This document shows positions 1 to 64,000 of a stretch of DNA of 64,000 nt, in pieces. Under the pieces are notes generated by a model. The model had not been told where the DNA came from. It searched no databases and saw nothing but the letters and a program-made list of their open reading frames with translations. Source of the DNA: Kutzneria chonburiensis (GTDB lineage: Bacteria > Actinomycetota > Actinomycetes > Mycobacteriales > Pseudonocardiaceae); the NCBI RefSeq assembly GCF_028622115.1, contig NZ_CP097263.1, forward strand, positions 7,502,001 to 7,566,000, written 5' to 3'. The first letter of the stretch is position 1; each line of letters opens with the position of its first letter. Both the position numbers and the translations under genes were made by a program.

Positions 1-1
1 G

Positions 2-181
2 CACGGCCTGCTGGTGCCGGTCTGGGACCTCGACCCCGAGCTGCACGTGCGCGAGTGGGAGCCGGGCGCGGAGGTCCTCGGCCGCCGCCTCACCGCCGCG
101 TTGGCTGTGGACAGCGAGCTCACCTCGGCCGAGCACCGCGCGCTCGACGGCCTGCGCGGACGCCAGGTCACACTGCGCTGA
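2..181 (+). CDS. DUF5926 family protein, C-terminal end (partial)
   Basis: Only the last 59 residues are in the window; the reading frame is open to the left edge and stops with TGA at 179-181. The tail reads HGLLVPVWDLDPE near its start and closes with GLRGRQVTLR. This matches my memory of the C-terminus of actinobacterial DUF5926 proteins (SEC-C-type, function unknown), which end with a VPVWDLP segment, a helical stretch and a GLxxRQVTL tail. No function can be assigned from this fragment. Confidence 0.6.
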   Translation, partial: HGLLVPVWDLDPELHVREWEPGAEVLGRRLTAALAVDSELTSAEHRALDGLRGRQVTLR

Positions 182-187
182 AAGCCT

Positions 188-251
188 TTGCCCACAGCGA
201 CGGCCGGTTGTCCACAGCGACAATCGGCTGTCCACAGGAGGATGTGGATAA
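188..251. other. Cluster of DnaA-box-like sequences (cluster A)
   Basis: Four 9-mers resembling DnaA boxes lie just upstream of the DUF952 gene: TTGCCCACA (188-196), TTGTCCACA (208-216), CTGTCCACA (228-236) and TGTGGATAA (243-251, the complement of the classical TTATCCACA). The first three are exactly 20 bp apart. A further TGTGGACAG lies in the preceding gene at 106-114. TTGTCCACA is the preferred actinomycete DnaA box. Whether DnaA binds here is not known from sequence. Confidence 0.5.
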
Positions 252-254
252 CTC

Positions 255-608
255 GTGATCTTGCACATCTGCTCGCGGGACGAGTGGGACGCGGCCGAGC
301 AGGAGGGCGCCCTGGTGCCCGCCTCGCTGGACGAGGTCGGCTTCGTGCACTGCTCCGACTTCGGCACCGTGGCCCTGCCGGCCAACGCGCTGTTCGCCGG
401 CCGGGACGACATGCTGCTGCTGGTCATCGACCCGGCGGCGCTGGACGCCCCGGTGCGCTGGGAGGACGGCGTGCCGCCGCACCCGGCCGGCATCTGGTTC
501 CCGCACGTCTACGGGCCGATCAATGTCGGCGCCGTGGTGGCCGCGGTGGAGTTCCTGCCGACGGCGGAAGGTGGTTTCCGCCTGCCCAAGGAGTTGGCTG
601 AATTGTAA
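255..608 (+). CDS. DUF952 domain-containing protein
   Basis: A 117-residue protein with the DUF952 layout: an N-terminal ILHICSRDEW strand, then GFVHCSDF near residue 30, and the C-terminal WFPHVYGPINVGAVVAAVEF segment typical of the family. The GTG start at 255 lies just after the DnaA-box-like cluster and has no good Shine-Dalgarno sequence, so the start is less sure than the frame. DUF952 proteins are small cytoplasmic proteins related to glutathione-S-transferase-like or ADP-ribosyltransferase-like folds in some classifications; no reaction is established. It appears to be a stand-alone gene. Confidence 0.85.
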   Translation: MILHICSRDEWDAAEQEGALVPASLDEVGFVHCSDFGTVALPANALFAGRDDMLLLVIDPAALDAPVRWEDGVPPHPAGIWFPHVYGPINVGAVVAAVEFLPTAEGGFRLPKELAEL

Positions 609-681
609 CCTTTCAACGCCGCAACCTCGGGCCCTCTCGCGCGACCTTCTAACAGTTGGTCACAGGGGAGGGGATCAGGAA

Positions 682-1245
682 GTGGGCGCACCACTGAGGC
701 TTTTGGGGGCGGAGAGCAGCGGCACCTGGACGGTCGTCCCGGCGCAGCGAGAGGTCCGGTCGACCGCGAAGGCGGTCGACACCGATTTCGCCGAGTTCGT
801 GAAGACGGCCCTGCCGGGCCTGCTCAGATACGGCCACGCGCTGACCGGGAACCCGCACGACGCGGCCGATCTCGTGCAGACCGTGCTGGAGAAGGTCGGC
901 TCGCGGTGGCTGGGCCGCCGGGCCTTCTGCGACGAGCCGCTGGCCTACGTGCGCAAGGCGATGGCCAACGCGCACGTCAGCCACTGGCGGCGGATTCGCC
1001 GCGAGAGCCTGGTCGCCGAGCTGCCCGACAACGCCGTCGAGCAGTTCGACCGGCTCGACAACGAGCCGCTGTGGCAGGGTGTGCGGGGATTGCCGCCGAG
1101 GCAACGCGCCGTCATCGTGCTGCGTTACTACGAGGGGCTGTCCGAGGCGGAGATCGCCGACACGCTCGGCATCAGCAAGGGGACGGTGAAGAGCCAGGCC
1201 AGCAAGGCGTTGAACACGCTGCGATCGAGCCTGGAGGGGAGGTGA
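682..1245 (+). CDS. SigE-family ECF RNA polymerase sigma factor
   Basis: A 187-residue sigma-70 family protein of the actinobacterial SigE type. Region 2 is recognisable around residues 35-70 (DFAEFVKTALPGLLRYGHAL, then a NPHDAADLVQ core) and region 4 near the C-terminus carries LPPRQRAVIVLRYYEGLSEAEIA followed by the helix-turn-helix GISKGTVKSQ. The GTG at 682 is chosen because a strong GGGAGGGG ribosome site (about 666-673) sits 8 bases ahead. The next gene starts 3 bases after the stop and encodes a one-pass membrane protein, the usual arrangement for an ECF sigma factor with a membrane-bound partner that holds it inactive. Confidence 0.93.
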   Translation: MGAPLRLLGAESSGTWTVVPAQREVRSTAKAVDTDFAEFVKTALPGLLRYGHALTGNPHDAADLVQTVLEKVGSRWLGRRAFCDEPLAYVRKAMANAHVSHWRRIRRESLVAELPDNAVEQFDRLDNEPLWQGVRGLPPRQRAVIVLRYYEGLSEAEIADTLGISKGTVKSQASKALNTLRSSLEGR

Positions 1246-1248
1246 CCG

Positions 1249-2079
1249 GTGGACATCGACGACGAGCTGCGCAAGCTCTTCGCCGACGATCGCCTCAGCG
1301 TGCCCGTCCGGCCGGCAGCCGACCGTGTCATCGTCAGTGGTGCGCGCCGGATCCGGCGGCGTCGAGCCGGCGCGGTCTTCGGCGGCGGGATGCTCTCGGT
1401 GGCCACCGTCCTGGTTGCTGGCACCGCCTTCGGCGTGGCTGGTGACGCGCCGCCGCGTACGCCGCTGGCCGCGGCCGAGAGTTCCGGGCTGACCACGACC
1501 ACCGAGTCGCCCAGCCTGAGCCCGTCGACCATCGAGCTGACCACCAGCGTCGCGCCGCCGCCGACCACCACGCAGCGGCGGACCACCACCACGACGCCGC
1601 CGAGCACCACGACCACCAGCGCGACGCCGACCAAGGCCAAGCCGCCGACGACGCCGCTGGCCTTCGGTCCCACGGCCGTCGGCTCACTGCGACTGGGCAT
1701 GACCGTCGACGAGGCGGTAGCGGCCGGCGTGATCCAGCCCGTCACCCCGCCGCCGGCTCCCGTGGCCGGCTGCCAGGGCTACGACTGGCTCGGCCACACC
1801 GCCGCGCCGTCGACGTCCCCGTTGCTGTTCTCACCCACGCTCGGACTGGTCCGCATCGGCGGGCGGGCCGACGCCGAGACGCCCGAGGGCATCTACGCCG
1901 GCTCCTCCGAGGAGGACGTGCGGGCCGTGTACCCGAACCAGGCCAAGCCGCACAGCGGCACCAACGAGTGGGTCGCTCCGGTGCCCGGCAATCCGAGCGC
2001 GAACTACTGGCTCGTCCTCAGCAAGCACACCGTCACCGACGTGCGGCTGGAGCTGGCCGCGCAGGACTGCTACCAGTAG
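1249..2079 (+). CDS. Single-pass membrane protein, probable anti-sigma partner
   Basis: 276 residues. The N-terminus is a short cytoplasmic segment (DIDDELRKLFADDR) with an RRIRRRR stop-transfer run at 34-39, then one transmembrane helix at about 41-65. Residues about 76-130 are a low-complexity Thr/Pro linker. The outer part (about 135-276) is a folded domain with two cysteines near GCQGYDW and one near the end. It starts 3 bases after the sigma gene and is surely translated with it. The short N-terminus plus membrane helix fits a partner of that sigma factor, but I see no ZAS zinc motif (HxxxCxxC), so anti-sigma activity is inferred from position only. Confidence 0.8.
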   Translation: MDIDDELRKLFADDRLSVPVRPAADRVIVSGARRIRRRRAGAVFGGGMLSVATVLVAGTAFGVAGDAPPRTPLAAAESSGLTTTTESPSLSPSTIELTTSVAPPPTTTQRRTTTTTPPSTTTTSATPTKAKPPTTPLAFGPTAVGSLRLGMTVDEAVAAGVIQPVTPPPAPVAGCQGYDWLGHTAAPSTSPLLFSPTLGLVRIGGRADAETPEGIYAGSSEEDVRAVYPNQAKPHSGTNEWVAPVPGNPSANYWLVLSKHTVTDVRLELAAQDCYQ

Positions 2080-2103
2080 ACCGGCAGCTGGGGGTGCCGC
2101 GGC

Positions 2104-2646
2104 TCAGAGTTCGCCGCCGGCCACCCTCGGCGCCGTCGGGTCCGCGCCCTCGGCGCCCACGTTCTCGCGGCTGAGGAAGTCCTCGATGTGGAAGACGTTC
2201 GAGCCGGCGCGGTCCACCGTGCGCAGCAGCGTCGACATGGAGGCGACCTCTTCGACCTGCTCCTTGAGGAACCACTGCATGAACTGCTCGCCGAGGTAGT
2301 CACCCTCGTCGCGGGCCGCCCGGGCCAGCGTGGTGATCTCCTCGGTGACCGTGCGCTCCTGCTGCAGGGCCAGCTCCACCGGCTCACGCACGTTCTCGAA
2401 GTCGTTGCGGACCTCGCCGACCGCCGGGATCGCCACGCGCACGTCGTTGTCCAGCAGGTACTGGACGATCATCATCGCGTGATTGCGCTCCTCGAGCGAC
2501 TGGCGGTAGAAGTGCGCGGCCAGCCGGGGGAGGTCCTCGCTGTCGAACCAGACCGCGATGGCCACGTACTGCTGCGCGGCCGTGAACTCGTTGCGGATCT
2601 GCTGCTTGAGCAGCTCGTGGAACTTCGTCGTGGTGTTCGGGGACAT
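2104..2646 (-). CDS. bfrB: Non-heme ferritin (BfrB type)
   Basis: A 180-residue ferritin that oxidises Fe(II) and stores it as a mineral in a 24-subunit shell. It closely follows mycobacterial BfrB along its length: IRNEFTAAQQYVAIAVWFDSE (ferroxidase Glu at 20), SLEERNHAMM (Glu53 and His56), QERTVTEEI and EGDYLGEQFMQWF, with a GGEL tail like that of BfrB. The ATG at 2646 is preceded by TACGGT at the spacing of a leaderless promoter. No iron box is visible directly upstream, so its iron control is not evident here. Confidence 0.95.
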   Translation of the reverse strand: MSPNTTTKFHELLKQQIRNEFTAAQQYVAIAVWFDSEDLPRLAAHFYRQSLEERNHAMMIVQYLLDNDVRVAIPAVGEVRNDFENVREPVELALQQERTVTEEITTLARAARDEGDYLGEQFMQWFLKEQVEEVASMSTLLRTVDRAGSNVFHIEDFLSRENVGAEGADPTAPRVAGGEL

Positions 2647-2653
2647 GTCAAGA

Positions 2654-2659
2654 ACCGTA
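2654..2659 (-). promoter_or_regulatory. bfrB: -10 element (TACGGT) for leaderless ferritin mRNA
   Basis: TACGGT on the minus strand ends 7 bases before the ATG of the ferritin gene, and no Shine-Dalgarno sequence lies between. This TANNNT-to-start spacing recurs at many genes in the window and implies transcription starting at or near the start codon. Confidence 0.45.
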
Positions 2660-2720
2660 CCTCGAACGGCGCAGGACAAATCGGTCGCCGAGCGAGTTGT
2701 CCCCCGCTCTGGTGAGCCCC

Positions 2721-2872
2721 TGTGGACAACCTGGGGATAGTTGTGGACAACCTGGTGACAGCCGGTGGACAGCTATTGTGTCCCAATCGTGAAAACCCCG
2801 GTGAACAGCGCATTCAAGCGCTTATCCACCGGGGTTCGCTGTGTACGGCAGTTGCCCTCTGACTGTGGACAA
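2721..2872. other. Cluster of DnaA-box-like sequences (cluster B)
   Basis: The gap between the ferritin gene and the next minus-strand gene holds three perfect TGTGGACAA sites (complement of the actinomycete DnaA box TTGTCCACA) at 2721-2729, 2742-2750 and 2864-2872, a near match GGTGGACAG at 2764-2772, and TTATCCACC at 2822-2830. The first three are 21-22 bp apart, two helical turns, and in the same orientation. This is not the chromosomal origin by gene context, since dnaA and dnaN are absent. Confidence 0.5.
2791..2836 (-). terminator. Rho-independent terminator of the 2873-3415 gene
   Basis: AACCCCGGTG (2794-2803) pairs perfectly with CACCGGGGTT (2827-2836). Inside it a second stem, AGCGC (2807-2811) with GCGCT (2818-2822), closes a six-base loop. 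Read on the minus strand the hairpin is followed by TTTTC, a short U tract. It lies 36 bases beyond the stop of the gene at 2873-3415. A DnaA-box-like TTATCCACC is embedded in one arm. Confidence 0.75.
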
Positions 2873-3415
2873 CTAGGCCGGGGCGGCCGCGCTCACCCGG
2901 TCGAACACCATCAGCGAGCCCACCGGCCGGCCCGTCAGCCGGGTCAGCTCCGGGTGCAGCCGGTCCACCAGCTCCGCCGGCAGCGCCAGCACGTCCGGCC
3001 GGACCGTGACGATCTTCGGGTGGCCCAGCACCACGTCGTCCCACTCCACGTCCTGCGAGCTGCCCGATCGGTCCACCACGAAGCCCAGCGTGTTGGTCGC
3101 GTCTTCGTTGAACAGCTCGACGATGCCCGTCACCAGTTGATGCTGTTCGACGGTCGACAGCCCGTCCAGGTCGAACTCCTGGGCCACCACCTCTTCGCTC
3201 ACCCGCCGGAACCGGCAGTACAGAGCCGTCTCCTCGTCGAGCCAGTACTCGACGTCCACCGACGCCGACTCCGTCAGCGCCAGTCGCTCCAGCAGGCCCG
3301 CCCGCTGCGTCTGCGGATCGGACAGCACCAGCCCCAGCGACTCGATCCTGGCCACCGTCCGATCGGCCCGCGCGGCCGACCAGCCGTTCTCGTACCAGTG
3401 GATGAAACCGCTCAC
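2873..3415 (-). CDS. Hypothetical protein
   Basis: A 180-residue soluble, acidic protein that I do not recognise. It begins MSGFIHWYENGWSAARAD and contains the segments DVEYWLDEETALYCRFRR and WDDVVLGHPKIVTVRPDVLALP. No signal peptide or membrane helix is visible. Codon use is typical of the window, supporting a real gene. It is flanked by its own terminator downstream and stands alone. Resemblance in size and style to small immunity-type proteins is only an impression. Confidence 0.72.
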   Translation of the reverse strand: MSGFIHWYENGWSAARADRTVARIESLGLVLSDPQTQRAGLLERLALTESASVDVEYWLDEETALYCRFRRVSEEVVAQEFDLDGLSTVEQHQLVTGIVELFNEDATNTLGFVVDRSGSSQDVEWDDVVLGHPKIVTVRPDVLALPAELVDRLHPELTRLTGRPVGSLMVFDRVSAAAPA

Positions 3416-3662
3416 CCGATGGCTCCTCGCTCTCTCGCCTGCCGTGCCGCCATGTTTACCCCGTCACCCCATCGAGGGTTCACCGCGGGGCGGCCGAGTC
3501 GAAGCAGGCCAGGGTTCGCGCTGTTCAGCCCTTGATCACTCGATCGAGCCGCACGTCGGCCGACCTCTCACTGCTATGCTGTGTTCGGAGCCGGGCGGTC
3601 CGCGGACGCGTCCGGAAGTGGACCCGGGTATCCCGCGTTGTCGTGGGCGCCCGGGTTTCGCG

Positions 3663-4241
3663 CTATTCGGGCACGTTTCGGACCTCGATCACATGCGCAG
3701 CACAGAGGATCGCCCACGGCTCCGGTTCGTCATGGTGGTGTGCCGCGATGTAGGCGCCTGCGACGAAGTCTGCGACCCAGAGACAGGGATCGGCGTCCTT
3801 CACCTTGTGGTCGACCGGCATCGCCGCATCGATTCGATGCGAGCGACGCAAGCGATCGCGAACGCGCCGGTCGTGCCGATCACCGGCCTGGCGCGACTCC
3901 ATGATCACGTGGGTCGCGTGCTCGGTGTGTTGCAGGTGAGGCAGCAGCTCAACCAGCAGCCGCGCACGCGCTTGCTCCTGGCGGGTCCGGTCGGTCGGGG
4001 TGGTCATGAAGATCGTGCCGATCAACGGTAACGGCGCGAGCGACTCGGCGATCTTGGTTCGACGGTCGCGGGTCTCGTCATAGTGGTGGAGCCAGCGTTG
4101 TCCCGGCAGGAGCAGGCTCCTTACCGTTGCGGCTACGAGCGCGTGGTCGGTTCCTTCTGTCAGTACGGCGGCCAGTCCGTACAGCCGGTTGCCGTCGGGC
4201 AGTCGGGTTCCTGTCTCGTCGATGTGTGCGTAGATCTCCAC
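3663..4241 (-). CDS. DUF3800-like protein (RNase H-fold family)
   Basis: 192 residues. The N-terminal strand AHIDETG (Asp8, Glu9), a central MESR (Glu115), DRRVRDRL (Asp124) and a late LWVADFVAGAY (Asp158) follow the spaced acidic pattern of DUF3800, a family with an RNase H-like fold often found in mobile or defence-rich DNA. The GTG start at 4241 has AAGGGGA 5 bases upstream. The gene looks less GC-rich than its neighbours and its third-codon bias is weaker, which suggests recent acquisition. Enzyme activity is not established for most family members, so no function is claimed. Confidence 0.62.
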   Translation of the reverse strand: MEIYAHIDETGTRLPDGNRLYGLAAVLTEGTDHALVAATVRSLLLPGQRWLHHYDETRDRRTKIAESLAPLPLIGTIFMTTPTDRTRQEQARARLLVELLPHLQHTEHATHVIMESRQAGDRHDRRVRDRLRRSHRIDAAMPVDHKVKDADPCLWVADFVAGAYIAAHHHDEPEPWAILCAAHVIEVRNVPE

Positions 4242-4334
4242 CTGGTCCCCTTGTTGCTGAACCCACGAGCGTAGCGGCCAGGAATCGCCAACACGTTCGA
4301 GTGAATTTGCTCAAGGTCGTCAGGAAACTCTTAG

Positions 4335-4349
4335 TCAGAGTGGCTCTGA
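4335..4349. promoter_or_regulatory. Probable MarR operator palindrome
   Basis: TCAGAGTGGCTCTGA is a perfect 6-3-6 inverted repeat 18 bases ahead of the start of the MarR gene and ahead of the MarR-ABC exporter operon. MarR regulators usually bind such short palindromes in their own promoter, so autoregulation is a reasonable inference. Confidence 0.45.
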
Positions 4350-4366
4350 ATGAGAGGTAGATTGAG

Positions 4367-4812
4367 GTGGTGATCGCTGATGAGCTGATGACCACGGTGA
4401 TGGGGCTGAAGCGGGTGGTGCGCCGGCGGATGGAGGTGGGGCGGCCGGAGCCGAGGTTGCGGGGGCGCATACGGAGCTGCTGCGGGTGGTGCGCGGGAAC
4501 CCGGGGATCGGGGTGGCGGCGGCGGCCAAGGAGCTGCATCTGGCCGGGAACACGGTGAGCACGCTGGTGAATCAGCTGATCGACAAGGAGTTGCTGCGGC
4601 GGGAGACGGACCCGGACGACCGGCGGGCGGCGAGGCTGTATCTGACGCCGAAGGCGGTGAAGCGGCAGGCGAAGTGGCGGGAAGATCGCACGAAGCTGGT
4701 GGAAGGGGCGCTCAAGGAACTGAACGCCAGGGAGCGGGCGGCGATCGAGAAAGCCCTGCCGGCGCTGCGAAAGCTGCTGGACGAACTGGGCGGAGAAGGG
4801 ACGGGCGCATGA
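4367..4812 (+). CDS. MarR-family transcriptional regulator, interrupted by a -1 frameshift
   Basis: The protein is encoded in two frames. From GTG 4367 (AGAGGT ribosome site at 4352-4357) the first frame gives VIADELMTTVMGLKRVVRRR..EPRLRG; from about 4466 the sense continues one frame over as AHTELLRVVRGNPGIGVAAAAKELHLAG, the winged helix (NTVSTLVNQLIDKELLRR, DPDDRRAARLYLT), and the C-terminal helix to the stop at 4812. Joining them by one extra G in the G5 run at 4461-4465 restores a normal MarR of about 148 residues. The downstream frame alone, from 4486, would lack the dimerisation helices. Its stop overlaps the ABC ATPase start (ATGA), so it likely controls that exporter. Sequencing error or true mutation cannot be separated here. 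Confidence 0.8.
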
Positions 4813-5615
4813 CGGAACTGGCGGTGAGCTGCACGGACGTTCGGCACGCCTTCGGGGACACGAAAGCGGTCGACGGCGTGGACCTGGACGTGCGGGCGGG
4901 CGAGGTGTTCGGGCTGCTGGGCCCGAACGGCGCCGGCAAGACGACGACGATCCGGATGATCACGACGCTGCTGCCGTCGCCGCCGGGACGGATCACAGTG
5001 TTCGGCCGGGACGTCGCCCACGGCACGATGGCGGTGCGCCGGCTGATCGGCTATGTGCCGCAACAGCTTTCGGCCGATGCGACGCTGACCGGCCGGGAGA
5101 ACGTGGCGCTGTTCGCGCGGCTGTTCGACGTGCCGAGAAGGGAACGGCAGTCCAAAGTGGACGGCGCGCTGGACGCGGTCGGGCTGCTGGACGTGGCGGA
5201 GCGGCAGGCGGGCACGTACTCGGGCGGCATGATCCGACGGCTGGAGTTGGCCCAGGCCCTGGTCAGCGCCCCGCGGCTGCTGGTGCTGGACGAGCCGACG
5301 ATCGGACTGGACCCGATCGCCCGCGCCGGCGTCTGGGAACGAATCCAGCAGGTGCGCGCGGAGACCGGCATGACGGTGCTGGTGACCACGCACTACATGG
5401 CCGAGGCGGACGAGTTCTGCGACCGGATCGCCTTGATGCACAAGGGAAAGCTCACGGACATGGGCACGCCGGCCGAGCTGCGGGCGGCGCTCGGGCCGGA
5501 CGCCACCCTGGACGACGTGTTCCGCGCCAGCACCGGTGGCGACCTCGATGGCGATGGCGCCAAGGGGCTGCGGGAGATCCGCGCGACCCGCCGCACCGCG
5601 CGAAGGCTGGGCTAG
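4809..5615 (+). CDS. ABC transporter ATP-binding protein (DrrA-like exporter)
   Basis: 268 residues; the cytoplasmic ATPase of an ABC-2 type exporter. Walker A GPNGAGKTT is at 38-46, the Q-loop at VPQQLSAD (83-90), the signature YSGGMIRRLELAQAL at 137-151, Walker B LLVLDEPTIGLD at 157-168 and the H-loop histidine in VTTHYM at 192-197. A short C-terminal extension follows, as in drug and polyketide exporters of the daunorubicin-resistance type. It overlaps the marR stop by 4 bases and is followed 21 bases later by the membrane subunit. The substrate is unknown; MarR control suggests a toxic small molecule. Confidence 0.95.
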   Translation: MTELAVSCTDVRHAFGDTKAVDGVDLDVRAGEVFGLLGPNGAGKTTTIRMITTLLPSPPGRITVFGRDVAHGTMAVRRLIGYVPQQLSADATLTGRENVALFARLFDVPRRERQSKVDGALDAVGLLDVAERQAGTYSGGMIRRLELAQALVSAPRLLVLDEPTIGLDPIARAGVWERIQQVRAETGMTVLVTTHYMAEADEFCDRIALMHKGKLTDMGTPAELRAALGPDATLDDVFRASTGGDLDGDGAKGLREIRATRRTARRLG

Positions 5616-5636
5616 CAACCACGAGGGGAGACCAGG

Positions 5637-6425
5637 ATGGCGATGACGTCCATGGCGGCAACACCGGCGTTGCTGGGGCGGCGGATCGGCACGATGTGCC
5701 TGGTGGAGCTGCAGAAACTGCGGCACGACCGGACGGAGCTGGTCACCAGGGCGATCCAGCCGGCGCTGTGGCTACTGATCTTCGGGGAGACGTTCACGCG
5801 GCTGCGGGTGATCCCGACGGGGAACCTGCCCTACCTGGACTATCTGGCGCCGGGGATTCTGGCGCAGTCGGCGCTGTTCGTCTCGATCTTCTACGGGATC
5901 CAGATCATCTGGGAGCGGGACGCGGGGGTGCTGTCGAAGCTGATGGTGACGCCGACGCCGAGGCCGGCGCTGATCGCGGGCAAGGCGTTCGCGGCAGGGA
6001 TCAGGGCGATCGCGCAAGCGGTGGTGGTGCTGGCGCTGTCGGCGATCCTCGGGGTGGCGCTGACGGCGAACCCGCTGAAGCTGATGGGAGTGCTGCTGAT
6101 CGTGGTGCTGGGGGCGGCGTTCTTCTGCTGCCTGTCGATCACGATCGCGGGCATCGTGATGAGCCGCGAGCGGCTGATGGGCATCGGCCAGGCGATCACG
6201 ATGCCGCTGTTCTTCGCCTCGAACGCGCTCTACCCGGTGGACCTGATGCCGACCTGGCTCCAGGTGCTCAACCACATCAACCCGCTGAGCTACGAGGTCG
6301 ACGCGCTGCGGGGACTGCTGCTGGGCACGCCGGCGAACCTGGTGCTGGACTTCGGGGTGCTGGTGGGCACGGCGGTGCTGGGCATCGGGGTGGCCTCGGC
6401 GCTGCTGCCCCGGCTGGCCCGCTGA
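5637..6425 (+). CDS. ABC-2 type transporter permease
   Basis: 262 residues with six predicted membrane helices. It starts with a cytoplasmic MCLVELQKLRHDRTELVTRAIQP segment, then LWLLIFGETF. Also visible are the central VLSKLMVTPTPRPALIAGKA coupling segment and a late MPLFFASNALYPVDLMPTWLQVLNHINPLSY loop characteristic of ABC-2 drug exporters. A GAGGGGAG ribosome site precedes the ATG at 5637. It forms the exporter with the ATPase encoded just upstream. Confidence 0.95.
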   Translation: MAMTSMAATPALLGRRIGTMCLVELQKLRHDRTELVTRAIQPALWLLIFGETFTRLRVIPTGNLPYLDYLAPGILAQSALFVSIFYGIQIIWERDAGVLSKLMVTPTPRPALIAGKAFAAGIRAIAQAVVVLALSAILGVALTANPLKLMGVLLIVVLGAAFFCCLSITIAGIVMSRERLMGIGQAITMPLFFASNALYPVDLMPTWLQVLNHINPLSYEVDALRGLLLGTPANLVLDFGVLVGTAVLGIGVASALLPRLAR

Positions 6426-6446
6426 AGCCAACCGGGGCAACGAAAA

Positions 6447-7493
6447 TCAGCGCGTCCAGCCGGGACCCCAACCGCCCTCGATCTGACGGCTGCGCTGTAG
6501 CAGCGCCATGCCGCCGTACGGGTAGTCGACCGCCAGCGCGCTGGCGGTGTCGAGCTGCTCCATCTCCTTCTCGGTCAGCACGAGATCGGCGGCAGCCAGG
6601 TTGTCGGCGAACTGGGCCTGGGTACGAGCGCCGATGATCACGGAGGTGACCTGCGGACGGCCCTTCACCCAGGCCAACGCGACCTGCGCGGGACTGATCT
6701 CCCGCTCGGCGGCGACGGCCCGCACGGTCTCGATGATGTCCCAAGTCCGTTGCGCGGCGTTGCGCTGGGCGAAGAAGCTGCGGGTGGTGGTGTTGGCCAG
6801 CCGCGTATCGGCCGGTGCCTCGGCGTCCCGCTGGTACTTGCCGGTCAGCACGCCGCCGGCCAGCGGCGACCAAGGCAGCAGCCCGAGGTCGGTGGACTCA
6901 CAGGCCGGCACGATCTCCCACTCGATCTCCCGGCTGAGCAGGTTGTACTGCGGCTGAAGCGTGACGGGCCGGATGAGACCGCGGGCATCAGCCACGTCGA
7001 CGGCCTTCTGCACCTGCCAGCCGAGGAAGTTGGACAGCCCGTAGTAACGGATCTTGCCGGACCGGACGGCGCCGTCGAGAAACTCCAGCGTCTCGGCGAT
7101 CGGAGTCAACGGATCCCAGGCATGCACCTGGTACAGGTCGATCGTGTCGACGCCGAGCCGGCGCAGGGACGCGGTCAGCGCCTGGTCCAGGTGCCGTCGG
7201 GACAGCCCGACGGCGTTGGGGTCGGCGGGGTCGGTCGGGAACCGGCCCTTGGTCGCGACCACCATCCGGTCGGTGACCTCGGTCGGCCGCGCGGCCAGCC
7301 ACTTGCCGACGATCGTCTCGGAGACGCCGCCGGAGTACACGTCCGCGGTGTCCAGCAGCGTCCCGCCCTCGGCCGCGAACGCGTCGAGCTGCGCGAACGA
7401 GCCGTCCTCGTCGGTCTCGCGGCCGAAGGTCATGGTGCCGAGCGCGAGCGCCGACACCGAGCAACCGCTGCCGCCAAGCCTTCGATACTCCAC
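6447..7493 (-). CDS. Aldo/keto reductase
   Basis: 348 residues with the AKR barrel and complete catalytic tetrad: Asp48 and Tyr53 (LLDTADVYSGG), Lys82 (VVATKGRF) and His124 (LYQVHAWD). The C-terminal NADPH-binding segment VIIGARTQAQFADNL is present. The GTG at 7493 is taken as start because GGGGAG lies 6 bases upstream; the open frame continues further but without family similarity. Such enzymes reduce aldehydes or ketones with NADPH; the substrate is not evident. It lies 77 bases after arcA on the same strand and may share its transcript. Confidence 0.94.
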   Translation of the reverse strand: MEYRRLGGSGCSVSALALGTMTFGRETDEDGSFAQLDAFAAEGGTLLDTADVYSGGVSETIVGKWLAARPTEVTDRMVVATKGRFPTDPADPNAVGLSRRHLDQALTASLRRLGVDTIDLYQVHAWDPLTPIAETLEFLDGAVRSGKIRYYGLSNFLGWQVQKAVDVADARGLIRPVTLQPQYNLLSREIEWEIVPACESTDLGLLPWSPLAGGVLTGKYQRDAEAPADTRLANTTTRSFFAQRNAAQRTWDIIETVRAVAAEREISPAQVALAWVKGRPQVTSVIIGARTQAQFADNLAAADLVLTEKEMEQLDTASALAVDYPYGGMALLQRSRQIEGGWGPGWTR

Positions 7494-7570
7494 AATGGAC
7501 TCCCCAGGGCGTTGAATGTCGTACGAAATCCATTCTGGCCCTGGAGTTACTCCATTTGCAGCGCTAATTC

Positions 7571-8800
7571 CTACAACGCGTCCCGCAGCACCGGGCACGA
7601 CATGCAGCGCGGGCCGCCGCGGCCGGAGCCCAGCTCGGAGCCGCTGATCCGGAGCACCTCGATGCCGGCCTCCTCGAGCCGCACATTGGTTTCCACATTT
7701 CGCTCATAAGCGACGACAACGCCGGGCGCGACGGCCAGGGTGTTGTTGCCGTCGTCCCACTGCTCGCGTTCCGCGGTCACGGCGTCGAGACCGGTGTCGA
7801 TCACCCGTAGCCGCTCGATGCCCATCGCCGCGGCGGCCGCTTCCAGGAACGGCGACGGCCCGTCCACGCTGACGCCACCGGCGCCGTCGGGCCGCAACGT
7901 GAAGGCGGACAACGAGTCGCGGATGGCCGGGTACATGACCACGGCGTCCCGGTCGACCATGGTGCACACGGTGTCCAGGTGCATGGTGGCGCGCTCCTGC
8001 GCGATCGGCACGGCCAGCACGGTGTGCGCGAGACCGTCCAGGAACACCGAGCGGGCGAACGACTCGGCGCCGGCCGGGGTGGTGCGCTCGCCGACCCCGA
8101 TGGCCAACACGCCCTGGGACAGCAGCAGCACGTCGCCGCCCTCCAACGGGGCAGAGTGTGCGCCGTACGCCCGGGAGGTCTTGGCGAAGCGCGGGTGGTA
8201 CGCGTAGATCAGGTCGGTGATCGAGGATTCACGGCGACGGGCCGGCATCACCAGCGACGACACGGCGACCCGGTCGGCGACCCAGGCCGAGGAGTCGCGG
8301 GTGAACAGCAGGTTAGGCAGCGGTGCGATGGCGAAGTCGTGCGGCTGGTGCATGTGCCGCACCAGCGAAGCGCCCTCAGCCGCCGGCAGCTCCTCGAACG
8401 TCATGCCGGCCATCAGCACGGTAGCCAGGTCGTCCGGGCCGAGCGTGGTCAGGTGCGACCGCAGCGCGTCGGCCAGGTCGATGCCGAGCTGCCGCTCGTC
8501 GACGGCGGCGTAGATGCCGGCGGCGCGGGCCCGCTGGTCGTCCAGCGAGGTCCGCAGCAGGTCGGCCAGCAGCAGCACCTCGACGCCGCGGGAGCGCAGC
8601 GTCTCGGCGAACGCGTCGTGCTCCTCCTGGGCCCGGCCGACCCAGGGGATGCCGTCGAACAGCAGCTGGTCGTTGTTGCGCGGGGTCAGCCGCTTCAGTT
8701 CCAGGCCGGGCCGGTGCAGCAGCACCGTGCGCAGCGGCCCGACCTCGCTGTCGACCCTCGGCGCGGGCGAGTCCGTGGCAGAACTGATGTCTGAGGTCAC
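7571..8800 (-). CDS. arcA: Arginine deiminase
   Basis: 409 residues. Hydrolyses L-arginine to citrulline and ammonia, the first step of the arginine deiminase pathway. The guanidino-modifying-enzyme landmarks are in order: [17 protein letters not shown] at the N-terminus, NLLFTRDSS, the [14 protein letters not shown] histidine/aspartate segment, and the C-terminal catalytic Cys399 in GGPRCMSCP. No ornithine carbamoyltransferase or carbamate kinase gene is adjacent, so the pathway would have to be completed elsewhere. The GTG start is 7 bases from a TACCCT -10 box, so the mRNA is probably leaderless. Confidence 0.95.
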
Positions 8801-8807
8801 GGCTTCG

Positions 8808-8813
8808 AGGGTA
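8808..8813 (-). promoter_or_regulatory. arcA: -10 element (TACCCT) for leaderless arcA
   Basis: TACCCT on the minus strand ends 7 bases before the GTG of arcA with no ribosome site between. The rest of the gap 8814-8934 is AT-richer than its surroundings and holds a small inverted repeat (TCAGAA with TTCTGA near 8862-8884) of unknown use. Confidence 0.5.
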
Positions 8814-8934
8814 ACCAGGCGACAGTGGATTTGTCGCCCCTCAACCGGGTATTACGGCGATTTCAGAAACAGAATGACGTTCTGAGCAACGGTTCGTTAA
8901 ACAAAAGTGCCATTCGAGCAGCGATCTGTTGTCG

Positions 8935-9738
8935 TCACAATCCGGGGATGACACCCTTCAGGAGGGCGTAGCCGACGAAGGAGAAGATGTCGAGGATGGT
9001 GTGCGCGATCACCAGCGCCCACAGCCGGTTGAACCGCTGCCACACCCGGCCGAACACCAGCCCCAGCACGATGTTGCCGAGGAAGCCGCCGAAGCCCTGG
9101 TACAGGTGGTACGACCCGCGCAGCACGGCCGCGGTGACCAGCGAGGTGTTCTCGCCCCAGCCGAACCGGCGCAGCCGCGTGATCAGGTAGCCGACGACCA
9201 GCGACTCCTCGGCCCACGCGTTGCCGAAGGCCGACAGGATCAGCACCGGCACCCGCCACCAGGTGTCGCCCAGCGCCGACGGCACCACGTTCAGGTTGAT
9301 GCCGATGGCCCTGGTCAGGAAGTAGAACCCCAGTCCGGGGATGCCGATCAGCGCGGCCAGGCCGCAGCCGGCCAGCAGGTCCTTGCCCGGCCGGGTCCGG
9401 TCGAGTCCGACCAGTCGCGGCCCGATGCCGGCCCGCCACAGCAGGTACGCGCCGAGTGCGCCCCAGGCCAGCAGTTGCAGGATCCCGGCCAGCTGGGCCA
9501 GCAGGTCCAGCAGGTCGATCGACGCCTGCTTGACGTTCAGCGCCACGCTCTGCTTGTTCAGCGGCGCGGTTTGGAGCAGCGAGTTGAGCAACGAGATCAG
9601 GCTGCGGATCCCGGAAAGCCCCAGCGTCGCGCTGAAGACGATCAGCAGTTCCCAGGTGTAGCCGCGCCGCTCCGTCGGATCGGTGATCGCGTCCGTGACC
9701 CGCGCCGGGGCCAGCCAGCTGCGCACAACACTCGCCAT
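8935..9738 (-). CDS. CPBP-family intramembrane metalloprotease
   Basis: 267 residues with about six to eight membrane helices. The CPBP (Rce1/abortive-infection) motifs are present: Glu177-Glu178 in NAWAEESLVVGYL, Arg207 and His211 in RGSYHLYQG, and His246 in VIAHTILD. Members cleave within or next to the membrane; in bacteria their roles include bacteriocin immunity and envelope functions, but the substrate here is unknown. It follows the DUF2470 gene by 18 bases on the same strand and so may lie in the same iron-regulated unit. Confidence 0.9.
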   Translation of the reverse strand: MASVVRSWLAPARVTDAITDPTERRGYTWELLIVFSATLGLSGIRSLISLLNSLLQTAPLNKQSVALNVKQASIDLLDLLAQLAGILQLLAWGALGAYLLWRAGIGPRLVGLDRTRPGKDLLAGCGLAALIGIPGLGFYFLTRAIGINLNVVPSALGDTWWRVPVLILSAFGNAWAEESLVVGYLITRLRRFGWGENTSLVTAAVLRGSYHLYQGFGGFLGNIVLGLVFGRVWQRFNRLWALVIAHTILDIFSFVGYALLKGVIPGL

Positions 9739-9756
9739 GCCGGCGGACGCTACCCG

Positions 9757-10545
9757 TTACCCCCGCTGGGCCTGTGTCAAGAACGGGCAGCCCATCAGGC
9801 GTCGCAGCTCGCCGGACAGCTCCGTGGGCGTGCTGACCGGGTGCGCGAAGGCGATCCGGACGTCGTGATCACCTTCGACGGCCTCCACGCGCAGCCGCAG
9901 GCCGAGCCGGTCCAGGCCGAGCGGGCGGACGTGGCCGCCGCGCAGGTGCTCGGGCAGGTGTCGGCTGAGCAGCTCGACGACGTCCCGGTGGGACAGCTCC
10001 AGGTGCCGCAGCCACTGATCTTCCTGCTGGTGGAACGGGTCGGGCTGGGCCTCGCCGAACTCGCTCGGCCGAACCGAACTGGTGCCTTCGGCGTCGGCGA
10101 CGACCATCGAGGCCGGCGTCAGCCGGAGCACGGTGGCGCCGTGGCCGGCGTCCAGCAGGCGCGGATCGGGCTTGGCCTCGACGACCTCGAGGACGGCGGC
10201 CCGGGCCTCCTCGCCGTCCAGAGCCCGCAGCCAACCGGTGATCCAGAGCAGACCGCGCACCGGCTCGCGCAGCGGCACGGGCGCGGTGTCGGCCAGTTCG
10301 AGCATGCCGGTCAGCTCGCCGCGCGGGGCCTGCGCGGCCAGCCCGACCAGCGGATCGTTGTCACGGAACAGGAACGTGGCGACCCCGTTCGCATGCACGT
10401 GGTGCAGCATCGGCACGGTCCGGGACGCCGGGGCCGACGCCTCGTCGGCCCCGGGCAGCACCGCGGCCCGGCCCCCGCGCGCGGCGATCGTCCTTGCCCG
10501 CTCCGCCGCGGTGGGCGCCGGCGGCCGGTACGTGGCCTGGCTCAT
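9757..10545 (-). CDS. DUF2470 domain-containing protein (HugZ-like)
   Basis: 262 residues with a split-barrel-like N-terminal part (TVPMLHHVHANGVATFLFRDNDPLVG) and a C-terminal DUF2470 domain (HVRPLGLDRLGLRLRVEA, then ELRRLMGCPFLT). Related proteins act in heme binding or heme-iron use (HugZ family). The promoter carries a 15/19 match to the IdeR/DtxR iron box, which independently supports a role in iron or heme handling. GGAGGTGA just ahead of the ATG at 10545 is a good ribosome site. The precise reaction is unproven. Confidence 0.88.
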   Translation of the reverse strand: MSQATYRPPAPTAAERARTIAARGGRAAVLPGADEASAPASRTVPMLHHVHANGVATFLFRDNDPLVGLAAQAPRGELTGMLELADTAPVPLREPVRGLLWITGWLRALDGEEARAAVLEVVEAKPDPRLLDAGHGATVLRLTPASMVVADAEGTSSVRPSEFGEAQPDPFHQQEDQWLRHLELSHRDVVELLSRHLPEHLRGGHVRPLGLDRLGLRLRVEAVEGDHDVRIAFAHPVSTPTELSGELRRLMGCPFLTQAQRG

Positions 10546-10559
10546 CGCTCACCTCCAAG

Positions 10560-10578
10560 TTAGGTCACCCTAACCTCT
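10560..10578. promoter_or_regulatory. IdeR/DtxR iron box
   Basis: TTAGGTCACCCTAACCTCT matches the IdeR/DtxR consensus TTAGGTTAGCCTAACCTAA at 15 of 19 positions, including both TAGG and CCTAAC arms. It sits 15 bases ahead of the minus-strand DUF2470 start, where an iron-loaded repressor would block transcription. Derepression of the DUF2470-CPBP pair under iron limitation is the expected outcome. Confidence 0.7.
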
Positions 10579-10623
10579 GTCGGCCGGTCTTGGGAAGGAC
10601 TCGTTCGAGTGTCCCTGACCAGG

Positions 10624-11784
10624 TCATCTACCGACCGCCATGCCCGCTTCCTCCGCCCAGGCTGCCACGTCGTCCCGCCGCAGCGCAGCCGCCAGCAGGT
10701 CGGGGAACCTGTCCGGAGTACAGGCGAAGGCCGGCGCGCCCAGTTCGGACAGCCGCGCGGCCAGCTCGTGGTCGTAGGCCGGCGCACCGCTGTCGGACAG
10801 CGCCAGCAGCACCACCACGGTCACACCGCTGGCCACCAGCTCCCGCACCCGGCGCAGCAGCTCGCCGGCCACGCCGCCCTCGAACAGGTCGCTGATCAGC
10901 ACCATCACCGAGTCGGCCGGCCGCTTGATCAGCGACTGGCCGTAGGCCACGGCCCGGTTGATGTCGGTGCCGCCGCCGAGCTGGGTGGAGAACAGCACGT
11001 CCACCGGGTCGTCCAGGGTCTCGGTCAGGTCGACTACCTCGGTGTCGAACACCACCAGCTTGGTGTCCACGGCGCGGATCGAGGCCAGCACCGCGCCGAA
11101 CACCGCGGAGTAGACCACCGACTCGGCCATCGAGCCGGACTGGTCGACCAGCAGCACCACGTCCCGCAGCGAGGCGGTGCGCGACCGCCGCTGACGGCCG
11201 ATCAGGTCGCCGACCACCACCGTCTTCTGCGCCGGCTGGTAGTTCTTCAGGTTGGCCCTGATGGTCGTGGCCCAGTCCACATCGGACAGACGAGGGCGAC
11301 GGGTGCGCCGCGACCGGTCGATCGCCCCGTGCACGGCGGCCAGCAGCCGGTCGGCCAGCTTGCGCTCGACCTCCTCGACCACCTTGCGCACGACGGCCCG
11401 CGCGGTTTCCCTGGTACGGGCGGGAATTGCCTTGGACAGCGAGACGAGCGTGCCGACCAGTCGCACGTCCGGCTCGACCGTCGACAGCAGTTCCGGCTCC
11501 AGCAGCAGCTTGTTCAGGCCGAGCCGCTCCACGGCGTCGCGCTGCATCACCTGCACCACGGAGGTCGGGAAGTACGTGCGGACGTCGCCGAGCCAGCGGT
11601 GCAGGACCGGGTTACTGTTGCCCAAGCCGGCAGTGCGCTTGCCGTCGCCGCTACCACCGTCACCGCCGCCGTAGAGCGCGGTCAGCGCCCCGTCCCGACG
11701 CTCATCGTCCGCGCCCAGACCGCCCATCTCACCGGCCGCGCCGCCGAGCAGCAGCCGCCACCGCCGTTGCCGTTCGTCGCTCAC
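10624..11784 (-). CDS. VWA domain-containing protein (YehP-like)
   Basis: 386 residues; last gene of the five-gene SWIM-MoxR operon. The C-terminal half is a von Willebrand factor A domain with an intact metal-ion-dependent adhesion site, DQSGS at 214-218, followed by the later Thr (GGGTDIN) and Asp (LISDLFEGG) ligands. The N-terminal half (GNSNPVLHRWLGDVRTYFP, then helical) is specific to this operon type. E. coli YehP is the counterpart in yehLMPQ. MoxR ATPases commonly act with VWA partners in protein or metal-cofactor remodelling; the client here is unknown. The GTG start overlaps the DUF5682 stop by 4 bases. Confidence 0.93.
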   Translation of the reverse strand: MSDERQRRWRLLLGGAAGEMGGLGADDERRDGALTALYGGGDGGSGDGKRTAGLGNSNPVLHRWLGDVRTYFPTSVVQVMQRDAVERLGLNKLLLEPELLSTVEPDVRLVGTLVSLSKAIPARTRETARAVVRKVVEEVERKLADRLLAAVHGAIDRSRRTRRPRLSDVDWATTIRANLKNYQPAQKTVVVGDLIGRQRRSRTASLRDVVLLVDQSGSMAESVVYSAVFGAVLASIRAVDTKLVVFDTEVVDLTETLDDPVDVLFSTQLGGGTDINRAVAYGQSLIKRPADSVMVLISDLFEGGVAGELLRRVRELVASGVTVVVLLALSDSGAPAYDHELAARLSELGAPAFACTPDRFPDLLAAALRRDDVAAWAEEAGMAVGR

Positions 11785-13988
11785 GCCGATGCTCCGATCA
11801 GGTCGCGGACGTGGGCGGCCAGGCGCTCGGCCCGGTCCTCGTCCCAGTCTCCGGTTGGCACCACCACGGTCCGGCTGCCGCCGGCCATCACGCGGTCGCC
11901 GAGGGTGCGGCGCTCGGCCGAGCTGAAGTCGCCGACCGCGCGCCGTAGCAGCGGCAACGCGTCCGCGAACGCCTCGGGCGACAGGCCGGTGAGCCAGGTG
12001 TCGATCAGCGCGAACATCCGGTCGTCGGCGGCCAGCAGTGCGGCCGAGCCGCGCAGGAAGCCGGCCACGAAGGCCGTCGCACCGGAGGTCGAAGACTCTG
12101 CGCGGGAAAGCTGGGCGGACACCGCTCGATGCAGTCGGGCGGCCACGGAATCTGTATCCAGGTCGCCGGATTCCCACAGCAGCCGAGTCGCCCGACCGGC
12201 CGGCAGACCGTGTGCGTCGGCCAGCCCGACCAGCCGGATCAGCGCGTCCCGCCACACCGCCCGGTGATCGTCGTCGGCGGCCAGGCCGGCGGCGTCCTGG
12301 GCGGCGTCGAGGGCGGCCACCAGCTGGTCGGCGGTGTCGTCGTCCACGTTGCGGCAGGCCAACGGCAGCCCGACCGCGCCACGGGCCAGCAGGCCGTGCA
12401 GCGCGGATCGCAGCAGCTCGGGATCGGTGCCGCGTACGGAGCCGTAGCGCACTGTGCTGGCCAGGGAGGGCAAGGCCTGCAACAACTCGGCGGCGTCGGT
12501 CGCGGCGGCGGCGCACCGGTCGAGGGCTCGACGGGCAGCGGCCACGGCGGCCGGCGACTCGCAGAAGACCGACTGCTCCAACACTGTGGCGGCCTTGGCC
12601 ACACGGTCGGCGTCCTCGGCGCGCTGACGCAAAACCTGCTCAGCTGCGGCTTCCACGGTCGTGCCGTGCCGCGCGGCGGCCGCCACGGCGACTGCGAGGC
12701 TCGGATCCCAGCGCACCCGCCACGCCTCGGCGAAGGTGCCGGTGCTGTTGGTGTGGTCGTGCTCGCCCCACGGCACGTCCAGCACATTCAAGCGCCGCAA
12801 CAACTTCGACCGCTCGCGGTCCATGTCCTTACGGAGGTCGAGCCGGAACTGCTTCTCGATCGCGGCCGCCGGCAGCCGCAGACGTCGTTGCAGGCGTTCG
12901 AGATCCGCGGCCAGCGGCGAGCGCGGCACGCCCTCGCCGACCATGCCCAGTTCCTCGCCGACCACCAGCTTCTCGTGCACGATCCGCAGCGGCGTGTCGT
13001 CACCGCCGCACAGCACGGCCAGCGTCGCCTCGCTGACCTCGGCCAACCCGGGCGACGGCCGGCCTCGCATGGCCGCCAACGCGTCGGCCAGCCGTACGGC
13101 CTCGACGGCGCTGGCCGTGGACGCCGGCAGATCTTCGTCACGCAACACCTGGCATGCGCGGGCGAACCAGCGCGGCACCGCGTCGCCGGCGGCCGCGGTC
13201 TCCCACAGATGCGCGTACCAGCCGGGGGAGGCGATGCCGGCGCCGTACCCGGCGGCGTTCGCCAGCCGGCCGTGGCTCCACGGCACCCAGGTGCCGCTGA
13301 TCTTCTTCTTCGGCAGGCCTTTGAGCAGCGCGGTATCCGCCCCCACCGTGGGCAGGTCCAGCAGCGCCGGCACGTGCCAGGCACCGCAGACGACCACGAT
13401 CGGGCCGTCGACCTCCTTGAGCCCCTTGCGGATCGCCTGCCGCATCGCCGCCTCGCGACGCAACGTGCGCTGGCCGACGTGGTCGGCGAACTCCTCCCGC
13501 AGCGCGGTCATTGCCTCGGCGACGGCCTGTGCCAGCCCGATCGGATCGGCCGCCGCGTGGTGCTCGACGACGTCCTCCCACCAGCGTTCCGGGTCGTCGA
13601 AGCCGGCGGCCTCAGCCAGCAGACCCAGCGGGTCGATGGCCACCCGGTCCGGCTCGTCGTCCTCGCCCAGCGTCGCCGCCGCGGCCAGGTCGAAGAACCG
13701 CAGCGGGACGGCGTTCTCGTCGGCCCAGCGCAGCGCCTGCCACTCCGGCGAGAAGCCGGCGAACGGCCAGAACGCGGCCGTCGCCGGATCGGCCTCGTCG
13801 TGCAGCAGCAGCGCGACCGGCGGGGTCAGCCCGCTCACGTGCGCGACCAGCCCGTCGGCCTCCGGCGGCCCCTCCACGAGCACCAGCGCCGGCTCGACGG
13901 CCGCCAGCGCGGCGGCCACCATCCGCGCCGATCCCGGCCCGTGGTGGCGGATGCCGAGCAGCGTGACGCGGTCGGGGAGCTTGGGCAT
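11781..13988 (-). CDS. DUF5682 family protein (YehM-like)
   Basis: 735 residues. The conserved head reads TLLGIRHHGPGSARM (His15, His16) and VLVEGPPEAD (Glu39), with GAWHVPALL (His205) about 165 residues later. This spacing of a GxxH-like motif, a glutamate and a second GxxH recalls the TIKI/TraB/EreA hydrolase superfamily, an inference I could not test. The long remainder is helical and family-specific. E. coli YehM is the equivalent. The ATG at 13988 overlaps the MoxR stop by one base (TGATG). Confidence 0.92.
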   Translation of the reverse strand: MPKLPDRVTLLGIRHHGPGSARMVAAALAAVEPALVLVEGPPEADGLVAHVSGLTPPVALLLHDEADPATAAFWPFAGFSPEWQALRWADENAVPLRFFDLAAAATLGEDDEPDRVAIDPLGLLAEAAGFDDPERWWEDVVEHHAAADPIGLAQAVAEAMTALREEFADHVGQRTLRREAAMRQAIRKGLKEVDGPIVVVCGAWHVPALLDLPTVGADTALLKGLPKKKISGTWVPWSHGRLANAAGYGAGIASPGWYAHLWETAAAGDAVPRWFARACQVLRDEDLPASTASAVEAVRLADALAAMRGRPSPGLAEVSEATLAVLCGGDDTPLRIVHEKLVVGEELGMVGEGVPRSPLAADLERLQRRLRLPAAAIEKQFRLDLRKDMDRERSKLLRRLNVLDVPWGEHDHTNSTGTFAEAWRVRWDPSLAVAVAAAARHGTTVEAAAEQVLRQRAEDADRVAKAATVLEQSVFCESPAAVAAARRALDRCAAAATDAAELLQALPSLASTVRYGSVRGTDPELLRSALHGLLARGAVGLPLACRNVDDDTADQLVAALDAAQDAAGLAADDDHRAVWRDALIRLVGLADAHGLPAGRATRLLWESGDLDTDSVAARLHRAVSAQLSRAESSTSGATAFVAGFLRGSAALLAADDRMFALIDTWLTGLSPEAFADALPLLRRAVGDFSSAERRTLGDRVMAGGSRTVVVPTGDWDEDRAERLAAHVRDLIGASA

Positions 13989-15088
13989 CAGGCGTAACCG
14001 GCCAGGTCGTGGTCCTGGCAGGCGCGGTACAGGTCGCGCCACTCCGGCCGCTCCTTGACCACGGCCTCCAGGTATTCCTGCCAGGCGGCGGTGTCCGACA
14101 CGCGGTCCTTGACCACGGCGCCGAGCAGCCCGGAGGCCAGCTCGTCGGCCCCGAGGTTGCCGTCACCGAAGTGCGCCGCGAGCGCCATGCCGCTGGTGAT
14201 CACGGAGATCGCCTCGGCCGTGGACAGGCTGCCGCTCGGCTTCTTGAGCTGAGTGCGACCGTCCACCGTGGACCCATTGCGCAGCTCGCGGAACACCCGC
14301 ACCACCCGGCGCACCTCCTCCAGGGCCGGCGGCTCGGCCGGCAGCTGGAGCGCCCGCCCGAGCTGGGCGGCCCGGCTGGAGACGATCTCCACCTCGGCGT
14401 CCTCGCTGGCCGGCGGGGGCAGCACCACGGTGTTGAACCGGCGGGCCAGCGCCGAGGACATCTGGTTCACGCCACGGTCCCGGTCGTTGGCCGTGGCGAT
14501 GATCGAGAAGCCGGGCACGGCCTGAACCTGGAAGTTCAGCTCCGGCACCGGCAATGCCTTCTCGGAAAGCACGGTGATCAGCGAGTCCTGCACCTCGGAC
14601 GGCATCCGGGTGAGCTCCTCGACCCGGGCGATGGCCCCGGTCTTCATGGCCCGCAGCACCGGGCTGGGCACCAACGCCGCCTCGCTCGGCCCTTCCGCGA
14701 TCAGCCGGGCGTAGTTCCAGCCGTAGCGGACGGATTCCTCACTCGTGCCGGCCGTGCCCTGCACGACGAGCGTGGAGTCGCCGCTGACGGCCGCGGCCAG
14801 GTGCTCGGACAGCCACGACTTCGCGGTGCCGGGCACGCCGACCAGCAGCAGCGCGCGGTCGGTGGCCAGCGTGGCCACGGCGACCTCGACGATCCGCCGG
14901 TCGCCAACGTACTTCGGGGTGATGGCGGTGCCGTCGGGCAGCTCGCCGCCGAGCACGTAGCGGACCACGGCCTGCGGCGACAGCTTCCACATCGGCGGCT
15001 TCGGGCGGTCGTCAACCGCCGCCAGCGCTTGCAGCTCGGCGGCGTACTGCTGCTCGGCAGACGGCCGCAGCACGGTTTCGGAAGTCAC
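13988..15088 (-). CDS. MoxR-type AAA+ ATPase (YehL-like)
   Basis: 366 residues. AAA+ ATPase of the MoxR class: Walker A GVPGTAKS at 84-91, sensor-1 region IIATANDRDRG, then MSSALARRFNTVVLP with the arginine typical of MoxR. The Walker B region is AIARVEELTRMP, with Glu158-Glu159 where DE is usual; E. coli YehL has a similar EEL sequence, so this is a subfamily trait, not decay. It would use ATP to remodel a target together with the VWA partner encoded two genes downstream. GTG start overlaps the DUF5691 stop (GTGA). Confidence 0.94.
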   Translation of the reverse strand: MTSETVLRPSAEQQYAAELQALAAVDDRPKPPMWKLSPQAVVRYVLGGELPDGTAITPKYVGDRRIVEVAVATLATDRALLLVGVPGTAKSWLSEHLAAAVSGDSTLVVQGTAGTSEESVRYGWNYARLIAEGPSEAALVPSPVLRAMKTGAIARVEELTRMPSEVQDSLITVLSEKALPVPELNFQVQAVPGFSIIATANDRDRGVNQMSSALARRFNTVVLPPPASEDAEVEIVSSRAAQLGRALQLPAEPPALEEVRRVVRVFRELRNGSTVDGRTQLKKPSGSLSTAEAISVITSGMALAAHFGDGNLGADELASGLLGAVVKDRVSDTAAWQEYLEAVVKERPEWRDLYRACQDHDLAGYA

Positions 15089-16458
15089 TGATCGCCCTTT
15101 CGATCGAACGCGTCCCGCAGTTGGACGCGCAGGTGCAGCACGGCTTGTTCGTTGGTGTGTTCCGGCCAGCGTTCGGCGATCCGTGGCCATTGCGCGGTCA
15201 ATACGCCGACATCGCCTCTGGTCAGCAGTACGGGCGGCGGCCGCCCGGTGCGCCACCCGGGCGTGACGGCGACGACGAAGCGTTCCAGCAGCGCCTCGGT
15301 GGTGCCGGCCGACCACGGCCCCGGCAGTTGCGAGCAGCCGTGGTCGAGCAGGTCGTACTTCCAGTCGTGCGACACGGCGACCAGCACTTCGGAGGCTGTG
15401 CGTGCCGGCAGCGAGTCGATCGCGTCCAGCAGCGCCATGCCGGTCAGCACCTCGGACGCCGCCAGCGCCCACGGCACCGGGTCGGCCGCCAGCGGTAGCG
15501 CATCGGCGATGCCTTGCAGCAGCGGCTTGGCCCATGGGCTGGCCATCACCTGGTCCAGCTCCCAGAACTCCGGTGGCACCGACGCCGCGGCGGCGCGCAG
15601 TCGGCCGGCGATGCCGATCTCGGTGTTGCCGTCGTGCAGCAGGTCCCGCTTCTCGGCCTCGTCCGGCTCCAGCTCGAACCGTCCGTCCGGGATCACGTCG
15701 GCGTCGCGCAGGCCGTCCCAGAGCCGGCGCTCGGCCCGCTGCGCCAACGCCGTTCCCGGCAGCTTGCGCAGCAGCCGCAACGCCAGGTCGTGCACGCCGG
15801 CGGCCCGGTCGTCCAACGCGGCCTCGAGGATCGGCTCGTCCTCGATGGACAGGCCGACCTCGAGCGCGTTGATCAGCAGCTGCCGATCGGTCGCCCGGCG
15901 CTCTTCCGGGAACCGCTCCGCGATCAGTGCTCGGACCGCCCCCTGGTCGGTCCGCCGCCACAGCCGCAGCGCGGTCAGCCGCCTGCCGGCCGGCGCATCC
16001 GGGTCGTACGGCTCCTGCTCGTCGACGCCGATCGCCCACGACCAGTCCTTGCTCAACTGCGCCAGCCACCGGCCGCGCGCCCCCAACACGAGCCGGATCG
16101 CCGGTCGCAGCGTCGGACGCCCCCCGCCCAGCGCCAGCAACTGCGGCAACTGGGCATGCGTCGCAACGACCTTGGCCCGGCTGGCCGCCGCGCACCACTC
16201 CGTCAGCAGGGCTTCGTCGTCCCAGCCCAAAACCTGGGCCAGCACGGTGCGCGCCGAATCACCGGCCAGCTGCGCATTCTCCGGCGGTGCAAGGGAAATT
16301 GGCGTCAAATCGGCCGGCGTCATCGGCAGCCGCGCGCCGAACCGGGCCACGCCCAGCGCCGCGCAGTCGGTCAGCAGCGTGTCCCGGTCGACGTTGCCTC
16401 GGCGCGTCCCGACGAGCAGCTGTTGCACGGTGTCCTGCCACCGTTGCTCCATGTTCAC
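15085..16458 (-). CDS. DUF5691 family protein
   Basis: 457 residues, helical and repeat-like, without signal peptide or membrane helices. It begins near MEQRWQDTVQQLLVGTRRG and ends in a charged helix. DUF5691 proteins occur between the SWIM and MoxR genes in this operon type and have no known activity; the alternating helices (DLALRLLRKLPGTALAQRAERRL and similar) suggest a HEAT-like scaffold, as inference. The GTG at 16458 is preferred because GGAGG lies 7 bases upstream and gives the same 4-base overlap as its neighbours; ATG 16452 is the alternative. Confidence 0.9.
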   Translation of the reverse strand: MNMEQRWQDTVQQLLVGTRRGNVDRDTLLTDCAALGVARFGARLPMTPADLTPISLAPPENAQLAGDSARTVLAQVLGWDDEALLTEWCAAASRAKVVATHAQLPQLLALGGGRPTLRPAIRLVLGARGRWLAQLSKDWSWAIGVDEQEPYDPDAPAGRRLTALRLWRRTDQGAVRALIAERFPEERRATDRQLLINALEVGLSIEDEPILEAALDDRAAGVHDLALRLLRKLPGTALAQRAERRLWDGLRDADVIPDGRFELEPDEAEKRDLLHDGNTEIGIAGRLRAAAASVPPEFWELDQVMASPWAKPLLQGIADALPLAADPVPWALAASEVLTGMALLDAIDSLPARTASEVLVAVSHDWKYDLLDHGCSQLPGPWSAGTTEALLERFVVAVTPGWRTGRPPPVLLTRGDVGVLTAQWPRIAERWPEHTNEQAVLHLRVQLRDAFDRKGDQ

Positions 16459-17705
16459 GACACCACCTCCGGGAACGCCCCCGGCTCGGCGATTGCGCAC
16501 AGCTGAAGGGAATTCCCGTCCCACAGCCCCATCGCGTCGAACGGCGCGCCGCCGGTTCGGGCCAGCGCCTGGGCCAGCGACGCGCCCGCCCGTACCGGCA
16601 GGGCACGGTCGACCACGTCGACCAGGAACAGCGACCGGTCGTCCCTGGCCGGCTTCGTTGCCTTGGCGCACAACGGAACCAGCCGCAGCCACGGGTCGCC
16701 GGCCAGCAGCGGCTCGGCCGCCGCCAGCGCCTGCTCCCACGTGTCCGCCACCGGAATCGGGCCGGCCGGACCGGTCCGCGTTATCTCGCCGACCGCCACC
16801 CGCCGCGGCAGTCCGCCCGGATAGGGATGCATCACCGCCGTCAATTCCGCCCCAGGAGTCATTGCCGGCACGGGAATCGCGCCGCCGGCCGCGTGCCGCG
16901 CCGTGTACACCCACTGCTTGCGGGAACGCCCCCATGCCCACTGGCGCACCGTGCGTACCTTGCCGTCGTCGCTGTCCATACGGAGCAGGACCACCCAGTC
17001 GTCGGCCCAGCTCTCGCCGGCCCGCACTTCTTGCTCCGTGGTGGTGAAGCCGAGCCGAACCCTTGCCGCGTCGGAGAAATCGGTGCGTGTGAGCAGGTAG
17101 AGCCGTCCGATGTGGTCGGTCGCCTCCTCGTACCAGCGCGGGCGGTTGGCCCCCACCACCGACCGCAGCTCGCCGATCGCCGAGGCGATGCCGGGCGCCT
17201 GCGCATCCACCATCCGGGCCATGATTCCTTGCCACCACGCCTGTTCCCGCGACGGCAACGTGTGCAGGCCACCGGCCGACAGGTCGGTCAGCCAGTCCGT
17301 GAGGCCGGCGATGCCCGCCCGTACCGACTCCTCGCGCCGCTTGCCCGGCTGCGCCGGCTTGCGTTCCGCCGTGGCCCGTGTGTGCCGGGCCCGCAGCCAG
17401 TTGCCGACCCACTCCGGCTGATTGCCTTCCTGGGTGGAACCGTTGACGTGCAACAACTGTAGGGCCACCGCGTGCTTGCACGGGAACTTGCGCGACGGGC
17501 ACGAGCACTTCGTCGCCCGGTCCGTGAGGTCGACGCAGACCTGATACGGGCTCTTGCCGCTGCCCTGGCACAGCCCCCACAGCGCGGCGTCGTCGCGGCC
17601 CAGCTCCGGCCACTTCGCCGGCGCCGCCAGCTTGCTGGCCCCGGTCGCCACCTGGCGGTCCGGCGCCTGCGCCAGCACTGCTTCCACGTCCATGCCAATG
17701 ACCAT
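16455..17705 (-). CDS. SWIM zinc-finger protein (YehQ-like)
   Basis: 416 residues; first gene of the operon. A SWIM zinc-binding motif CxCx6CxH is intact at Cys67, Cys69, Cys76 and His78 (KCSCPSRKFPCKHAVAL). SWIM domains bind nucleic acid or protein. Later segments (WWQGIMARMVDAQAPGIA, DDWVVLLRMDSDDGK, KQWVYTARHAAGGAIPVP) are specific to this family. E. coli YehQ is the counterpart. ATG 17705, behind GGGGGGT, is chosen; GTG 17729 and ATG 17693 are alternatives. It is divergent from the membrane-protein triplet. Confidence 0.92.
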   Translation of the reverse strand: MVIGMDVEAVLAQAPDRQVATGASKLAAPAKWPELGRDDAALWGLCQGSGKSPYQVCVDLTDRATKCSCPSRKFPCKHAVALQLLHVNGSTQEGNQPEWVGNWLRARHTRATAERKPAQPGKRREESVRAGIAGLTDWLTDLSAGGLHTLPSREQAWWQGIMARMVDAQAPGIASAIGELRSVVGANRPRWYEEATDHIGRLYLLTRTDFSDAARVRLGFTTTEQEVRAGESWADDWVVLLRMDSDDGKVRTVRQWAWGRSRKQWVYTARHAAGGAIPVPAMTPGAELTAVMHPYPGGLPRRVAVGEITRTGPAGPIPVADTWEQALAAAEPLLAGDPWLRLVPLCAKATKPARDDRSLFLVDVVDRALPVRAGASLAQALARTGGAPFDAMGLWDGNSLQLCAIAEPGAFPEVVS

Positions 17706-17837
17706 ATGGGCACCCCCCGACAGTTTCACCGACCTTCACTTGCCCCGGTCCGTTCCCGCAGGTCACAGTCGGATGAAGCCGTTAGGCCGGGCGAGTGCAC
17801 CCCTGATAGGAATCAGCGCGTCAGCCGAGGGGGATTG

Positions 17838-18812
17838 GTGGCAAGGGTGAGGACTGCCGTCTGGCAGCCGCCGACGGGCCGGCCGGCCGGTCGGGACCCC
17901 GACGTGCGGCGGAGTCTGCGGCTGCTGCGTGAGCACAGCGACCGGCTTGCACGGGCCTGGTCGGGCTTGGTCTTCCTCGCGCTGCTCTGTCTGTTCACCG
18001 GTCTCCCGGTGAGCACCGGCCTCGCGACGGTGGCGGTGCTGTTGGTCAGCCGGCGCATGATCACGCAGTGGCTCCGGGTGGGGCGATACCGCGCCGTGGT
18101 CGACGAGCTGCTGGCCACCGAGCCGGCCCGCTCGATCGAGGCGGAGCACCTCGGCGGTCAGCTGTTGAGGATCGACGGCAACACACTGCGCTTCCCGATT
18201 CTCATGCCGACGGTCCGCCTGGCCGACCACGTCTGGCTGGTCGGCCCGAATGCCGCCGGCCAGGCGGTCGTGTTCGGCGACGCCGTGGTGTACCCGAACT
18301 TCGGTCAGACGGTGGCGGAGCCGGCGCAGCACCTGTCCGGCCAGCGGCCGGCACGGGGCGAACCTCAGGTGGGGGCTCGGTCCTCGGCGCGATCGGCCGC
18401 TCGGGGTTTCGCCCGGCGCTGGGCGTTCACCGCGCTGATGGTCATCTCGATCGGCACCGAGCTGGCGCCGCAGCCGCAGGTGCTGACCTGGCTGTACGTG
18501 ATCGCCGCGCTGACGATCCTGGTGCTGGCCGGCCGGCAGTGGCTGCGCATCGTGCCCTGCTTGCAGGCACCGGGCCTGCTCCGCGCGCCGCTCGTCGACT
18601 ACCCGGCGAAATTGGGCCCCGACCAGTCGGTTGTCGTCACCTTGCCGGACGGCTCCGAGTTGGCCGGCAAGGTCGTGTGGTCCGTGCAGCTGCTCGCCAA
18701 CGTGCGAGCCTCGGGGCTGCTGTGGGTGGCGGGCATACCCGCTCCCGGTATGACGCTCGGTGTGGGCGTGCCGGACTATCCCATCGCCGGGGTCGTCCGG
18801 TTCGACAAGTAG
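17838..18812 (+). CDS. Membrane protein, tandem family member 1
   Basis: 324 residues, function unknown. Two hydrophobic pairs (about 40-70 and 195-235) each precede a small soluble domain. The first soluble part contains HVWLVGPNAAGQAVVFGD and the second ends ASGLLWVAGIPAPG..GVPDYPIAGVVRF. Both motifs recur in the next two genes, as does a tryptophan-proline pair near the N-terminus (VWQPP). The GTG at 17838 follows GAGGGGGA. It opens a three-gene unit divergent from the SWIM-MoxR operon. Confidence 0.85.
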   Translation: MARVRTAVWQPPTGRPAGRDPDVRRSLRLLREHSDRLARAWSGLVFLALLCLFTGLPVSTGLATVAVLLVSRRMITQWLRVGRYRAVVDELLATEPARSIEAEHLGGQLLRIDGNTLRFPILMPTVRLADHVWLVGPNAAGQAVVFGDAVVYPNFGQTVAEPAQHLSGQRPARGEPQVGARSSARSAARGFARRWAFTALMVISIGTELAPQPQVLTWLYVIAALTILVLAGRQWLRIVPCLQAPGLLRAPLVDYPAKLGPDQSVVVTLPDGSELAGKVVWSVQLLANVRASGLLWVAGIPAPGMTLGVGVPDYPIAGVVRFDK

Positions 18813-18823
18813 GGGGAACAGGG

Positions 18824-19858
18824 GTGGACAACGCGCAGTTGTCGGTGGCCGTGTGGCGGCCGATGGAGTCGTGGCAGACCGAGGACAAGGCGGTCGAGCT
18901 GCGGATGCAGGTCTACGCACGGGGAGCCCGCAATGCGGTGACGGGGCTGGTCGTGTCGTTGGTGCTGGCCGCGGTGCTGGTGGCCTTCCTGCGCACCGTG
19001 AGCGCCTTCGGTGTGGTGTTCGGGCTGAACGCGATCCGGCTGGCGGTGGCCGGCATCCGGCACCAGGTCCGCTACAGCCGCTGGCTGCCGGCGGCGAGGA
19101 GCCTGCTCAACGGCACTCCGGCGCAACGGCTGGCGGCGCGGATCGTGGCGTACAAGGGCGAACGGGTGGTGCTGGCGGTCGGGGCGATGCATCTCCAGGT
19201 GCGGCCGGTGAACTGGGGCCTGCGGCAGGTCATCGCCCGTACGGGCGAGATCACGGTGGTCGGCCCGGATGCGGACGGCCAGGCGGTGGTGTTCCTGGAC
19301 GGCGTGCCGACGCCGCTGCCGGCCAAGGTCGTGGCGGCTCCGGAACCGACCGAAGCGGAGCCGGTCGTGCCGGTCTCGGTCAACGGCGCCGAGGACCAGG
19401 TGCCGAACTGGGCCGCCCGCCGGATCGCCTGGCTCAACTGGATCCCGCTCGCGGTGGCGCTGGTCGTGCTGGCCGGATTCATCGCCCTGGCGCCGAACTC
19501 CCAGGTCGCGGTGTTCTACGCGAGCGGTTTCGGGGTGCTGCTGCTGGTCGTCGCGATCCTGTTCCTGTTCGTGCCGAGCGACCAGCTGCGGCTGCGCAAG
19601 CTGCTGGCCGCCGGGCAGTGGCAGGCCCACCCGGTGACCATCGAGTCGTGGAAGGGCGAGGTGCGGCGGCCGGTCGGTGAGCTGACGCTGGTGCTGGCCA
19701 GCGGATACCGGTTGTCGATCAAGTTCGCCACGACCGAGCTGGTGGCCAACATCAGCGCCACCGGCACGCTGTGGATGGTGGGCCTGCCCGGTGACCGCAA
19801 GGGCGCCGCGGTGGGCATCCCGGGCTATCCGATTCTCACGGCTGCGAGGTTCGCGTGA
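18824..19858 (+). CDS. Membrane protein, tandem family member 2
   Basis: 344 residues, paralogue of its neighbours. It starts with AVWRPMESWQTEDKA, has hydrophobic helices at about 37-70 and 203-245, the internal motif VVGPDADGQAVVFLDG, and the closing motif ATGTLWMVGLPGD..VGIPGYPILTAARF. It begins 11 bases after member 1 and overlaps member 3 by 4 bases (GTGA), so all three are probably made together. No catalytic motif is visible; a membrane complex of three related subunits is plausible but unproven. Confidence 0.85.
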   Translation: MDNAQLSVAVWRPMESWQTEDKAVELRMQVYARGARNAVTGLVVSLVLAAVLVAFLRTVSAFGVVFGLNAIRLAVAGIRHQVRYSRWLPAARSLLNGTPAQRLAARIVAYKGERVVLAVGAMHLQVRPVNWGLRQVIARTGEITVVGPDADGQAVVFLDGVPTPLPAKVVAAPEPTEAEPVVPVSVNGAEDQVPNWAARRIAWLNWIPLAVALVVLAGFIALAPNSQVAVFYASGFGVLLLVVAILFLFVPSDQLRLRKLLAAGQWQAHPVTIESWKGEVRRPVGELTLVLASGYRLSIKFATTELVANISATGTLWMVGLPGDRKGAAVGIPGYPILTAARFA

Positions 19859-20877
19859 ACGACATGTGGCGGCCGCCGGCCGTGGCGCTGGGCAGCGACC
19901 CGGCGGTGCAGTTGCACCTGAACTACTGGCGCAACCGCAAGCTGGTGCGGCCGATCGTCGCGTTCCTGGTGCTGGCGGTGCTGATGTTCTTGCTGCACCG
20001 GGGTTTCAGCATGCTGGGGGTGCTGTTCGTGGTGCTGGCGGCGGTGACGGCGGCGGCTCCGATTCAGTTCCGGTCGCGGATCGGCTGGTGGTTGCCGGCG
20101 GCGCCGTCACTGATGGACGGTGCGCCGGTGGTGCGGGTGCGCGGCGAGGTGGTCGGCGGCGACAAGGCGTGGATGCTGCTGTCGGTTGACGGGGGACGGC
20201 TGCACCTGCGGGTGACGAACGTGCGGCGGCCGATCCGGCAGCTGGTGGCCAGGCAGCGGGAGATGTCGCTGATCGGCCCGAACGCGGACGGCGTGGCAGC
20301 GGTGGTGCTGGACGGAGTGTCGTTCCCGCTGCCGGCGAAGGTCGTGCCGGCGCCGGCCGAGCCCCGGCCCGAGCCGATCACGGAGGAGGACCTGTCGCGC
20401 CTGGCGGCGGCCCAGGCGGCCCTGCTGGTGTGGTTCGGGGTCGGCTTCGTGACGTTGCTCGGCGCGAGTGTGCTGTTCGATCTGCTGCTGGTGATGGACG
20501 GCTGGATCGCGGCGACGATCGGCTTTGTCATCGTCCTGCTCGCGGGCTTCATCGCGAGCTTCTTCCGGCGCGGCGACCAGCACCGCATGGTGAAGCTGCT
20601 GCGCAACGGCCCGTGGCAGGCCTACCCGGTGCAACTGCTGTCCTGGACCGGGAATCCCGGGCTGGTCGGCCGGCTACGGCTGGCGCTGACCCTGCCGGAC
20701 GGGAGTCAGCTGCCGGTCAGCGCGCGGCTGGCGCCGTCGTGGCTGATCGCCAACATCAGCGCCACGGGCTACGTGTGGGTGGCCGGCAGCCCACACCGCG
20801 ACCAAGCGGCCGTGGTGGGACTGCCGGGCTATCCGCTGGTGGCGGCGGTGCGGTTCCGGGAGCTTCAGGCCCGCTGA
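19855..20877 (+). CDS. Membrane protein, tandem family member 3
   Basis: 340 residues, third paralogue: DMWRPPAVALGSDPA at the N-terminus, hydrophobic helices at about 33-65 and 185-235, the motif LIGPNADGVAAVVLDG and the closing ATGYVWVAGSPHRD..VGLPGYPLVAAVRF. Its last 13 bases overlap the end of the convergent hmgA gene. As with the two upstream members, the function is unknown. Confidence 0.85.
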   Translation: MNDMWRPPAVALGSDPAVQLHLNYWRNRKLVRPIVAFLVLAVLMFLLHRGFSMLGVLFVVLAAVTAAAPIQFRSRIGWWLPAAPSLMDGAPVVRVRGEVVGGDKAWMLLSVDGGRLHLRVTNVRRPIRQLVARQREMSLIGPNADGVAAVVLDGVSFPLPAKVVPAPAEPRPEPITEEDLSRLAAAQAALLVWFGVGFVTLLGASVLFDLLLVMDGWIAATIGFVIVLLAGFIASFFRRGDQHRMVKLLRNGPWQAYPVQLLSWTGNPGLVGRLRLALTLPDGSQLPVSARLAPSWLIANISATGYVWVAGSPHRDQAAVVGLPGYPLVAAVRFRELQAR

Positions 20878-22037
20878 CGGCGGGCCCAGGTCCAGGCGTA
20901 CGCGTCGTCCTCGCACGCCTGGGCCGCCTCGCCGAGTTCCAGCGGGCGGAACGTGTCCACCATCACAGCGGTCTCGTCGAAGAAGTCCGCGCCGAGCGAC
21001 GCCTCGACCGCGCCCGGCTGCGGCCCGTGCGTGCAGCCGGCGGGGTGCAGGGACAGCGAGCCGATGCCGATGCCGGAGCCCTTACGGGCCTCGTAGTTGC
21101 CGCCGACGTAGAACATCAGCTCGTCCGAGTCGACGTTGGCGTGGTTGTACGGCACGGGAATCGACAGCGGGTGGTAGTCCACCTTGCGCGGGCAGAACGA
21201 GCAGACCACGAAGTTGGGGCCCTCGAACGTCTGGTGCACCGGCGGCGGCTGGTGCAGCCGGCCGGTGATCGGCTCGAAGTCCCGGATGTTGAACGCCCAC
21301 GGGTACAGGCAGCCGTCCCAGCCGACCACGTCGAACGGGTGGTTGGCGTAGGTGAACCGGGTCACGCCGGCCCGGTGCCGGACCAGCACGTCGACGTCCT
21401 CGCCGTCGGCCAGCAGCGGCTCGGACGGGCCGCGGACGTCCCGCTCGCAGTACGGGGAGTGCTCCAGGAACTGGCCCTTGGTCGACAGGTAGCGCTTGGG
21501 CGGGCCGATGTGGCCGGTGGCCTCCAACACGAGAATGCGCATCGGCTCGCCGGCGGTTGGCACCACCCGATAGGTGCACGAGGTGGGGATCACCACGTAG
21601 TCGCCGTCGCCGACAGCGATCGACCCGTAGATCGTCTCCACCATGCCGGCGCCGGTCTGCACGTAGAGCAGCTCGTCGCCGGTGGCGTTGCGGTAGAGCG
21701 GGCTCGGCGCGGTCGCGGCGACGAAGTTGATCACGACGTCGGAGTTGCCGAACAGCACCCGACGGCCGGTGACGGCGTCGGCGTTGTCCCAGTTCAGGTC
21801 GGGTGTCTTGAAGTGTCGAGGCTTCAACGGCAGGTTCGGCGTCGGCGCCTGGCGGTGGTCGTCGACCACCTGTGCGTCGACGATCGCGGTGGGCAGATAC
21901 CGGTGGTAGAGCAGGGCCGAATCCGACGAGAAACCCTCGACTCCCATCAGCTCCTCGGCGTACAGGCCACCCTCCGGCGTGCGGAACTGGGTGTGCCGCT
22001 TGCGGGGGATCTCGCCGACCTGTCGGTAGTAAGGCAT
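20865..22037 (-). CDS. hmgA: Homogentisate 1,2-dioxygenase
   Basis: 390 residues. Cleaves the homogentisate ring to maleylacetoacetate in tyrosine/phenylalanine breakdown. The cupin core is intact: PYNHANVDSDELMFYVGGNYEARKG and SLSLHPAGCTHGPQPGA supply the histidine and glutamate iron ligands, and HPFDVVGWDGCLYPWAFNI is the family's conserved central segment. It is divergent from the unknown gene at 22107 and fumarylacetoacetase. GGAGAG ahead of the ATG at 22037 serves as ribosome site. Confidence 0.95.
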   Translation of the reverse strand: MPYYRQVGEIPRKRHTQFRTPEGGLYAEELMGVEGFSSDSALLYHRYLPTAIVDAQVVDDHRQAPTPNLPLKPRHFKTPDLNWDNADAVTGRRVLFGNSDVVINFVAATAPSPLYRNATGDELLYVQTGAGMVETIYGSIAVGDGDYVVIPTSCTYRVVPTAGEPMRILVLEATGHIGPPKRYLSTKGQFLEHSPYCERDVRGPSEPLLADGEDVDVLVRHRAGVTRFTYANHPFDVVGWDGCLYPWAFNIRDFEPITGRLHQPPPVHQTFEGPNFVVCSFCPRKVDYHPLSIPVPYNHANVDSDELMFYVGGNYEARKGSGIGIGSLSLHPAGCTHGPQPGAVEASLGADFFDETAVMVDTFRPLELGEAAQACEDDAYAWTWARRQRA

Positions 22038-22050
22038 TGGGCTCTCCGGG

Positions 22051-22067
22051 TGTCCGATAGTCGGACA
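22051..22067. promoter_or_regulatory. Palindromic operator 1 of the homogentisate promoter region
   Basis: TGTCCGATAGTCGGACA is a perfect 7-3-7 inverted repeat, 14 bases ahead of hmgA and 40 ahead of the divergent gene. Its position suits a repressor or activator controlling both directions; the IclR-family protein at 24147 is the obvious candidate. Confidence 0.55.
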
Positions 22068-22070
22068 TCT

Positions 22071-22099
22071 TTGTTCAGCTGCCGTGACACCGCTAGCGT
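22071..22099 (+). promoter_or_regulatory. Promoter of the 22107 operon (-35 TTGTTC, -10 TAGCGT)
   Basis: TTGTTC (22071-22076) and TAGCGT (22094-22099) are separated by 17 bases. The -10 box ends 7 bases before the GTG at 22107, which predicts a leaderless mRNA. Operator 2 covers the -10 box. Confidence 0.55.
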
Positions 22100-22104
22100 G
22101 TCAC
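22084..22104. promoter_or_regulatory. Palindromic operator 2, overlapping the -10 box
   Basis: GTGACAC (22084-22090) and GTGTCAC (22098-22104) form a perfect 7-base inverted repeat around a 7-base centre that itself contains GCTAGC. It covers the predicted -10 element and the transcription start of the 22107 operon, so a protein bound here would repress it. Its sequence differs from operator 1, so two regulators may act. Confidence 0.5.
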
Positions 22105-22106
22105 CC

Positions 22107-22973
22107 GTGTCAAGCGCTGTAGAACTCCGTGCGCCCGGTCCACGAGGCACGCCGCCGCTGCTCGCGAGGCTCGTCGACGACGCGGCGCTGTTCCCGCCGG
22201 GCAACGCGACGATGGCCGACGCGGTCCGGGGGCACCTGGACGGGCGATCCGGCGAATGGGCCGGTGTGCTGGGCCTTTTCCTGTGCCCGGCGTCCCGCCT
22301 GCCGGAGCTGATCACCGAGCTGATCAAGGTCAAGCCGGTCAAGCCGGTGGCCATCTCGCTGGTCATCGACACCGGCCTCGGCGGCGTCCCGAAGGCGGTG
22401 TCCATCGTCGAGTCGCGCAGCGAGCTGCTGTCGCTGCGGATGGTGGAGATGCCGGCCCCGTCGGACGTGGACGAGGTGTGGCTGGAACGGGTCTCGGAGT
22501 TCGTGCCCGAGGACGTCATCCGGGTGGTCGAACCGCGTCGGGGCGGCGCGGAATGGCTGGACGGCGTCGCCCGGGTCATCGAGCACGGCAGCTGGCCCAA
22601 GCTGCGCTGTGGCGGCCTGAGCCAGGAGGCCTTCCCGAGCGTCGACCAGGTCGCGGACTTCCTGTCCGTGGTCTCCGGCGGCGGTGTCTCCTTCAAGGCC
22701 ACGGCCGGCCTGCACAACGCGGTCCGGCACACCTCGGAGGAGACCGGGTTCACCCACCACGGCTTCCTCAACCTGCTGGTGGCCACCGCGCGCTCGCTGT
22801 CCGGCAAGGACGTGCGGGAGGCGCTGGCCGAGACCGACGGGGAGAAGCTGGCCGAGGAGGCCAAGGCGCTGTCCGATCCGGCCGCGCACGCGGTCCGCGG
22901 GGTGTTCGCGTCCTACGGCTCCTGCTCGCTGACCGATCCGGTCACCGACTTGGAGAAGCTGGGGCTGCTGTGA
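22107..22973 (+). CDS. Unknown protein of the homogentisate operon
   Basis: 288 residues, soluble, no recognised family. Conserved-looking segments include LVDDAALFPPGNATMADAV at the N-terminus, WPKLRCGG near residue 170, VSFKATAGLHNAVRH and TGFTHHGFLNLLVA near 195-225. The pattern of alternating strands and helices with a Lys in the FKATAGLH segment suggests a barrel-type enzyme, as inference. It lies between hmgA and fumarylacetoacetase, overlapping the latter by 4 bases, exactly where other bacteria carry maleylacetoacetate isomerase, to which it shows no visible similarity. Confidence 0.85.
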   Translation: MSSAVELRAPGPRGTPPLLARLVDDAALFPPGNATMADAVRGHLDGRSGEWAGVLGLFLCPASRLPELITELIKVKPVKPVAISLVIDTGLGGVPKAVSIVESRSELLSLRMVEMPAPSDVDEVWLERVSEFVPEDVIRVVEPRRGGAEWLDGVARVIEHGSWPKLRCGGLSQEAFPSVDQVADFLSVVSGGGVSFKATAGLHNAVRHTSEETGFTHHGFLNLLVATARSLSGKDVREALAETDGEKLAEEAKALSDPAAHAVRGVFASYGSCSLTDPVTDLEKLGLL

Positions 22974-24145
22974 GCTGGATCGACGATCCCGAGTTCACCG
23001 GGAACCACCCGTTCGGTCCGCAGACGCTGCCCTACGGCGTCATCGACGAGGGTGTCGCGGTACGGGTCGGCGGGCAGGCGCTGCCGCTGCGGCCCATCGC
23101 GTCGTCCTTCGGCGACCGGCTGGCCGGGCTGGTGTCCGCCGACAGCCTCGACCCATTGCTGGCCGCCAACCGGCCGCTGTGGAGCGAACTGCGGGCCCGG
23201 CTGCTCGAGCTCGTCACGGGGACCAAGGCGCCGCAGGGGGCCGTGCTGGCGCCGCTGGCGTCGGCCCGGCTGCCGTTCACGGTCGGCGACTACGTGGACT
23301 TCTACTCGTCCCGGCACCACGCCGAGAACGTCGGCAAGATCTTCCGGCCGGACGGGGCGGCGCTGCTGCCGAACTGGACGCACCTGCCGGTCGGCTACCA
23401 CGGCCGGGCCGGCACGGTGCAGGTCTCGGGCAGCGACGTCGTGCGGCCCAAGGGCCAGCGCAAGGGCGAGCACGGTCCCGTGTTCGGCCCGAGCGTGCGG
23501 CTGGACATCGAGGCCGAGGTCGGTTTCGTGTGCGGCGGCCCGGTCGCTCGCGAGGTCCACACCTCGGCAGCGGCCGAGCACGTCTTCGGCGTGGTGCTGG
23601 TCAACGACTGGTCGGCGCGGGACATCCAGGCCTGGGAGTACCAGCCGCTGGGCCCGTTCCTGGCCAAGTCCTTCGCCACGTCGGTCGGGGCCTGGATCAC
23701 GCCGCTGGAGGCGCTGTCCCGGGCCCGTATCGCGCCGCCGACGCCGCCCAACCCGCTGCTCCCGTACCTGGTCGAGGACGTGGACTGGGGGCTGGACCTG
23801 GAGCTGCGGGTGTCGTGGAACGACACCGTCGTCTCCAGTCCGCCGTTCGCCACCATGGCCTGGACGTTCGCGCAGCAGCTGGCCCACATGACCGTGAACG
23901 GCGCCACGGTGCGGCCCGGCGACCTGTTCGCCTCCGGCACCGTTTCCGGGCCGGACAAGTTCCAGCGGGGCAGCTTCCTGGAGCTCAGCTGGGGCGGCAA
24001 GGAGCCGGTCGAGCTCAAGGACGGCAGCTCGCGGACCTTCCTCGAGGACGGCGACACGGTCGTGATCACGGCCACCGCGCCCGGCGAGGACGGCACCGTG
24101 GTCGGGTTGTCCGAAGTGGCCGGCACCGTGAGACCGGCGGCCTGA
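22970..24145 (+). CDS. fahA: Fumarylacetoacetase
   Basis: 391 residues. Hydrolyses fumarylacetoacetate to fumarate and acetoacetate, the last step of tyrosine degradation. Family landmarks: VGDYVDFYSSRHHAENVG (metal Asp and catalytic His), LPVGYHGRAG, LDIEAEVGFV (metal Glu pair), VLVNDWSARDIQAWEY (metal Asp) and LGPFLAKSFATSVGAW with the catalytic lysine. GTG start overlaps the upstream stop (GTGA). Co-transcribed with the unknown gene and probably with the IclR regulator. Confidence 0.95.
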   Translation: MSWIDDPEFTGNHPFGPQTLPYGVIDEGVAVRVGGQALPLRPIASSFGDRLAGLVSADSLDPLLAANRPLWSELRARLLELVTGTKAPQGAVLAPLASARLPFTVGDYVDFYSSRHHAENVGKIFRPDGAALLPNWTHLPVGYHGRAGTVQVSGSDVVRPKGQRKGEHGPVFGPSVRLDIEAEVGFVCGGPVAREVHTSAAAEHVFGVVLVNDWSARDIQAWEYQPLGPFLAKSFATSVGAWITPLEALSRARIAPPTPPNPLLPYLVEDVDWGLDLELRVSWNDTVVSSPPFATMAWTFAQQLAHMTVNGATVRPGDLFASGTVSGPDKFQRGSFLELSWGGKEPVELKDGSSRTFLEDGDTVVITATAPGEDGTVVGLSEVAGTVRPAA

Positions 24146-24146
24146 C

Positions 24147-24788
24147 GTGATGGAGCCGGCCACTCGGGAGAGTTCGCTGACCCTGGAGCGGGGCCTCGCC
24201 CTGCTCCAGGCGGTGGCGGACTCCGACACGGGTGCGCCGAGCATCAGCGATCTGGCCACCGCCATCGGCGCTTCGCGGGCCGCCGTCTACCGGCTGCTGG
24301 TCCCGTTGCAGGCCCGCGGCCTCGTGCTGCGGGACGGCTCCAAGGTGCGGCTGGGGCTCGGCGTGCTCCAGCTGGCGGCCAAGGTCGTGCCCCAGCTCCG
24401 CAATGCCGCCACGCCGCCCCTCAGGGAGCTCGCTGAGGGCGTCGGGGCCACCGCCCACCTCACCGTGGCCGAGGGCCACGAGGCGCAGGCTGTGGCCGTC
24501 ATAGAGCCTTCTTGGACGACCTATCACGTGGCGTACCGGGTCGGCACGCGTCACCCCGTCACCCGGGGCGCCGGCGGCAAGGCCATGTCCCTGCCGCCCG
24601 GCGGCCCCGAGTGGGTCGACAGCACCGGCGAACTCCAGCCCGGGGCGTACGGCGTCGCTGCCCCCGTACGGGGCGTGCCGGGGCTGCGGGCCAGTGTCGG
24701 CGTGATCTCCATGGAGCCGCTCGACCAGACCGTGGTCGGCCCGCTGGTGGTCGCCGCCGCGGCCGCCGTCGCCCAGGCACTGAGCTAG
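24147..24788 (+). CDS. IclR-family transcriptional regulator
   Basis: About 213 residues. N-terminal winged helix (LTLERGLALLQAVADS, SISDLATAIGASRAAVYRLLVPL) and a shortened IclR effector domain; family members usually have about 250 residues. It starts 2 bases after the fumarylacetoacetase stop at GTG 24147 (ATG 24150 is the alternative) and is likely to control the homogentisate genes through one of the palindromes at 22051-22104, possibly with homogentisate or a related compound as ligand. Its stop shares a CTAG with the convergent gene's stop. Confidence 0.9.
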   Translation: MMEPATRESSLTLERGLALLQAVADSDTGAPSISDLATAIGASRAAVYRLLVPLQARGLVLRDGSKVRLGLGVLQLAAKVVPQLRNAATPPLRELAEGVGATAHLTVAEGHEAQAVAVIEPSWTTYHVAYRVGTRHPVTRGAGGKAMSLPPGGPEWVDSTGELQPGAYGVAAPVRGVPGLRASVGVISMEPLDQTVVGPLVVAAAAAVAQALS

Positions 24789-25723
24789 ACGGTGTGCCGC
24801 CAGCTGTAGCGGATCTGGTTGGTGCCGTCGTCGGTGTGCCAGAGCAGGTACAGGTAGGTCCCGTCCGGACGTTGCACGAACGTCGGGCCATAGGCGCTGC
24901 CTCCGACGCCGGCGTCGGTACCGGTCGGCCAGTACTCGCCGTCCGGGCTGATCGTGTAGTACAGGTGATCGTCGCCCGGGACGCCCTTCCAGCCCAGGTA
25001 GAGGCCGTTGTCGTAGGTGGCAAGGGTCGGGCTGCCGCTGGTGAAGCCGGCGATGGGCGGGCTGAACGTGGTCCAGTTCTCGCCGTCGGCCGAGGACGAG
25101 TAGAACAGCCGGTTGTCACCGGGCTGGCCCTTCCAGGCCAGCCGCAGCCGGTTGTCGAACACCGTCAGGGCGGGGCTGTCGCTGGTGCCGCCGGGCACGA
25201 TCGACGACGTCGACCAGTGCACGCCGTCGGCGGTCGAGGCCACGAAAATCCTGGTGTCCCCGGGCACGCCCTTCCAGGCCTGGTAGATCCGTCCGTTCCA
25301 GACGGTCAGCGCCGGGCCGTCGCCGGTCCCGCCGCCGGGCATGGGGGTGGGCGTCGACCAGTCGAAGCCATTGCCGGACGAGGCCATGAACATTCGAGTG
25401 TCGCCGTCGACGCCTTTCCAGCCGACGTAGATCCGGCCGCCCATCACGGTCGCGGCCGGATTGCCGCTTGTTCTACCCGGAAACGCCTGAGGGCTGCCGT
25501 ATAGGCCATTGGTGGTCATGCCGTCATCGGCGGTATTGCGCCATACCGTGAAGATGTTGCCGTTGAGGTTGGCCGCGCCGACCCGGCCGGCGACGGAGTA
25601 GCCCAGCTCGAAGCGCTGCGGCGGGTTCCAGCCGCTCGTCGCGGCCGCGGCCGGGCCTGCGGTCAGGCCGCCGACCAGCGGCGCGGCCACCAGTGCGGCG
25701 ACAAGTAGTCGTTTGATCTGCAT
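24785..25723 (-). CDS. Secreted beta-propeller-like repeat protein
   Basis: 312 residues with a signal peptide (KRLLVAALVAAPLVGGLTAGPAAAA). The mature part is built of about six repeats of some 45 residues; four share a WKGxxGDxRxFxxSxxDGxxW core (for example AWKGVPGDTRIFVAS and AWKGQPGDNRLFYSS). Such repeats form propeller blades in sialidase-like and lectin-like extracellular proteins. No sialidase Asp-box consensus or catalytic residues are evident, so sugar binding is only suggested. Its stop overlaps that of the convergent IclR gene within one CTAG. Confidence 0.85.
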   Translation of the reverse strand: MQIKRLLVAALVAAPLVGGLTAGPAAAATSGWNPPQRFELGYSVAGRVGAANLNGNIFTVWRNTADDGMTTNGLYGSPQAFPGRTSGNPAATVMGGRIYVGWKGVDGDTRMFMASSGNGFDWSTPTPMPGGGTGDGPALTVWNGRIYQAWKGVPGDTRIFVASTADGVHWSTSSIVPGGTSDSPALTVFDNRLRLAWKGQPGDNRLFYSSSADGENWTTFSPPIAGFTSGSPTLATYDNGLYLGWKGVPGDDHLYYTISPDGEYWPTGTDAGVGGSAYGPTFVQRPDGTYLYLLWHTDDGTNQIRYSWRHTV

Positions 25724-25762
25724 GGCGGACACGCTAGGTCGGGGCGTTTATTTTTCATTCAA

Positions 25763-26365
25763 TTAGCCGGCGATGGTCTGATACAGCGCGAACAGTGCGA
25801 AGGCGGCGAAAACGAATCCGGCGATGCGCTGGATCAATTGCGGACGGACCCGGGCGCGAATCTTGCGGCCGATGAGGACGGCGATGCCGGCCACCGCGAC
25901 CAGGGCGAGCCAGGCGCCGATGCCGACGGCGAAGGGGTGGCCGTAGTGGGCGGTGAGGCCGGCGGTGGCCAGCTGTGAGGCGTCGCCCCACTCGGCGGCG
26001 AACAGCACGCCGAACGACGTGAGGGCGGCCCGCCGGAAGGAGACCTCGCCGGTGCCGGAGCGGGCGGCGTCCTGCTCACTGTCCTCCTCGGCGCCGAAGC
26101 CCTCGCGCAGCAGCATGAAGGCGCCGACGGCGAACAACACGGTGACGATGCCGGCGGTGATCCGCTCGGGCAGCAGTGTCAGCACGCTGCCGAACGACAC
26201 GGCGATGACGCACTGCACCAGGAACGCCACGCATACGCCGACGAACACGGGCCAGGCCCGATAGCGCGTGGTGAGCACCAAAGTCGCGACCAGCGTCTTG
26301 TCCGGGAGCTCGACGGCGAGCACCACGGCGAAGGCGGTCAGCAGGACCAGCAGGCTTGCGGCCAC
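25763..26365 (-). CDS. GDT1/TMEM165 family manganese/calcium transporter
   Basis: 200 residues with six membrane helices and the two family signature motifs, VELPDKT in the first half and AEWGDAS in the second (E-x-G/P-D-K/R/A-T/S). The family exports or exchanges Mn2+ or Ca2+. The GTG at 26365 follows GGGAGGGA. A yybP-ykoY riboswitch in the leader, which senses Mn2+, supports manganese efflux as the role. A central acidic loop (GAEEDSEQDAARSG) joins the two halves. Confidence 0.93.
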   Translation of the reverse strand: MAASLLVLLTAFAVVLAVELPDKTLVATLVLTTRYRAWPVFVGVCVAFLVQCVIAVSFGSVLTLLPERITAGIVTVLFAVGAFMLLREGFGAEEDSEQDAARSGTGEVSFRRAALTSFGVLFAAEWGDASQLATAGLTAHYGHPFAVGIGAWLALVAVAGIAVLIGRKIRARVRPQLIQRIAGFVFAAFALFALYQTIAG

Positions 26366-26464
26366 AGGGGTCGATCCCTCCCACGTGTGGCCCGACCGGG
26401 GGATGACGCGCGAACCCCGACCGGGCGCGAAATCACCCGGCCGGAGGTCTCGTTCGCCCGCGTC

Positions 26465-26570
26465 ACGCGGGTGAGGCACCGGATTCCGATGGCGGAACCA
26501 GTATGTCGATGGCCTCGCCGAAGCCGCCGAGATGAAGGCGGACCTCGGGAACTACTCCCCTCAGGCGCTA
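26465..26570 (-). promoter_or_regulatory. yybP-ykoY manganese riboswitch
   Basis: The minus-strand leader of the GDT1 gene contains the two invariant parts of this riboswitch: TGAGGGGAGTAG (26563-26552) and CATCGACATACTGG (26511-26498), the latter with the GACATAC core. CCTCA (26476-26472) can pair with TGAGG (26563-26559) to close the P1 stem, and GC-rich stems fill the arms between. Between the aptamer and the start codon lie further hairpins, including CCACACGTGG next to the ribosome site. Mn2+ binding would be expected to switch the transporter on. Confidence 0.82.
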
Positions 26571-26617
26571 TCCATCATAGCGTGCGCATGAGTTCGCACG
26601 ACGCGAGTCGCATCACA

Positions 26618-26688
26618 GGGTCCCGGTCCACCCAGGACCAAGGTCCCGACCGAAGGGGACGCCGGGACCTGAGCGGGGACCCCGTCCC
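26618..26688 (+). promoter_or_regulatory. cydA upstream region with GGGAC/GTCCC half-sites
   Basis: The 126 bases before cydA are rich in GGACC/GGTCC elements: GGGTCCC (26618-26624), GGACCAAGGTCC (26635-26646), GGGACC (26664-26669) and GGGAC-CCC-GTCCC (26676-26688). DevR/DosR boxes are built on GGGAC and GTCCC arms about 4 bases apart, so these are imperfect candidates for the DevR-like regulator encoded at 33530. The core AT-rich centre of a true Dos box is missing, hence low confidence. Confidence 0.35.
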
Positions 26689-26706
26689 GGTGGCACTGTC
26701 ATCAGC

Positions 26707-28197
26707 GTGGACGTACTCGATGTGGCCAGGTGGCAGTTCGCGATCACCACCGTCTACCACTTCCTGATGGTGCCGTTGACCATCGGGCTGTCCATTGTGG
26801 TCGCGGTCATGCAGACCGCCTGGGTGCGCACGGGGAAGGCGCACTACCTGGCGATGACCAAGTTCTGGGGCAAGCTGATGCTGGTCAACTTCGCCATGGG
26901 TGTGGTCACCGGCATCGTGCAGGAGTTCCAGTTCGGCATGACCTGGTCGGCCTACTCCCGCTTCGTCGGCGACGTGTTCGGCGCGCCGCTGGCCATGGAG
27001 GGCATCGTCGCCTTCATGGTCGAGTCGACCTTCCTCGGCCTGTGGATCTTCGGCTGGTCGCGGCTGCCCAAGCGGGTGCACCTGGCCTGCCTGTGGGCGG
27101 CCTCGCTGGCCTCGACGGCGTCGGCCTACTTCATCCTGTCGGCCAACTCGTGGATGCAGCACCCGGTGGGCATCCAGCTGGTCGACGGCAAGCCGCAGCT
27201 GACCTCGATCTGGGCGCTGCTCACCAACAACACCGCGATCGCCGCGTTCACCCACACGGTGTCGGGCGGCTTCGCGGTGGCCGGCACGTTCCTGGTCGGG
27301 ATCTCGGCCTGGCATCTCTGGAAGAAGCACAAGCTGTCCGCTGTGGACGACGCCGACCGCAAGGTCTGGTCGGCCTCGCTCAAGCTCGGCGCCTGGATCG
27401 GCATGGTCGCCTTCGCCGCGGTCGCGCTGACCGGCGACACCCAGGGCAAGCTGATGTTCCAGCAGCAGCCGATGAAGATGGCCGCGGCCGAGGCGCTGTG
27501 CCACACCGAGGCGCCGGCCAGCTTCTCGATCTTCGCCTACGGCGACGTGTCCCGGCCGGACTGCGAGAACGTCAAGAGCATCACCGTGCCGGCGCTGCTG
27601 TCCTTCCTGGCCCACAACGACTTCTCCACCGAGGTCAAGGGCGTGCAGGACCTGATCCCGCTGTACGAGCAGAAGTACGGGCACAACTACCCGGTCGACC
27701 CGAGCCTCGGCGCGCTGTCGGGGCAGCCGATCGACTACGTGCCCGACCTGCCGGTCACCTACTGGGGCTTCCGCTTCATGATCGGCTTCGGCGGCATCGC
27801 GGCCGGCGCGGCGCTGCTGGCGCTGTGGCTGACCCGGCGCGGCCGGATCCCGCGCACGAAGTGGTTCCCACGGTTGGCTTTGCTGTCCATCGCGACCCCG
27901 TTCCTGGCCAACAGCTTCGGCTGGATCTTCACCGAGATGGGCCGGCAGCCCTTCGTGGTCGTGCCCAATCCGACCGGTGTGGACGGTGTCTTCATGTACA
28001 CCGCGCAGGCGGTGTCACCGGGGGTGTCGGCCGGCCAGGTGCTGACCTCGCTGATCGCGCTGACCGCGGTGTACGGGGTGCTGGCCGTGGTCGAGGTGTT
28101 CCTGCTGGTGCGCTACGCCAAGGCGGGAGTGGCCGGCGTGATGCCGCCGGCCGATGAGAAGAAGTCCGACGACGACGTGCTCGCGTTCGCGTACTGA
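26707..28197 (+). CDS. cydA: Cytochrome bd oxidase subunit I
   Basis: 496 residues, nine membrane helices. Quinol-oxidising, heme-bearing subunit of the bd-type terminal oxidase. Near the N-terminus the heme histidine lies in WQFAITTVYHFLMVPLTIG; later come LMLVNFAMGVVTGIVQEFQFG, the quinol loop, and GWIFTEMGRQPFVVVPN. The last motif is normally GRQPW; here the aromatic residue is Phe. It opens cydA-cydB-cydDC, with only 10 bases to cydB. The GTG start has no strong ribosome site. Confidence 0.96.
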   Translation: MDVLDVARWQFAITTVYHFLMVPLTIGLSIVVAVMQTAWVRTGKAHYLAMTKFWGKLMLVNFAMGVVTGIVQEFQFGMTWSAYSRFVGDVFGAPLAMEGIVAFMVESTFLGLWIFGWSRLPKRVHLACLWAASLASTASAYFILSANSWMQHPVGIQLVDGKPQLTSIWALLTNNTAIAAFTHTVSGGFAVAGTFLVGISAWHLWKKHKLSAVDDADRKVWSASLKLGAWIGMVAFAAVALTGDTQGKLMFQQQPMKMAAAEALCHTEAPASFSIFAYGDVSRPDCENVKSITVPALLSFLAHNDFSTEVKGVQDLIPLYEQKYGHNYPVDPSLGALSGQPIDYVPDLPVTYWGFRFMIGFGGIAAGAALLALWLTRRGRIPRTKWFPRLALLSIATPFLANSFGWIFTEMGRQPFVVVPNPTGVDGVFMYTAQAVSPGVSAGQVLTSLIALTAVYGVLAVVEVFLLVRYAKAGVAGVMPPADEKKSDDDVLAFAY

Positions 28198-28207
28198 GGA
28201 GCCTGCC

Positions 28208-29215
28208 GTGGACCTGCCTACCCTGTGGTTCTGGGTGATCGCCGTGCTCTGGACGGGCTACTTCTTCCTGGAGGGCTTCGACTTCGGCGTCGGCATGCTG
28301 ACCCGCCTGCTGGCTCGGGACAACACCGAGCGCCGGGTGCTGGTGAACACCATCGGCCCGGTCTGGGACGGCAACGAGGTGTGGGTGATCGTGGCCATCG
28401 GCGCCACCTTCGCCGCGTTCCCGCCCTGGTACGCCACCATGCTCTCGGCCGAGTACCTGCCGGTGCTGCTCATCCTGCTGGCGCTGATCGGGCGCGGCGT
28501 GGCCTTCGAGTACCGCGGCAAGGTGGACAGCGACCGCTGGCGGCGCGGCTGGGACCTGGTGATCCTGCTGGGCTCCTGGATCCCGCCGCTGGGCTGGGGC
28601 CTGGTCATCACCGGCGTCGCCACCGGGCTGCCGATCGGCAAGGACGGCGTGCTGGTCGGCGGTCTCGGCGCGCTGTTCACGTGGCCGGCGGTGCTGGGGG
28701 CGTTGGCGCTGGCCGGATTCAGCCTGCTGCACGGCTCGGTGTTCGTGGCGCTCAAGACCGACGGCGAGATCCGGCATCGGGCGCATGCGCTGGCGCTGCG
28801 CTTCGGGCCGCTCCTCCTGCTTCCGATGGCCGCCTTGCTGGTGTTGGTGCAGGTACGCCAGGGCGGTCTGGTGACCATCGTGATCGCCGCGGTCGGGCTG
28901 CTGGCCGGGGCCGGTGCGCTGGTACGGCTGGCGGCCAAGCGTGAGGGGCAGGCGTTCGCCCTGCTGGGCTTGGTGATTGCCGCCGCGGTGATGTCGCTGT
29001 TCGGCTCGGACTTCCCGGCCATCATCTCGTCCACTGTGGACCCGAGCTTCTCGTTGACCGTGGCCAACTCGGCGTCCAGCCCGTACACGCTGGGCGTGAT
29101 CACCTGGGTCGCCGCCTTCGGCACGCCGGCCATCTTGGTCTATCAGGGCTGGACGTACTGGGTGTTCCGCAAGCGCATCAGTGCGGCCCACATCCCGCCG
29201 GTGCACGTGCCGTGA
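28208..29215 (+). CDS. cydB: Cytochrome bd oxidase subunit II
   Basis: 335 residues, eight to nine membrane helices. The family start LWFWVIAVLWTGYFFLEGFDFGVG contains the GFDFG motif, and RRVLVNTIGPVWDGNEVWVI follows. It partners CydA in the oxidase that reduces oxygen to water under low-oxygen or stress conditions. The stop overlaps the cydDC start by 4 bases (GTGA at 29212-29215). Confidence 0.96.
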   Translation: MDLPTLWFWVIAVLWTGYFFLEGFDFGVGMLTRLLARDNTERRVLVNTIGPVWDGNEVWVIVAIGATFAAFPPWYATMLSAEYLPVLLILLALIGRGVAFEYRGKVDSDRWRRGWDLVILLGSWIPPLGWGLVITGVATGLPIGKDGVLVGGLGALFTWPAVLGALALAGFSLLHGSVFVALKTDGEIRHRAHALALRFGPLLLLPMAALLVLVQVRQGGLVTIVIAAVGLLAGAGALVRLAAKREGQAFALLGLVIAAAVMSLFGSDFPAIISSTVDPSFSLTVANSASSPYTLGVITWVAAFGTPAILVYQGWTYWVFRKRISAAHIPPVHVP

Positions 29216-31908
29216 GCCGCGGACCGCTGGGCGACCTGCCGGCGCTGTCACCGACCACGCGCCGCGCGCTGGTGGTGTGCGGGCTGCTGTCGGTGCTGAA
29301 CGCCGTGTCCGTGGTGGCGCAGGCGTGGGCGCTGTCCTCGGTGCTCGCGTCCGTGGTCACCGGGCACGGCGACCGGCCGTTCGCCCTGCTGGCCGGCGCG
29401 GTGATTGCCCGGTCAGTGCTGGTCTGGGCGCTGGACACGATGTCGGCGCGGGCTGCTGCCGGGGCCAAGGAAGAGCTGCGGGCCCGGGCGCTGGACCGGG
29501 CCATGGCGCACGGTCCGGAGTGGATCGCCACGCACGGGCCGGCGGAGCTGACCGTGGTGGCCACCAAGGGTTTGGACGCGCTGGACGCGTACTTCACGCG
29601 CTACCTGCCGGCGCTGGTGACCGCGGCCGTGGTGCCGGCGTTGGTCGGCCTGGCCATCCTGGTCACGGACCTTCAGTCGGCGGTGCTGATCGTCATCACG
29701 GTGCCGCTGATCCCGCTGTTCGCCATCCTCATCGGCCGGTATACCGAGCAGCGCACGGCCAAGTCGGCCGACGCCACCGCGCGGCTGTCCGGGCACCTGC
29801 TGGAGTTGGTGCGCGCGTTGCCCGTGCTGACCGCGTTCGGTCGGGCCGAGGCGCAGGCCGAGGCGGTGCGCCGGGTCGGGGAGCAGCACCGCAAGGCCAC
29901 CGGAACCACGCTGCGGGTGGCTTTCCTGTCGGCGTTCGCGCTGGAGACCATTGCCACGCTGTCGGTGGCGCTGGTGGCCGTGGACATCGGCTTGCGGCTG
30001 GTCGGCGGTTCACTAGGCCTGGCCACCGGGTTGCTCGTGCTGGTGCTGGCCCCGGAGTGCTACCTGCCGCTGCGCGCCGCTGGCGCGGCCTTCCACGCCA
30101 GCGAGGACGGCCTGGAGGCGGTGCGCCGCGTCGCCGAGATCGAGCCCGTCGACCAGCACCGCGGCGAGATCGCCGACGGCGAGATCATTGTTGACCGGCT
30201 CTCGGTGGAGCGGCGTGGTCAGCTCGCGCCCGACGGGGCGTCGTTCACCGTCCGATCAGGACACATCACGCGCCTGGATTCGCCCAGCGGGGCCGGGAAA
30301 TCGACCACACTGGCCGTGCTGCTCGGCTTTGTGCGGCCCACGCGGGGCCGGGTAACGGTCGGCGGTGTCGATCTGTCTACAGTGGATTTGTCGACATGGC
30401 GACGGCAGGTGGCGTGGGTGCCGCAGCGCCCGGCGTTCAGCGCCGAGATCGTCGCGGACGAGCTGGCGTTGGTCGGCGGCGACCTGGCCGGCGTGGCCGA
30501 GCGGATCGGTGCGGCGCACCTGCTGGAGCGGCCGATCGTGGAGCTGTCCACCGGCGAACGGCAGCGGGTGGCCATCGCCCGGGCGCTGCTGCGGGTGGAC
30601 CAGGGTGCGCGCTGGCTGCTGCTGGACGAGCCGACCGCGCACCTGGACCCGGCGACCGCCGGGCTGGTCATGACGGCCATCGAGGACGCCGCCGCCACCG
30701 GCGTCGGCGTGCTGCTGGCCACGCACCGGATCGCCGCCGCCGAGGACGCCGCCGTTGTCGCTGAAGTGGCGTCGGAGGCCACCAAGTCGGATCTGGTGGC
30801 GTCGAAGGCCCGCGTCACGGACCTGCTGAACCGTCGGTCCATGATCGGCGTCCTGCTCGGTGTGCTGGCCGTGGGCAGTGGCATCGCGCTGACCGCCACC
30901 GCAGCCTGGCTGATCGCCCGCGCGTCCCAGCAACCGCCGGAGGCCGCGCTCGCGGTCGCCGTGGTGGCGGTGCGGGCGTTCGGCCTGAGCAAGGGTGCCT
31001 TGCGCTACGTGGAGCGCCTGGTCACGCACGACGCCGCCTTCCGGCTCGGCGGCCGCCTGCGGACCGAGCTCTGGGCGGCGCTGGTCCGCATCGGCCCAGC
31101 CCGTACCACCACGCTGCGCCGCACCGACGGCGTGCAGCGCCTGGTCGACGACACCGACACCGTGCGGGATCTCGTGCCCCGCGTGCTGGTGCCGCCGCTG
31201 GTCGGCCTGCTGGTGGCCATCGGCGCGGTGATCCTGGAGGCCGCCGTGCTGCCCGCCGCCGGCCTGGTGCTGGCGATCGCGTTGCTGGTGGCCGGCGTCG
31301 GCGGGCCGTTGATCGCCCTGGCGGTGGAGCGCCGCGCCACCTCGGCCCTGGCCGCCGGCCGCCGGGACGTGGCCGCCAAGGTGCTCACCCTGTTCGACGC
31401 CGCCCCCGACCTGATCGCCTTCGGCGCGGTACGTCGCCGTCGAGCCGAACTCGCCGCCGCGGATGCCGAACTGGCCGCCACCGCTCGCCGGCAGGCGCTC
31501 GGTGCTGGGGCCGCAAACGCTCTCGTCACGGCCTCGATCGGCGTGGCGACCCTGATCTGTGCCTGGCTGGCCGCTTCGGCCGCCGGGCTCGACCCGGTGC
31601 TGGTGCCGTTGTTGGCGCTGGTGCCGTTGGCCACGACCGAAGCGGTCGCGGCCATTCCCCCGGCAGCTCAGCAGTGGGGTGCCCTCAGGTCCGCACATCA
31701 GCGGGTCACTGAGCTGACCGGGACTTGCGGGGAGGGGGCTCGACTCGTCGGGAGAGCCCTTCTCCCCGCAACACCATTCGATTGGCCGGTGTGGACGTGC
31801 GGTGGCCGGGGGCAGTGCGGCCGGCGTTGCGTGGCGTCGAGCTGGACGTCCCGGCGGGGAGTCACGTGGCTGTTGTCGGGCCGTCGGGGGCCGGCAAATC
31901 CACGTTGA
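29212..31908 (+). CDS. cydD: CydDC ABC transporter, main part, read out of frame after about 31730
   Basis: Encodes the CydD half (six membrane helices, then an ATPase with SPSGAGKSTT, LSTGERQRVAIARALL and LLLDEPTAHLD) fused to the membrane domain of CydC (RRSMIGVLLGVLAVGSGIALTATAAWLIARAS to HQRVTELTG). After about 31728 this frame turns into non-family sequence and stops at 31908, while the CydC ATPase continues in another frame from about 31740 to 32399. One added G in the 31729-31738 G-rich run would give one CydDC protein of about 1,062 residues, the usual actinobacterial form. CydDC exports thiols/heme-related compounds needed to assemble cytochrome bd. As it stands, the second ATPase is detached. 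Confidence 0.88.
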   Translation: MSRGPLGDLPALSPTTRRALVVCGLLSVLNAVSVVAQAWALSSVLASVVTGHGDRPFALLAGAVIARSVLVWALDTMSARAAAGAKEELRARALDRAMAHGPEWIATHGPAELTVVATKGLDALDAYFTRYLPALVTAAVVPALVGLAILVTDLQSAVLIVITVPLIPLFAILIGRYTEQRTAKSADATARLSGHLLELVRALPVLTAFGRAEAQAEAVRRVGEQHRKATGTTLRVAFLSAFALETIATLSVALVAVDIGLRLVGGSLGLATGLLVLVLAPECYLPLRAAGAAFHASEDGLEAVRRVAEIEPVDQHRGEIADGEIIVDRLSVERRGQLAPDGASFTVRSGHITRLDSPSGAGKSTTLAVLLGFVRPTRGRVTVGGVDLSTVDLSTWRRQVAWVPQRPAFSAEIVADELALVGGDLAGVAERIGAAHLLERPIVELSTGERQRVAIARALLRVDQGARWLLLDEPTAHLDPATAGLVMTAIEDAAATGVGVLLATHRIAAAEDAAVVAEVASEATKSDLVASKARVTDLLNRRSMIGVLLGVLAVGSGIALTATAAWLIARASQQPPEAALAVAVVAVRAFGLSKGALRYVERLVTHDAAFRLGGRLRTELWAALVRIGPARTTTLRRTDGVQRLVDDTDTVRDLVPRVLVPPLVGLLVAIGAVILEAAVLPAAGLVLAIALLVAGVGGPLIALAVERRATSALAAGRRDVAAKVLTLFDAAPDLIAFGAVRRRRAELAAADAELAATARRQALGAGAANALVTASIGVATLICAWLAASAAGLDPVLVPLLALVPLATTEAVAAIPPAAQQWGALRSAHQRVTELTGTCGEGARLVGRALLPATPFDWPVWTCGGRGQCGRRCVASSWTSRRGVTWLLSGRRGPANPR
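31725..31771. repeat. Hairpin at the cydDC frameshift
   Basis: TTGCGGGGAG (31725-31734) pairs perfectly with CTCCCCGCAA (31762-31771), and GGGCTC (31736-31741) pairs with GAGCCC (31754-31759), closing a 12-base loop. A single extra G would make the stem continuous with two G-U pairs. The frame changes inside this structure. Confidence 0.7.
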
Positions 31909-32399
31909 TGGCTCTACTGCTGGGATTCCTGGACGCCGATCGAGGCGTGGCGGAGGTACCGGGAGTCGTGTCGTGGTGCCCGCAAGAGCCGCAGCTGGTG
32001 TCGACGACGGTGCGAGAGAACCTGCGGCTGGGGGATCCCGAGGCGGACGACGAGCGGCTGCGGGAAGCCTTGCGGGACGCGCAGCTTGGTGCCTGGACCG
32101 AGCGGCTGGACGTGGTGGTGGGCACGGGCGGGGCGGCGGTGTCGGGCGGGGAGGCGCAGCGGCTGGCGATGGCCCGGGCGCTGCTGCGGGCCGATCACGC
32201 GAGCCTGGTGCTGCTGGATGAGCCGACGGCCCACCTGGACGAGCCGACGGCGGCGGCGCTGCGGCAACGGCTGCGGGAGCGGCTGGCCGGTCGTACCGTC
32301 GTGCACGTGACCCACCGGCTCGACGAGGCGGCCGAGGCCGACCTGCTGATCGAGGTGCGCGACGGCAATGTCCGGGTGCGCAAGCGAGAGGCGGTCTAG
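31725..32399 (+). CDS. cydC: CydC ATP-binding domain, separated from CydDC by a frameshift
   Basis: From about residue 17 the product is the missing ATPase domain of CydC: NTIRLAGVDVRWPGAVRPALRG, Walker A GPSGAGKST, Q-loop WCPQEPQ, signature VSGGEAQRLAMARALL, Walker B LVLLDEPTAHLD and H-loop VHVTHRL. The first codons lie in the hairpin and only a weak TTG start is available, so independent translation is doubtful. Best read as the C-terminal quarter of a fused CydDC gene (see 29212). Confidence 0.82.
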   Translation: MRGGGSTRRESPSPRNTIRLAGVDVRWPGAVRPALRGVELDVPAGSHVAVVGPSGAGKSTLMALLLGFLDADRGVAEVPGVVSWCPQEPQLVSTTVRENLRLGDPEADDERLREALRDAQLGAWTERLDVVVGTGGAAVSGGEAQRLAMARALLRADHASLVLLDEPTAHLDEPTAAALRQRLRERLAGRTVVHVTHRLDEAAEADLLIEVRDGNVRVRKREAV

Positions 32400-32405
32400 G
32401 CTCGA

Positions 32406-33529
<1,124 letters not shown>

Positions 33530-33533
<4 letters not shown>

Positions 33534-34162
33534 GGCCGGGACCGCTTCGCCACCCAGGCGGCAGCCTGGGTGCGGCGCTCCATGCCCAGCTTGGCCAGCA
33601 CGGCCGTGACGTAGTTCTTGACGGTCTTCTCGGCCAGGAATAGCCGTTCGGCGATCTGGCGGTTGGTCAGGCCGTCGCCGATCAGCGTGAGGACCTTGCG
33701 CTCCTGCTCGGTCAGCCCGGCCAGGTCGTCGGTCGGCTCGGGGCGGCGCATGCGTTCCAACACATGCGCGGTCGTCACGGGATCGAGCAGCGAACGGCCG
33801 GCCGCGACCTCACGGACGGCCTGCACGAGATCCTGGCCGCGGACCTGCTTGAGCAGATAGCCCGACGCCCCGGCCAGGATGGCGTTGACGAGCGCCTCCT
33901 CGTCGTCGAAGGCGGTCAGCACCAGGCAGCGCGGGCCGCCCGGCAGCGCGCGCAGATCCCGGCACAGGGTCACGCCGTCGCCGTCGGGCAGGCGCATGTC
34001 GACGACCGCGACGTCCGGACGACGGGCCTGGGCCAGCACGATGGCCTCGCCGACACCGCCGGCTTCGGCCACCACCTCGATGTCGGCCTCGCTGTCGAGC
34101 AGGTCCCGCAGGCCCCGCCGGACGATCTCGTGGTCGTCGACGAGCAACACGCTGACCGTCAC
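33530..34162 (-). CDS. devR: NarL/LuxR-family response regulator, DevR/DosR-like
   Basis: 210 residues, strikingly similar in layout to mycobacterial DevR. Receiver with phospho-Asp55 (VVDMRLPDGDG), Thr83 (VLTAFDD) and Lys105 (GYLLKQ); C-terminal LuxR helix-turn-helix GLTNRQIAERLFLAEKTVKNY followed by LAKLGMERRTQAA, nearly as in DevR. It converges with the kinase gene, ends overlapping by 4 bases, and is almost certainly its partner. GTG 34162 is chosen because TACCTT lies 6 bases upstream (leaderless). Confidence 0.93.
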
Positions 34163-34168
34163 CCACAC

Positions 34169-34174
34169 AAGGTA
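34169..34174 (-). promoter_or_regulatory. -10 element (TACCTT) for the leaderless DevR-like gene
   Basis: TACCTT on the minus strand ends 6 bases before GTG 34162, with no ribosome site between. Confidence 0.45.
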
Positions 34175-34209
34175 GCCCGCGGGCCGATTCCGTGTGCCAC
34201 CGTTGACGG

Positions 34210-34983
34210 GTGGCCGACAACACGCTGCGGATCAAGCCCGTCGTGAACACGGACCGGCCGGCGCTGGGCCGGTTCATCGCCAGCCGCTGGGGAGCGGCCA
34301 CCGCCGTCGCGCACGGCACCGTGTTCCGGCCGGCCGAGCTGCCGGGCCTGGTCGCGGTCCGGGACGGCCGGCTGGCCGGTCTGCTGACCTATGACGTCAG
34401 CGGCGACACGCTGGAGATCGTCACGGTCGACGCGGTGACGCCCAACGGCGGTGTCGGATCGGCCCTGATCACGGCGGTGTCCGACGAGGCCCGGCGGCGG
34501 GACGTGCGGCGGCTGATCGTCACCACCACCAACGACAACCTGGACGCGCTGCGCTTCTACCAGCGCCGGGACTTCCGGCTGATCGCCGTGCGGCCGGGCG
34601 CGGCCGACGAGGCCCGCCGGCTCAAGCCACAGATCCCCGAGATCGGCCGCTACGACATCCCGCTGCACGACGAGCTGGAACTGCTACGCGAACTCACCCC
34701 GCGAGTCCCGCCTAGCGTCACACCGAACTGTATGAATCCGTTTCGGGATTTCGGTGTGACGCTGAGCGGGACTCGCGGGGGTGGTCAGCTGCTGGTGGTG
34801 AGCTCGCTGAAGACCTCGTCCCACGCCGCCGCCACCTGGCGGGCGCAGGTCTCCGGCTCGACTTCGCCGACGCCGGTGCCCAGGCCCGGCATGGCGATCG
34901 TGCGGACCGCGTCGCGCACCGGGACACCGGTCTCGAGGCGGGCGTGCAGCCACAGCCGGAACACCGCGCGGGCGGCCAGGTAG
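34210..34983 (+). CDS. GNAT-family N-acetyltransferase with run-on C-terminus
   Basis: Residues 1 to about 160 form a GNAT acetyltransferase: LPGLVAVRDGRLAGLLTYDV, the acetyl-CoA loop TPNGGVGSALITAVSDEARRR, and LDALRFYQRRDFRLIAV, ending IPLHDELELLREL. Such enzymes acetylate amines; the substrate is unknown. The frame then runs through a large hairpin (34697-34780) and 199 bases antisense into the macro-domain gene before stopping at 34983. That tail has no family similarity, so the native stop seems to have been lost or displaced. Confidence 0.82.
   Translation: MADNTLRIKPVVNTDRPALGRFIASRWGAATAVAHGTVFRPAELPGLVAVRDGRLAGLLTYDVSGDTLEIVTVDAVTPNGGVGSALITAVSDEARRRDVRRLIVTTTNDNLDALRFYQRRDFRLIAVRPGAADEARRLKPQIPEIGRYDIPLHDELELLRELTPRVPPSVTPNCMNPFRDFGVTLSGTRGGGQLLVVSSLKTSSHAAATWRAQVSGSTSPTPVPRPGMAIVRTASRTGTPVSRRACSHSRNTARAAR
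34697..34780. repeat. Long imperfect palindrome (30-bp arms)
   Basis: Positions 34697-34726 are complementary to 34751-34780 at 28 of 30 bases (two-base AG/GA mismatch in the middle). Within the 24-base centre, AATCC (34735-34739) can pair with GGATT (34746-34750). It lies between the GNAT and macro-domain genes, where it could end transcription in both directions, but it has no flanking T run and sits inside the open GNAT frame. Confidence 0.85.
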
Positions 34984-35408
34984 GGGTGCACGGTGTCGGC
35001 CGGCAGCTGCTCGCCGGCCTCACGCATCGTGGGCGCGCTGATCATCCATTCGGGCGCAACCTCACCCGTTGGCACGATGATGGCTTCACCCACGGGGAGC
35101 TCGCCGCCGTGATAGGCCAGCACGCCGCTGCGCACGTTCTGCTCCACCTCCGGGAAGGCCCGCGAGTAGAGCGCGTCGATGCCGGCGCGCATCCAGCCGA
35201 ACGAGTTGGCCGGGCTGACCACGGCCTGGGCCTCGATGTCCAGCACGGAACCGGGGTGCACGCGGATGCCGGGGCGGTGGTCGGCGACGGTCTGCCAGGC
35301 TCGCGCCAGCGGCGCCTCGACGGCGCAGAGCACGAGTTCGAGCGGCGGAGTGGCCAGGTGGCCCTCCGGTTCGGCGGTCACAGCCCAAGCATTGCAGGCG
35401 ACCGACAC
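34785..35408 (-). CDS. Macro domain-containing protein
   Basis: About 200 residues. Macro-domain landmarks: VHPGSVLDIEAQAVVSPANSFGWMRAGIDALYSRAFP, with the PANSFG and following glycine-rich loop that bind ADP-ribose, and the late TIAMPGLGTGVG phosphate loop. Such proteins bind or remove ADP-ribose. The GTG at 35408 is the longest start; GTG 35381 is equally possible. Its 3' end is overlapped by the run-on frame of the GNAT gene. Confidence 0.88.
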   Translation of the reverse strand: MSVACNAWAVTAEPEGHLATPPLELVLCAVEAPLARAWQTVADHRPGIRVHPGSVLDIEAQAVVSPANSFGWMRAGIDALYSRAFPEVEQNVRSGVLAYHGGELPVGEAIIVPTGEVAPEWMISAPTMREAGEQLPADTVHPYLAARAVFRLWLHARLETGVPVRDAVRTIAMPGLGTGVGEVEPETCARQVAAAWDEVFSELTTSS

Positions 35409-35481
35409 GCCGCGTAACTGGGGAGGCCACCGTCCGAGTGGGTGATATATGCCTCAACGCCGACGGCTCGAAGCCGCGTCG

Positions 35482-35487
35482 TAGGGT
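35482..35487 (+). promoter_or_regulatory. pheA: -10 element (TAGGGT) for leaderless pheA
   Basis: TAGGGT ends 6 bases before GTG 35494, the expected distance for a leaderless start. This favours 35494 over the GTG at 35491. Confidence 0.5.
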
Positions 35488-35493
35488 GGCGTG

Positions 35494-36414
35494 GTGGCAC
35501 GCATCGGCTATTTCGGACCGCAGGGCACCTTCACCGAGCAGGCCGTGCGCCAGCTGGCCGATCCGGAGACGGACGAGTTCGTCCCGTACCCCACGACCCC
35601 CGCGGTGGTGGCCGCCGTGCGCGCCGGCGAGGTCGACCGGGGCTGCGTCCCGGTGGAGAACTCGGTCGAGGGCGCGGTGCCGGCGACCATGGACGCGCTG
35701 GCGCTGGGCGACCCGGTGGTGGCCGTGGCCGAGTACGTGCTCCCGGTGCACTTCACGCTGTTGGCCCGGGAAGGCACCAGCCTGGATGACATCAGGACCG
35801 TGGCCAGCCACCCGCACGGGCTGGCCCAGGTCCGGGACTGGCTGGAGACCAACCTGCCCAAGGCCACCGCGATCGCCACCAGCTCGACCTCGGCCGCCGC
35901 GGCCGAGGTGCTGGCCGGGCAGTTCGACGCGGCGGTCAGCGCGCCGGTCGCGGTGTTGCACTACCCGCTGAACGAGCTGGTCAAGGGCCTCGGCGACGTC
36001 AAGGACGCCAAGACGCGGTTCCTGCTGGTGGCCAAGCCCGGCGCCCTGCCGGCGCCCACCGGCACCGACCGCACTTCGCTGGTCGCGGTGACCCCGAACG
36101 AGGTCGGCGCGCTGTCCAACGTGCTGCACGAGCTGGCCCTGCGGGAGATCAACCTGACCCGGTTGGAGGCCCGCCCGACCAAGGAGCTGTTCGGCACCTA
36201 CCGGTTCTATCTGGACGTCGAGGGGCACATCGCCGAACAGCGCATCGGCGACGCGCTGGCCGCGCTGCACCGGCGCTGCATCGAGGTGCGGTTCCTCGGC
36301 TCGTACCCGCGGACCGACAACGAGCCGACCGCGGTCAAGAGCCCCACCACCGACGCCGACTTCGACGCCGCGGCCGAGTGGCTGGCCGCCATTCGGCGCG
36401 GGGAAAGCGCGTGA
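35494..36414 (+). CDS. pheA: Prephenate dehydratase
   Basis: 306 residues. Converts prephenate to phenylpyruvate in phenylalanine synthesis. Catalytic domain begins ARIGYFGPQGTFTEQA; VPVENSVEGAVPATMDAL and the conserved TRF of DAKTRFLLV follow. A C-terminal ACT domain (NEVGALSNVLHELALREINLTRLEARP) binds phenylalanine for feedback control. The stop overlaps the next gene (GTGA), so the two are co-translated. Confidence 0.96.
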   Translation: MARIGYFGPQGTFTEQAVRQLADPETDEFVPYPTTPAVVAAVRAGEVDRGCVPVENSVEGAVPATMDALALGDPVVAVAEYVLPVHFTLLAREGTSLDDIRTVASHPHGLAQVRDWLETNLPKATAIATSSTSAAAAEVLAGQFDAAVSAPVAVLHYPLNELVKGLGDVKDAKTRFLLVAKPGALPAPTGTDRTSLVAVTPNEVGALSNVLHELALREINLTRLEARPTKELFGTYRFYLDVEGHIAEQRIGDALAALHRRCIEVRFLGSYPRTDNEPTAVKSPTTDADFDAAAEWLAAIRRGESA

Positions 36415-37037
36415 GCGACTTGCGGTTGGTGCTCGTACGCCACGGCCAGACCCCGTCCAACGTCATCGGCTCGCTCGACTCCCGGCCGCCCGGCCCGCCG
36501 CTGACCGACCTCGGCCGTGAGCAGGCCGCCGCGGTGGCCGAGTCGCTCGCCGGCCAGCCGGTGGTCGCCGTGTACGCCAGCGTCGCCGTACGGGCCCAGG
36601 AGACCGCCGCGCCCATCGCCGCCGCCCACCAGCTCGACGTGCAGGTGGTCGACGGCATTCACGAGGCGTTCGTCGGCGACCTGGAGTGCCGCAACGACCC
36701 GGAGTCCATCCGGGCCTTCTTCGACGTCTTCCACCGCTGGACCCGGTCGCTGGACCTGGACGTCCCGATGCCCGGCGGCGAATCGGCCCAGCAGGTCCTC
36801 GACCGTTTCCTGCCGATGGTCGCCGACATCCGGGCCCGGCATGAGGACGGCGTCGTCGTGCTGGTCAGCCACGGCGCCGCCATCCGCATCACCTCGTTCG
36901 CGCTGTCCCCGAACGTCGACGCCGAACTGGCCGACCAACATCTGCTGCACAACGGCGCCCGAGTGGTCCTGGAGGCCGATTCCGCCTCGCCGACGGGTTG
37001 GCGCTGCCTGGAATGGGCCGACGTCCCGGTCGGCTGA
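36411..37037 (+). CDS. Histidine phosphatase (phosphoglycerate mutase-like)
   Basis: 208 residues. LVLVRHGQTPSN carries the phospho-accepting His11 and the second histidine is in VVVLVSHGAAIRI. The acid residue follows the usual VDGIHEAFVGDLE segment. Family members include phosphoglycerate mutases and many small-molecule phosphatases; the absence of the mutase insert suggests a phosphatase. Translationally coupled to pheA by GTGA; a biosynthetic link is not established. Confidence 0.92.
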   Translation: MSDLRLVLVRHGQTPSNVIGSLDSRPPGPPLTDLGREQAAAVAESLAGQPVVAVYASVAVRAQETAAPIAAAHQLDVQVVDGIHEAFVGDLECRNDPESIRAFFDVFHRWTRSLDLDVPMPGGESAQQVLDRFLPMVADIRARHEDGVVVLVSHGAAIRITSFALSPNVDAELADQHLLHNGARVVLEADSASPTGWRCLEWADVPVG

Positions 37038-37040
37038 CGC

Positions 37041-38522
37041 TCACAGCGGCGGCTCCTGATCGGCCCACGGCTGGGCGGCTTCCAGCTGCCCGGCCAGTGC
37101 CAGCAGCGTCGGCTCGCTGCCGAGGCCGCCGACGAATTGAACGCCGAGCGGGAGGCCTTGCGCGGTGCGGTAGAGCGGTACCGACATGGCCGGCCGACCG
37201 GTGAGGTTGGCCAGCTGGGTGTACGGCACCGGGCCCAGGTTGGCGATGATCTGGTCGGCCCAGATCTTCGTCCTGGTCAGCCGCCCGGCCAGGTTCAGCC
37301 GCAGCAGGATCTCGCCGAGCACCCGCACGGCCAGCGGCGTGGCGAGTTCGCCGACGCGCACCGGCGGACGGGCCAGCGTCGGAGTGAGCAGCAGGTCGTA
37401 GCGCTCGTGGAACGCTGCCAGCGCCCGGGAATGGGCGTTCCACCGGTCATGCGCCATCACGTACTCCGGCGCCCGCTGCGCCCATCCGCCGGCCGCGAGC
37501 AGCCGGGTGTCGACCTCGAAGTCCTTGGTCCGGGCACCGGTTTCGCGCCGGATCTCGGCAATGGTCGCCGCGGCATTCGCGTACCAGGCGGACAGGAAGT
37601 CGCGCGAGAGCTGCTCGCCGTCCACACCCGACTCCGCCGGTTCGACGTCGTGACCGAGGTCAGCGAGCAGCTTCGCGGCCTGCTCGACCGCCACTACGGC
37701 GTCCGCATGGACCGGACCGCCGATCGGCGAGCGGCTGGTGAAGCCGATCCGGAGCTTGCCTGGCTCACGACGGGCCAGTTCGGCGAACGACGTGTCCGGC
37801 AGCGCCGGCAGATACGGGCCGCCGAGATCGGGGCTAGCGGTCAGGACGTCCAGCATCGCGGCGGTGTCCCGGACCGTGCGCGACAGGACGCCGTCGGTTG
37901 CGGCGCCGAGGAAGTTCTCCGCCTGGCCCGGACCGCTCGACACCAGGCCGCGTCCGGGCTTGAGCCCGAAGAGTCCGCAGCAGGCGGCGGGAATCCGGAT
38001 GGAGCCGCCGCCGTCACTGGCCCCGGCGACGGGCACGATGCCGGCGGCGACCGCGGCGGCGGAGCCCCCGGAGGAACCGCCGGGCGTGTGGTCGAGGTGC
38101 CACGGGTTGCGGGTCGGCCCGGTGGCCGCCGACTCGGTCACGGCCTTGGTGCCGAACTCCGGCGTCGCCGTCTTGCCGAAGATCACCAGGCCGGCGTCGA
38201 GCCAGCGCTGGACGACGATGCTGTTGGCGGCGGCGCGATGCCCACGCAGGGACCGCGAGCCGGAGCCGGTCGGCAGGCCCTGGAAGTCCTGCCCAAGGTC
38301 CTTGATCAGGAACGGCACGCCGGCCAGTGGACCGGACAGCGGCGCGGCCGCACGCTGCCGGGCGATGTCGTGCATCGGGTGCACGATCGCGTTCAGCCTC
38401 GGGTTGACCTTGTCGGCCCGTTCGATCGCGGTGTCGAGCAGCTCGGCCGCGCTGACCTCGCCCTTCGCCACCAGCTCGGCCAGACCGACCGCGTCGAACT
38501 TCCGGTACTCCTCGTAGTCCAC
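37041..38522 (-). CDS. Amidase-signature family hydrolase
   Basis: 493 residues. Ser-cisSer-Lys triad: Lys74 (PFLIKDLG), cis-Ser150 (HTPGGSSGGSAAAVAAG) and nucleophile Ser174 (SDGGGSIRIPAACCG). Hydrolyses an amide bond; substrate unknown. It is divergent from a TetR regulator, with a palindrome and AT-rich promoter between them, so expression is probably regulator-controlled. Confidence 0.94.
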   Translation of the reverse strand: MDYEEYRKFDAVGLAELVAKGEVSAAELLDTAIERADKVNPRLNAIVHPMHDIARQRAAAPLSGPLAGVPFLIKDLGQDFQGLPTGSGSRSLRGHRAAANSIVVQRWLDAGLVIFGKTATPEFGTKAVTESAATGPTRNPWHLDHTPGGSSGGSAAAVAAGIVPVAGASDGGGSIRIPAACCGLFGLKPGRGLVSSGPGQAENFLGAATDGVLSRTVRDTAAMLDVLTASPDLGGPYLPALPDTSFAELARREPGKLRIGFTSRSPIGGPVHADAVVAVEQAAKLLADLGHDVEPAESGVDGEQLSRDFLSAWYANAAATIAEIRRETGARTKDFEVDTRLLAAGGWAQRAPEYVMAHDRWNAHSRALAAFHERYDLLLTPTLARPPVRVGELATPLAVRVLGEILLRLNLAGRLTRTKIWADQIIANLGPVPYTQLANLTGRPAMSVPLYRTAQGLPLGVQFVGGLGSEPTLLALAGQLEAAQPWADQEPPL

Positions 38523-38533
38523 CGGCGCCGCCT

Positions 38534-38552
38534 AAACTAGAGGTTATAGTTT
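38534..38552. promoter_or_regulatory. Operator/promoter between amidase and TetR genes
   Basis: AAACTA (38534-38539) and TAGTTT (38547-38552) form an inverted repeat with a 7-base centre in an AT-rich island. TATAGT at 38545-38550 is a near-perfect -10 for the TetR gene, and TAGTTT on the other strand could serve the amidase. TetR proteins bind such palindromes in divergent promoters. Confidence 0.55.
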
Positions 38553-38601
38553 GTGTGCACGGTAGGTCACTGCCGGCCCGGCCACAAGGGAGCGATTTCC
38601 G

Positions 38602-39141
38602 GTGCCACGACCGAAGAATCCGCTGCTCAGCCGGGACGCCATCGTGCGCGCGGCGCTGCGGATCGTGGACGAGCACGGCCCGGACGCCTTGTCCACCAAC
38701 CGGATCGCCGCCGAGCTGGGGGTCAAGGGGCCTTCGCTGTACAACCACGTCGCCGGCCGGAGCGAGATCATCGACGGCCTGCGCGAGTTGCTGCTGGCCG
38801 AGTTCGACATCGGCGCGACCGGGCTGCGCCCATGGACCGTCGCGCTGGACCGGCTGGCCCGTTCCTACCGGGCCACGCTGGCCGCCCATCCGAACGTGGT
38901 CCCGCTGATCACCACCCAGCCCATCCGCTCGCCGCTGGTGCTCGGCGCCTACGAGCAGGTCTTCGACGTGCTGCGGGAAGCGGGCTGGCCCGAGGACGAG
39001 CTGTTCCCGACGGTGCGTGCGGTCGAGTACCTCGCGACCGGCTCGGTGCTGGACCACTCCGTCGGCGCGCCGGACGCGGAGCGGGTGTTCGAGCTCGGCC
39101 TGACCGCGCTCATCGCCGGCCTCGAAGCCCGGCGCGGGTGA
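38602..39141 (+). CDS. TetR-family transcriptional regulator
   Basis: 179 residues. N-terminal helix-turn-helix (LSRDAIVRAALRIVDEHGPDALSTNRIAAELGVKGPSLYNHV) and an all-helical ligand domain with TetR C-terminal features (LVLGAYEQVFDVLREAGWP). Probably represses the divergent amidase gene through the palindrome at 38534-38552. GTG start; the ligand is unknown. Confidence 0.93.
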   Translation: MPRPKNPLLSRDAIVRAALRIVDEHGPDALSTNRIAAELGVKGPSLYNHVAGRSEIIDGLRELLLAEFDIGATGLRPWTVALDRLARSYRATLAAHPNVVPLITTQPIRSPLVLGAYEQVFDVLREAGWPEDELFPTVRAVEYLATGSVLDHSVGAPDAERVFELGLTALIAGLEARRG

Positions 39142-39142
39142 A

Positions 39143-39493
39143 TCAGCCCCAGCCCAGCTCGTGCAGGGTGTCGTCGTCGATGCCGAAATGGTGCGCGATC
39201 TCGTGCACCACGGTCACGGCAACTTCGTCGACGACGTCCTCCTCCGTCTCGCAGACGTCCAGGATCGCCTGCCGGTAGATGAAGATCTGGTCCGGAAGGG
39301 CGAAGCCGTAGTGGCTGGTCCGCTCGGTCAGCGCGATGCCGTGATAGAGGCCGAGCAGCGACGGCTCATCGGCGTTGCGGTCCTCGACCAGGATGACCAC
39401 GTTGTCCATCGCCTCGGCCAGCCGCGGCGGGACGAGGTCGAGCGCATCGCCGACCAGCTCGTCGAAGCGCCGGTCGGTCATGGTGAACGCCAT
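39143..39493 (-). CDS. Small zincin-like metallopeptidase
   Basis: 116 residues. Active site HEIAHHFGIDD at 97-107 supplies HExxH (His97, Glu98, His101) and the following glycine and aspartate. The N-terminus RRFDELVGDALDLVPPRLAEAMDNVVILVED is the family's leading region. Such short cytoplasmic metallopeptidases are common in actinobacteria; substrates unknown. Its ATG overlaps the stop of the upstream septum-formation gene by one base. Confidence 0.92.
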   Translation of the reverse strand: MAFTMTDRRFDELVGDALDLVPPRLAEAMDNVVILVEDRNADEPSLLGLYHGIALTERTSHYGFALPDQIFIYRQAILDVCETEEDVVDEVAVTVVHEIAHHFGIDDDTLHELGWG

Positions 39494-40449
39494 CAGCCGC
39501 CGGCCGGGGGCGAGCTGGTCGAGGTGCTGGTGGCGGCCGCGCCACCGCCGACACCCTTGACCGAGTTGGTGATGGTCTGTAGCCCGCTGCCGTCATCGAG
39601 CTTCTGGCCGACCTTGCAGTTGACCTTCGTCGAGCCCAGGTTCCAGCTGTCCTGCTTGATGTTGTCCCAGGTCAGGCCGAGCTTGTTCTTGGTGAGGTCG
39701 TAGTTGCCGGTGTAGTCGTTGGCCGCCTGCACGCAGCGCGCGGACAGCGCCGTCTGCTGCTTGTCCTCGGCCGGGTAGCCGTCCGGGAACTGGGACTTCA
39801 GGTCGACGATGCCGACGATCTCGTACGCGTGCTCCTTGGTGCAGGGCACGGGGTCGCTGACCGCCTTGTCCTTGATGCCCAGGCAGGTGCCGACCGGGTA
39901 GATCGGCGACTGGTCGGCCGTCTTGGCCGAGCCGGTGGTCGGCTGCAACGCCCCGGCCGGGCCGGCGGCCTCCAAGCCGCAGCGGATGGTGCGCGCGCCG
40001 CCGGACCACTGCTGGTTGGTCGGGTTGAGCGCGTTGGCGCTGTACTTGCCGCTCGGGTCGAGCTTGCCGTTCATGTACTTGGACACCACCGGCCCGCAGT
40101 TGTCCTTTGCGATCTTCTGCCACAGCGTGCCGTCCGGGAACGGTGCGCCGGCCGGGTACTTGCCGGTCAGGTCGAGCGTGCCGGCGATCTCGAACAGGTG
40201 ATTGGCCGAGCAGTCCACCTTCTTGATGTCGGGGCTGCCGTTGGGCCAGGTCAGGCAGCTCCCGTCGGGCGCGTCGAAGGCCACGTTGGGATCGTCGGCC
40301 GCGGTCGCGGACAGGCCGCCCGTGATCGGCCACGAGAACAGCGTGCTCGACGTCAGCACGACCAGGGCGCCGACCACGGCGCCCAGCATCAGCAGCCGGG
40401 TCTGGCCGGTCCGCCGTTTCGGATGAAACCACTCAGCGAGTTCAGACAT
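39493..40449 (-). CDS. Septum formation family membrane protein
   Basis: 318 residues. Short cytoplasmic start (MSELAEWFHPKRR), one membrane helix at about 20-42, then two extracellular repeats each holding spaced cysteines and a CSANHLFEIAG / CTKEHAYEIVGIVDL histidine-glutamate strand. These repeats characterise the actinobacterial septum-formation family. The C-terminus is a low-complexity Ser/Thr tail. Divergent from the DUF1190-like gene. ATG 40449 is taken; ATG 40458 is possible. Confidence 0.88.
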   Translation of the reverse strand: MSELAEWFHPKRRTGQTRLLMLGAVVGALVVLTSSTLFSWPITGGLSATAADDPNVAFDAPDGSCLTWPNGSPDIKKVDCSANHLFEIAGTLDLTGKYPAGAPFPDGTLWQKIAKDNCGPVVSKYMNGKLDPSGKYSANALNPTNQQWSGGARTIRCGLEAAGPAGALQPTTGSAKTADQSPIYPVGTCLGIKDKAVSDPVPCTKEHAYEIVGIVDLKSQFPDGYPAEDKQQTALSARCVQAANDYTGNYDLTKNKLGLTWDNIKQDSWNLGSTKVNCKVGQKLDDGSGLQTITNSVKGVGGGAAATSTSTSSPPAGG

Positions 40450-40516
40450 CACAACCATGATGCCCGTGCGGACCAGCCGGCCGGGAGTAGGTACCGTGCA
40501 CATCAGGAGGGCGACC

Positions 40517-41152
40517 ATGGCGGACGATGACGGGCCCGACGCGGCTGAGCAGCCGAAACCGGGCCGAATGAGGTTCCAGGACGCCTCGACCACGCCGCGT
40601 GAGCCCACGCTCGCGGAGCGCAGGGCCCGCCAGCGGGCGGCCGAGGAGGAGCGCGAGCGCCTCGAGCAGGAGGAGGCCGACGCGGCCGCCCTCGCGCGCA
40701 AGAAGAAGATCCGCAAACGGGTGATGATCGGCGGCGGCGTCACGGTCGGCCTGGTCGGCATCATCGCCGCCGGCTACGCGCTGTCCAGCCCGTCGCAGGA
40801 GGTCACGGCCCGCTGCACCGACGACAGCGGCGTGGTCGTCAACGACGACTACTGCAACACCAACTCGTCCTACTTCGCCGGCAACGGCGGCTACTACAAC
40901 CCGGGCGGGTTCTTCATCTTTCCCGGTGGGCGGCAGTACCACTACTACTACGGCGGCAGCGGCGGCATCGGCCAGCGGGCCGTCGGCGGCACCACCACCG
41001 CGCCCAGCGGCAACACCACGGTCAAGACCTCCAGCGGCTCGACCATCTCGCGCGGCGGGTTCGGCGTGAAGAGCGGCAGCAGCGGGGGCAGCAGCGGCGG
41101 CGACAGCGGGTCGTCCAGCCACGGGAGCTCGGGCAAGAGCGGGGGCAGCTGA
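40517..41152 (+). CDS. Membrane protein with Gly/Ser-rich tail (YjfM/YgiB-like position)
   Basis: 211 residues. N-terminal charged coiled coil (about 32-66, ERRARQRAAEEERERLEQEE), one membrane helix at 69-90, a soluble part with two cysteines (ARCTDDSGVVVNDDYC) and a Tyr/Gly/Ser-rich tail. AGGAGG precedes the ATG at 40517. It is followed directly by a glutathionylspermidine-synthase-like gene and a DUF350 gene. E. coli yjfM/ygiB (DUF1190) occupy the same position next to yjfC/ygiC, so it is probably the functional counterpart; sequence relation is weak. Confidence 0.83.
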   Translation: MADDDGPDAAEQPKPGRMRFQDASTTPREPTLAERRARQRAAEEERERLEQEEADAAALARKKKIRKRVMIGGGVTVGLVGIIAAGYALSSPSQEVTARCTDDSGVVVNDDYCNTNSSYFAGNGGYYNPGGFFIFPGGRQYHYYYGGSGGIGQRAVGGTTTAPSGNTTVKTSSGSTISRGGFGVKSGSSGGSSGGDSGSSSHGSSGKSGGS

Positions 41153-41155
41153 GCA

Positions 41156-42322
41156 GTGCGGCGGGAGACCTCTCGGCCACGGCCGAACTGGCAGTCGCTC
41201 GTCCAGGAGCAGGGCCTGGTGTTCGGCTCGCCGTCGGCCGGGGCCAACGGCGCGCAGCGCCCCTACTGGGACGAGTCGGCGCACTACGTCTTCGAGATGG
41301 ACGAGATCCTGTCCCTCGAAGCCGATGTCGAGCTGCTGCACTCCATGTGCCTGGCGGCCGTGGACAACGTGGTGACGACCGAGCGGTACCGGGAGTTCGC
41401 GCTGCCGGAGTGGATCTGGCCGGCCGTCGCCGAGTCGTGGAAACGCCGCGACCCGCACGTCTACGGGCGCTTCGACCTGCGCTACGACGCGACCGGCCCG
41501 GCCAAGCTGCTGGAGTACAACGCCGACACGCCGACCTCGCTGGTCGAGGCGTCGATCATCCAGTGGAACTGGAAGACCGACCTGTTCCCGGACGACGACC
41601 AGTGGAACTCGATCCACGAGAAGCTGGTCGAGCGGTGGGGCGCGGTCAAGGACCTGCTGCCCTCCAACGAGCTGCACTTCACCTGGTCCGAGGGCGACAC
41701 CTCGGGCGAGGACCACGTGACCGTGTCCTACCTCCAGGAGACCGCGGCCGCGGCCGGGCTGGACACCATCGGGCTGGCCATCGAGGACATCGGCTGGGAC
41801 CGGCTGCTCAAGCGGTTCGTCGACCTCGAAGAGGCGCCGATGAACACCGTGGTGAAGCTCTACCCGTGGGAGTGGGTGGCCGAGGAGGAGTTCGGCCGCT
41901 TCGCCGTGGAGTCGCTGCCCGGCACGCTGTGGATCGAGCCGCTGTGGAAGATGCTGCTGTCCAACAAGGCGCTGCTGGCCGTGCTGTGGGAGATGTACCC
42001 CGGCCACCCCAATCTGCTGCCGGCCTACCTGAACGAGCCGGGCATGCTCACCGAGTACGTGCGCAAGCCGCTGTTGGGCCGCGAAGGGGCCAACGTGCAG
42101 ATCGTGGCCCCGGGCTACGAGACCCAGACCGGCGGCGTCTACGGCCGTGAGGGCTACGTCTACCAGCTGTTCGACCCGCTGCCCGAGTTCGGCGGCTACC
42201 GGCCGGTGCTGGGCGCGTGGATCGTCGACGAGTCGGCCGCCGGCATGGGGATCCGGGAAAGTGTCGGACTTGTGACCGACGACGGGGCCGCTTTCGTGCC
42301 GCACCGCATCGTCGAGTCGTGA
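41156..42322 (+). CDS. Glutathionylspermidine synthase family protein (YjfC/YgiC-like)
   Basis: 388 residues. ATP-grasp ligase domain of the glutathionylspermidine synthase family: GRFDLRYDATGPAKLLEYNADTPTSLVEAS, LHFTWSEGDTSGEDHVTVSYLQ, EPLWKMLLSNKALLAVLW and the late YRPVLGAWIVDESAAGMGIRES. The amidase domain of true GspSA is absent. Actinobacteria do not make glutathione, so another peptide-like substrate is expected. GTG starts 3 bases after the upstream gene. Confidence 0.92.
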   Translation: MRRETSRPRPNWQSLVQEQGLVFGSPSAGANGAQRPYWDESAHYVFEMDEILSLEADVELLHSMCLAAVDNVVTTERYREFALPEWIWPAVAESWKRRDPHVYGRFDLRYDATGPAKLLEYNADTPTSLVEASIIQWNWKTDLFPDDDQWNSIHEKLVERWGAVKDLLPSNELHFTWSEGDTSGEDHVTVSYLQETAAAAGLDTIGLAIEDIGWDRLLKRFVDLEEAPMNTVVKLYPWEWVAEEEFGRFAVESLPGTLWIEPLWKMLLSNKALLAVLWEMYPGHPNLLPAYLNEPGMLTEYVRKPLLGREGANVQIVAPGYETQTGGVYGREGYVYQLFDPLPEFGGYRPVLGAWIVDESAAGMGIRESVGLVTDDGAAFVPHRIVES

Positions 42323-42335
42323 ATACTGCCTGGCC

Positions 42336-42761
42336 ATGACGATTGCTTCCCTCGGCTACGGCATCGGGGCCATCGCGGCGTACGCGGTGATCGGCCTGGC
42401 GTTGATGCTCGCCGGCTTCTACGTCATCGACTGGACCACCCCGGGCAAGCTGTCGCAGCTGGTCCGGGACGGTCGGCCGAACGCGGCCGTTGTCACCGCG
42501 TCGGGCCTGTTCAGCATCGCCTTCATCATCGTGATCGCGATCTACAACTCGCCGGCCAAGCTGTCCGACGGGCTGATCACGGCGCTGGTCTTCGGCCTGG
42601 TCGGCATCATCGCCCAGGTGGTGGTGATGCGGGTCTTCGAGTTCGCCATGCGGCTGGACATCGGGGCCATGCTGGCGGCCGAGAAGTTCACCCCGGCCAG
42701 CGCGGTCGTCGCCGCGGCCAACGTGGCGCTCGGCCTCGTGGTGGCGGTCGCGGTCAGCTGA
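42336..42761 (+). CDS. DUF350 membrane protein (YjfL-like)
   Basis: 141 residues, four membrane helices. Homologues lie beside glutathionylspermidine-synthase-like genes in E. coli (yjfL with yjfC). [26 protein letters not shown] between helices 1 and 2 is the family's conserved cytosolic loop. Function unknown; it completes the three-gene unit from 40517. Confidence 0.9.
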
Positions 42762-42797
42762 GGGGATATCCCCGCGACCCGGCGTTCGGCCCCCGGG

Positions 42798-42803
42798 TAG
42801 ATT
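42798..42803 (+). promoter_or_regulatory. serS: -10 element (TAGATT) for leaderless serS
   Basis: TAGATT ends 7 bases before GTG 42811. A perfect GGGGATATCCCC palindrome (42762-42773) lies 24 bases upstream and might be an operator or the end of the DUF350 transcript. Confidence 0.5.
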
Positions 42804-42810
42804 TCCCCGG

Positions 42811-44070
42811 GTGATTGACCTCAGGACACTGCGAGAGAACCCGGAAGCGGTCCGTGCGTCCCAGCGCGCACGGGGCGAGGACCCGTCGCTGGTGGACGCG
42901 TTGCTGTCCGCCGACGAGCGGCGCCGCTCCGCGGTGTCCCGGGCCGACTCGCTGCGGGGTGAGCAGAAGGCGCTCGGCAAGCAGGTCGGCAAGGCCCAGG
43001 GTGACGAGCGCGCGGCGCTGCTGGCCAAGGGCAAGGAGCTGGCGGCCGAGGTCAAGGCGGCCGAGGCCGAGCAGTCCGAGGCCGACGCCGCGCTGGCCGA
43101 CGCGCAGAAGCGGATCCAGAACATCGTCGAGCCGGGCGTGCCCGAGGGCGGCGAGGACGACTACGTCGTGCTCAAGCACGTCGGCACGCCGCGGGAGTTC
43201 GACTTCACCCCGCGCGACCACGTCGAGCTGATGGAGTCGCTGGGCGCGCTGGACATGGAGCGCGGGGCCAAGGTCGCGGGCTCGCGCTTCTACTTCCTCA
43301 CCGGCATCGGCGCGCAACTCCAGATCGGCCTGCTCAGCATGGCTGTGCAGCAGGCCGTCGCGGCCGGCTTCACGCCGATGATCACGCCGTCGCTGGTCCG
43401 CCCGGAGATCATGGAGGGCACCGGCTTCCTCGGCGCGCACGCCAGCGAGGTCTACCGGCTGCGCGACGACGACCTGTTCCTGGTCGGCACCTCCGAGGTG
43501 CCGCTGGCCGGCTACCACAGCGACGAGATCCTCGACCTGTCCAACGGCCCGAAGCGCTACGCCGGCTGGTCGTCGTGCTACCGGCGGGAGGCCGGCTCGT
43601 ACGGCAAGGACACCCGCGGCATCATCCGGGTGCACCAGTTCGACAAGGTCGAGATGTTCTCCTACTGCCCGCCGGAGCTGGCCGCCGAGGAGCACCAGCG
43701 GCTGCTGGCCTGGGAAGAGGAGATGCTGGCCAAGGTCGAGCTGCCCTACCGGGTGATCGACACCGCCAGCGGCGACCTGGGCGCGTCGGCCGCCCGCAAG
43801 TACGACTGCGAGGCCTGGGTCCCGACCCAGCAGACCTACCGCGAGGTGACCTCCACCTCGAACTGCACCACCTTCCAGGCGCGGCGGCTGAACATCCGCT
43901 ACCGGGACGCGGACGGCAAGCCGCAGACGGTGGCCACGCTCAACGGCACGCTGGCGACGACCCGGTGGATCGTCGCGATCATGGAGAACCACCAGCAGGC
44001 CGACGGCTCGGTGCGGGTGCCCGAGGCGTTGCGTCCGTACGTCGGCGGCGTCGAGGTGCTCAAGCCGTAG
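42811..44070 (+). CDS. serS: Seryl-tRNA synthetase
   Basis: 419 residues. Charges tRNA-Ser with serine. N-terminal coiled-coil arm (about 1-105), then the class II core: motif 2 region [22 protein letters not shown] and motif 3 [31 protein letters not shown] and [11 protein letters not shown] are the usual SerRS segments. A strong hairpin follows the stop. Confidence 0.97.
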
Positions 44071-44083
44071 CCGACGGCGAAGA

Positions 44084-44132
44084 CACCGATGGCCCGTACC
44101 TGGTCCCCGAGATCAGGTACGGGCCATCGGTG
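44084..44132. terminator. serS: Terminator hairpin after serS
   Basis: Perfect 19-bp arms (44084-44102 and 44114-44132, core CCGATGGCCCGTACCTG) with an 11-base loop, 13 bases after the serS stop. There is no T run, as is common in high-GC actinomycetes. The remaining gap to 44258 holds a weaker CTGTCCC/GGGACAG inverted repeat (44189-44241) and nothing coding. Confidence 0.8.
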
Positions 44133-44258
44133 GTCATCCAGTCCTCTGCGTCACCTGTCGCCCCGAAACGACGTGGCACGGAGGTCCTCTGTCCCCTCGC
44201 CCCGGTCTGCACTGACTACGACGCGGCGAGGGCCGGGACAGTTCCAGGTGTCACCCGA

Positions 44259-45143
44259 TCAGGTGACAAGTTTGGGCAGCACCTCGGCGGCGACGTCCTC
44301 CAGCACGGCCTCCGCGCCGGCGTAGACGCCGTCGTGGCGGGGCCAGGGCGCGACCACATCGGTGAAGCCCAGCTCGGCCGCCCGGCCGAGGGTGTCCTCG
44401 TACAGGCCGCGGCTGGACAGCACGAAGGTCGGGCAGGCATCGGCCTGGAGGTATCGATCCAGCTTGCCGAGACGGCGGTCGGTGGCGGCCAGTGCGTCGT
44501 CCATCCGCCCCGAGGCCTCGGCCACGCCCCGCCACCACTGGTCCACGTCGTCCCGCTTGTCGGTGCCGGTGGTGACCCAGCCGTTGCCGAAGCGGGCGGC
44601 CAGCCGCATGGTCCGCGGTCCGTTGGCCGCGACCACGAACGGCACCCGCGGCGACTGCACGCAGCCGGGCGCGGACCGCGCCTCCACCGCCTCGTACCAC
44701 TCGCCGGCCCACGTGGTCCTCGGCGTGGTCAGCTGCCTGTCCAGCAGTTCGACGAACTCCTCGAACCGGCCGGCCCGCTGGCCCGCGGTCAGCGGCTGCT
44801 GGCCCAGCACCTCGCTGTCGTAGCCACCCAGCCCGCCCGCGCCGACGCCCAGCGTGAACCGGCCGTCGGACACGTCGTCCAGGGTGATCAGATCGCGGGC
44901 GAAGGACACCGGGTGCCGGAAGTTCGGCGAGGCGACCATCATGCCCAGCCGGATCCGGGAGGTGACCATGGCGGCCGCGGTGAGCGTGGGTACCGCGCCG
45001 AACCACGGCCCGTCCACCAGCGACCGCCAGCCCAGGTGGTCGTAGGTCCAGGCGTGGTCGAACCCGTACTCCTCGGCCGTCCGCCACTTCGGCTCGGCCA
45101 CCCACCAGCGGTGTTCGGGGAGGATCACAATGCCAACGCGCAC
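44259..45143 (-). CDS. LLM-class F420-dependent oxidoreductase
   Basis: 294 residues, luciferase-like barrel. VGIVILPEHRW at the start, EEYGFDHAWTYDHLGW, LGMMVASPNFRHPVSFARDLITLDDVSDGRFTLGVGAG and RTTWAGEWYEA are typical of the F420-binding branch common in actinobacteria. The substrate is unknown. GTG 45143 lies 7 bases from TACTGT, implying a leaderless mRNA; the open frame upstream of it is antisense to the HAD gene and rejected. Confidence 0.93.
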   Translation of the reverse strand: MRVGIVILPEHRWWVAEPKWRTAEEYGFDHAWTYDHLGWRSLVDGPWFGAVPTLTAAAMVTSRIRLGMMVASPNFRHPVSFARDLITLDDVSDGRFTLGVGAGGLGGYDSEVLGQQPLTAGQRAGRFEEFVELLDRQLTTPRTTWAGEWYEAVEARSAPGCVQSPRVPFVVAANGPRTMRLAARFGNGWVTTGTDKRDDVDQWWRGVAEASGRMDDALAATDRRLGKLDRYLQADACPTFVLSSRGLYEDTLGRAAELGFTDVVAPWPRHDGVYAGAEAVLEDVAAEVLPKLVT

Positions 45144-45150
45144 CCTTCGG

Positions 45151-45156
45151 ACAGTA
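45151..45156 (-). promoter_or_regulatory. -10 element (TACTGT) for the leaderless LLM oxidoreductase
   Basis: TACTGT on the minus strand ends 7 bases before GTG 45143, with no ribosome site between. Confidence 0.45.
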
Positions 45157-45197
45157 ACGGGGCGCATCCGTGGCCGCAGGCAAGGCACGATGGTGGA

Positions 45198-46010
45198 GTG
45201 CAGAAGCCCCGACTTGTCGCCTCCGACGTGGACGGCACATTGCTCACTCCGGCCGAGGACGTGAGCCCCCGAACGGCCGCCGTGATCGCCCGCGTGCTGG
45301 CCGACGGGGTGCCGTTCGTGCTGGTCACCGGCCGTCCGCCGCGGTGGGTGCCGCGGGTCGCCGAGCTGGCCGGCGTTGCCGGCTACGCGGTGTGCGCGAA
45401 CGGCGCGGTGCTCTATGACATCGGAGCCGATCGTGTGATCGACAAAACCGAATTGGAGCCGGTGGCGCTCCAGGAATATGCACGTGCATTGGCGAGGGCC
45501 ATGCCCGGCTGCAAGCTGGCCACCGAACGCGTCGGCGCCTCGTCGATGGACGGGGCCGACGAGCAGTTCCTGGCCGAGCCCGGCTACACCCACCCCTGGC
45601 CCAACCCCGACTCGGCCGCCGCCCCGCTCGGCCAGGTGCTGGGCAAGGCGGCGATCAAGCTGCTGGCCCGGCACCCGAAGATGACCAGCGGGCAGATGGC
45701 CGAGGCGGCCGAGGCGGTGCTGGGCGACGAGGTCGCCGTCACGTACTCCAGCAGCGACGGCCTGATCGAGATCGCCGCCGCCGGTGTGACCAAGGCGACC
45801 GGACTGGCCGACGTGGCGCAGCGGCTCGGCGTCGAGGCGGCCGACGTGGTCGCCTTCGGCGACATGCCCAACGACGTGTCCATGCTGTCCTGGGCCGGGC
45901 ACGGCGTGGCGATGGCCAACGCGCATCCGCAGGCCGTCGCGGCGGCCGACGAGGTGACCGGGCCCAACGGCGAGGACGGTGTGGCGCTCGTCCTGGAACG
46001 CTGGTTCTGA
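45198..46010 (+). CDS. HAD-superfamily (Cof-type) phosphatase
   Basis: 270 residues. Motif I ASDVDGTLLT (nucleophile Asp10, Asp12), motif II VLVTGRPP, and motif IV VVAFGDMPNDVSML; a large cap domain between motifs II and III places it in the Cof/class IIB group. These dephosphorylate sugar phosphates or nucleotides. GTG 45198; divergent from the LLM gene with a gap of 54 bases. Confidence 0.93.
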   Translation: MQKPRLVASDVDGTLLTPAEDVSPRTAAVIARVLADGVPFVLVTGRPPRWVPRVAELAGVAGYAVCANGAVLYDIGADRVIDKTELEPVALQEYARALARAMPGCKLATERVGASSMDGADEQFLAEPGYTHPWPNPDSAAAPLGQVLGKAAIKLLARHPKMTSGQMAEAAEAVLGDEVAVTYSSSDGLIEIAAAGVTKATGLADVAQRLGVEAADVVAFGDMPNDVSMLSWAGHGVAMANAHPQAVAAADEVTGPNGEDGVALVLERWF

Positions 46011-46016
46011 GCCGTC

Positions 46017-46022
46017 TAGGCT
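46017..46022 (+). promoter_or_regulatory. lhgO: -10 element (TAGGCT) for leaderless lhgO
   Basis: TAGGCT ends 8 bases before GTG 46031 with no ribosome site between. Confidence 0.45.
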
Positions 46023-46030
46023 CCCCAGCC

Positions 46031-47227
46031 GTGCGCGAATCGGATGTGGTGGTCGTCGGCGGCGGCATCGTTGGTCTGGCGACCGCGCACGAGCTGGCGG
46101 TCAACCGGGGCCGGTCGGTGACCGTGCTGGAGAAGGAGACCACCTGGGCGGCCCACCAGACCGGGCACAACAGCGGCGTGATCCACGCCGGCCTGTACTA
46201 CAAGCCGGGCAGCCTGAAGGCCCGGATGTGCGTGACCGGCAACGCCGCCATGGTGCGCTTCGCCCGTGAGCACGGCATTCCGCACGAGGTCGGCGGCAAG
46301 CTGGTCGTCGCGATCACGGCGGACGAGGTGCCCCGGCTCCAGGTGCTGGCCGACCGGGCCGCGGCCAACGGCGTGCCGGCCCGCATGATCGACGCGGCGG
46401 AGGCCCGCGAGTACGAGCCCGAGGTGGCCTGTGTGCGGGCGCTTCGGGTGGAGAGCACCGGCATCATCGACTACGGCCGGGTCTGCCAGGTGCTGGCCGA
46501 CCGGCTCGTCGACCACGGTGCACAGCTGCGCGGCGGCAGCCCGGCGCTGGCCATCCGCAACTCCTCCACCGGCATCGAAGTGGCCACGCCGACCGGTGTG
46601 GTGCGGGGCAAGGTCCTGGTCAACTGCGCCGGCTTGCAGGCCGACCGGGTGGCCCGGCTGGCCGGCCGCCGTCCCGCGGCCCGGATCGTGCCGTTCCGCG
46701 GCGAGTACTACGAGCTCCGGCCCGAGGCCCGCGGCCTGGTGCGCGGTCTGGTCTACCCGGTGCCCGACCCGGCGCTGCCGTTCCTGGGCGTGCACCTCAC
46801 GCGGGGCATCGACGGCAGCGTGCACGCCGGCCCCAACGCCGTGCTTGCGCTGCGTCGCGAGGGATACCGCTGGCGTGACGTCTCGGTGACCGACATCCTC
46901 GACACCGCAACGTTTCCCGGCACCTGGAAGCTGGCCCGCAAGTACGCCCGCACCGGCGTGGACGAGGTGCTGCGGTCGCTGTCACGGGCCCGGTTCGCGG
47001 CCAGCCTGGCCCGGCTGGCGCCCCGCATCCAGCCCGACGACATCGTGCGGGCCGGGGCCGGCGTCCGGGCCCAGGCGATGCTGCCCGACGGCTCGCTGGT
47101 CGACGACTTCCTGTTCGAGCTGGCCCCGCGGCAGGTGCACGTGCTCAACGCCCCGTCGCCGGCCGCGACGAGCTCGTTGCAGATCGGCGAGCACATCGCC
47201 GAGAAAGTGGTGGACCAGCTTCTCTAG
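46031..47227 (+). CDS. lhgO: L-2-hydroxyglutarate oxidase
   Basis: 398 residues. FAD enzyme of the DAO family that oxidises L-2-hydroxyglutarate to 2-oxoglutarate, removing a toxic by-product of metabolism. VVVVGGGIVGLATAHEL is the FAD-binding motif; QTGHNSGVIHAGLYYKPGS and the late FRGEYYELRPEARGLVRGLVYPVPDP and FLGVHLTRGIDGSVHAGPNAV are signature segments of LhgO. Stand-alone gene. Confidence 0.94.
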   Translation: MRESDVVVVGGGIVGLATAHELAVNRGRSVTVLEKETTWAAHQTGHNSGVIHAGLYYKPGSLKARMCVTGNAAMVRFAREHGIPHEVGGKLVVAITADEVPRLQVLADRAAANGVPARMIDAAEAREYEPEVACVRALRVESTGIIDYGRVCQVLADRLVDHGAQLRGGSPALAIRNSSTGIEVATPTGVVRGKVLVNCAGLQADRVARLAGRRPAARIVPFRGEYYELRPEARGLVRGLVYPVPDPALPFLGVHLTRGIDGSVHAGPNAVLALRREGYRWRDVSVTDILDTATFPGTWKLARKYARTGVDEVLRSLSRARFAASLARLAPRIQPDDIVRAGAGVRAQAMLPDGSLVDDFLFELAPRQVHVLNAPSPAATSSLQIGEHIAEKVVDQLL

Positions 47228-47230
47228 GCT
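47225..47230 (+). promoter_or_regulatory. -10 element (TAGGCT) for the leaderless epimerase gene
   Basis: TAGGCT, overlapping the lhgO stop codon, ends 7 bases before ATG 47238. Confidence 0.5.
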
Positions 47231-47237
47231 GCCGTCC

Positions 47238-48158
47238 ATGCGCGTGATGGTCACCGGTGGCGCCGGCTTCATCGGCTCGAACCTCGTCGATCGGCTCGAA
47301 CTCGACGGGCACGAGGTGGTGGTCGTCGACGACCTTCGTCGTGGCCGCAAGGAAAACCTGGCCAACGCGGCCGCCGAATTCATCGAACTGGACGTGACCG
47401 GTCCTCACGTGGACGACGTGGTGGCGTCGGCCGCGCCGGAGGTGATCTTCCACCTGGCCGCCCAGATCGACGTGCGGCTCAGCGTCTGCCGGCCGGTCGA
47501 GGACGCGCAGCAGAACGTGCTCGGCGCGCTCAACGTGGCCGAGGCGGCCCGCCGGCACGGCACCCGCAAGATCGTGTTCGCCTCCTCGGGCGGGGCCATC
47601 TACGGCGCGCCGGAGCGGCTGCCGGTGGCCGAGACCGCGCCCATCGAACCGCGTTCGCCCTACGCGGCGGCCAAGGTCAGCATCGAGGTGTACCTGAACA
47701 CCTACCGGCGGTTACACGGACTCGACTGCACCCACCTCGCGCTGGCCAACGTGTACGGGCCGCGGCAGCACGCGGTCGGCGAGGCCGGTGTGGTCGCGGT
47801 GTTCGCCGAGCGGATGCTGGCCGGCCGGCCGACCAAGGTCTTCGGCGACGGCGGCAACACCCGGGACTACGTCTACGTCGACGACGTGGTGACCGCGTTC
47901 GCCACCGCGGCCGGGACGGTCGGCGGAGGACAGCGTTACAACATCGGTACCGGCATCCAGACCTCCGATCTGGAGCTGCACACCCTCGTGGCCAAGGCGG
48001 TCGGCGGGGCTGCCGAGCCCGAATTCGCGCCATCCCGGCTGGGCGACGTGCGGGCCTCCGCCCTGGACTCGGCGGCCGCCCGCCGGGATCTCGGCTGGCA
48101 GCCCACCGTGGACCTGGACGAGGGCGTGCGGCGCACCGTGCGGCACTTTCGCCGCTGA
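47238..48158 (+). CDS. galE: NAD-dependent epimerase, probable UDP-glucose 4-epimerase
   Basis: 306 residues, extended SDR. NAD motif VTGGAGFIGSN, the catalytic YxxxK in SPYAAAKVS and FASSGGAIYG, and ALANVYGPRQ. Size and motifs match the mycobacterial GalE1 type, which makes UDP-galactose for galactan. With glf and glfT2 further along, it would supply the precursor of galactofuranose. Other UDP-sugar epimerisations cannot be excluded. Confidence 0.9.
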   Translation: MRVMVTGGAGFIGSNLVDRLELDGHEVVVVDDLRRGRKENLANAAAEFIELDVTGPHVDDVVASAAPEVIFHLAAQIDVRLSVCRPVEDAQQNVLGALNVAEAARRHGTRKIVFASSGGAIYGAPERLPVAETAPIEPRSPYAAAKVSIEVYLNTYRRLHGLDCTHLALANVYGPRQHAVGEAGVVAVFAERMLAGRPTKVFGDGGNTRDYVYVDDVVTAFATAAGTVGGGQRYNIGTGIQTSDLELHTLVAKAVGGAAEPEFAPSRLGDVRASALDSAAARRDLGWQPTVDLDEGVRRTVRHFRR

Positions 48159-48199
48159 CCAGCGGGTCGGGCCGGATCGGGACACTCCGGCACGGCCGC

Positions 48200-48205
48200 T
48201 ACCCT
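48200..48205 (+). promoter_or_regulatory. -10 element (TACCCT) for the leaderless GT2 gene
   Basis: TACCCT ends 7 bases before GTG 48213. Confidence 0.5.
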
Positions 48206-48212
48206 TGCCACC

Positions 48213-48986
48213 GTGCCGAGTGAATCCATGGGTGGCCGTCGCGTGCTGATCGTCGTGCCCGCCTGGAACGAAGAGGAGGCTGTCGGCGAGACCGTGCGTG
48301 AGATCCGCGCGGCACTGCCCGGCACCGACATCCTCGTGGTCGACGACGGGTCGACCGACCTGACGGCCGCAGTGGCCCGGCAGGCCGGCGCCCTCGTGCT
48401 CGAGCTCCCCTACAACCTCGGCGTCGGCGGCGCGATGCGGGCGGGCTTCCGCTACGCCGTGCGCCACGACTACGACGCCGCCGTCCAGGTCGACGCCGAC
48501 GGCCAGCACGACCCGACCGAGGTGCCCACCCTGGTGGCCGGCCTCGACCACGCCGACCTCGTGATCGGCGCGCGGTTCGCCGGCGAGGGCGCGTACCACG
48601 TCAAGGGCCCGCGCAAGTGGGCCATGGCGGTGCTGCGGATCGTGCTGTCCTGGGTGTCCGGGACCAAGCTGACCGACACCACCTCCGGCTTCAAGGCCAG
48701 CGGCCGGCGGATCCTGCCGCTGTTCGCCGAGTACTACCCCGTGGAGTACCTGGGCGACACCATCGAGGCCCTGGTCATCGCCTCCCGGGCCGGCTGCAAG
48801 ATCGCCCAGGTGCCGGCGCACATGCGCGAGCGCCGGGCCGGCAACCCCAGCCACAGCCCGCTGAAGGCGGCGGTGTACCTGTTCCGCGCCGGTTTCGCGC
48901 TGCTGCTGGCCCTGATCCGGAAGTGGGACGTGTCCGTGCGGACCACGCAGCTCGCCTCCGTCGCACAGAAGGACGCAGTGGCATGA
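48213..48986 (+). CDS. Family 2 glycosyltransferase (DPM1-like)
   Basis: 257 residues. GT-A fold: VLIVVPAWNEEEAVGE, TDILVVDDGSTD, the metal-binding QVDADGQHDP and GARFAGEG. The size and the C-terminal hydrophobic segment (VYLFRAGFALLLALI) resemble polyprenyl-phosphate sugar synthases. It would charge a lipid carrier with a sugar for envelope glycan assembly. Overlaps the DUF2304 gene by 4 bases (ATGA). Confidence 0.93.
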   Translation: MPSESMGGRRVLIVVPAWNEEEAVGETVREIRAALPGTDILVVDDGSTDLTAAVARQAGALVLELPYNLGVGGAMRAGFRYAVRHDYDAAVQVDADGQHDPTEVPTLVAGLDHADLVIGARFAGEGAYHVKGPRKWAMAVLRIVLSWVSGTKLTDTTSGFKASGRRILPLFAEYYPVEYLGDTIEALVIASRAGCKIAQVPAHMRERRAGNPSHSPLKAAVYLFRAGFALLLALIRKWDVSVRTTQLASVAQKDAVA

Positions 48987-49363
48987 TCGGCCTCCTGACC
49001 TCGTACGTCATCGGCATCATCGGCAGCCTCATCGTGCTGGGGCTGATCGTGGAGCTGCTGCGCCGCCGCCAGCTGTCCGAGAAGTACGCGGTGCTGTGGC
49101 TGGTCATCGGTGTGATCATCCTGGTGCTGACCTTCATCGGCCGGGGGAACCTCAGGGACCTCGCCAACGTGCTCGGCTTCACGCTGGCCTCCAACCTGCT
49201 GTTCTTCCTGGCCATCCTGTTCCTGCTCGGCGTGACCCTGCACCTGTCGTGGGAGGTGTCCCGGTCCGAGGACGAGAGCCGCAAGCTGGCCGAGGACCTG
49301 GCCATCCTGCGCCTCGAGGTGGAGCAGCTGCGCAACGAGGTCCACGGCAAGAAGGTGGACTGA
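48983..49363 (+). CDS. DUF2304 membrane protein
   Basis: 126 residues, three membrane helices (about 2-22, 36-53, 66-88), then a charged coiled coil (SRSEDESRKLAEDLAILRLEVEQLRNEV). DUF2304 proteins are repeatedly found overlapping DPM1-like glycosyltransferase genes, as here, and probably act as membrane partner. A strong terminator follows. Confidence 0.93.
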   Translation: MIGLLTSYVIGIIGSLIVLGLIVELLRRRQLSEKYAVLWLVIGVIILVLTFIGRGNLRDLANVLGFTLASNLLFFLAILFLLGVTLHLSWEVSRSEDESRKLAEDLAILRLEVEQLRNEVHGKKVD

Positions 49364-49373
49364 CCCCAGATCG

Positions 49374-49416
49374 ACGAGAAGCCCCCGCCACTCGTGCAGT
49401 GGCGGGGGCTTCTCGT
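49374..49416. terminator. Bidirectional terminator
   Basis: 19-bp perfect arms (49374-49392 and 49398-49416, core AGAAGCCCCCGCCACT) with a 5-base loop, between the convergent DUF2304 and GH15-like genes. Only a short TT follows on the plus strand. Confidence 0.85.
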
Positions 49417-49430
49417 TGTCGGGATCAGTG

Positions 49431-51356
49431 CTACTGGCTCGGCGGTGTCGGCAGCGGGTGCCCGTCGAGCTGCCTGATCGTCATGATGGCCAGCGCGTCG
49501 GTCCAGGTCAGCGGGGCCACCGAGGTCGGATTGCCCTGCGAGTCGACCTGCTCCGGCAGCTCGCCCAGCATGTTCTTGTGGCCGATCACCCAGTCCAGCG
49601 CCGACTGGGCCTGGCTGGTCTGGCCGGTGCCCGACCAGGACAGCGCGAACATCATGGTCGCCGGCGTCCAGCTGTAGGCCCAGTAGATGTCCGGGTCGTT
49701 GCCGGGGATCACGCCGCCGTTGGGGCGCAACAGCGTCTGGTAGGTGCTGGTGATCGCACTGGCCAGCCCGGCCGGGGCCTGGTTGAACGGCGGCGCCATG
49801 AAGTTCACCGCCGAGTCCCGGCCGTGCAGGTTGTCGATGGTGCGCGGGTAGCCAAGCGGCGCGAAGTACGTCGCGATGCCGGCCGAGAGCCGGCGGGCCG
49901 CGGCGCCCCACGCCGCCGCGTCGTCCGGGTGACCGGTGATGCGGGCCAGGTCGGCCGACGCGTTCAGCCCGGACAGCAGCGGTGCCGCGGTGCCGATGTT
50001 CGGCGTCGACGTGCCGACCTCCCAGTAGTCCGGGCCGGCCGGCGGCAGGCCGCGGCTGTCGAGGGAGTTGGCCGCGTAGGTGGCCGCCTTGCGGATGTTC
50101 GGGTACAGCGCGGCCAGCGTGCTGTCCCGGTTGCTGCCGGCCATCTGGTACCACTCCCACACCGACCACGGGAACCAGCCGTTGCCGTCGAGCTGCCACT
50201 GCCGGTCGTCCGGCGGCCCGGACCCGTCGAGCAGGGTGCGGGCCTCCCAGGTGCCGTCGGCCCGCTGGGTCATCGCGTTGTAGCGCAGGATCGACTCGGC
50301 CTCGGCCAGATGGCCGGTGCTGGCGAAGGCCACCGCCACGAAGCTCGAATCCCGGGGCCAGGAGTACTTCCAACCGTCGACCGCGGCCGCGGCGACGGCG
50401 CCGTTGGACTGGGTCAGCAGGTGCATGGACAGCAGTGCCCTGGTGGCGATGGCCTGCGTCTGCGTGCTGGGCCCGGGAATCGTGCCCGAGGCCAGCCAGC
50501 TGCCGGACTGGGATATCGGTGTCAGGGCCCGTGTGGTGCCACTGGGCACGGTCACCGGCGTGGTCGCGCCGGGCGGCAGATAGCGCCACTTGTTGCCCGG
50601 CAGCTGAAGCACATTGCTGTTGGGCACATAGGACGCGCCGTAGGACTCGAAGGGGGACAACGTGAACGTCGTCTGTCCGTTGCCCAACAGGCCGGCGCTC
50701 AGCGCGGCCAGCTGCCCGGCCGGCACGTTCTTGAAGCACACGTTCGTGGCCGAGCAATCTTCATCGGCCGACAGCCCGATGCCGAACGCCGGGTGAAAAC
50801 TGGAGTAATCCCCGTCGTATCTCTTCCACCCGCCCCAGTACGGGACGTCGTAGTTCCACGCCGGCTGCGCACCGGCTACATCGCCGATGACGCCGTTCCA
50901 GGCCACCCGCGCCGAGGTGCCGACCGCCTCCAGCACCAGGTAGTAGGTCCGGCCCGGCGTCAGATCGACGTTGACCGGGATGTTCACCCAGCCGGAGCCG
51001 GTGCCCAGCGGCTGAAGCGAGATCGACCCGTCGGCGATGGTGGTGTCCCAGGTGATGCTGGTGCGGATCTGGGCGTCCAGGTAGCCCGAGGTCGCCGCGC
51101 TTTCCACGAATGCGCTGACCGACGAGATGTGGGACTTCGTGGTGATGAACTCCTGGCCGCCGGCATGGTCGAGGCCGGTGATGAGCAGCAGCGGCGTCGG
51201 ACCGGAGAGCTGCTTGTCATAGCTCGTCACGGCATGCGCCTCCGCGGGGGTGAGGACCGCGACGGCGAGAACGGCCGCGACGACGGAACCAGCGAGCCGG
51301 CGCAATCGTTGTCTGGCCGTTATTGACCTGACAGCGGTATTTATGGTGTGCGTCAT
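49431..51356 (-). CDS. Secreted GH15-like glycoside hydrolase
   Basis: 641 residues with a signal peptide (basic start, then LAGSVVAAVLAVAVLTPAEAHA). After an N-terminal beta-sandwich-like region (about 45-190) comes a six-hairpin glycosidase domain of GH15 type: KYSWPRDSSFVAVAF, GWFPWSVWEWYQM and PDYWEVGTSTPN, the last containing the likely catalytic glutamate, plus YWAYSWTPATMMFALSW. Family members cleave glucose or related units from polysaccharides. AAAGGGG precedes ATG 51356. Its presence amid envelope-glycan genes may mean it trims an exported glycan. Confidence 0.88.
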   Translation of the reverse strand: MTHTINTAVRSITARQRLRRLAGSVVAAVLAVAVLTPAEAHAVTSYDKQLSGPTPLLLITGLDHAGGQEFITTKSHISSVSAFVESAATSGYLDAQIRTSITWDTTIADGSISLQPLGTGSGWVNIPVNVDLTPGRTYYLVLEAVGTSARVAWNGVIGDVAGAQPAWNYDVPYWGGWKRYDGDYSSFHPAFGIGLSADEDCSATNVCFKNVPAGQLAALSAGLLGNGQTTFTLSPFESYGASYVPNSNVLQLPGNKWRYLPPGATTPVTVPSGTTRALTPISQSGSWLASGTIPGPSTQTQAIATRALLSMHLLTQSNGAVAAAAVDGWKYSWPRDSSFVAVAFASTGHLAEAESILRYNAMTQRADGTWEARTLLDGSGPPDDRQWQLDGNGWFPWSVWEWYQMAGSNRDSTLAALYPNIRKAATYAANSLDSRGLPPAGPDYWEVGTSTPNIGTAAPLLSGLNASADLARITGHPDDAAAWGAAARRLSAGIATYFAPLGYPRTIDNLHGRDSAVNFMAPPFNQAPAGLASAITSTYQTLLRPNGGVIPGNDPDIYWAYSWTPATMMFALSWSGTGQTSQAQSALDWVIGHKNMLGELPEQVDSQGNPTSVAPLTWTDALAIMTIRQLDGHPLPTPPSQ

Positions 51357-51466
51357 GTGCTCGCCCCTTTCAAGCGGGACCCCCCACTTAGTGAACAAAC
51401 ATGAATGATGATTCTTTACATATCGAGGTCCAATCGGGTTGATTCTGCTCGGCGCGTGGCGCGCTG

Positions 51467-51482
51467 TCAGCCGATCGGCTGA
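51467..51482. promoter_or_regulatory. 16-bp perfect palindrome in a divergent promoter
   Basis: TCAGCCGATCGGCTGA lies midway in the 227-base gap between the GH15-like gene and the YfhO-like gene. A second hairpin (GTGGCGGC with GCCGCCAC, about 51498-51526) follows. Either may be a regulator site; no other feature is seen in this gap. Confidence 0.4.
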
Positions 51483-51583
51483 GTTGGCGGCCCTCGTGGC
51501 GGCGGGCCTCGCCGACGGCCGCCACGGACGGCTGAATACACTTCGGCGACGGCGTGCCCGCCCGGAAAAGGGGAACAGCTCAG

Positions 51584-53830
51584 ATGTCCATTGCGGAAGC
51601 CACCGCCGGCGACGCCGGTGTCGAGGCCGACCAGACCAGCCGGTGGCGGCGGGCCCGCCTGCCGCTGGGCGTCTGTGTCGTGGTCGCCGGGCTCGCGCTG
51701 CTGCCGCTGATCAAGAACCGGATCTTCTACTTCTGGGACGACAGCGCCGCGGTGTTCGTGCCGAGCTGGCGCTACATGGGCACGCAGCTGCTGTCCGGGC
51801 ACTTCCCGGTGCTGGCCCATGACCTGTGGATGGGCGGCAACATCTCGGCCGAGGCTCAGCTGAGCCTGTGGAACCCGGTGATGCTGCTCAACGACATGGT
51901 CGTGGCGTCACTGCCCGACCTGGCCGTCGCCGCCACCTTCGTGAAGATCCAGTTCCTTGTGCTGCTCGCGCTGGGCACCTACCTGCTGTGCCGCGAGTAC
52001 GGGGCCCGGCCCGGCGCGTCGGCCGCGGTCGCGGTGCTGCTGCCGTTCGCCGGCTTCACGCTGTACTTCGACGCGGCGGCCTGGGCGATCAGCATGATCT
52101 CCTTCTCCTTCATCCCGCACCTGTGGTGGTCGGCCCGCAAGTCCGCGCGCGGCAGGCTCAACCCGATCGTGCCGGTGTTCTTCGGTTTCATGGCGATGAG
52201 CGCGGGCAGCCCGTACGGGGCGCTGGGCGTGGTCGTGGTGATGACCGTGGTCATCGCCGAACGGCTGCTGCTCAAGCACTGGTCGGCGTCGCTGCGCCTG
52301 GTGCTGATCGGCGCCGCGGTGGCGCTCACAGGTGTCGTCGTCTACATGCCGCTGGTGCTGGCCGGCGACGTGACGTTCCGGGACAACACGCACGCCCACA
52401 ACTTCGGCTACATGGTCACCGCGCTCGGCGACCTGCTCAACCTGAGCTCGCCGACCTACCTGCCGCACGAGCAGGCCAACCAGCTCGACCACCTGACCGT
52501 GCCGTACTCCTACCTCGGCTGGTTCATCCTGCCGCTGGCGCCGTGGCTGCGCTGGTCGGTGCTCAAGGAGAACGTGCGGGCCCGGTCGGCGCTGCTGATC
52601 TTCGGCGGCATCTACATCCTGGCCACCACCGGCCCGACCGAGCTGTGGCTGTTCCGCTGGCCGATGCGTCTGGTCGACTACCCGTACCTGCCGGTGTGCG
52701 TGCTGGTGGCCATCGTGCTGTCGCAGGGTCTGCGGACGACTTTCCTCAGCCGCCGCATCCTCGGCTCGGCGCTGCTGATCGGCGTGCAGACGGTGCTGGC
52801 GTGGTCGGCCACGCCGGAGCAGAAGTACCGGCACCTGGCCATCGGGCTGCTCATCGCCGCCCTCGTCGCGGCCGTGGTGTTCGTGGCCCGGCGCAACAAG
52901 CGGTTCGTGCCGACGGTGCTGGTGTTCGGCACGGCGATCACGCTGTTCCTCGAGCTGAACTGGTACCCGTACAACGCCGCCGCCACCGCGTGGAACATGC
53001 CGCACAACATGGAAGAGCTGCACAAGCGGTTCGACCGCTACACCGGCAACACGTTCACCGTGGCCAGCGTGGGCTTCCAGGACCCCGGGGCCAACCCGGA
53101 CGGTGCGTGGAAGGACATGCTGGCCGGCAGCATGTACGCGGCCGCCGGCGTGAAGAGCGTCAACTCCTACACCGGCATCGGCTTCGTGAAGTTCATGAAC
53201 GCCTTGTGCCTCGGGCAGTCCGGGGCCAGCTGTGCCGAGTCGTACAAGAAGCTGTGGGAGGTCCAGCCGGAAGGTGTCTCGCTGGCCGACCTGCTACGGC
53301 TGGAAACCGTGGTGGTGCGCAAGGGTTACGCCACCGTCGGCACGCCGCCGCCGGGCTGGCGCGTGCTGTCCACTGACGACCAAGCCACTGTGCTGCGCCG
53401 GATCGACCCGCTGCCGTGGCCGAACGGGACCGTGTCGTGGACGGACTCCGGCGTCACCGTCACGGCCGACCAGCAGCAGCCGCTGACCGGCGAAACGTTG
53501 TCGTACAAGGGAAGCGGCAAGATCGTGCTGGCCGGCCTGGCCTGGCCGGGCATGACCGCCTCGGTCAACGGCGTCGCCGTCCCGGTGCAGATCGGCACGG
53601 CCGGCCTGATGACTCTCGACCTGCCGTCGGCCCCGCAGGGTGCGACCCTGGAGGTCACGTTCGACGAGCCCGGCTTCAGCTACGGCATCCCGCTGCTGAT
53701 CGTCGGTCTGCTGCTGGGCCTCGGCCACGGCGGCGCGTACTGGTACGTGCGCCGTCGCCGTGGGCCGTCGGACGAGCCGACCGAGCCCGCCGCCGACCTG
53801 CCGGAGCCGGCCGGGGCGGGCGCGCGCTAG
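51584..53830 (+). CDS. YfhO-like large multi-pass membrane protein
   Basis: 748 residues, about twelve membrane helices followed by an extracellular beta domain (about 555-690), one final helix and a proline-rich tail. FWDDSAAVFVPSWRYMGTQLLSGHFPVLAHDLWMGGN after the first helix holds the acidic residues of GT-C type transferases, as in YfhO proteins that attach sugars on the outer face. Ribosome site AGGGGA precedes ATG 51584. The acceptor is unknown; a role in envelope glycan decoration is inferred from the locus. Confidence 0.87.
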   Translation: MSIAEATAGDAGVEADQTSRWRRARLPLGVCVVVAGLALLPLIKNRIFYFWDDSAAVFVPSWRYMGTQLLSGHFPVLAHDLWMGGNISAEAQLSLWNPVMLLNDMVVASLPDLAVAATFVKIQFLVLLALGTYLLCREYGARPGASAAVAVLLPFAGFTLYFDAAAWAISMISFSFIPHLWWSARKSARGRLNPIVPVFFGFMAMSAGSPYGALGVVVVMTVVIAERLLLKHWSASLRLVLIGAAVALTGVVVYMPLVLAGDVTFRDNTHAHNFGYMVTALGDLLNLSSPTYLPHEQANQLDHLTVPYSYLGWFILPLAPWLRWSVLKENVRARSALLIFGGIYILATTGPTELWLFRWPMRLVDYPYLPVCVLVAIVLSQGLRTTFLSRRILGSALLIGVQTVLAWSATPEQKYRHLAIGLLIAALVAAVVFVARRNKRFVPTVLVFGTAITLFLELNWYPYNAAATAWNMPHNMEELHKRFDRYTGNTFTVASVGFQDPGANPDGAWKDMLAGSMYAAAGVKSVNSYTGIGFVKFMNALCLGQSGASCAESYKKLWEVQPEGVSLADLLRLETVVVRKGYATVGTPPPGWRVLSTDDQATVLRRIDPLPWPNGTVSWTDSGVTVTADQQQPLTGETLSYKGSGKIVLAGLAWPGMTASVNGVAVPVQIGTAGLMTLDLPSAPQGATLEVTFDEPGFSYGIPLLIVGLLLGLGHGGAYWYVRRRRGPSDEPTEPAADLPEPAGAGAR

Positions 53831-53834
53831 GCAC

Positions 53835-54977
53835 TCACGCGGTGGTGGGCACCGGTTCGCCGCGCAGCAGCGCGGAGATGACCGCCACCGCGTTGTCCCA
53901 GTTGAACTTCTGCTCGGTGGTCTTGCGCAGCAGCTCGCCGTACTCGGCCCGCCGGGCCGGGTTGGCCAGCGCCTCGCGCAGGGTGTCGGCCAGCGTGGCC
54001 GGCTCCTTGGGCGGCACCAGCCAGCCGGTCTCGCCATTGGTGACGATCTCCGGCACGCCGCCGACCTCGGTGGCCACCACGGCCGCGCCCAGCGCCGCCG
54101 CCTCGAGCACCGTGCCGCCAAGACCCTCGGTCCAGCTCGGGTTGACGAACACCGTGCAGGTGGCGATCTCACGCAGCGCGGTGGCGTGGTCGACCGCGCC
54201 CAGGAAGGTCACCTGGTCGGTCAGCCGCAGCTCGCGTACCTGCTCGTCCAGCGCCGACCGGGCCGGGCCGTCGCCGCAGATCCGCACCTGCACGACCTGG
54301 CCGCTGTCGCGCAGCATGGCCACCGCGGTCAGCATGTCGGCGGTGCCCTTGCCGTTGATCAGACGGCCGACGAAACCCAGCGTGGGCGGCTCGGTGACCG
54401 GCTCGGACCGCAGGCCGTCCGGCAGCTCCATGCCGCGGTAGACCGAGACCGACTCGACCCCGGACAGGTCGCGCACGAACTTCTTGGCCGACTCGGACAC
54501 CGCGACCACGGCATCGGCCTTGCCCAGCACGTGCCGGGCAATCGTGTGGTCGACCGTGTCGGCGACCAGCCGGATGAGCTTGTTGCCGCTCTCCACCGGG
54601 CTCGCGCCGTGCTCGATGTGCACCCGGCGCAGGCCGTTGCGCTGGGCGAACCGGCTGACCAGGGCCGCGTGGTAGAAGAACCGGGTGTGCGTCATCAGCA
54701 CCGGCTTCTCCGGGCCGGCGCAGTGCTGGCGCAGCAGGTTCATGAACCCCGGCTTGGGCACGGGGTAGGGCGACACCGGCTGCCAGGCCTTCCACCGCAC
54801 GATCTTGTAGCGGTCGTTGACGACCTCGACACCCGGCTTCGCCCCCAGCTCCGAGGTGAGCACGGTGATGCGCAGGTCGGGGTCGGCGGCGAGCAGGTGG
54901 CGGTGCATCTCCTGTGCGTAGAGTTCCAGGCCACCGCGATGCGGCGGGTAGCAGGACGGCACGTCGACCAGGTGCAT
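53835..54977 (-). CDS. Family 4 glycosyltransferase
   Basis: 380 residues, GT-B fold. Acceptor-side start HLVDVPSCYPPHRGGLELYAQEMH; donor-side LGFVGRLINGKGTADML and the EX7E-type motif in NPSWTEGLGGTVLEAAALG with EVGGVPEIV. Transfers a sugar from a nucleotide donor, likely to a lipid-linked glycan. ATG 54977; divergent from the flippase gene. Confidence 0.93.
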   Translation of the reverse strand: MHLVDVPSCYPPHRGGLELYAQEMHRHLLAADPDLRITVLTSELGAKPGVEVVNDRYKIVRWKAWQPVSPYPVPKPGFMNLLRQHCAGPEKPVLMTHTRFFYHAALVSRFAQRNGLRRVHIEHGASPVESGNKLIRLVADTVDHTIARHVLGKADAVVAVSESAKKFVRDLSGVESVSVYRGMELPDGLRSEPVTEPPTLGFVGRLINGKGTADMLTAVAMLRDSGQVVQVRICGDGPARSALDEQVRELRLTDQVTFLGAVDHATALREIATCTVFVNPSWTEGLGGTVLEAAALGAAVVATEVGGVPEIVTNGETGWLVPPKEPATLADTLREALANPARRAEYGELLRKTTEQKFNWDNAVAVISALLRGEPVPTTA

Positions 54978-55037
54978 TGGCGGATTGTCCCACGCCCCCA
55001 CCGGGCTCCCGAGCACAGGCCGGGGCCGTGCGCTGGC

Positions 55038-55043
55038 TATCCT
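55038..55043 (+). promoter_or_regulatory. -10 element (TATCCT) for the flippase gene
   Basis: TATCCT lies 32 bases before ATG 55076, with a GGAAGGG ribosome site between, so this gene has a short leader, unlike many neighbours. Confidence 0.4.
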
Positions 55044-55075
55044 GGGCGGGTCGCGCGCGTGACCGGAAGGGCGGC

Positions 55076-56344
55076 ATGACCGAGAGCACGAGCTTCCTGC
55101 AGCGGCTGGCCAAGGGCCGGCTGGGCAGCCTGGCCATCACCCTCGACCAGCTCGCCTTCAGCGCCGCCGCGTTCCTACTCCAGTTCGCCGGCGCACACTC
55201 GTCGGGCAACGCCGCGTTCGCCGGCTTCTCGCTGGTCACGCTCATCCAGACCGGCCAGTGGTACCTGTCCCGGGCCGCCGCCAGCGAGCCCGTGCTGGTC
55301 GGCCGGCACCTGCAAGGCAACGGGGCCGCGGTGGCCGCTCAGCGGTCCATGAACGCCGCGCTGCTGATCGGTTTCGTCGGCGCTGCGGTCAGCCTCGGCG
55401 GGGCCCTGCTGACCGACGGGCCGCTGCGCTGGCTGTTCCTGATGCAGGTGGTGGCGTCGCCGATCGCGGCGATCTTCGACCACGCCCGCTACCTGCTGCT
55501 GGCCTCCGGCCGGGCCGTGCACGCGTTCCTGTTGGACACGCTGTGGACCCTCACCATGCTCGTGGCCGTCGCCGTGCTGCTGGTGACCGGCAACCTCACC
55601 CCGGTGACGGTGTTCCTGTCCTGGGGCCTGGCCCTGGTCGTGCCGACGGCCGTCGGCTACAAGCTGGTCGGCATCAAGCTGCCGGTGCCCGGCCGTGACG
55701 TACGGGCCTGGTTCACGCAGAACCGCAAGCTGGTGCCCGGCTTCCTGGTCGACGCGGCCTTCCTGACCTTCGGCATCTACGTCACGTTCGCCGTGATCTG
55801 GCTGGTCACCGGCAGCGACAACCTCGGCCTGTTCCGCAAGGCGCTGATCCCGGTGACCGTGCTGAACGTGGTCATGATGGGCATCACCACGGTCCTGCTG
55901 ACCACGCTCACCCAGCGCGCCCACCGGGCCACCACCCTCCGGGTGCCGCTGCTGGCCACCGTGGGCGGCGGCATCATCGCGCTGGTCGGCGTGCTGATCA
56001 TGCTGGTGCTCCCGACCAACCTGATGGAGCTGCTGTTCAACGCCTCCTGGGACCAGATGCGGCCGCTGGTCTTCGTGCTCATGCTGTACGGCTTCATGCA
56101 GCTGGTGACCCAGAACGCCGTCACCTTCGCCAAGTCCCACGGCCGCTCCTGGGTCGGGCCCAAGGTGCGCGGCTTCGAGGCCGTCGTCGAGGTGACGCTG
56201 GTCGGCGTGTTCGGCGCGCTGTTCGGCATCATCGGCGTGCCGTGGGCCCTGGTCGCCGCCTGGGGCCTGGCCAGCCCCATCGCCTGGCGTGCCGCCATGG
56301 CCTCCCGCGCCGAGCCCGAGACCGCCGACCCGGTCGTCGTCTGA
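55076..56344 (+). CDS. Polysaccharide export membrane protein (flippase-like)
   Basis: 422 residues with about 12 to 14 membrane helices and no other domain, the layout of Wzx/MOP-type flippases. Segments SLVTLIQTGQWYLSRAAASEPVLVGRHL near the start and DQMRPLVFVLMLYGFMQLVTQ late are typical of actinobacterial members. It probably moves a lipid-linked glycan across the membrane. Confidence 0.85.
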   Translation: MTESTSFLQRLAKGRLGSLAITLDQLAFSAAAFLLQFAGAHSSGNAAFAGFSLVTLIQTGQWYLSRAAASEPVLVGRHLQGNGAAVAAQRSMNAALLIGFVGAAVSLGGALLTDGPLRWLFLMQVVASPIAAIFDHARYLLLASGRAVHAFLLDTLWTLTMLVAVAVLLVTGNLTPVTVFLSWGLALVVPTAVGYKLVGIKLPVPGRDVRAWFTQNRKLVPGFLVDAAFLTFGIYVTFAVIWLVTGSDNLGLFRKALIPVTVLNVVMMGITTVLLTTLTQRAHRATTLRVPLLATVGGGIIALVGVLIMLVLPTNLMELLFNASWDQMRPLVFVLMLYGFMQLVTQNAVTFAKSHGRSWVGPKVRGFEAVVEVTLVGVFGALFGIIGVPWALVAAWGLASPIAWRAAMASRAEPETADPVVV

Positions 56345-56348
56345 CCCC

Positions 56349-56399
56349 ACAACGAAAAACGCCCGGCGGGACACAGTCCCGCCGGGCGTTTTCCGTTGT
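56349..56399. terminator. Bidirectional terminator
   Basis: Arms 56349-56372 and 56376-56399 pair with a single mismatch (A56355 against C56393), core AAAACGCCCGGCGGGAC, loop of 3 bases. TTTT in one arm and AAAA in the other provide U tracts in both directions, between the convergent flippase and glfT2 genes. Confidence 0.9.
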
Positions 56400-56411
56400 C
56401 TCTGAACGAGA

Positions 56412-58340
56412 TCAGAGGTTGTACAGGCGCTGCCAGTTCTCCCGGCTGGTCAGCTCCGGCATCGCGCGCTTGTACTGGGCGCGCACCGCCGGGCCTTCCT
56501 TGCGCAGGCGGTTGACCACCTTCGCGCCGCGGATGGCCAGATCGATCATCTTGGCCCGGTCGTAGGTCCGGACCCGCACGCCCTCCTGCGAGGCGTCGGT
56601 GACGATCGCGGTGTCGAACTGCGCGACGTGCCACCAGGAAGCCTCGTCCACCGGGATCGCGCCCAGCGAGTGCCGGGTGCGGCCGAGGATCCGGTCCAGG
56701 ATGCGCTTGATCAGCACCAGCCGCTGGAGGCTGGGCTTCGGCGCCGCGTTGATGATGCTGATGTCGTTGGACGCGACACCGGGCACCTCGGTCGGCTTGT
56801 GCCGCTTGGTCTCCGGGTACTGGTCCCGGATACGCCGGATCTCCTTCATCGCCTCGACGCCGCCGTCGCGCAGGATCTCCGGCCCGGCCAGGAAGTCCTC
56901 GACCGCCTTGATCAGCGTGGCCGACAGGCCGTACTGCATGCTGAGCAGGTAGCGGACCAGGTGGCCGACCAGCACGCGGGCCAGCAGCGTCGTGTTGAAC
57001 GGCGAGTGCAGGGCCGCGGTGATGATCGAGTTACGCAGGTTGAAGTACCGGTGCCACTCGTCCCAGTCCTTCCAGTGGAAGTCCGCGTGCCACACGCCGG
57101 CGCCCGGCAGCGTCACCGTCGGGAAGCCGTGGGCCCGGGCCCGGTAGCTGTACTCGGCGTCGTCCCACTGGAAGAAGAACGGCAGCGGGTAGCCGATCGC
57201 CTTGACCACCTCGTACGGGATCAGGCACGACCACCAGCCGTTGTAGCCGGCGTCGAGGCGGCGCTCCTGCCGGTTCGGCTTGAGCGTCTCCTCGTCGATG
57301 CCGAGCAGGTCGGCGGTGGTGAGGCTGTGCTCGACCGGCAGACCCGGCTGGAGCACGTTGAGGTTGGCGTACTCCGCGCCCACGTGCAGCTGGTTGGGGT
57401 GCAGCAGGTTGAGCATCTGGCCACCGACGATGACCGGGTTGGCCTGCCGGTTGGCGAACGCGGTCATGCGGATGACCAGGTCCGGCTCCAGCAGCACGTC
57501 GTCGTCCATGAACAGGACGTTGGCGTGCTCGGTGACGGTGTGCCCGGCCACCTCGTACAGACCGCGGGTGAAGCCGCCGGCGCCGCCGAGGTTGGGCTGC
57601 TTGATGTAGTGCAGCTTGTCGCCGAGGTCCTTGGCCGCCTGGGCGAAGCCGTCACGGGACTCGACCAGGTCGGTGCCCTGGTCGGCGACGTAGATCGCGT
57701 CCAGCGTCTCCAGCGACGCCAGGTCGGCGGCCAGCGCCTGGAGGTTCTTGAGGCAGTCGTCGGCCCGGTTCATCGTGCAGATGGTGACCGCGGTGGGGCG
57801 CAGGGTCTCCGGCGCCTCCACGGTCCAGCGCACCTGCTCGAGACGCAGCGTCTGGCCGCCCTCGGTCTCCAGGTCCAGCCACAGCGCGCCGCCGTCGTGG
57901 AACTTGTCCAGCTTGGCCGACAGCGACAACGTGCGGTTCTTGACGTCGGTCACGACCTCGGCGACCACCACGCGCGGCTCGCCCTCGGTGTCGGACGCGC
58001 CGACCGAGAGCTGGCCGGAGCCGGTGACGACGGCCTCGACCCGCACCTCGGTCGCGGTCGTCCAGCGCTGCCAGTAGCTGGCCGGGAACCGCCCGAAGTA
58101 CGTGTTGCCGGAGACCTTCGACATCGGCTCGAGCACGACCGCGGCGCGGTCACGCACCACCGAGCCCCACAGGACTTCGGCGTAGAGGTCCTTGCTGACG
58201 ATCGGCGCCGGGCCCGCGTACAGGCCGCGCTGGGCGGTGAGCCGGCCGTGCGGCGTGTGCTCGGCGAACCGAGTCTCGTCGACCTTGCCCACTGCCGGGG
58301 CCGGCGCCTGTCCGGTGGCAGCAGCTGCTTTGCCGGGCAT
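56412..58340 (-). CDS. glfT2: Galactofuranosyltransferase GlfT2
   Basis: 642 residues, close to mycobacterial GlfT2 in length and layout. N-terminal beta-sandwich, then a GT-A domain with TAVTICTMNRADDCLKNL, the metal-binding MDDDVLLEP, and the catalytic FFFQWDDAEYSYRARAHG; the histidine segment is WHADFHWKDWDEWHRYFNLRN. It polymerises galactofuranose from UDP-Galf into cell-wall galactan on the inner face of the membrane. It follows glf by 25 bases in one transcription unit. Confidence 0.96.
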   Translation of the reverse strand: MPGKAAAATGQAPAPAVGKVDETRFAEHTPHGRLTAQRGLYAGPAPIVSKDLYAEVLWGSVVRDRAAVVLEPMSKVSGNTYFGRFPASYWQRWTTATEVRVEAVVTGSGQLSVGASDTEGEPRVVVAEVVTDVKNRTLSLSAKLDKFHDGGALWLDLETEGGQTLRLEQVRWTVEAPETLRPTAVTICTMNRADDCLKNLQALAADLASLETLDAIYVADQGTDLVESRDGFAQAAKDLGDKLHYIKQPNLGGAGGFTRGLYEVAGHTVTEHANVLFMDDDVLLEPDLVIRMTAFANRQANPVIVGGQMLNLLHPNQLHVGAEYANLNVLQPGLPVEHSLTTADLLGIDEETLKPNRQERRLDAGYNGWWSCLIPYEVVKAIGYPLPFFFQWDDAEYSYRARAHGFPTVTLPGAGVWHADFHWKDWDEWHRYFNLRNSIITAALHSPFNTTLLARVLVGHLVRYLLSMQYGLSATLIKAVEDFLAGPEILRDGGVEAMKEIRRIRDQYPETKRHKPTEVPGVASNDISIINAAPKPSLQRLVLIKRILDRILGRTRHSLGAIPVDEASWWHVAQFDTAIVTDASQEGVRVRTYDRAKMIDLAIRGAKVVNRLRKEGPAVRAQYKRAMPELTSRENWQRLYNL

Positions 58341-58365
58341 GAATCCTCAGTTCTCCTCTAGCCGG

Positions 58366-59583
<1,218 letters not shown>

Positions 59584-59704
59584 TCACCGAATCGGCCGGG
59601 GACGACCCTGCATCTTACCCCGACGGACCTCTCGACGATCACGATCGGGCTAACTCATACACTGCGGTCGACAGAGCCCGGCGACGACGTGACAAGGGTC
59701 TTCG

Positions 59705-61669
59705 ATGAACTGGTTGGACGCCGTCCCGGTCGCTGTGGCGTCCGCTGGCTGGCTGATCGTGCCCGGACTGCTGATGGGCCTGCTGATCGGCCTGCGTGGG
59801 ATCGCCGCGTGGGCGATCGCGCCGACACTGAGCGTGGCGATCGTGAGCATCGTCGCCGCGGTCTTCGGCAAGGTGGGTATCGACTGGAGCCTCGGCTCGG
59901 CCCTCGTCGGCGCCGCCGTCGCCGTGGTCCTCACCGGCCTGGTCGCGCTGGTGCTGCGCGGCCGGTCCCGCGGCACCGTGCGGTCCGACCCGCGGCCGGT
60001 CACCCTGGCCGGCCTGCTCGGCGTGCTGCCGGCGGTGCTGCTCGGCGCGGTCATCGTGGCCATGGGGATGGGCCGCCCGGAGGAGCTGTCCCAGACCTTC
60101 GACGCCGTCTTCCACTACAGCGCGGTCGCCTACATCCTCGACAGCCACAACGCGTCGTCGCTGACCCTGGGCGCGCTGGGCAACCCGAGCACACCGGCCG
60201 GCTTCTACCCGGGCGGCTGGCACGACTTCGTCTCGCTGTCCGTGCTGAGCACCGGCTCGTCCGTCCCGGTCGCGGCCAACCTGGTCACCGGTGTGCTGGC
60301 CGCGCTGGTCTGGCCGCTGTCCTGCGTGCTGCTGGTCCGCCAGCTCATCGGCCGCAACACCGTGGCGCTGGCCATGACCGGCCTGTTCAGCCTCGGCTTC
60401 TCCGCCTTCCCGTGGGGCCTGATGGCCTTCGGCGTGCTGTGGCCCAACACACTCGGCCTGGCCCTCGTGCCGGCGGCCATCGCCGTCGTGCTGTCGCTGT
60501 CCGGGCTGGCGAAGGACGACCTGATCGGTCGCGGCCGGGCCTGGGTGCTGGCGCCGTTCGTGCTGCTGGCCGGCGGCTTCGCCCACCCCAACTCGCTGTT
60601 CAGCATCATCGCCATCGCGGTGTGGCCGTTGTTCACCGGCATCTGGCGGTGGTCGCGGCGGATGCGTGACGAGGGCCGGGGCCGTCGCGGCACCATCGGC
60701 CTGACCGTGTCCATCGTGGTGTTCCTGGCCGGCTGGGCCTTCGTCGCGACGTCGTCGGCGTTCAAGAACGTGCGGACCTTCTACTGGCCGCCGTTCGAGA
60801 GCACCGCGCGGGCGGTGGGCGAGGTGCTGCTCAACGCCACCAACGGCCGCTCGTCGCTGTGGGTCGTTTCCATCTTCATGCTGGTCGGCCTGTTCCTGGT
60901 GTGGCGGGTCCGCGACCAGCGCTGGCTGGTCGGGGCGTTCGCCACGGTCGGCATGATGTTCGTGCTGACGGCGGCCAACAACCGCTCGTACACCCAGTTC
61001 ATCACCGGCTACTGGTACAACGACTCGTACCGGCTGGCCGCCATCCTGCCGGTGCTGGCCGTGCCGCTGACCGTGCTGGGCATCGTGCGCGCGGGCGAGT
61101 GCCTGCGGAAGTGGCTGACCGAGCGGCCGAAGCCGCGGCTGGGCCGGCTGGGCACCGTCGGCCTGACCGTCGTGCTGGCCCTGCTGGTGATCGTCGCGAG
61201 CAAGGGCCTGTACTTCCGCAACCAGGTCGCGACGCTGGCGTTCAACTACACCGGGATGGAACACAGCGACGACGGCACGCTGGCCGATCCGCGGGAACAG
61301 GCTTTCTACACCCGGATCGCGGCCAAGGTGCCGCAGGACGCCGTGGTGGCCAACAACCCGTGGGACGGCAGCGCGCTGGTCTGGGCGCTGGCCGACCGCC
61401 AGGTGTTGTTCCCGCACATGGACATTGCCTGGAGCAGCCAGCAGAAGTACCTGGCCGAGCACCTGGTGAACGCGGCCACCGACCCCACGGTCTGCCGTGA
61501 CGTGCGCCAGCTGCACGTGGGCTACCTGGTGATCGGCGAGCAGCGCTTCTGGCACGGCGACGGCCGGCGGGCCAGCTACCCCGGCATCCACGACCCGGGC
61601 ACCAAGCCCGGCTTCCAGCTCGTGGACTCCGACGGCGACCTGAAGCTGTACAAGATCACCGCCTGCTGA
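59705..61669 (+). CDS. DUF6541-type large membrane protein
   Basis: 654 residues with about 13 membrane helices and an extracellular C-terminal domain (about 505-654). FDAVFHYSAVAYILDSHNASSLTLG after helix 4, and GGFAHPNSLFS later, resemble actinobacterial DUF6541 proteins next to galactan and arabinan genes. The topology is that of GT-C transferases, so attachment of a sugar from a polyprenyl donor is a fair guess. Divergent from glf. Confidence 0.87.
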   Translation: MNWLDAVPVAVASAGWLIVPGLLMGLLIGLRGIAAWAIAPTLSVAIVSIVAAVFGKVGIDWSLGSALVGAAVAVVLTGLVALVLRGRSRGTVRSDPRPVTLAGLLGVLPAVLLGAVIVAMGMGRPEELSQTFDAVFHYSAVAYILDSHNASSLTLGALGNPSTPAGFYPGGWHDFVSLSVLSTGSSVPVAANLVTGVLAALVWPLSCVLLVRQLIGRNTVALAMTGLFSLGFSAFPWGLMAFGVLWPNTLGLALVPAAIAVVLSLSGLAKDDLIGRGRAWVLAPFVLLAGGFAHPNSLFSIIAIAVWPLFTGIWRWSRRMRDEGRGRRGTIGLTVSIVVFLAGWAFVATSSAFKNVRTFYWPPFESTARAVGEVLLNATNGRSSLWVVSIFMLVGLFLVWRVRDQRWLVGAFATVGMMFVLTAANNRSYTQFITGYWYNDSYRLAAILPVLAVPLTVLGIVRAGECLRKWLTERPKPRLGRLGTVGLTVVLALLVIVASKGLYFRNQVATLAFNYTGMEHSDDGTLADPREQAFYTRIAAKVPQDAVVANNPWDGSALVWALADRQVLFPHMDIAWSSQQKYLAEHLVNAATDPTVCRDVRQLHVGYLVIGEQRFWHGDGRRASYPGIHDPGTKPGFQLVDSDGDLKLYKITAC

Positions 61670-61676
61670 GCGTGAG

Positions 61677-61713
61677 AACGGGGCGCCTCCCATCGGGAGG
61701 CGCCCCGTTTTCG
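61677..61713. terminator. Bidirectional terminator with T tract
   Basis: AACGGGGCGCCTCCC (61677-61691) pairs perfectly with GGGAGGCGCCCCGTT (61695-61709), loop of 3 bases, followed by TT and C on the plus strand. It separates the DUF6541-type gene from the convergent regulator. Confidence 0.9.
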
Positions 61714-61721
61714 TTGCTACG

Positions 61722-64000
61722 TCAGGTGTTCACGGCGGCGCGGGTCGGACGGGGCTCGTTGGCCTCGTGGCTGCCGTGGCGTTCGAACAGCCGCCGGGCC
61801 TCGGCCCACATGGCGTCGGCCTCGGCCGTGCGGCCGGTCGTGGCCAGCAACGTGGACAGGTCCCGCATGGTTCGGGCCTGCCACAGCGGCAATCCCAGCG
61901 CGGTCCACCACTTCAACGACCGCTGGAGATGCTGCTCGGCGTCGTCGAAACGGCCGGTGGCCAGGTCGAGCTCGCCCAGCGTGCGCAACAGCAGCCCCTG
62001 GCCGAAGCCGTCCTGGAGCTTGCCGCACATCTCAAGGCCGTCCAGCAGCCCCGGCCGCTCCGACTCGCCCCGCCCCTGACGGATCCGCACCTTGGCCAGC
62101 GCCTGCGTGGCGTAGATGATCATGTGTGGATCGCCCAGCTCCACCAACATCCGCAGCGCGCCGCCGCAGTACCGCTCGGCCGCGTCCAGATCGCCGACGG
62201 CCCGGTAGGTGATGCCGATCGAGCGCCGAACCAGGGCCTGGCCGAAGCGGTCGTCCAGCTCCTCGTACCGGGCCAGCGCCCGGTTGTGCTCGGCCAGCGC
62301 GTCGTCGAACGCACCCTGCTCGGCCAGCGCCATGCCCAGGCCGTGCCAGGCGCGGCCTTCGATCTGTCGCGAGTACGCGCCGGCCAGCGCCGGCAGCAGC
62401 TCCCGCAGCATGCGCTCGGCGTCCTTGAGCTCGCCGCGCTCCCGCTGCACGGTGGCCAGCTCCAGCTTGGTCAGCACGATCTTGCCCTGGTCGCCCAGCT
62501 GCTCGTAGATGGTCAGCGCGCGGGCGTAGTAGTCGTCGGCCTCGTCGAACCGGTCCTGTTCCAGCCGCAGCCGGCCGAGTCCGATGTAGAGCGACGCCTT
62601 GCTGGCCTCGTCGCCGGCCTCCTCGGCCGCCTGCAACGCCGCCGAATGCGTCTGCCACCACTGGTCGAACTGGTTGCGCGCGGTGAAGACGGACGAGGAC
62701 AGCGCGGCGGCCAGGCTGGTCGACGAGGTCACCAGTCCCAGCTCGCTGGCCCGCTCGACCAGGGCCACGAACACCGTGCGCTCGGCGTCGAACCAGCCGA
62801 CCGGGTCGGCCACCAGCCGGGCCATCGTCGCCGCGTCCGGGGCGTGCCAGCGGGGCAGGCCGCTGATGTGCGTGGCATTGCCGCGCGGCATGCGGGCGGT
62901 GGCCTCGTCGATCATCGTCACGGCGCAGTGGATGACCCGCTCCAGCGCCGCCCTGGTGTCGGCCGGCGACTCGTCGGCCTCGGCCCGCTCCAGGGCGAAC
63001 GCCCTGGTCAGGTCGTGCAGCTGGTAGCGCGGCGAGCCTGCGGCGTCCACCATGGTTGTGTCCAGCAGGTAGCTGTCGGCCAGCCGCTCCAGGATCCGCT
63101 CGGTCGCCGGCACGGTCAGGTCGAGCAGCGGGGCCACGAACCAGGACGCGAACTCCATGGTGCCCAGCCAGCCCAGCAGCCGCAGCGTGCGCTGGTCGGC
63201 GTCGGTCAGGCCCTCGTAGCTCAGCAGCAGGCTGCCACGAACCTCCAGGTCGCCGGCCGACAGCTCGTCCAGCACCTGGTGCCGCTCCCGCAACCGGGTC
63301 GCCAGCAGGCGCAACGGCCACTGCGGCCGGGCGGCCAGCCGGGCGCCGGTGATACGCACCGCCAACGCCAGGTGCCCGCACAGCCGGACGATGTCCGCGG
63401 CGGCCGCCGGGTCCTGGGCGATCCGCTCCGGGCCGACCAGCGACTCCAGCAGCTCGGTCGCCTCGGTCTCGGCGAAAACCTCGATGTCCACGTGCGTCGC
63501 GCCGGCCAGCGCCGGTAACCGGCGGCGGCTGGTCACCAGCACGGCGCAGCCCGCGCCACCCGGCAGCAGGTCGCGGACCTGCCGCTCGTCGGCGGCATCG
63601 TCCAGCAGCACCAGCACCCGCCGGTCGGACAACATCGTGCGGTACAGGTCGGCGCGTTCCTCCAGGTTGTCCGGCACGGCCTGCGCCGGCACGCCCAGCG
63701 CCCGCAGGAACCGCGCCAGCACCTCGGTCGGGTCCAGTGAGGACGTGTGCACCCCGCGTAGGTTCACGTACAGCTGGCCGTCCGGGTACTGGTCCCGCAT
63801 CAGGTGCGCGACGTGGATGGCCAGCGAGCTCTTGCCGGCGCCGGGCTGGCCGGCGATCACGCTCAGCCGAGTGGCACTGGCGTCGGCCGTCAGCCGCTGC
63901 ACCAGGCGGTCGACCTGCTCGTCGCGGCCGGTGAAGTCGGGCAGGTCGGACGGCAGCTGCTGCGGCGCGGCCCGTACGGGCTCGGCCAGCGCCACCGCCG
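61722..64000 (-). CDS. SARP/AfsR-like regulator, NB-ARC and TPR part (5' end outside window)
   Basis: At least 757 residues of the C-terminal part. A P-loop NTPase begins DLPDFTGRDEQVDRLV with Walker A GQPGAGKSS, Walker B RVLVLLDDAADE and AVLVTSRRRLP; a winged-helix segment follows (LSYEGLTDADQRTLRLLG), then at least six TPR repeats (LYIGLGRLRLEQDRFDEADDYYARAL and similar). In AfsR-type proteins a SARP DNA-binding and BTAD domain precede this; the coding frame is still open at the window edge. Probable transcriptional regulator of a neighbouring or distant operon. Confidence 0.9.
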   Translation of the reverse strand, partial: AVALAEPVRAAPQQLPSDLPDFTGRDEQVDRLVQRLTADASATRLSVIAGQPGAGKSSLAIHVAHLMRDQYPDGQLYVNLRGVHTSSLDPTEVLARFLRALGVPAQAVPDNLEERADLYRTMLSDRRVLVLLDDAADERQVRDLLPGGAGCAVLVTSRRRLPALAGATHVDIEVFAETEATELLESLVGPERIAQDPAAAADIVRLCGHLALAVRITGARLAARPQWPLRLLATRLRERHQVLDELSAGDLEVRGSLLLSYEGLTDADQRTLRLLGWLGTMEFASWFVAPLLDLTVPATERILERLADSYLLDTTMVDAAGSPRYQLHDLTRAFALERAEADESPADTRAALERVIHCAVTMIDEATARMPRGNATHISGLPRWHAPDAATMARLVADPVGWFDAERTVFVALVERASELGLVTSSTSLAAALSSSVFTARNQFDQWWQTHSAALQAAEEAGDEASKASLYIGLGRLRLEQDRFDEADDYYARALTIYEQLGDQGKIVLTKLELATVQRERGELKDAERMLRELLPALAGAYSRQIEGRAWHGLGMALAEQGAFDDALAEHNRALARYEELDDRFGQALVRRSIGITYRAVGDLDAAERYCGGALRMLVELGDPHMIIYATQALAKVRIRQGRGESERPGLLDGLEMCGKLQDGFGQGLLLRTLGELDLATGRFDDAEQHLQRSLKWWTALGLPLWQARTMRDLSTLLATTGRTAEADAMWAEARRLFERHGSHEANEPRPTRAAVNT

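Follow-up and report, generated by a model that had tools for sequence, protein, structure and literature searches.

A conserved five-gene MoxR-VWA cassette of Kutzneria chonburiensis encodes a candidate TraB/TIKI-like hydrolase next to its AAA+ motor

What could five overlapping genes encoding a SWIM protein, a DUF5691 protein, a MoxR ATPase, a DUF5682 protein and a VWA protein do together? The question is raised by positions 10624-17705 of a 64,000-nucleotide stretch of Kutzneria chonburiensis DNA (the window; contig NZ_CP097263.1), where, as an earlier sequence-only reading had described, the five genes follow each other in this order on the minus strand, like all features given below. Our analysis showed that all five are intact and that the junctions overlap by 4, 4, 1 and 4 bases from SWIM to VWA. 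The overlaps had also been taken to imply a fixed stoichiometry, which we do not retain because gene overlap is a hint of translational coupling and sets no stoichiometry; they suggest that the cassette genes are translationally coupled. In the literature searched we found no published function for the cassette or for its E. coli yeh relatives, in agreement with the earlier claim that the complete operon has no known function.

To describe conservation, we used a set of 82 loci (the window, E. coli and 80 named relatives). All five genes are present in 68/82 of them, so the random scatter in relatives that would have spoken against a single system was not seen. The cassette order is kept on one strand in 52 loci (50 by aligned positions, plus L056 and L108, which have a fused SWIM-DUF5691 frame and were added by eye), while SWIM-DUF5691 is divergent to the rest of the set in 10. 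Because the same set and order return across about six phyla, the linkage is beyond chance. Chance neighbours are ruled out by this recurrence together with the retention of MoxR in unlinked genomes: of 9 genomes searched, mostly picked because their MoxR was not linked to the cassette, 8 have a matching MoxR, either at another place in the genome or, on confirmation, at the locus itself. The five genes are thus one conserved, operon-like system. Its core is MoxR-DUF5682-VWA, a triad found in 13/13 further fetched loci, 12 of them of other subtypes, as well as in E. coli, which bears out the MoxR/VWA core proposed before. This triad is widespread, with DUF5682 over cut-off in 84/295 genomes of the window's class, and patchy in distribution (25/296 genomes of the phylum, 7/198 Bacteroidota). 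DUF5691 is over cut-off in 22/296 actinobacterial genomes, all inside the 25 with DUF5682.

The MoxR protein (366 aa; 13988..15088; Pfam AAA_5, E 3.4e-36) is a YehL-like AAA+ ATPase with both nucleotide motifs: Walker A, GVPGTAKS (residues 84-91; 14816..14839), whose G and PGTAK are invariant in 75/75 rows, and the Walker B region RVEELTR (residues 155-161; 14606..14626), whose R, EE and final R are equally invariant. Judged by a median identity of 69% over 63 loci, it evolves very slowly. YehL is one of two E. coli MoxR proteins and gives its name to a MoxR subfamily described as lacking an assigned role in the relevant passages of PMC3893208. The CoxE-type VWA protein encoded alongside (386 aa; 10624..11784; Pfam VWA_CoxE, E 4.5e-53) has an intact MIDAS, as had been read from the window: DxSxS is present as DQSGS (residues 214-218; 11131..11145), T lies in GGGTD (10963-10977) and D in ISD (10888-10896). 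DQSGS, GGGT and this D were found in 73/74 rows, with a gap in the other. A single-sequence search of the VWA protein against the PDB gave 0 matches at E 0.01; the nearest solved relatives of MoxR are Midasin (3.8e-19) and NorQ (1.7e-5). The cassette resembles RavA-ViaA, NorQ-NorD, CoxD-CoxE and Midasin in encoding an AAA+ MoxR ATPase with a MIDAS VWA protein, but adds a TraB-like hydrolase candidate and SWIM-DUF5691, neither of which figures for these systems in the portions of the literature cited here.

The sequence-only reading had suggested that the SWIM protein and the DUF5682 protein (735 aa; 11781..13988; Pfam DUF5682, E 5.8e-228) could select the client. According to our analysis, this protein combines a predicted TraB/TIKI-like N-terminal domain (residues 1-262; 13203..13988) with a long helical region. 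Four motifs of the N-terminal domain fall into TraB register by profile alignment: GIRHHGP (G12, H15; 13935..13955), VEGPP (E39; 13863..13877), RREAAMR (R178, E179, M182; 13440..13460) and GAWH (G202, H205; 13374..13385). These residues are invariant in 82/82 loci and in all rows of a second, 58-row set in which three loci are counted twice, except for G12 (53/58 there). With TraB/TIKI hydrolases (TraB/PrgY/GumN, TIKI, Ere, ChaN) the domain shares both the order and the register of GxxH, E, R and GxxH. The His-Glu pair is given as their catalytic feature in the part of PMC6254334 concerned with it, and DUF5682 has this conserved pair together with the second His (GxxH, E, GxxH).

The score of the DUF5682-TraB alignment exceeded 200/200 column shuffles and 100/100 block shuffles; rotated TraB profiles matched the real score in at least 5/44 cases, as expected when a short local match survives. 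With hhalign, DUF5682 against TraB gave E 0.0044-0.012 at a probability <8% and an unrelated MoxR control also reached 0.012, so the homology is not significant by sequence; the known pair TraB and Ere likewise fails (E 0.63), and the test thus has little power either way. In global mode hhalign returned nothing for any pair. At E 0.001 the Pfam TraB model (TraB_PrgY_gumN) hit nothing in this genome and the Pfam scan of DUF5682 listed only PF18934; no TraB entry appeared for E. coli YehM up to E 0.1. We therefore call DUF5682 TraB-like and do not file it as a TraB family member, from which it also differs by its long helical region and by being encoded beside an AAA+ motor. A PDB sequence search with the N-terminal domain found no relative (best E 0.59).

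Structural comparison was made with a model of the full protein (pLDDT 87.9). In the viral library, Foldseek placed a TraB protein at rank 1 (probability 1.00, E 0.016, TM 0.43 by target). Against the PDB there was no match at E 0.001; the matches were mostly helical-repeat proteins, and no member of the TIKI fold, which has a parallel beta-sheet core with helices on its flanks, stood among the 50 matches listed. Together, motif register and model give moderate support to a TraB fold for residues 1-262, which we consider very probable, and catalysis by this domain is rather likely. This TraB/TIKI-like reading is new here. Because the domain resembles a TraB/TIKI-type hydrolase and its putative catalytic residues are invariant, DUF5682 is more likely an enzyme or effector than a client selector.

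The SWIM protein (416 aa; 16455..17705; Pfam SWIM, E 1.4e-5, 25 bits for a cut-off of 19.6) has the expected CxC...CxH finger. Its core, CSCPSRKFPCKH (residues 67-78; 17472..17507), keeps the three Cys and the His in 68/71 aligned rows, with gaps in the other 3. The model (pLDDT 92.6) shows an N-terminal zinc finger, a helical middle and a beta-rich C-terminal region (residues 233-416; 16458..17009). From DSSP of the model and Foldseek, this region is weakly assigned as OB-like: the top PDB matches of the SWIM protein were OB-fold proteins (best E 2.7e-3). A search of the PDB with the SWIM protein sequence reached E 0.5 at best. The DUF5691 protein (457 aa; 15085..16458; Pfam DUF5691, E 5.9e-58) is predicted to be a HEAT-like helical scaffold, its profile matching artificial alphaRep repeats (best E 1.3e-4). 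SWIM and DUF5691 form a single open frame in 4 loci. This pair is a better candidate for recruitment than DUF5682.

The genes yehL-yehM-yehP-yehQ of E. coli had been named as relatives. YehL, YehM and YehP clearly are, with 445, 573 and 457 bits against the MoxR, DUF5682 and VWA profiles, which had absorbed E. coli sequences during iteration; Pfam DUF5682 alone matches YehM at E 2.4e-98, and the MoxR-DUF5682-VWA order is the same. YehQ is a different SWIM protein: it is placed last, shares nothing in sequence with the cassette protein beyond the finger, and at E 0.14 against the cassette SWIM family profile is ruled out as its ortholog at the sequence level. E. coli also differs in having DUF4132 (yehI) upstream and in lacking DUF5691, which a control search of the whole genome did not find. 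The same E. coli-like subtype occurs in 5 fetched loci of the actinobacterial phylum (L120, L121, L123, L124 and L126). The suggested association with DUF4132 applies to all 5 E. coli-like loci and to a minority of the five-gene type, where DUF4132 adjoins VWA in 4/80 loci (Bacteroidota), but not to most of the latter.

ATPase, MIDAS, finger and TraB-type residues are all intact, and the gene set is conserved and co-occurs when unlinked. We propose, at somewhat under an even chance, that the five products are one machine in which a MoxR/VWA motor acts through the DUF5682 hydrolase while SWIM-DUF5691 recruits it. MoxR would assemble into an AAA+ ring and cooperate with the VWA protein, whose MIDAS would grip a partner's carboxylate or peptide. 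DUF5682 would be this partner, on which or through which the two act: a hydrolase of the TraB/TIKI superfamily, possibly a metal-dependent protease, carried on a HEAT-like arm; ATP-driven remodelling might open, load or feed it. The likelihood of this motor-hydrolase coupling is close to, and slightly below, balanced. The SWIM protein, through its zinc finger and OB-like domain, would with the DUF5691 scaffold bring the machine to a substrate, perhaps bound to nucleic acid; recruitment to nucleic acid through the SWIM module is doubtful. Put at its broadest, the idea is less likely than not: an undescribed ATP-driven hydrolase machine that spans phyla, with a SWIM-OB-HEAT module that targets nucleic-acid-bound substrates and a protease-like enzyme of TraB/TIKI type that a MoxR ring, together with a MIDAS VWA protein, feeds or unlocks. 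The literature searched showed no TraB/TIKI hydrolase coupled to an AAA+ motor; if the proposal is true, this would be the first known TIKI-fold enzyme with such coupling, a hydrolase would join the list of things driven by MoxR/VWA motors, and YehL, YehM and YehP would gain a role.

MoxR and VWA could instead be a maturase that metallates or folds the His/Glu site of DUF5682, which would then be a hydrolase by itself. Sections of PMC7159879 describe metal insertion by MoxR/VWA pairs, with NorQ/NorD and CoxD/CoxE as precedents acting on clients; the constant company of the core triad, the CoxE-type VWA protein and the place of NorQ among the closest solved MoxR relatives fit this. The maturase nevertheless leaves SWIM and DUF5691 unexplained, and a metal in DUF5682 is hypothetical; TIKI enzymes can be metal-independent, as stated in the portion of PMC6254334 on this point. 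We regard it as unlikely.

An assembly chaperone is improbable: here the cassette would remodel another, unlinked complex, DUF5682 being structural and its TraB-like site inactive or only binding. MoxR/VWA pairs are presented as assembly factors in passages of PMC7159879 and PMC3893208, and the slow evolution of MoxR, the mostly helical-repeat-like DUF5682 and the absence of a recurrent neighbour client among the 109 scanned would all suit such a role. Against it, H15, E39, R178, E179 and H205 are invariant across otherwise dissimilar subtypes, which exceeds the needs of a mere fold.

Defence context was sought with PADLOC models. The SWIM protein weakly matches the candidate model PDC-S62 (E 5.9e-5), the other four proteins have no match, and single neighbours of the cassette match defence models. 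The suggested co-occurrence with defence genes did not materialise: the commonest defence family among the neighbours reached 2/109 scanned (raw count), so none is recurrent. No relative was found on viral contigs, and a defence island or prophage origin is rejected on these results. The MoxR-VWA ternary conflict systems of PMC7159879, like the cassette, combine MoxR, VWA and a third component as a unit, but the cassette MoxR stays below the cut-off for Pfam bpMoxR (23.1 of 27 bits), no VMAP, iSTAND or beta-propeller component is among the Pfam matches of the five proteins at E 0.001, and the main text of that paper on ternary systems does not mention YehL, SWIM, TIKI, EreA or DUF56xx. An anti-phage or other conflict system of this kind, with a TraB-like effector, is very improbable: its three-part logic and patchy distribution agree with the cassette, but PADLOC and neighbourhood results largely do not, and the MoxR identity is unlike arms-race evolution.

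The motor-hydrolase machine gives a first testable idea for the five-gene set and the related E. coli yehLMP, and with H15, E39, R178 and H205 named in the window protein, what was a row of DUFs becomes a system open to point mutants. No Sigma-70-like promoter was found in 8800-18200, a search of little power at 71% GC. A LexA-type box upstream of the cassette was rejected, with 4 matches (at most 2 mismatches) in the whole window for a chance mean of 2.29 and none near 17.7 kb. Position 17693 may be the start of the SWIM gene in place of 17705, as its 92% identical relative (L036) starts there.

The window falls within a single 10.4 Mb contig. As the sequence-only reading had it, five overlapping minus-strand genes lie at 10624-17705, encoding SWIM, DUF5691, MoxR, DUF5682 and VWA proteins, and the overlaps are 4, 4, 1 and 4 bases. 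On the same strand, 78 bases past the cassette end, lies the gene of a DUF2470 protein (10545-9757), followed by that of a CAAX-protease-like protein (9738-8935, minus). A DUF2470-type gene occupies the equivalent place in Kutzneria buriramensis, a DUF5682 protein of which has 93% identity to that of the window (best segment), and the ORF family of the DUF2470 gene is common to eight loci of related genera, window counted. The cassette transcript may therefore extend into the downstream DUF2470 gene, a neighbor that is no feature of the cassettes in other phyla. An ORF on the plus strand, read from the sequence, starts near 17847, upstream of the cassette and divergent from it. Three tandem ORFs (17847-20877, plus) share the C-terminal motif LW.AG.P ... 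VG.P.YP ... RF, have no Pfam family and resemble triplicated membrane proteins; they set a homogentisate-dioxygenase-like gene (20865-22037) off from the cassette. Such a gene sits immediately upstream of SWIM in locus L048. An NB-ARC/TPR protein (61722-63998, minus) runs to the window end.

Scanning contigs with the DUF5682 protein alignment gave at least 570 confirmed relatives. The best 80 were retained, and adding the loci of the window and of E. coli K-12 brought the set for analysis to 82. Iterated profiles detected DUF5682 in 82, MoxR in 75, VWA in 74, DUF5691 in 73 and SWIM in 70 of them, and the complete five-gene set in 68. The one-strand order SWIM-DUF5691-MoxR-DUF5682-VWA was kept in 52 of these 68 (50 by script and two fused-frame loci judged by eye) and, judged by record titles, was seen in Actinomycetota, Bacteroidota, Cyanobacteriota, Pseudomonadota, Planctomycetota and Verrucomicrobiota. 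Ten others, from Streptomyces and a near relative, carry SWIM-DUF5691 divergent from MoxR-DUF5682-VWA; the VWA gene is upstream on the opposite strand in five Lentzea loci and first in order in L101. Short same-strand junctions (-10 to +10 bases) were counted, in gene order, in 38/70, 42/62, 59/75 and 53/68 cases, an upper bound as the most favorable start was chosen. A single open frame spans SWIM and DUF5691 in L056, L060, L080 and L108.

Analysis of 296 actinobacterial genomes showed DUF5682 in 25 and DUF5691 over the cut-off in 22, all within those 25; five further genomes gave DUF5691 matches below the cut-off. We also searched nine genomes for MoxR and SWIM, seven with partners missing or a locus ending early and those of L055 and L105 as positive controls. 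The search turned up MoxR in 8/9 and SWIM in 7/9; the L071 genome, a metagenome bin, has neither, and that of L088 has no SWIM. Over 63 loci, the five proteins have strongly correlated distance matrices (0.84-0.94; maximum of 200 permutations, 0.14), a correlation to which shared descent of the hosts contributes. The parts differ in evolutionary pace, since median identity in these loci is 69% for MoxR, 60% for VWA, 47% for DUF5682, 35% for SWIM and 26% for DUF5691.

Thirteen further loci, a selection from the other DUF5682 matches, all carry MoxR and VWA beside DUF5682 and differ in their finger proteins; the MoxR-DUF5682-VWA triad is thus the constant part, while the recognition parts vary. 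One (L125) is of the five-gene type, in a congener. Its DUF5682 profile match (L125:8354-10016) breaks off at position 433 and resumes at 631, as though some 200 residues were absent. Five (L120, L121, L123, L124, L126) form an E. coli-like group that encodes a DUF4132 protein and a SWIM protein resembling YehQ. Three (L116-L118) have a longer, divergent DUF5682 and a CxC...CxH finger in the reading frame that follows VWA, on which Pfam SWIM stays below its cut-off (E 0.028). Giant proteins are encoded upstream of MoxR in this subtype (L116:1606-7458, 1951 aa; L118:11758-16509, 1584 aa) and have no significant Pfam match, that of L116 giving only PHP_C at E 0.042. The remaining four (L119, L122, L127, L128) are ordered VWA-MoxR-DUF5682, with no CxC...CxH finger nearby. 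Their DUF5682 is very divergent, and a TerD-domain protein adjoins the set in L127.

A likeness of the DUF5682 N-terminal domain to TraB/TIKI hydrolases had been spotted as motifs in the alignment ahead of testing. With hhalign, DUF5682 matched 22 TraB sequences at E 0.0093 and a more varied set at E 0.0044 (probabilities 4-8%), and Ere sequences at E 0.053-0.067. Controls gave 0.012 (MoxR), 0.11 (VWA), 0.13, 0.27, 0.47 and 0.61, the MoxR value being uncomfortably near. It is the motif register, not the hhalign E-value, that carries weight for this putative likeness: a forced full-length alignment places G12/H15, E39, R178 and G202/H205 on TraB G16/H19, E45, R217 and G240/H243, at a score (26.2) reached by none of 200 column or 100 block shuffles (best 22.6). 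H15, E39, R178, E179, M182, G202 and H205 are invariant in 82/82 loci and in 58/58 subtype-spanning rows, which count three loci twice. In active TIKI proteins, catalysis is proposed to rest on a His-Glu pair (PMC6254334), and TIKI proteins are described as metalloproteases (PMC12329661). Searching viral structures with the AlphaFold model of DUF5682 (mean pLDDT 87.9) returned a marseillevirus TraB family protein first (probability 1.00, E 0.016; second match, 0.13). Against the likeness, the Pfam TraB model has no match anywhere in this genome. The PDB gave nothing at E 0.001 for the DUF5682 model, the best 50 rows being mainly helical-repeat proteins.

The SWIM model (pLDDT 92.6) best matched single-strand DNA-binding LEF-3, then eIF5A and, lower, RPA70 in the PDB (best E 2.7e-3, low TM-scores), all of them OB-fold proteins. 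DUF5691 matches artificial alphaRep proteins, which are HEAT-like (best E 1.3e-4), and the solved structures nearest to MoxR are Midasin (3.8e-19) and NorQ (1.7e-5). The MoxR Walker B region (14606-14626) reads RVEE, invariant in 75/75 rows; the usual residues are D-E.

We file the five-gene system with the MoxR-VWA systems, as a variant not met before in the literature searched. This literature, with most subscription papers outside its reach, made no mention of DUF5682 or DUF5691, named the E. coli yeh operon genes only in genome announcements and paired MoxR with TraB only in unrelated papers; YehL is mentioned together with MoxR in print. According to PMC7159879 (section 8), MoxR/VWA pairs bind a client peptide at the VWA site and use ATP to remodel it. 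Since the partner always encoded with MoxR/VWA here is DUF5682, the motor would open, load or feed a TraB-like active site in DUF5682, and the substrate would be brought by SWIM-DUF5691, which can be a single polypeptide. MoxR/VWA may instead act as a maturase of DUF5682, or the cassette as a chaperone.

The neighboring genes tell little of the cellular role. Among 109 of the 161 listed neighbors (39 loci), none of the best 25 of 132 Pfam or 163 PADLOC families matched more than two (raw counts). No cassette relatives were found in viral contigs, and no LexA-type box upstream of the window operon. The suggested association with DUF4132 held for part of the loci, namely after VWA in four Bacteroidota loci and in all five E. 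coli-like ones. According to PMC8533742, the genes of a DUF4132 protein and a WGR protein rise strongly when DdrO, the DNA-damage repressor of Deinococcus radiodurans, is depleted, and MolR is named a LexA-regulon member; this hints at a DNA-damage link for the DUF4132-bearing subtype.
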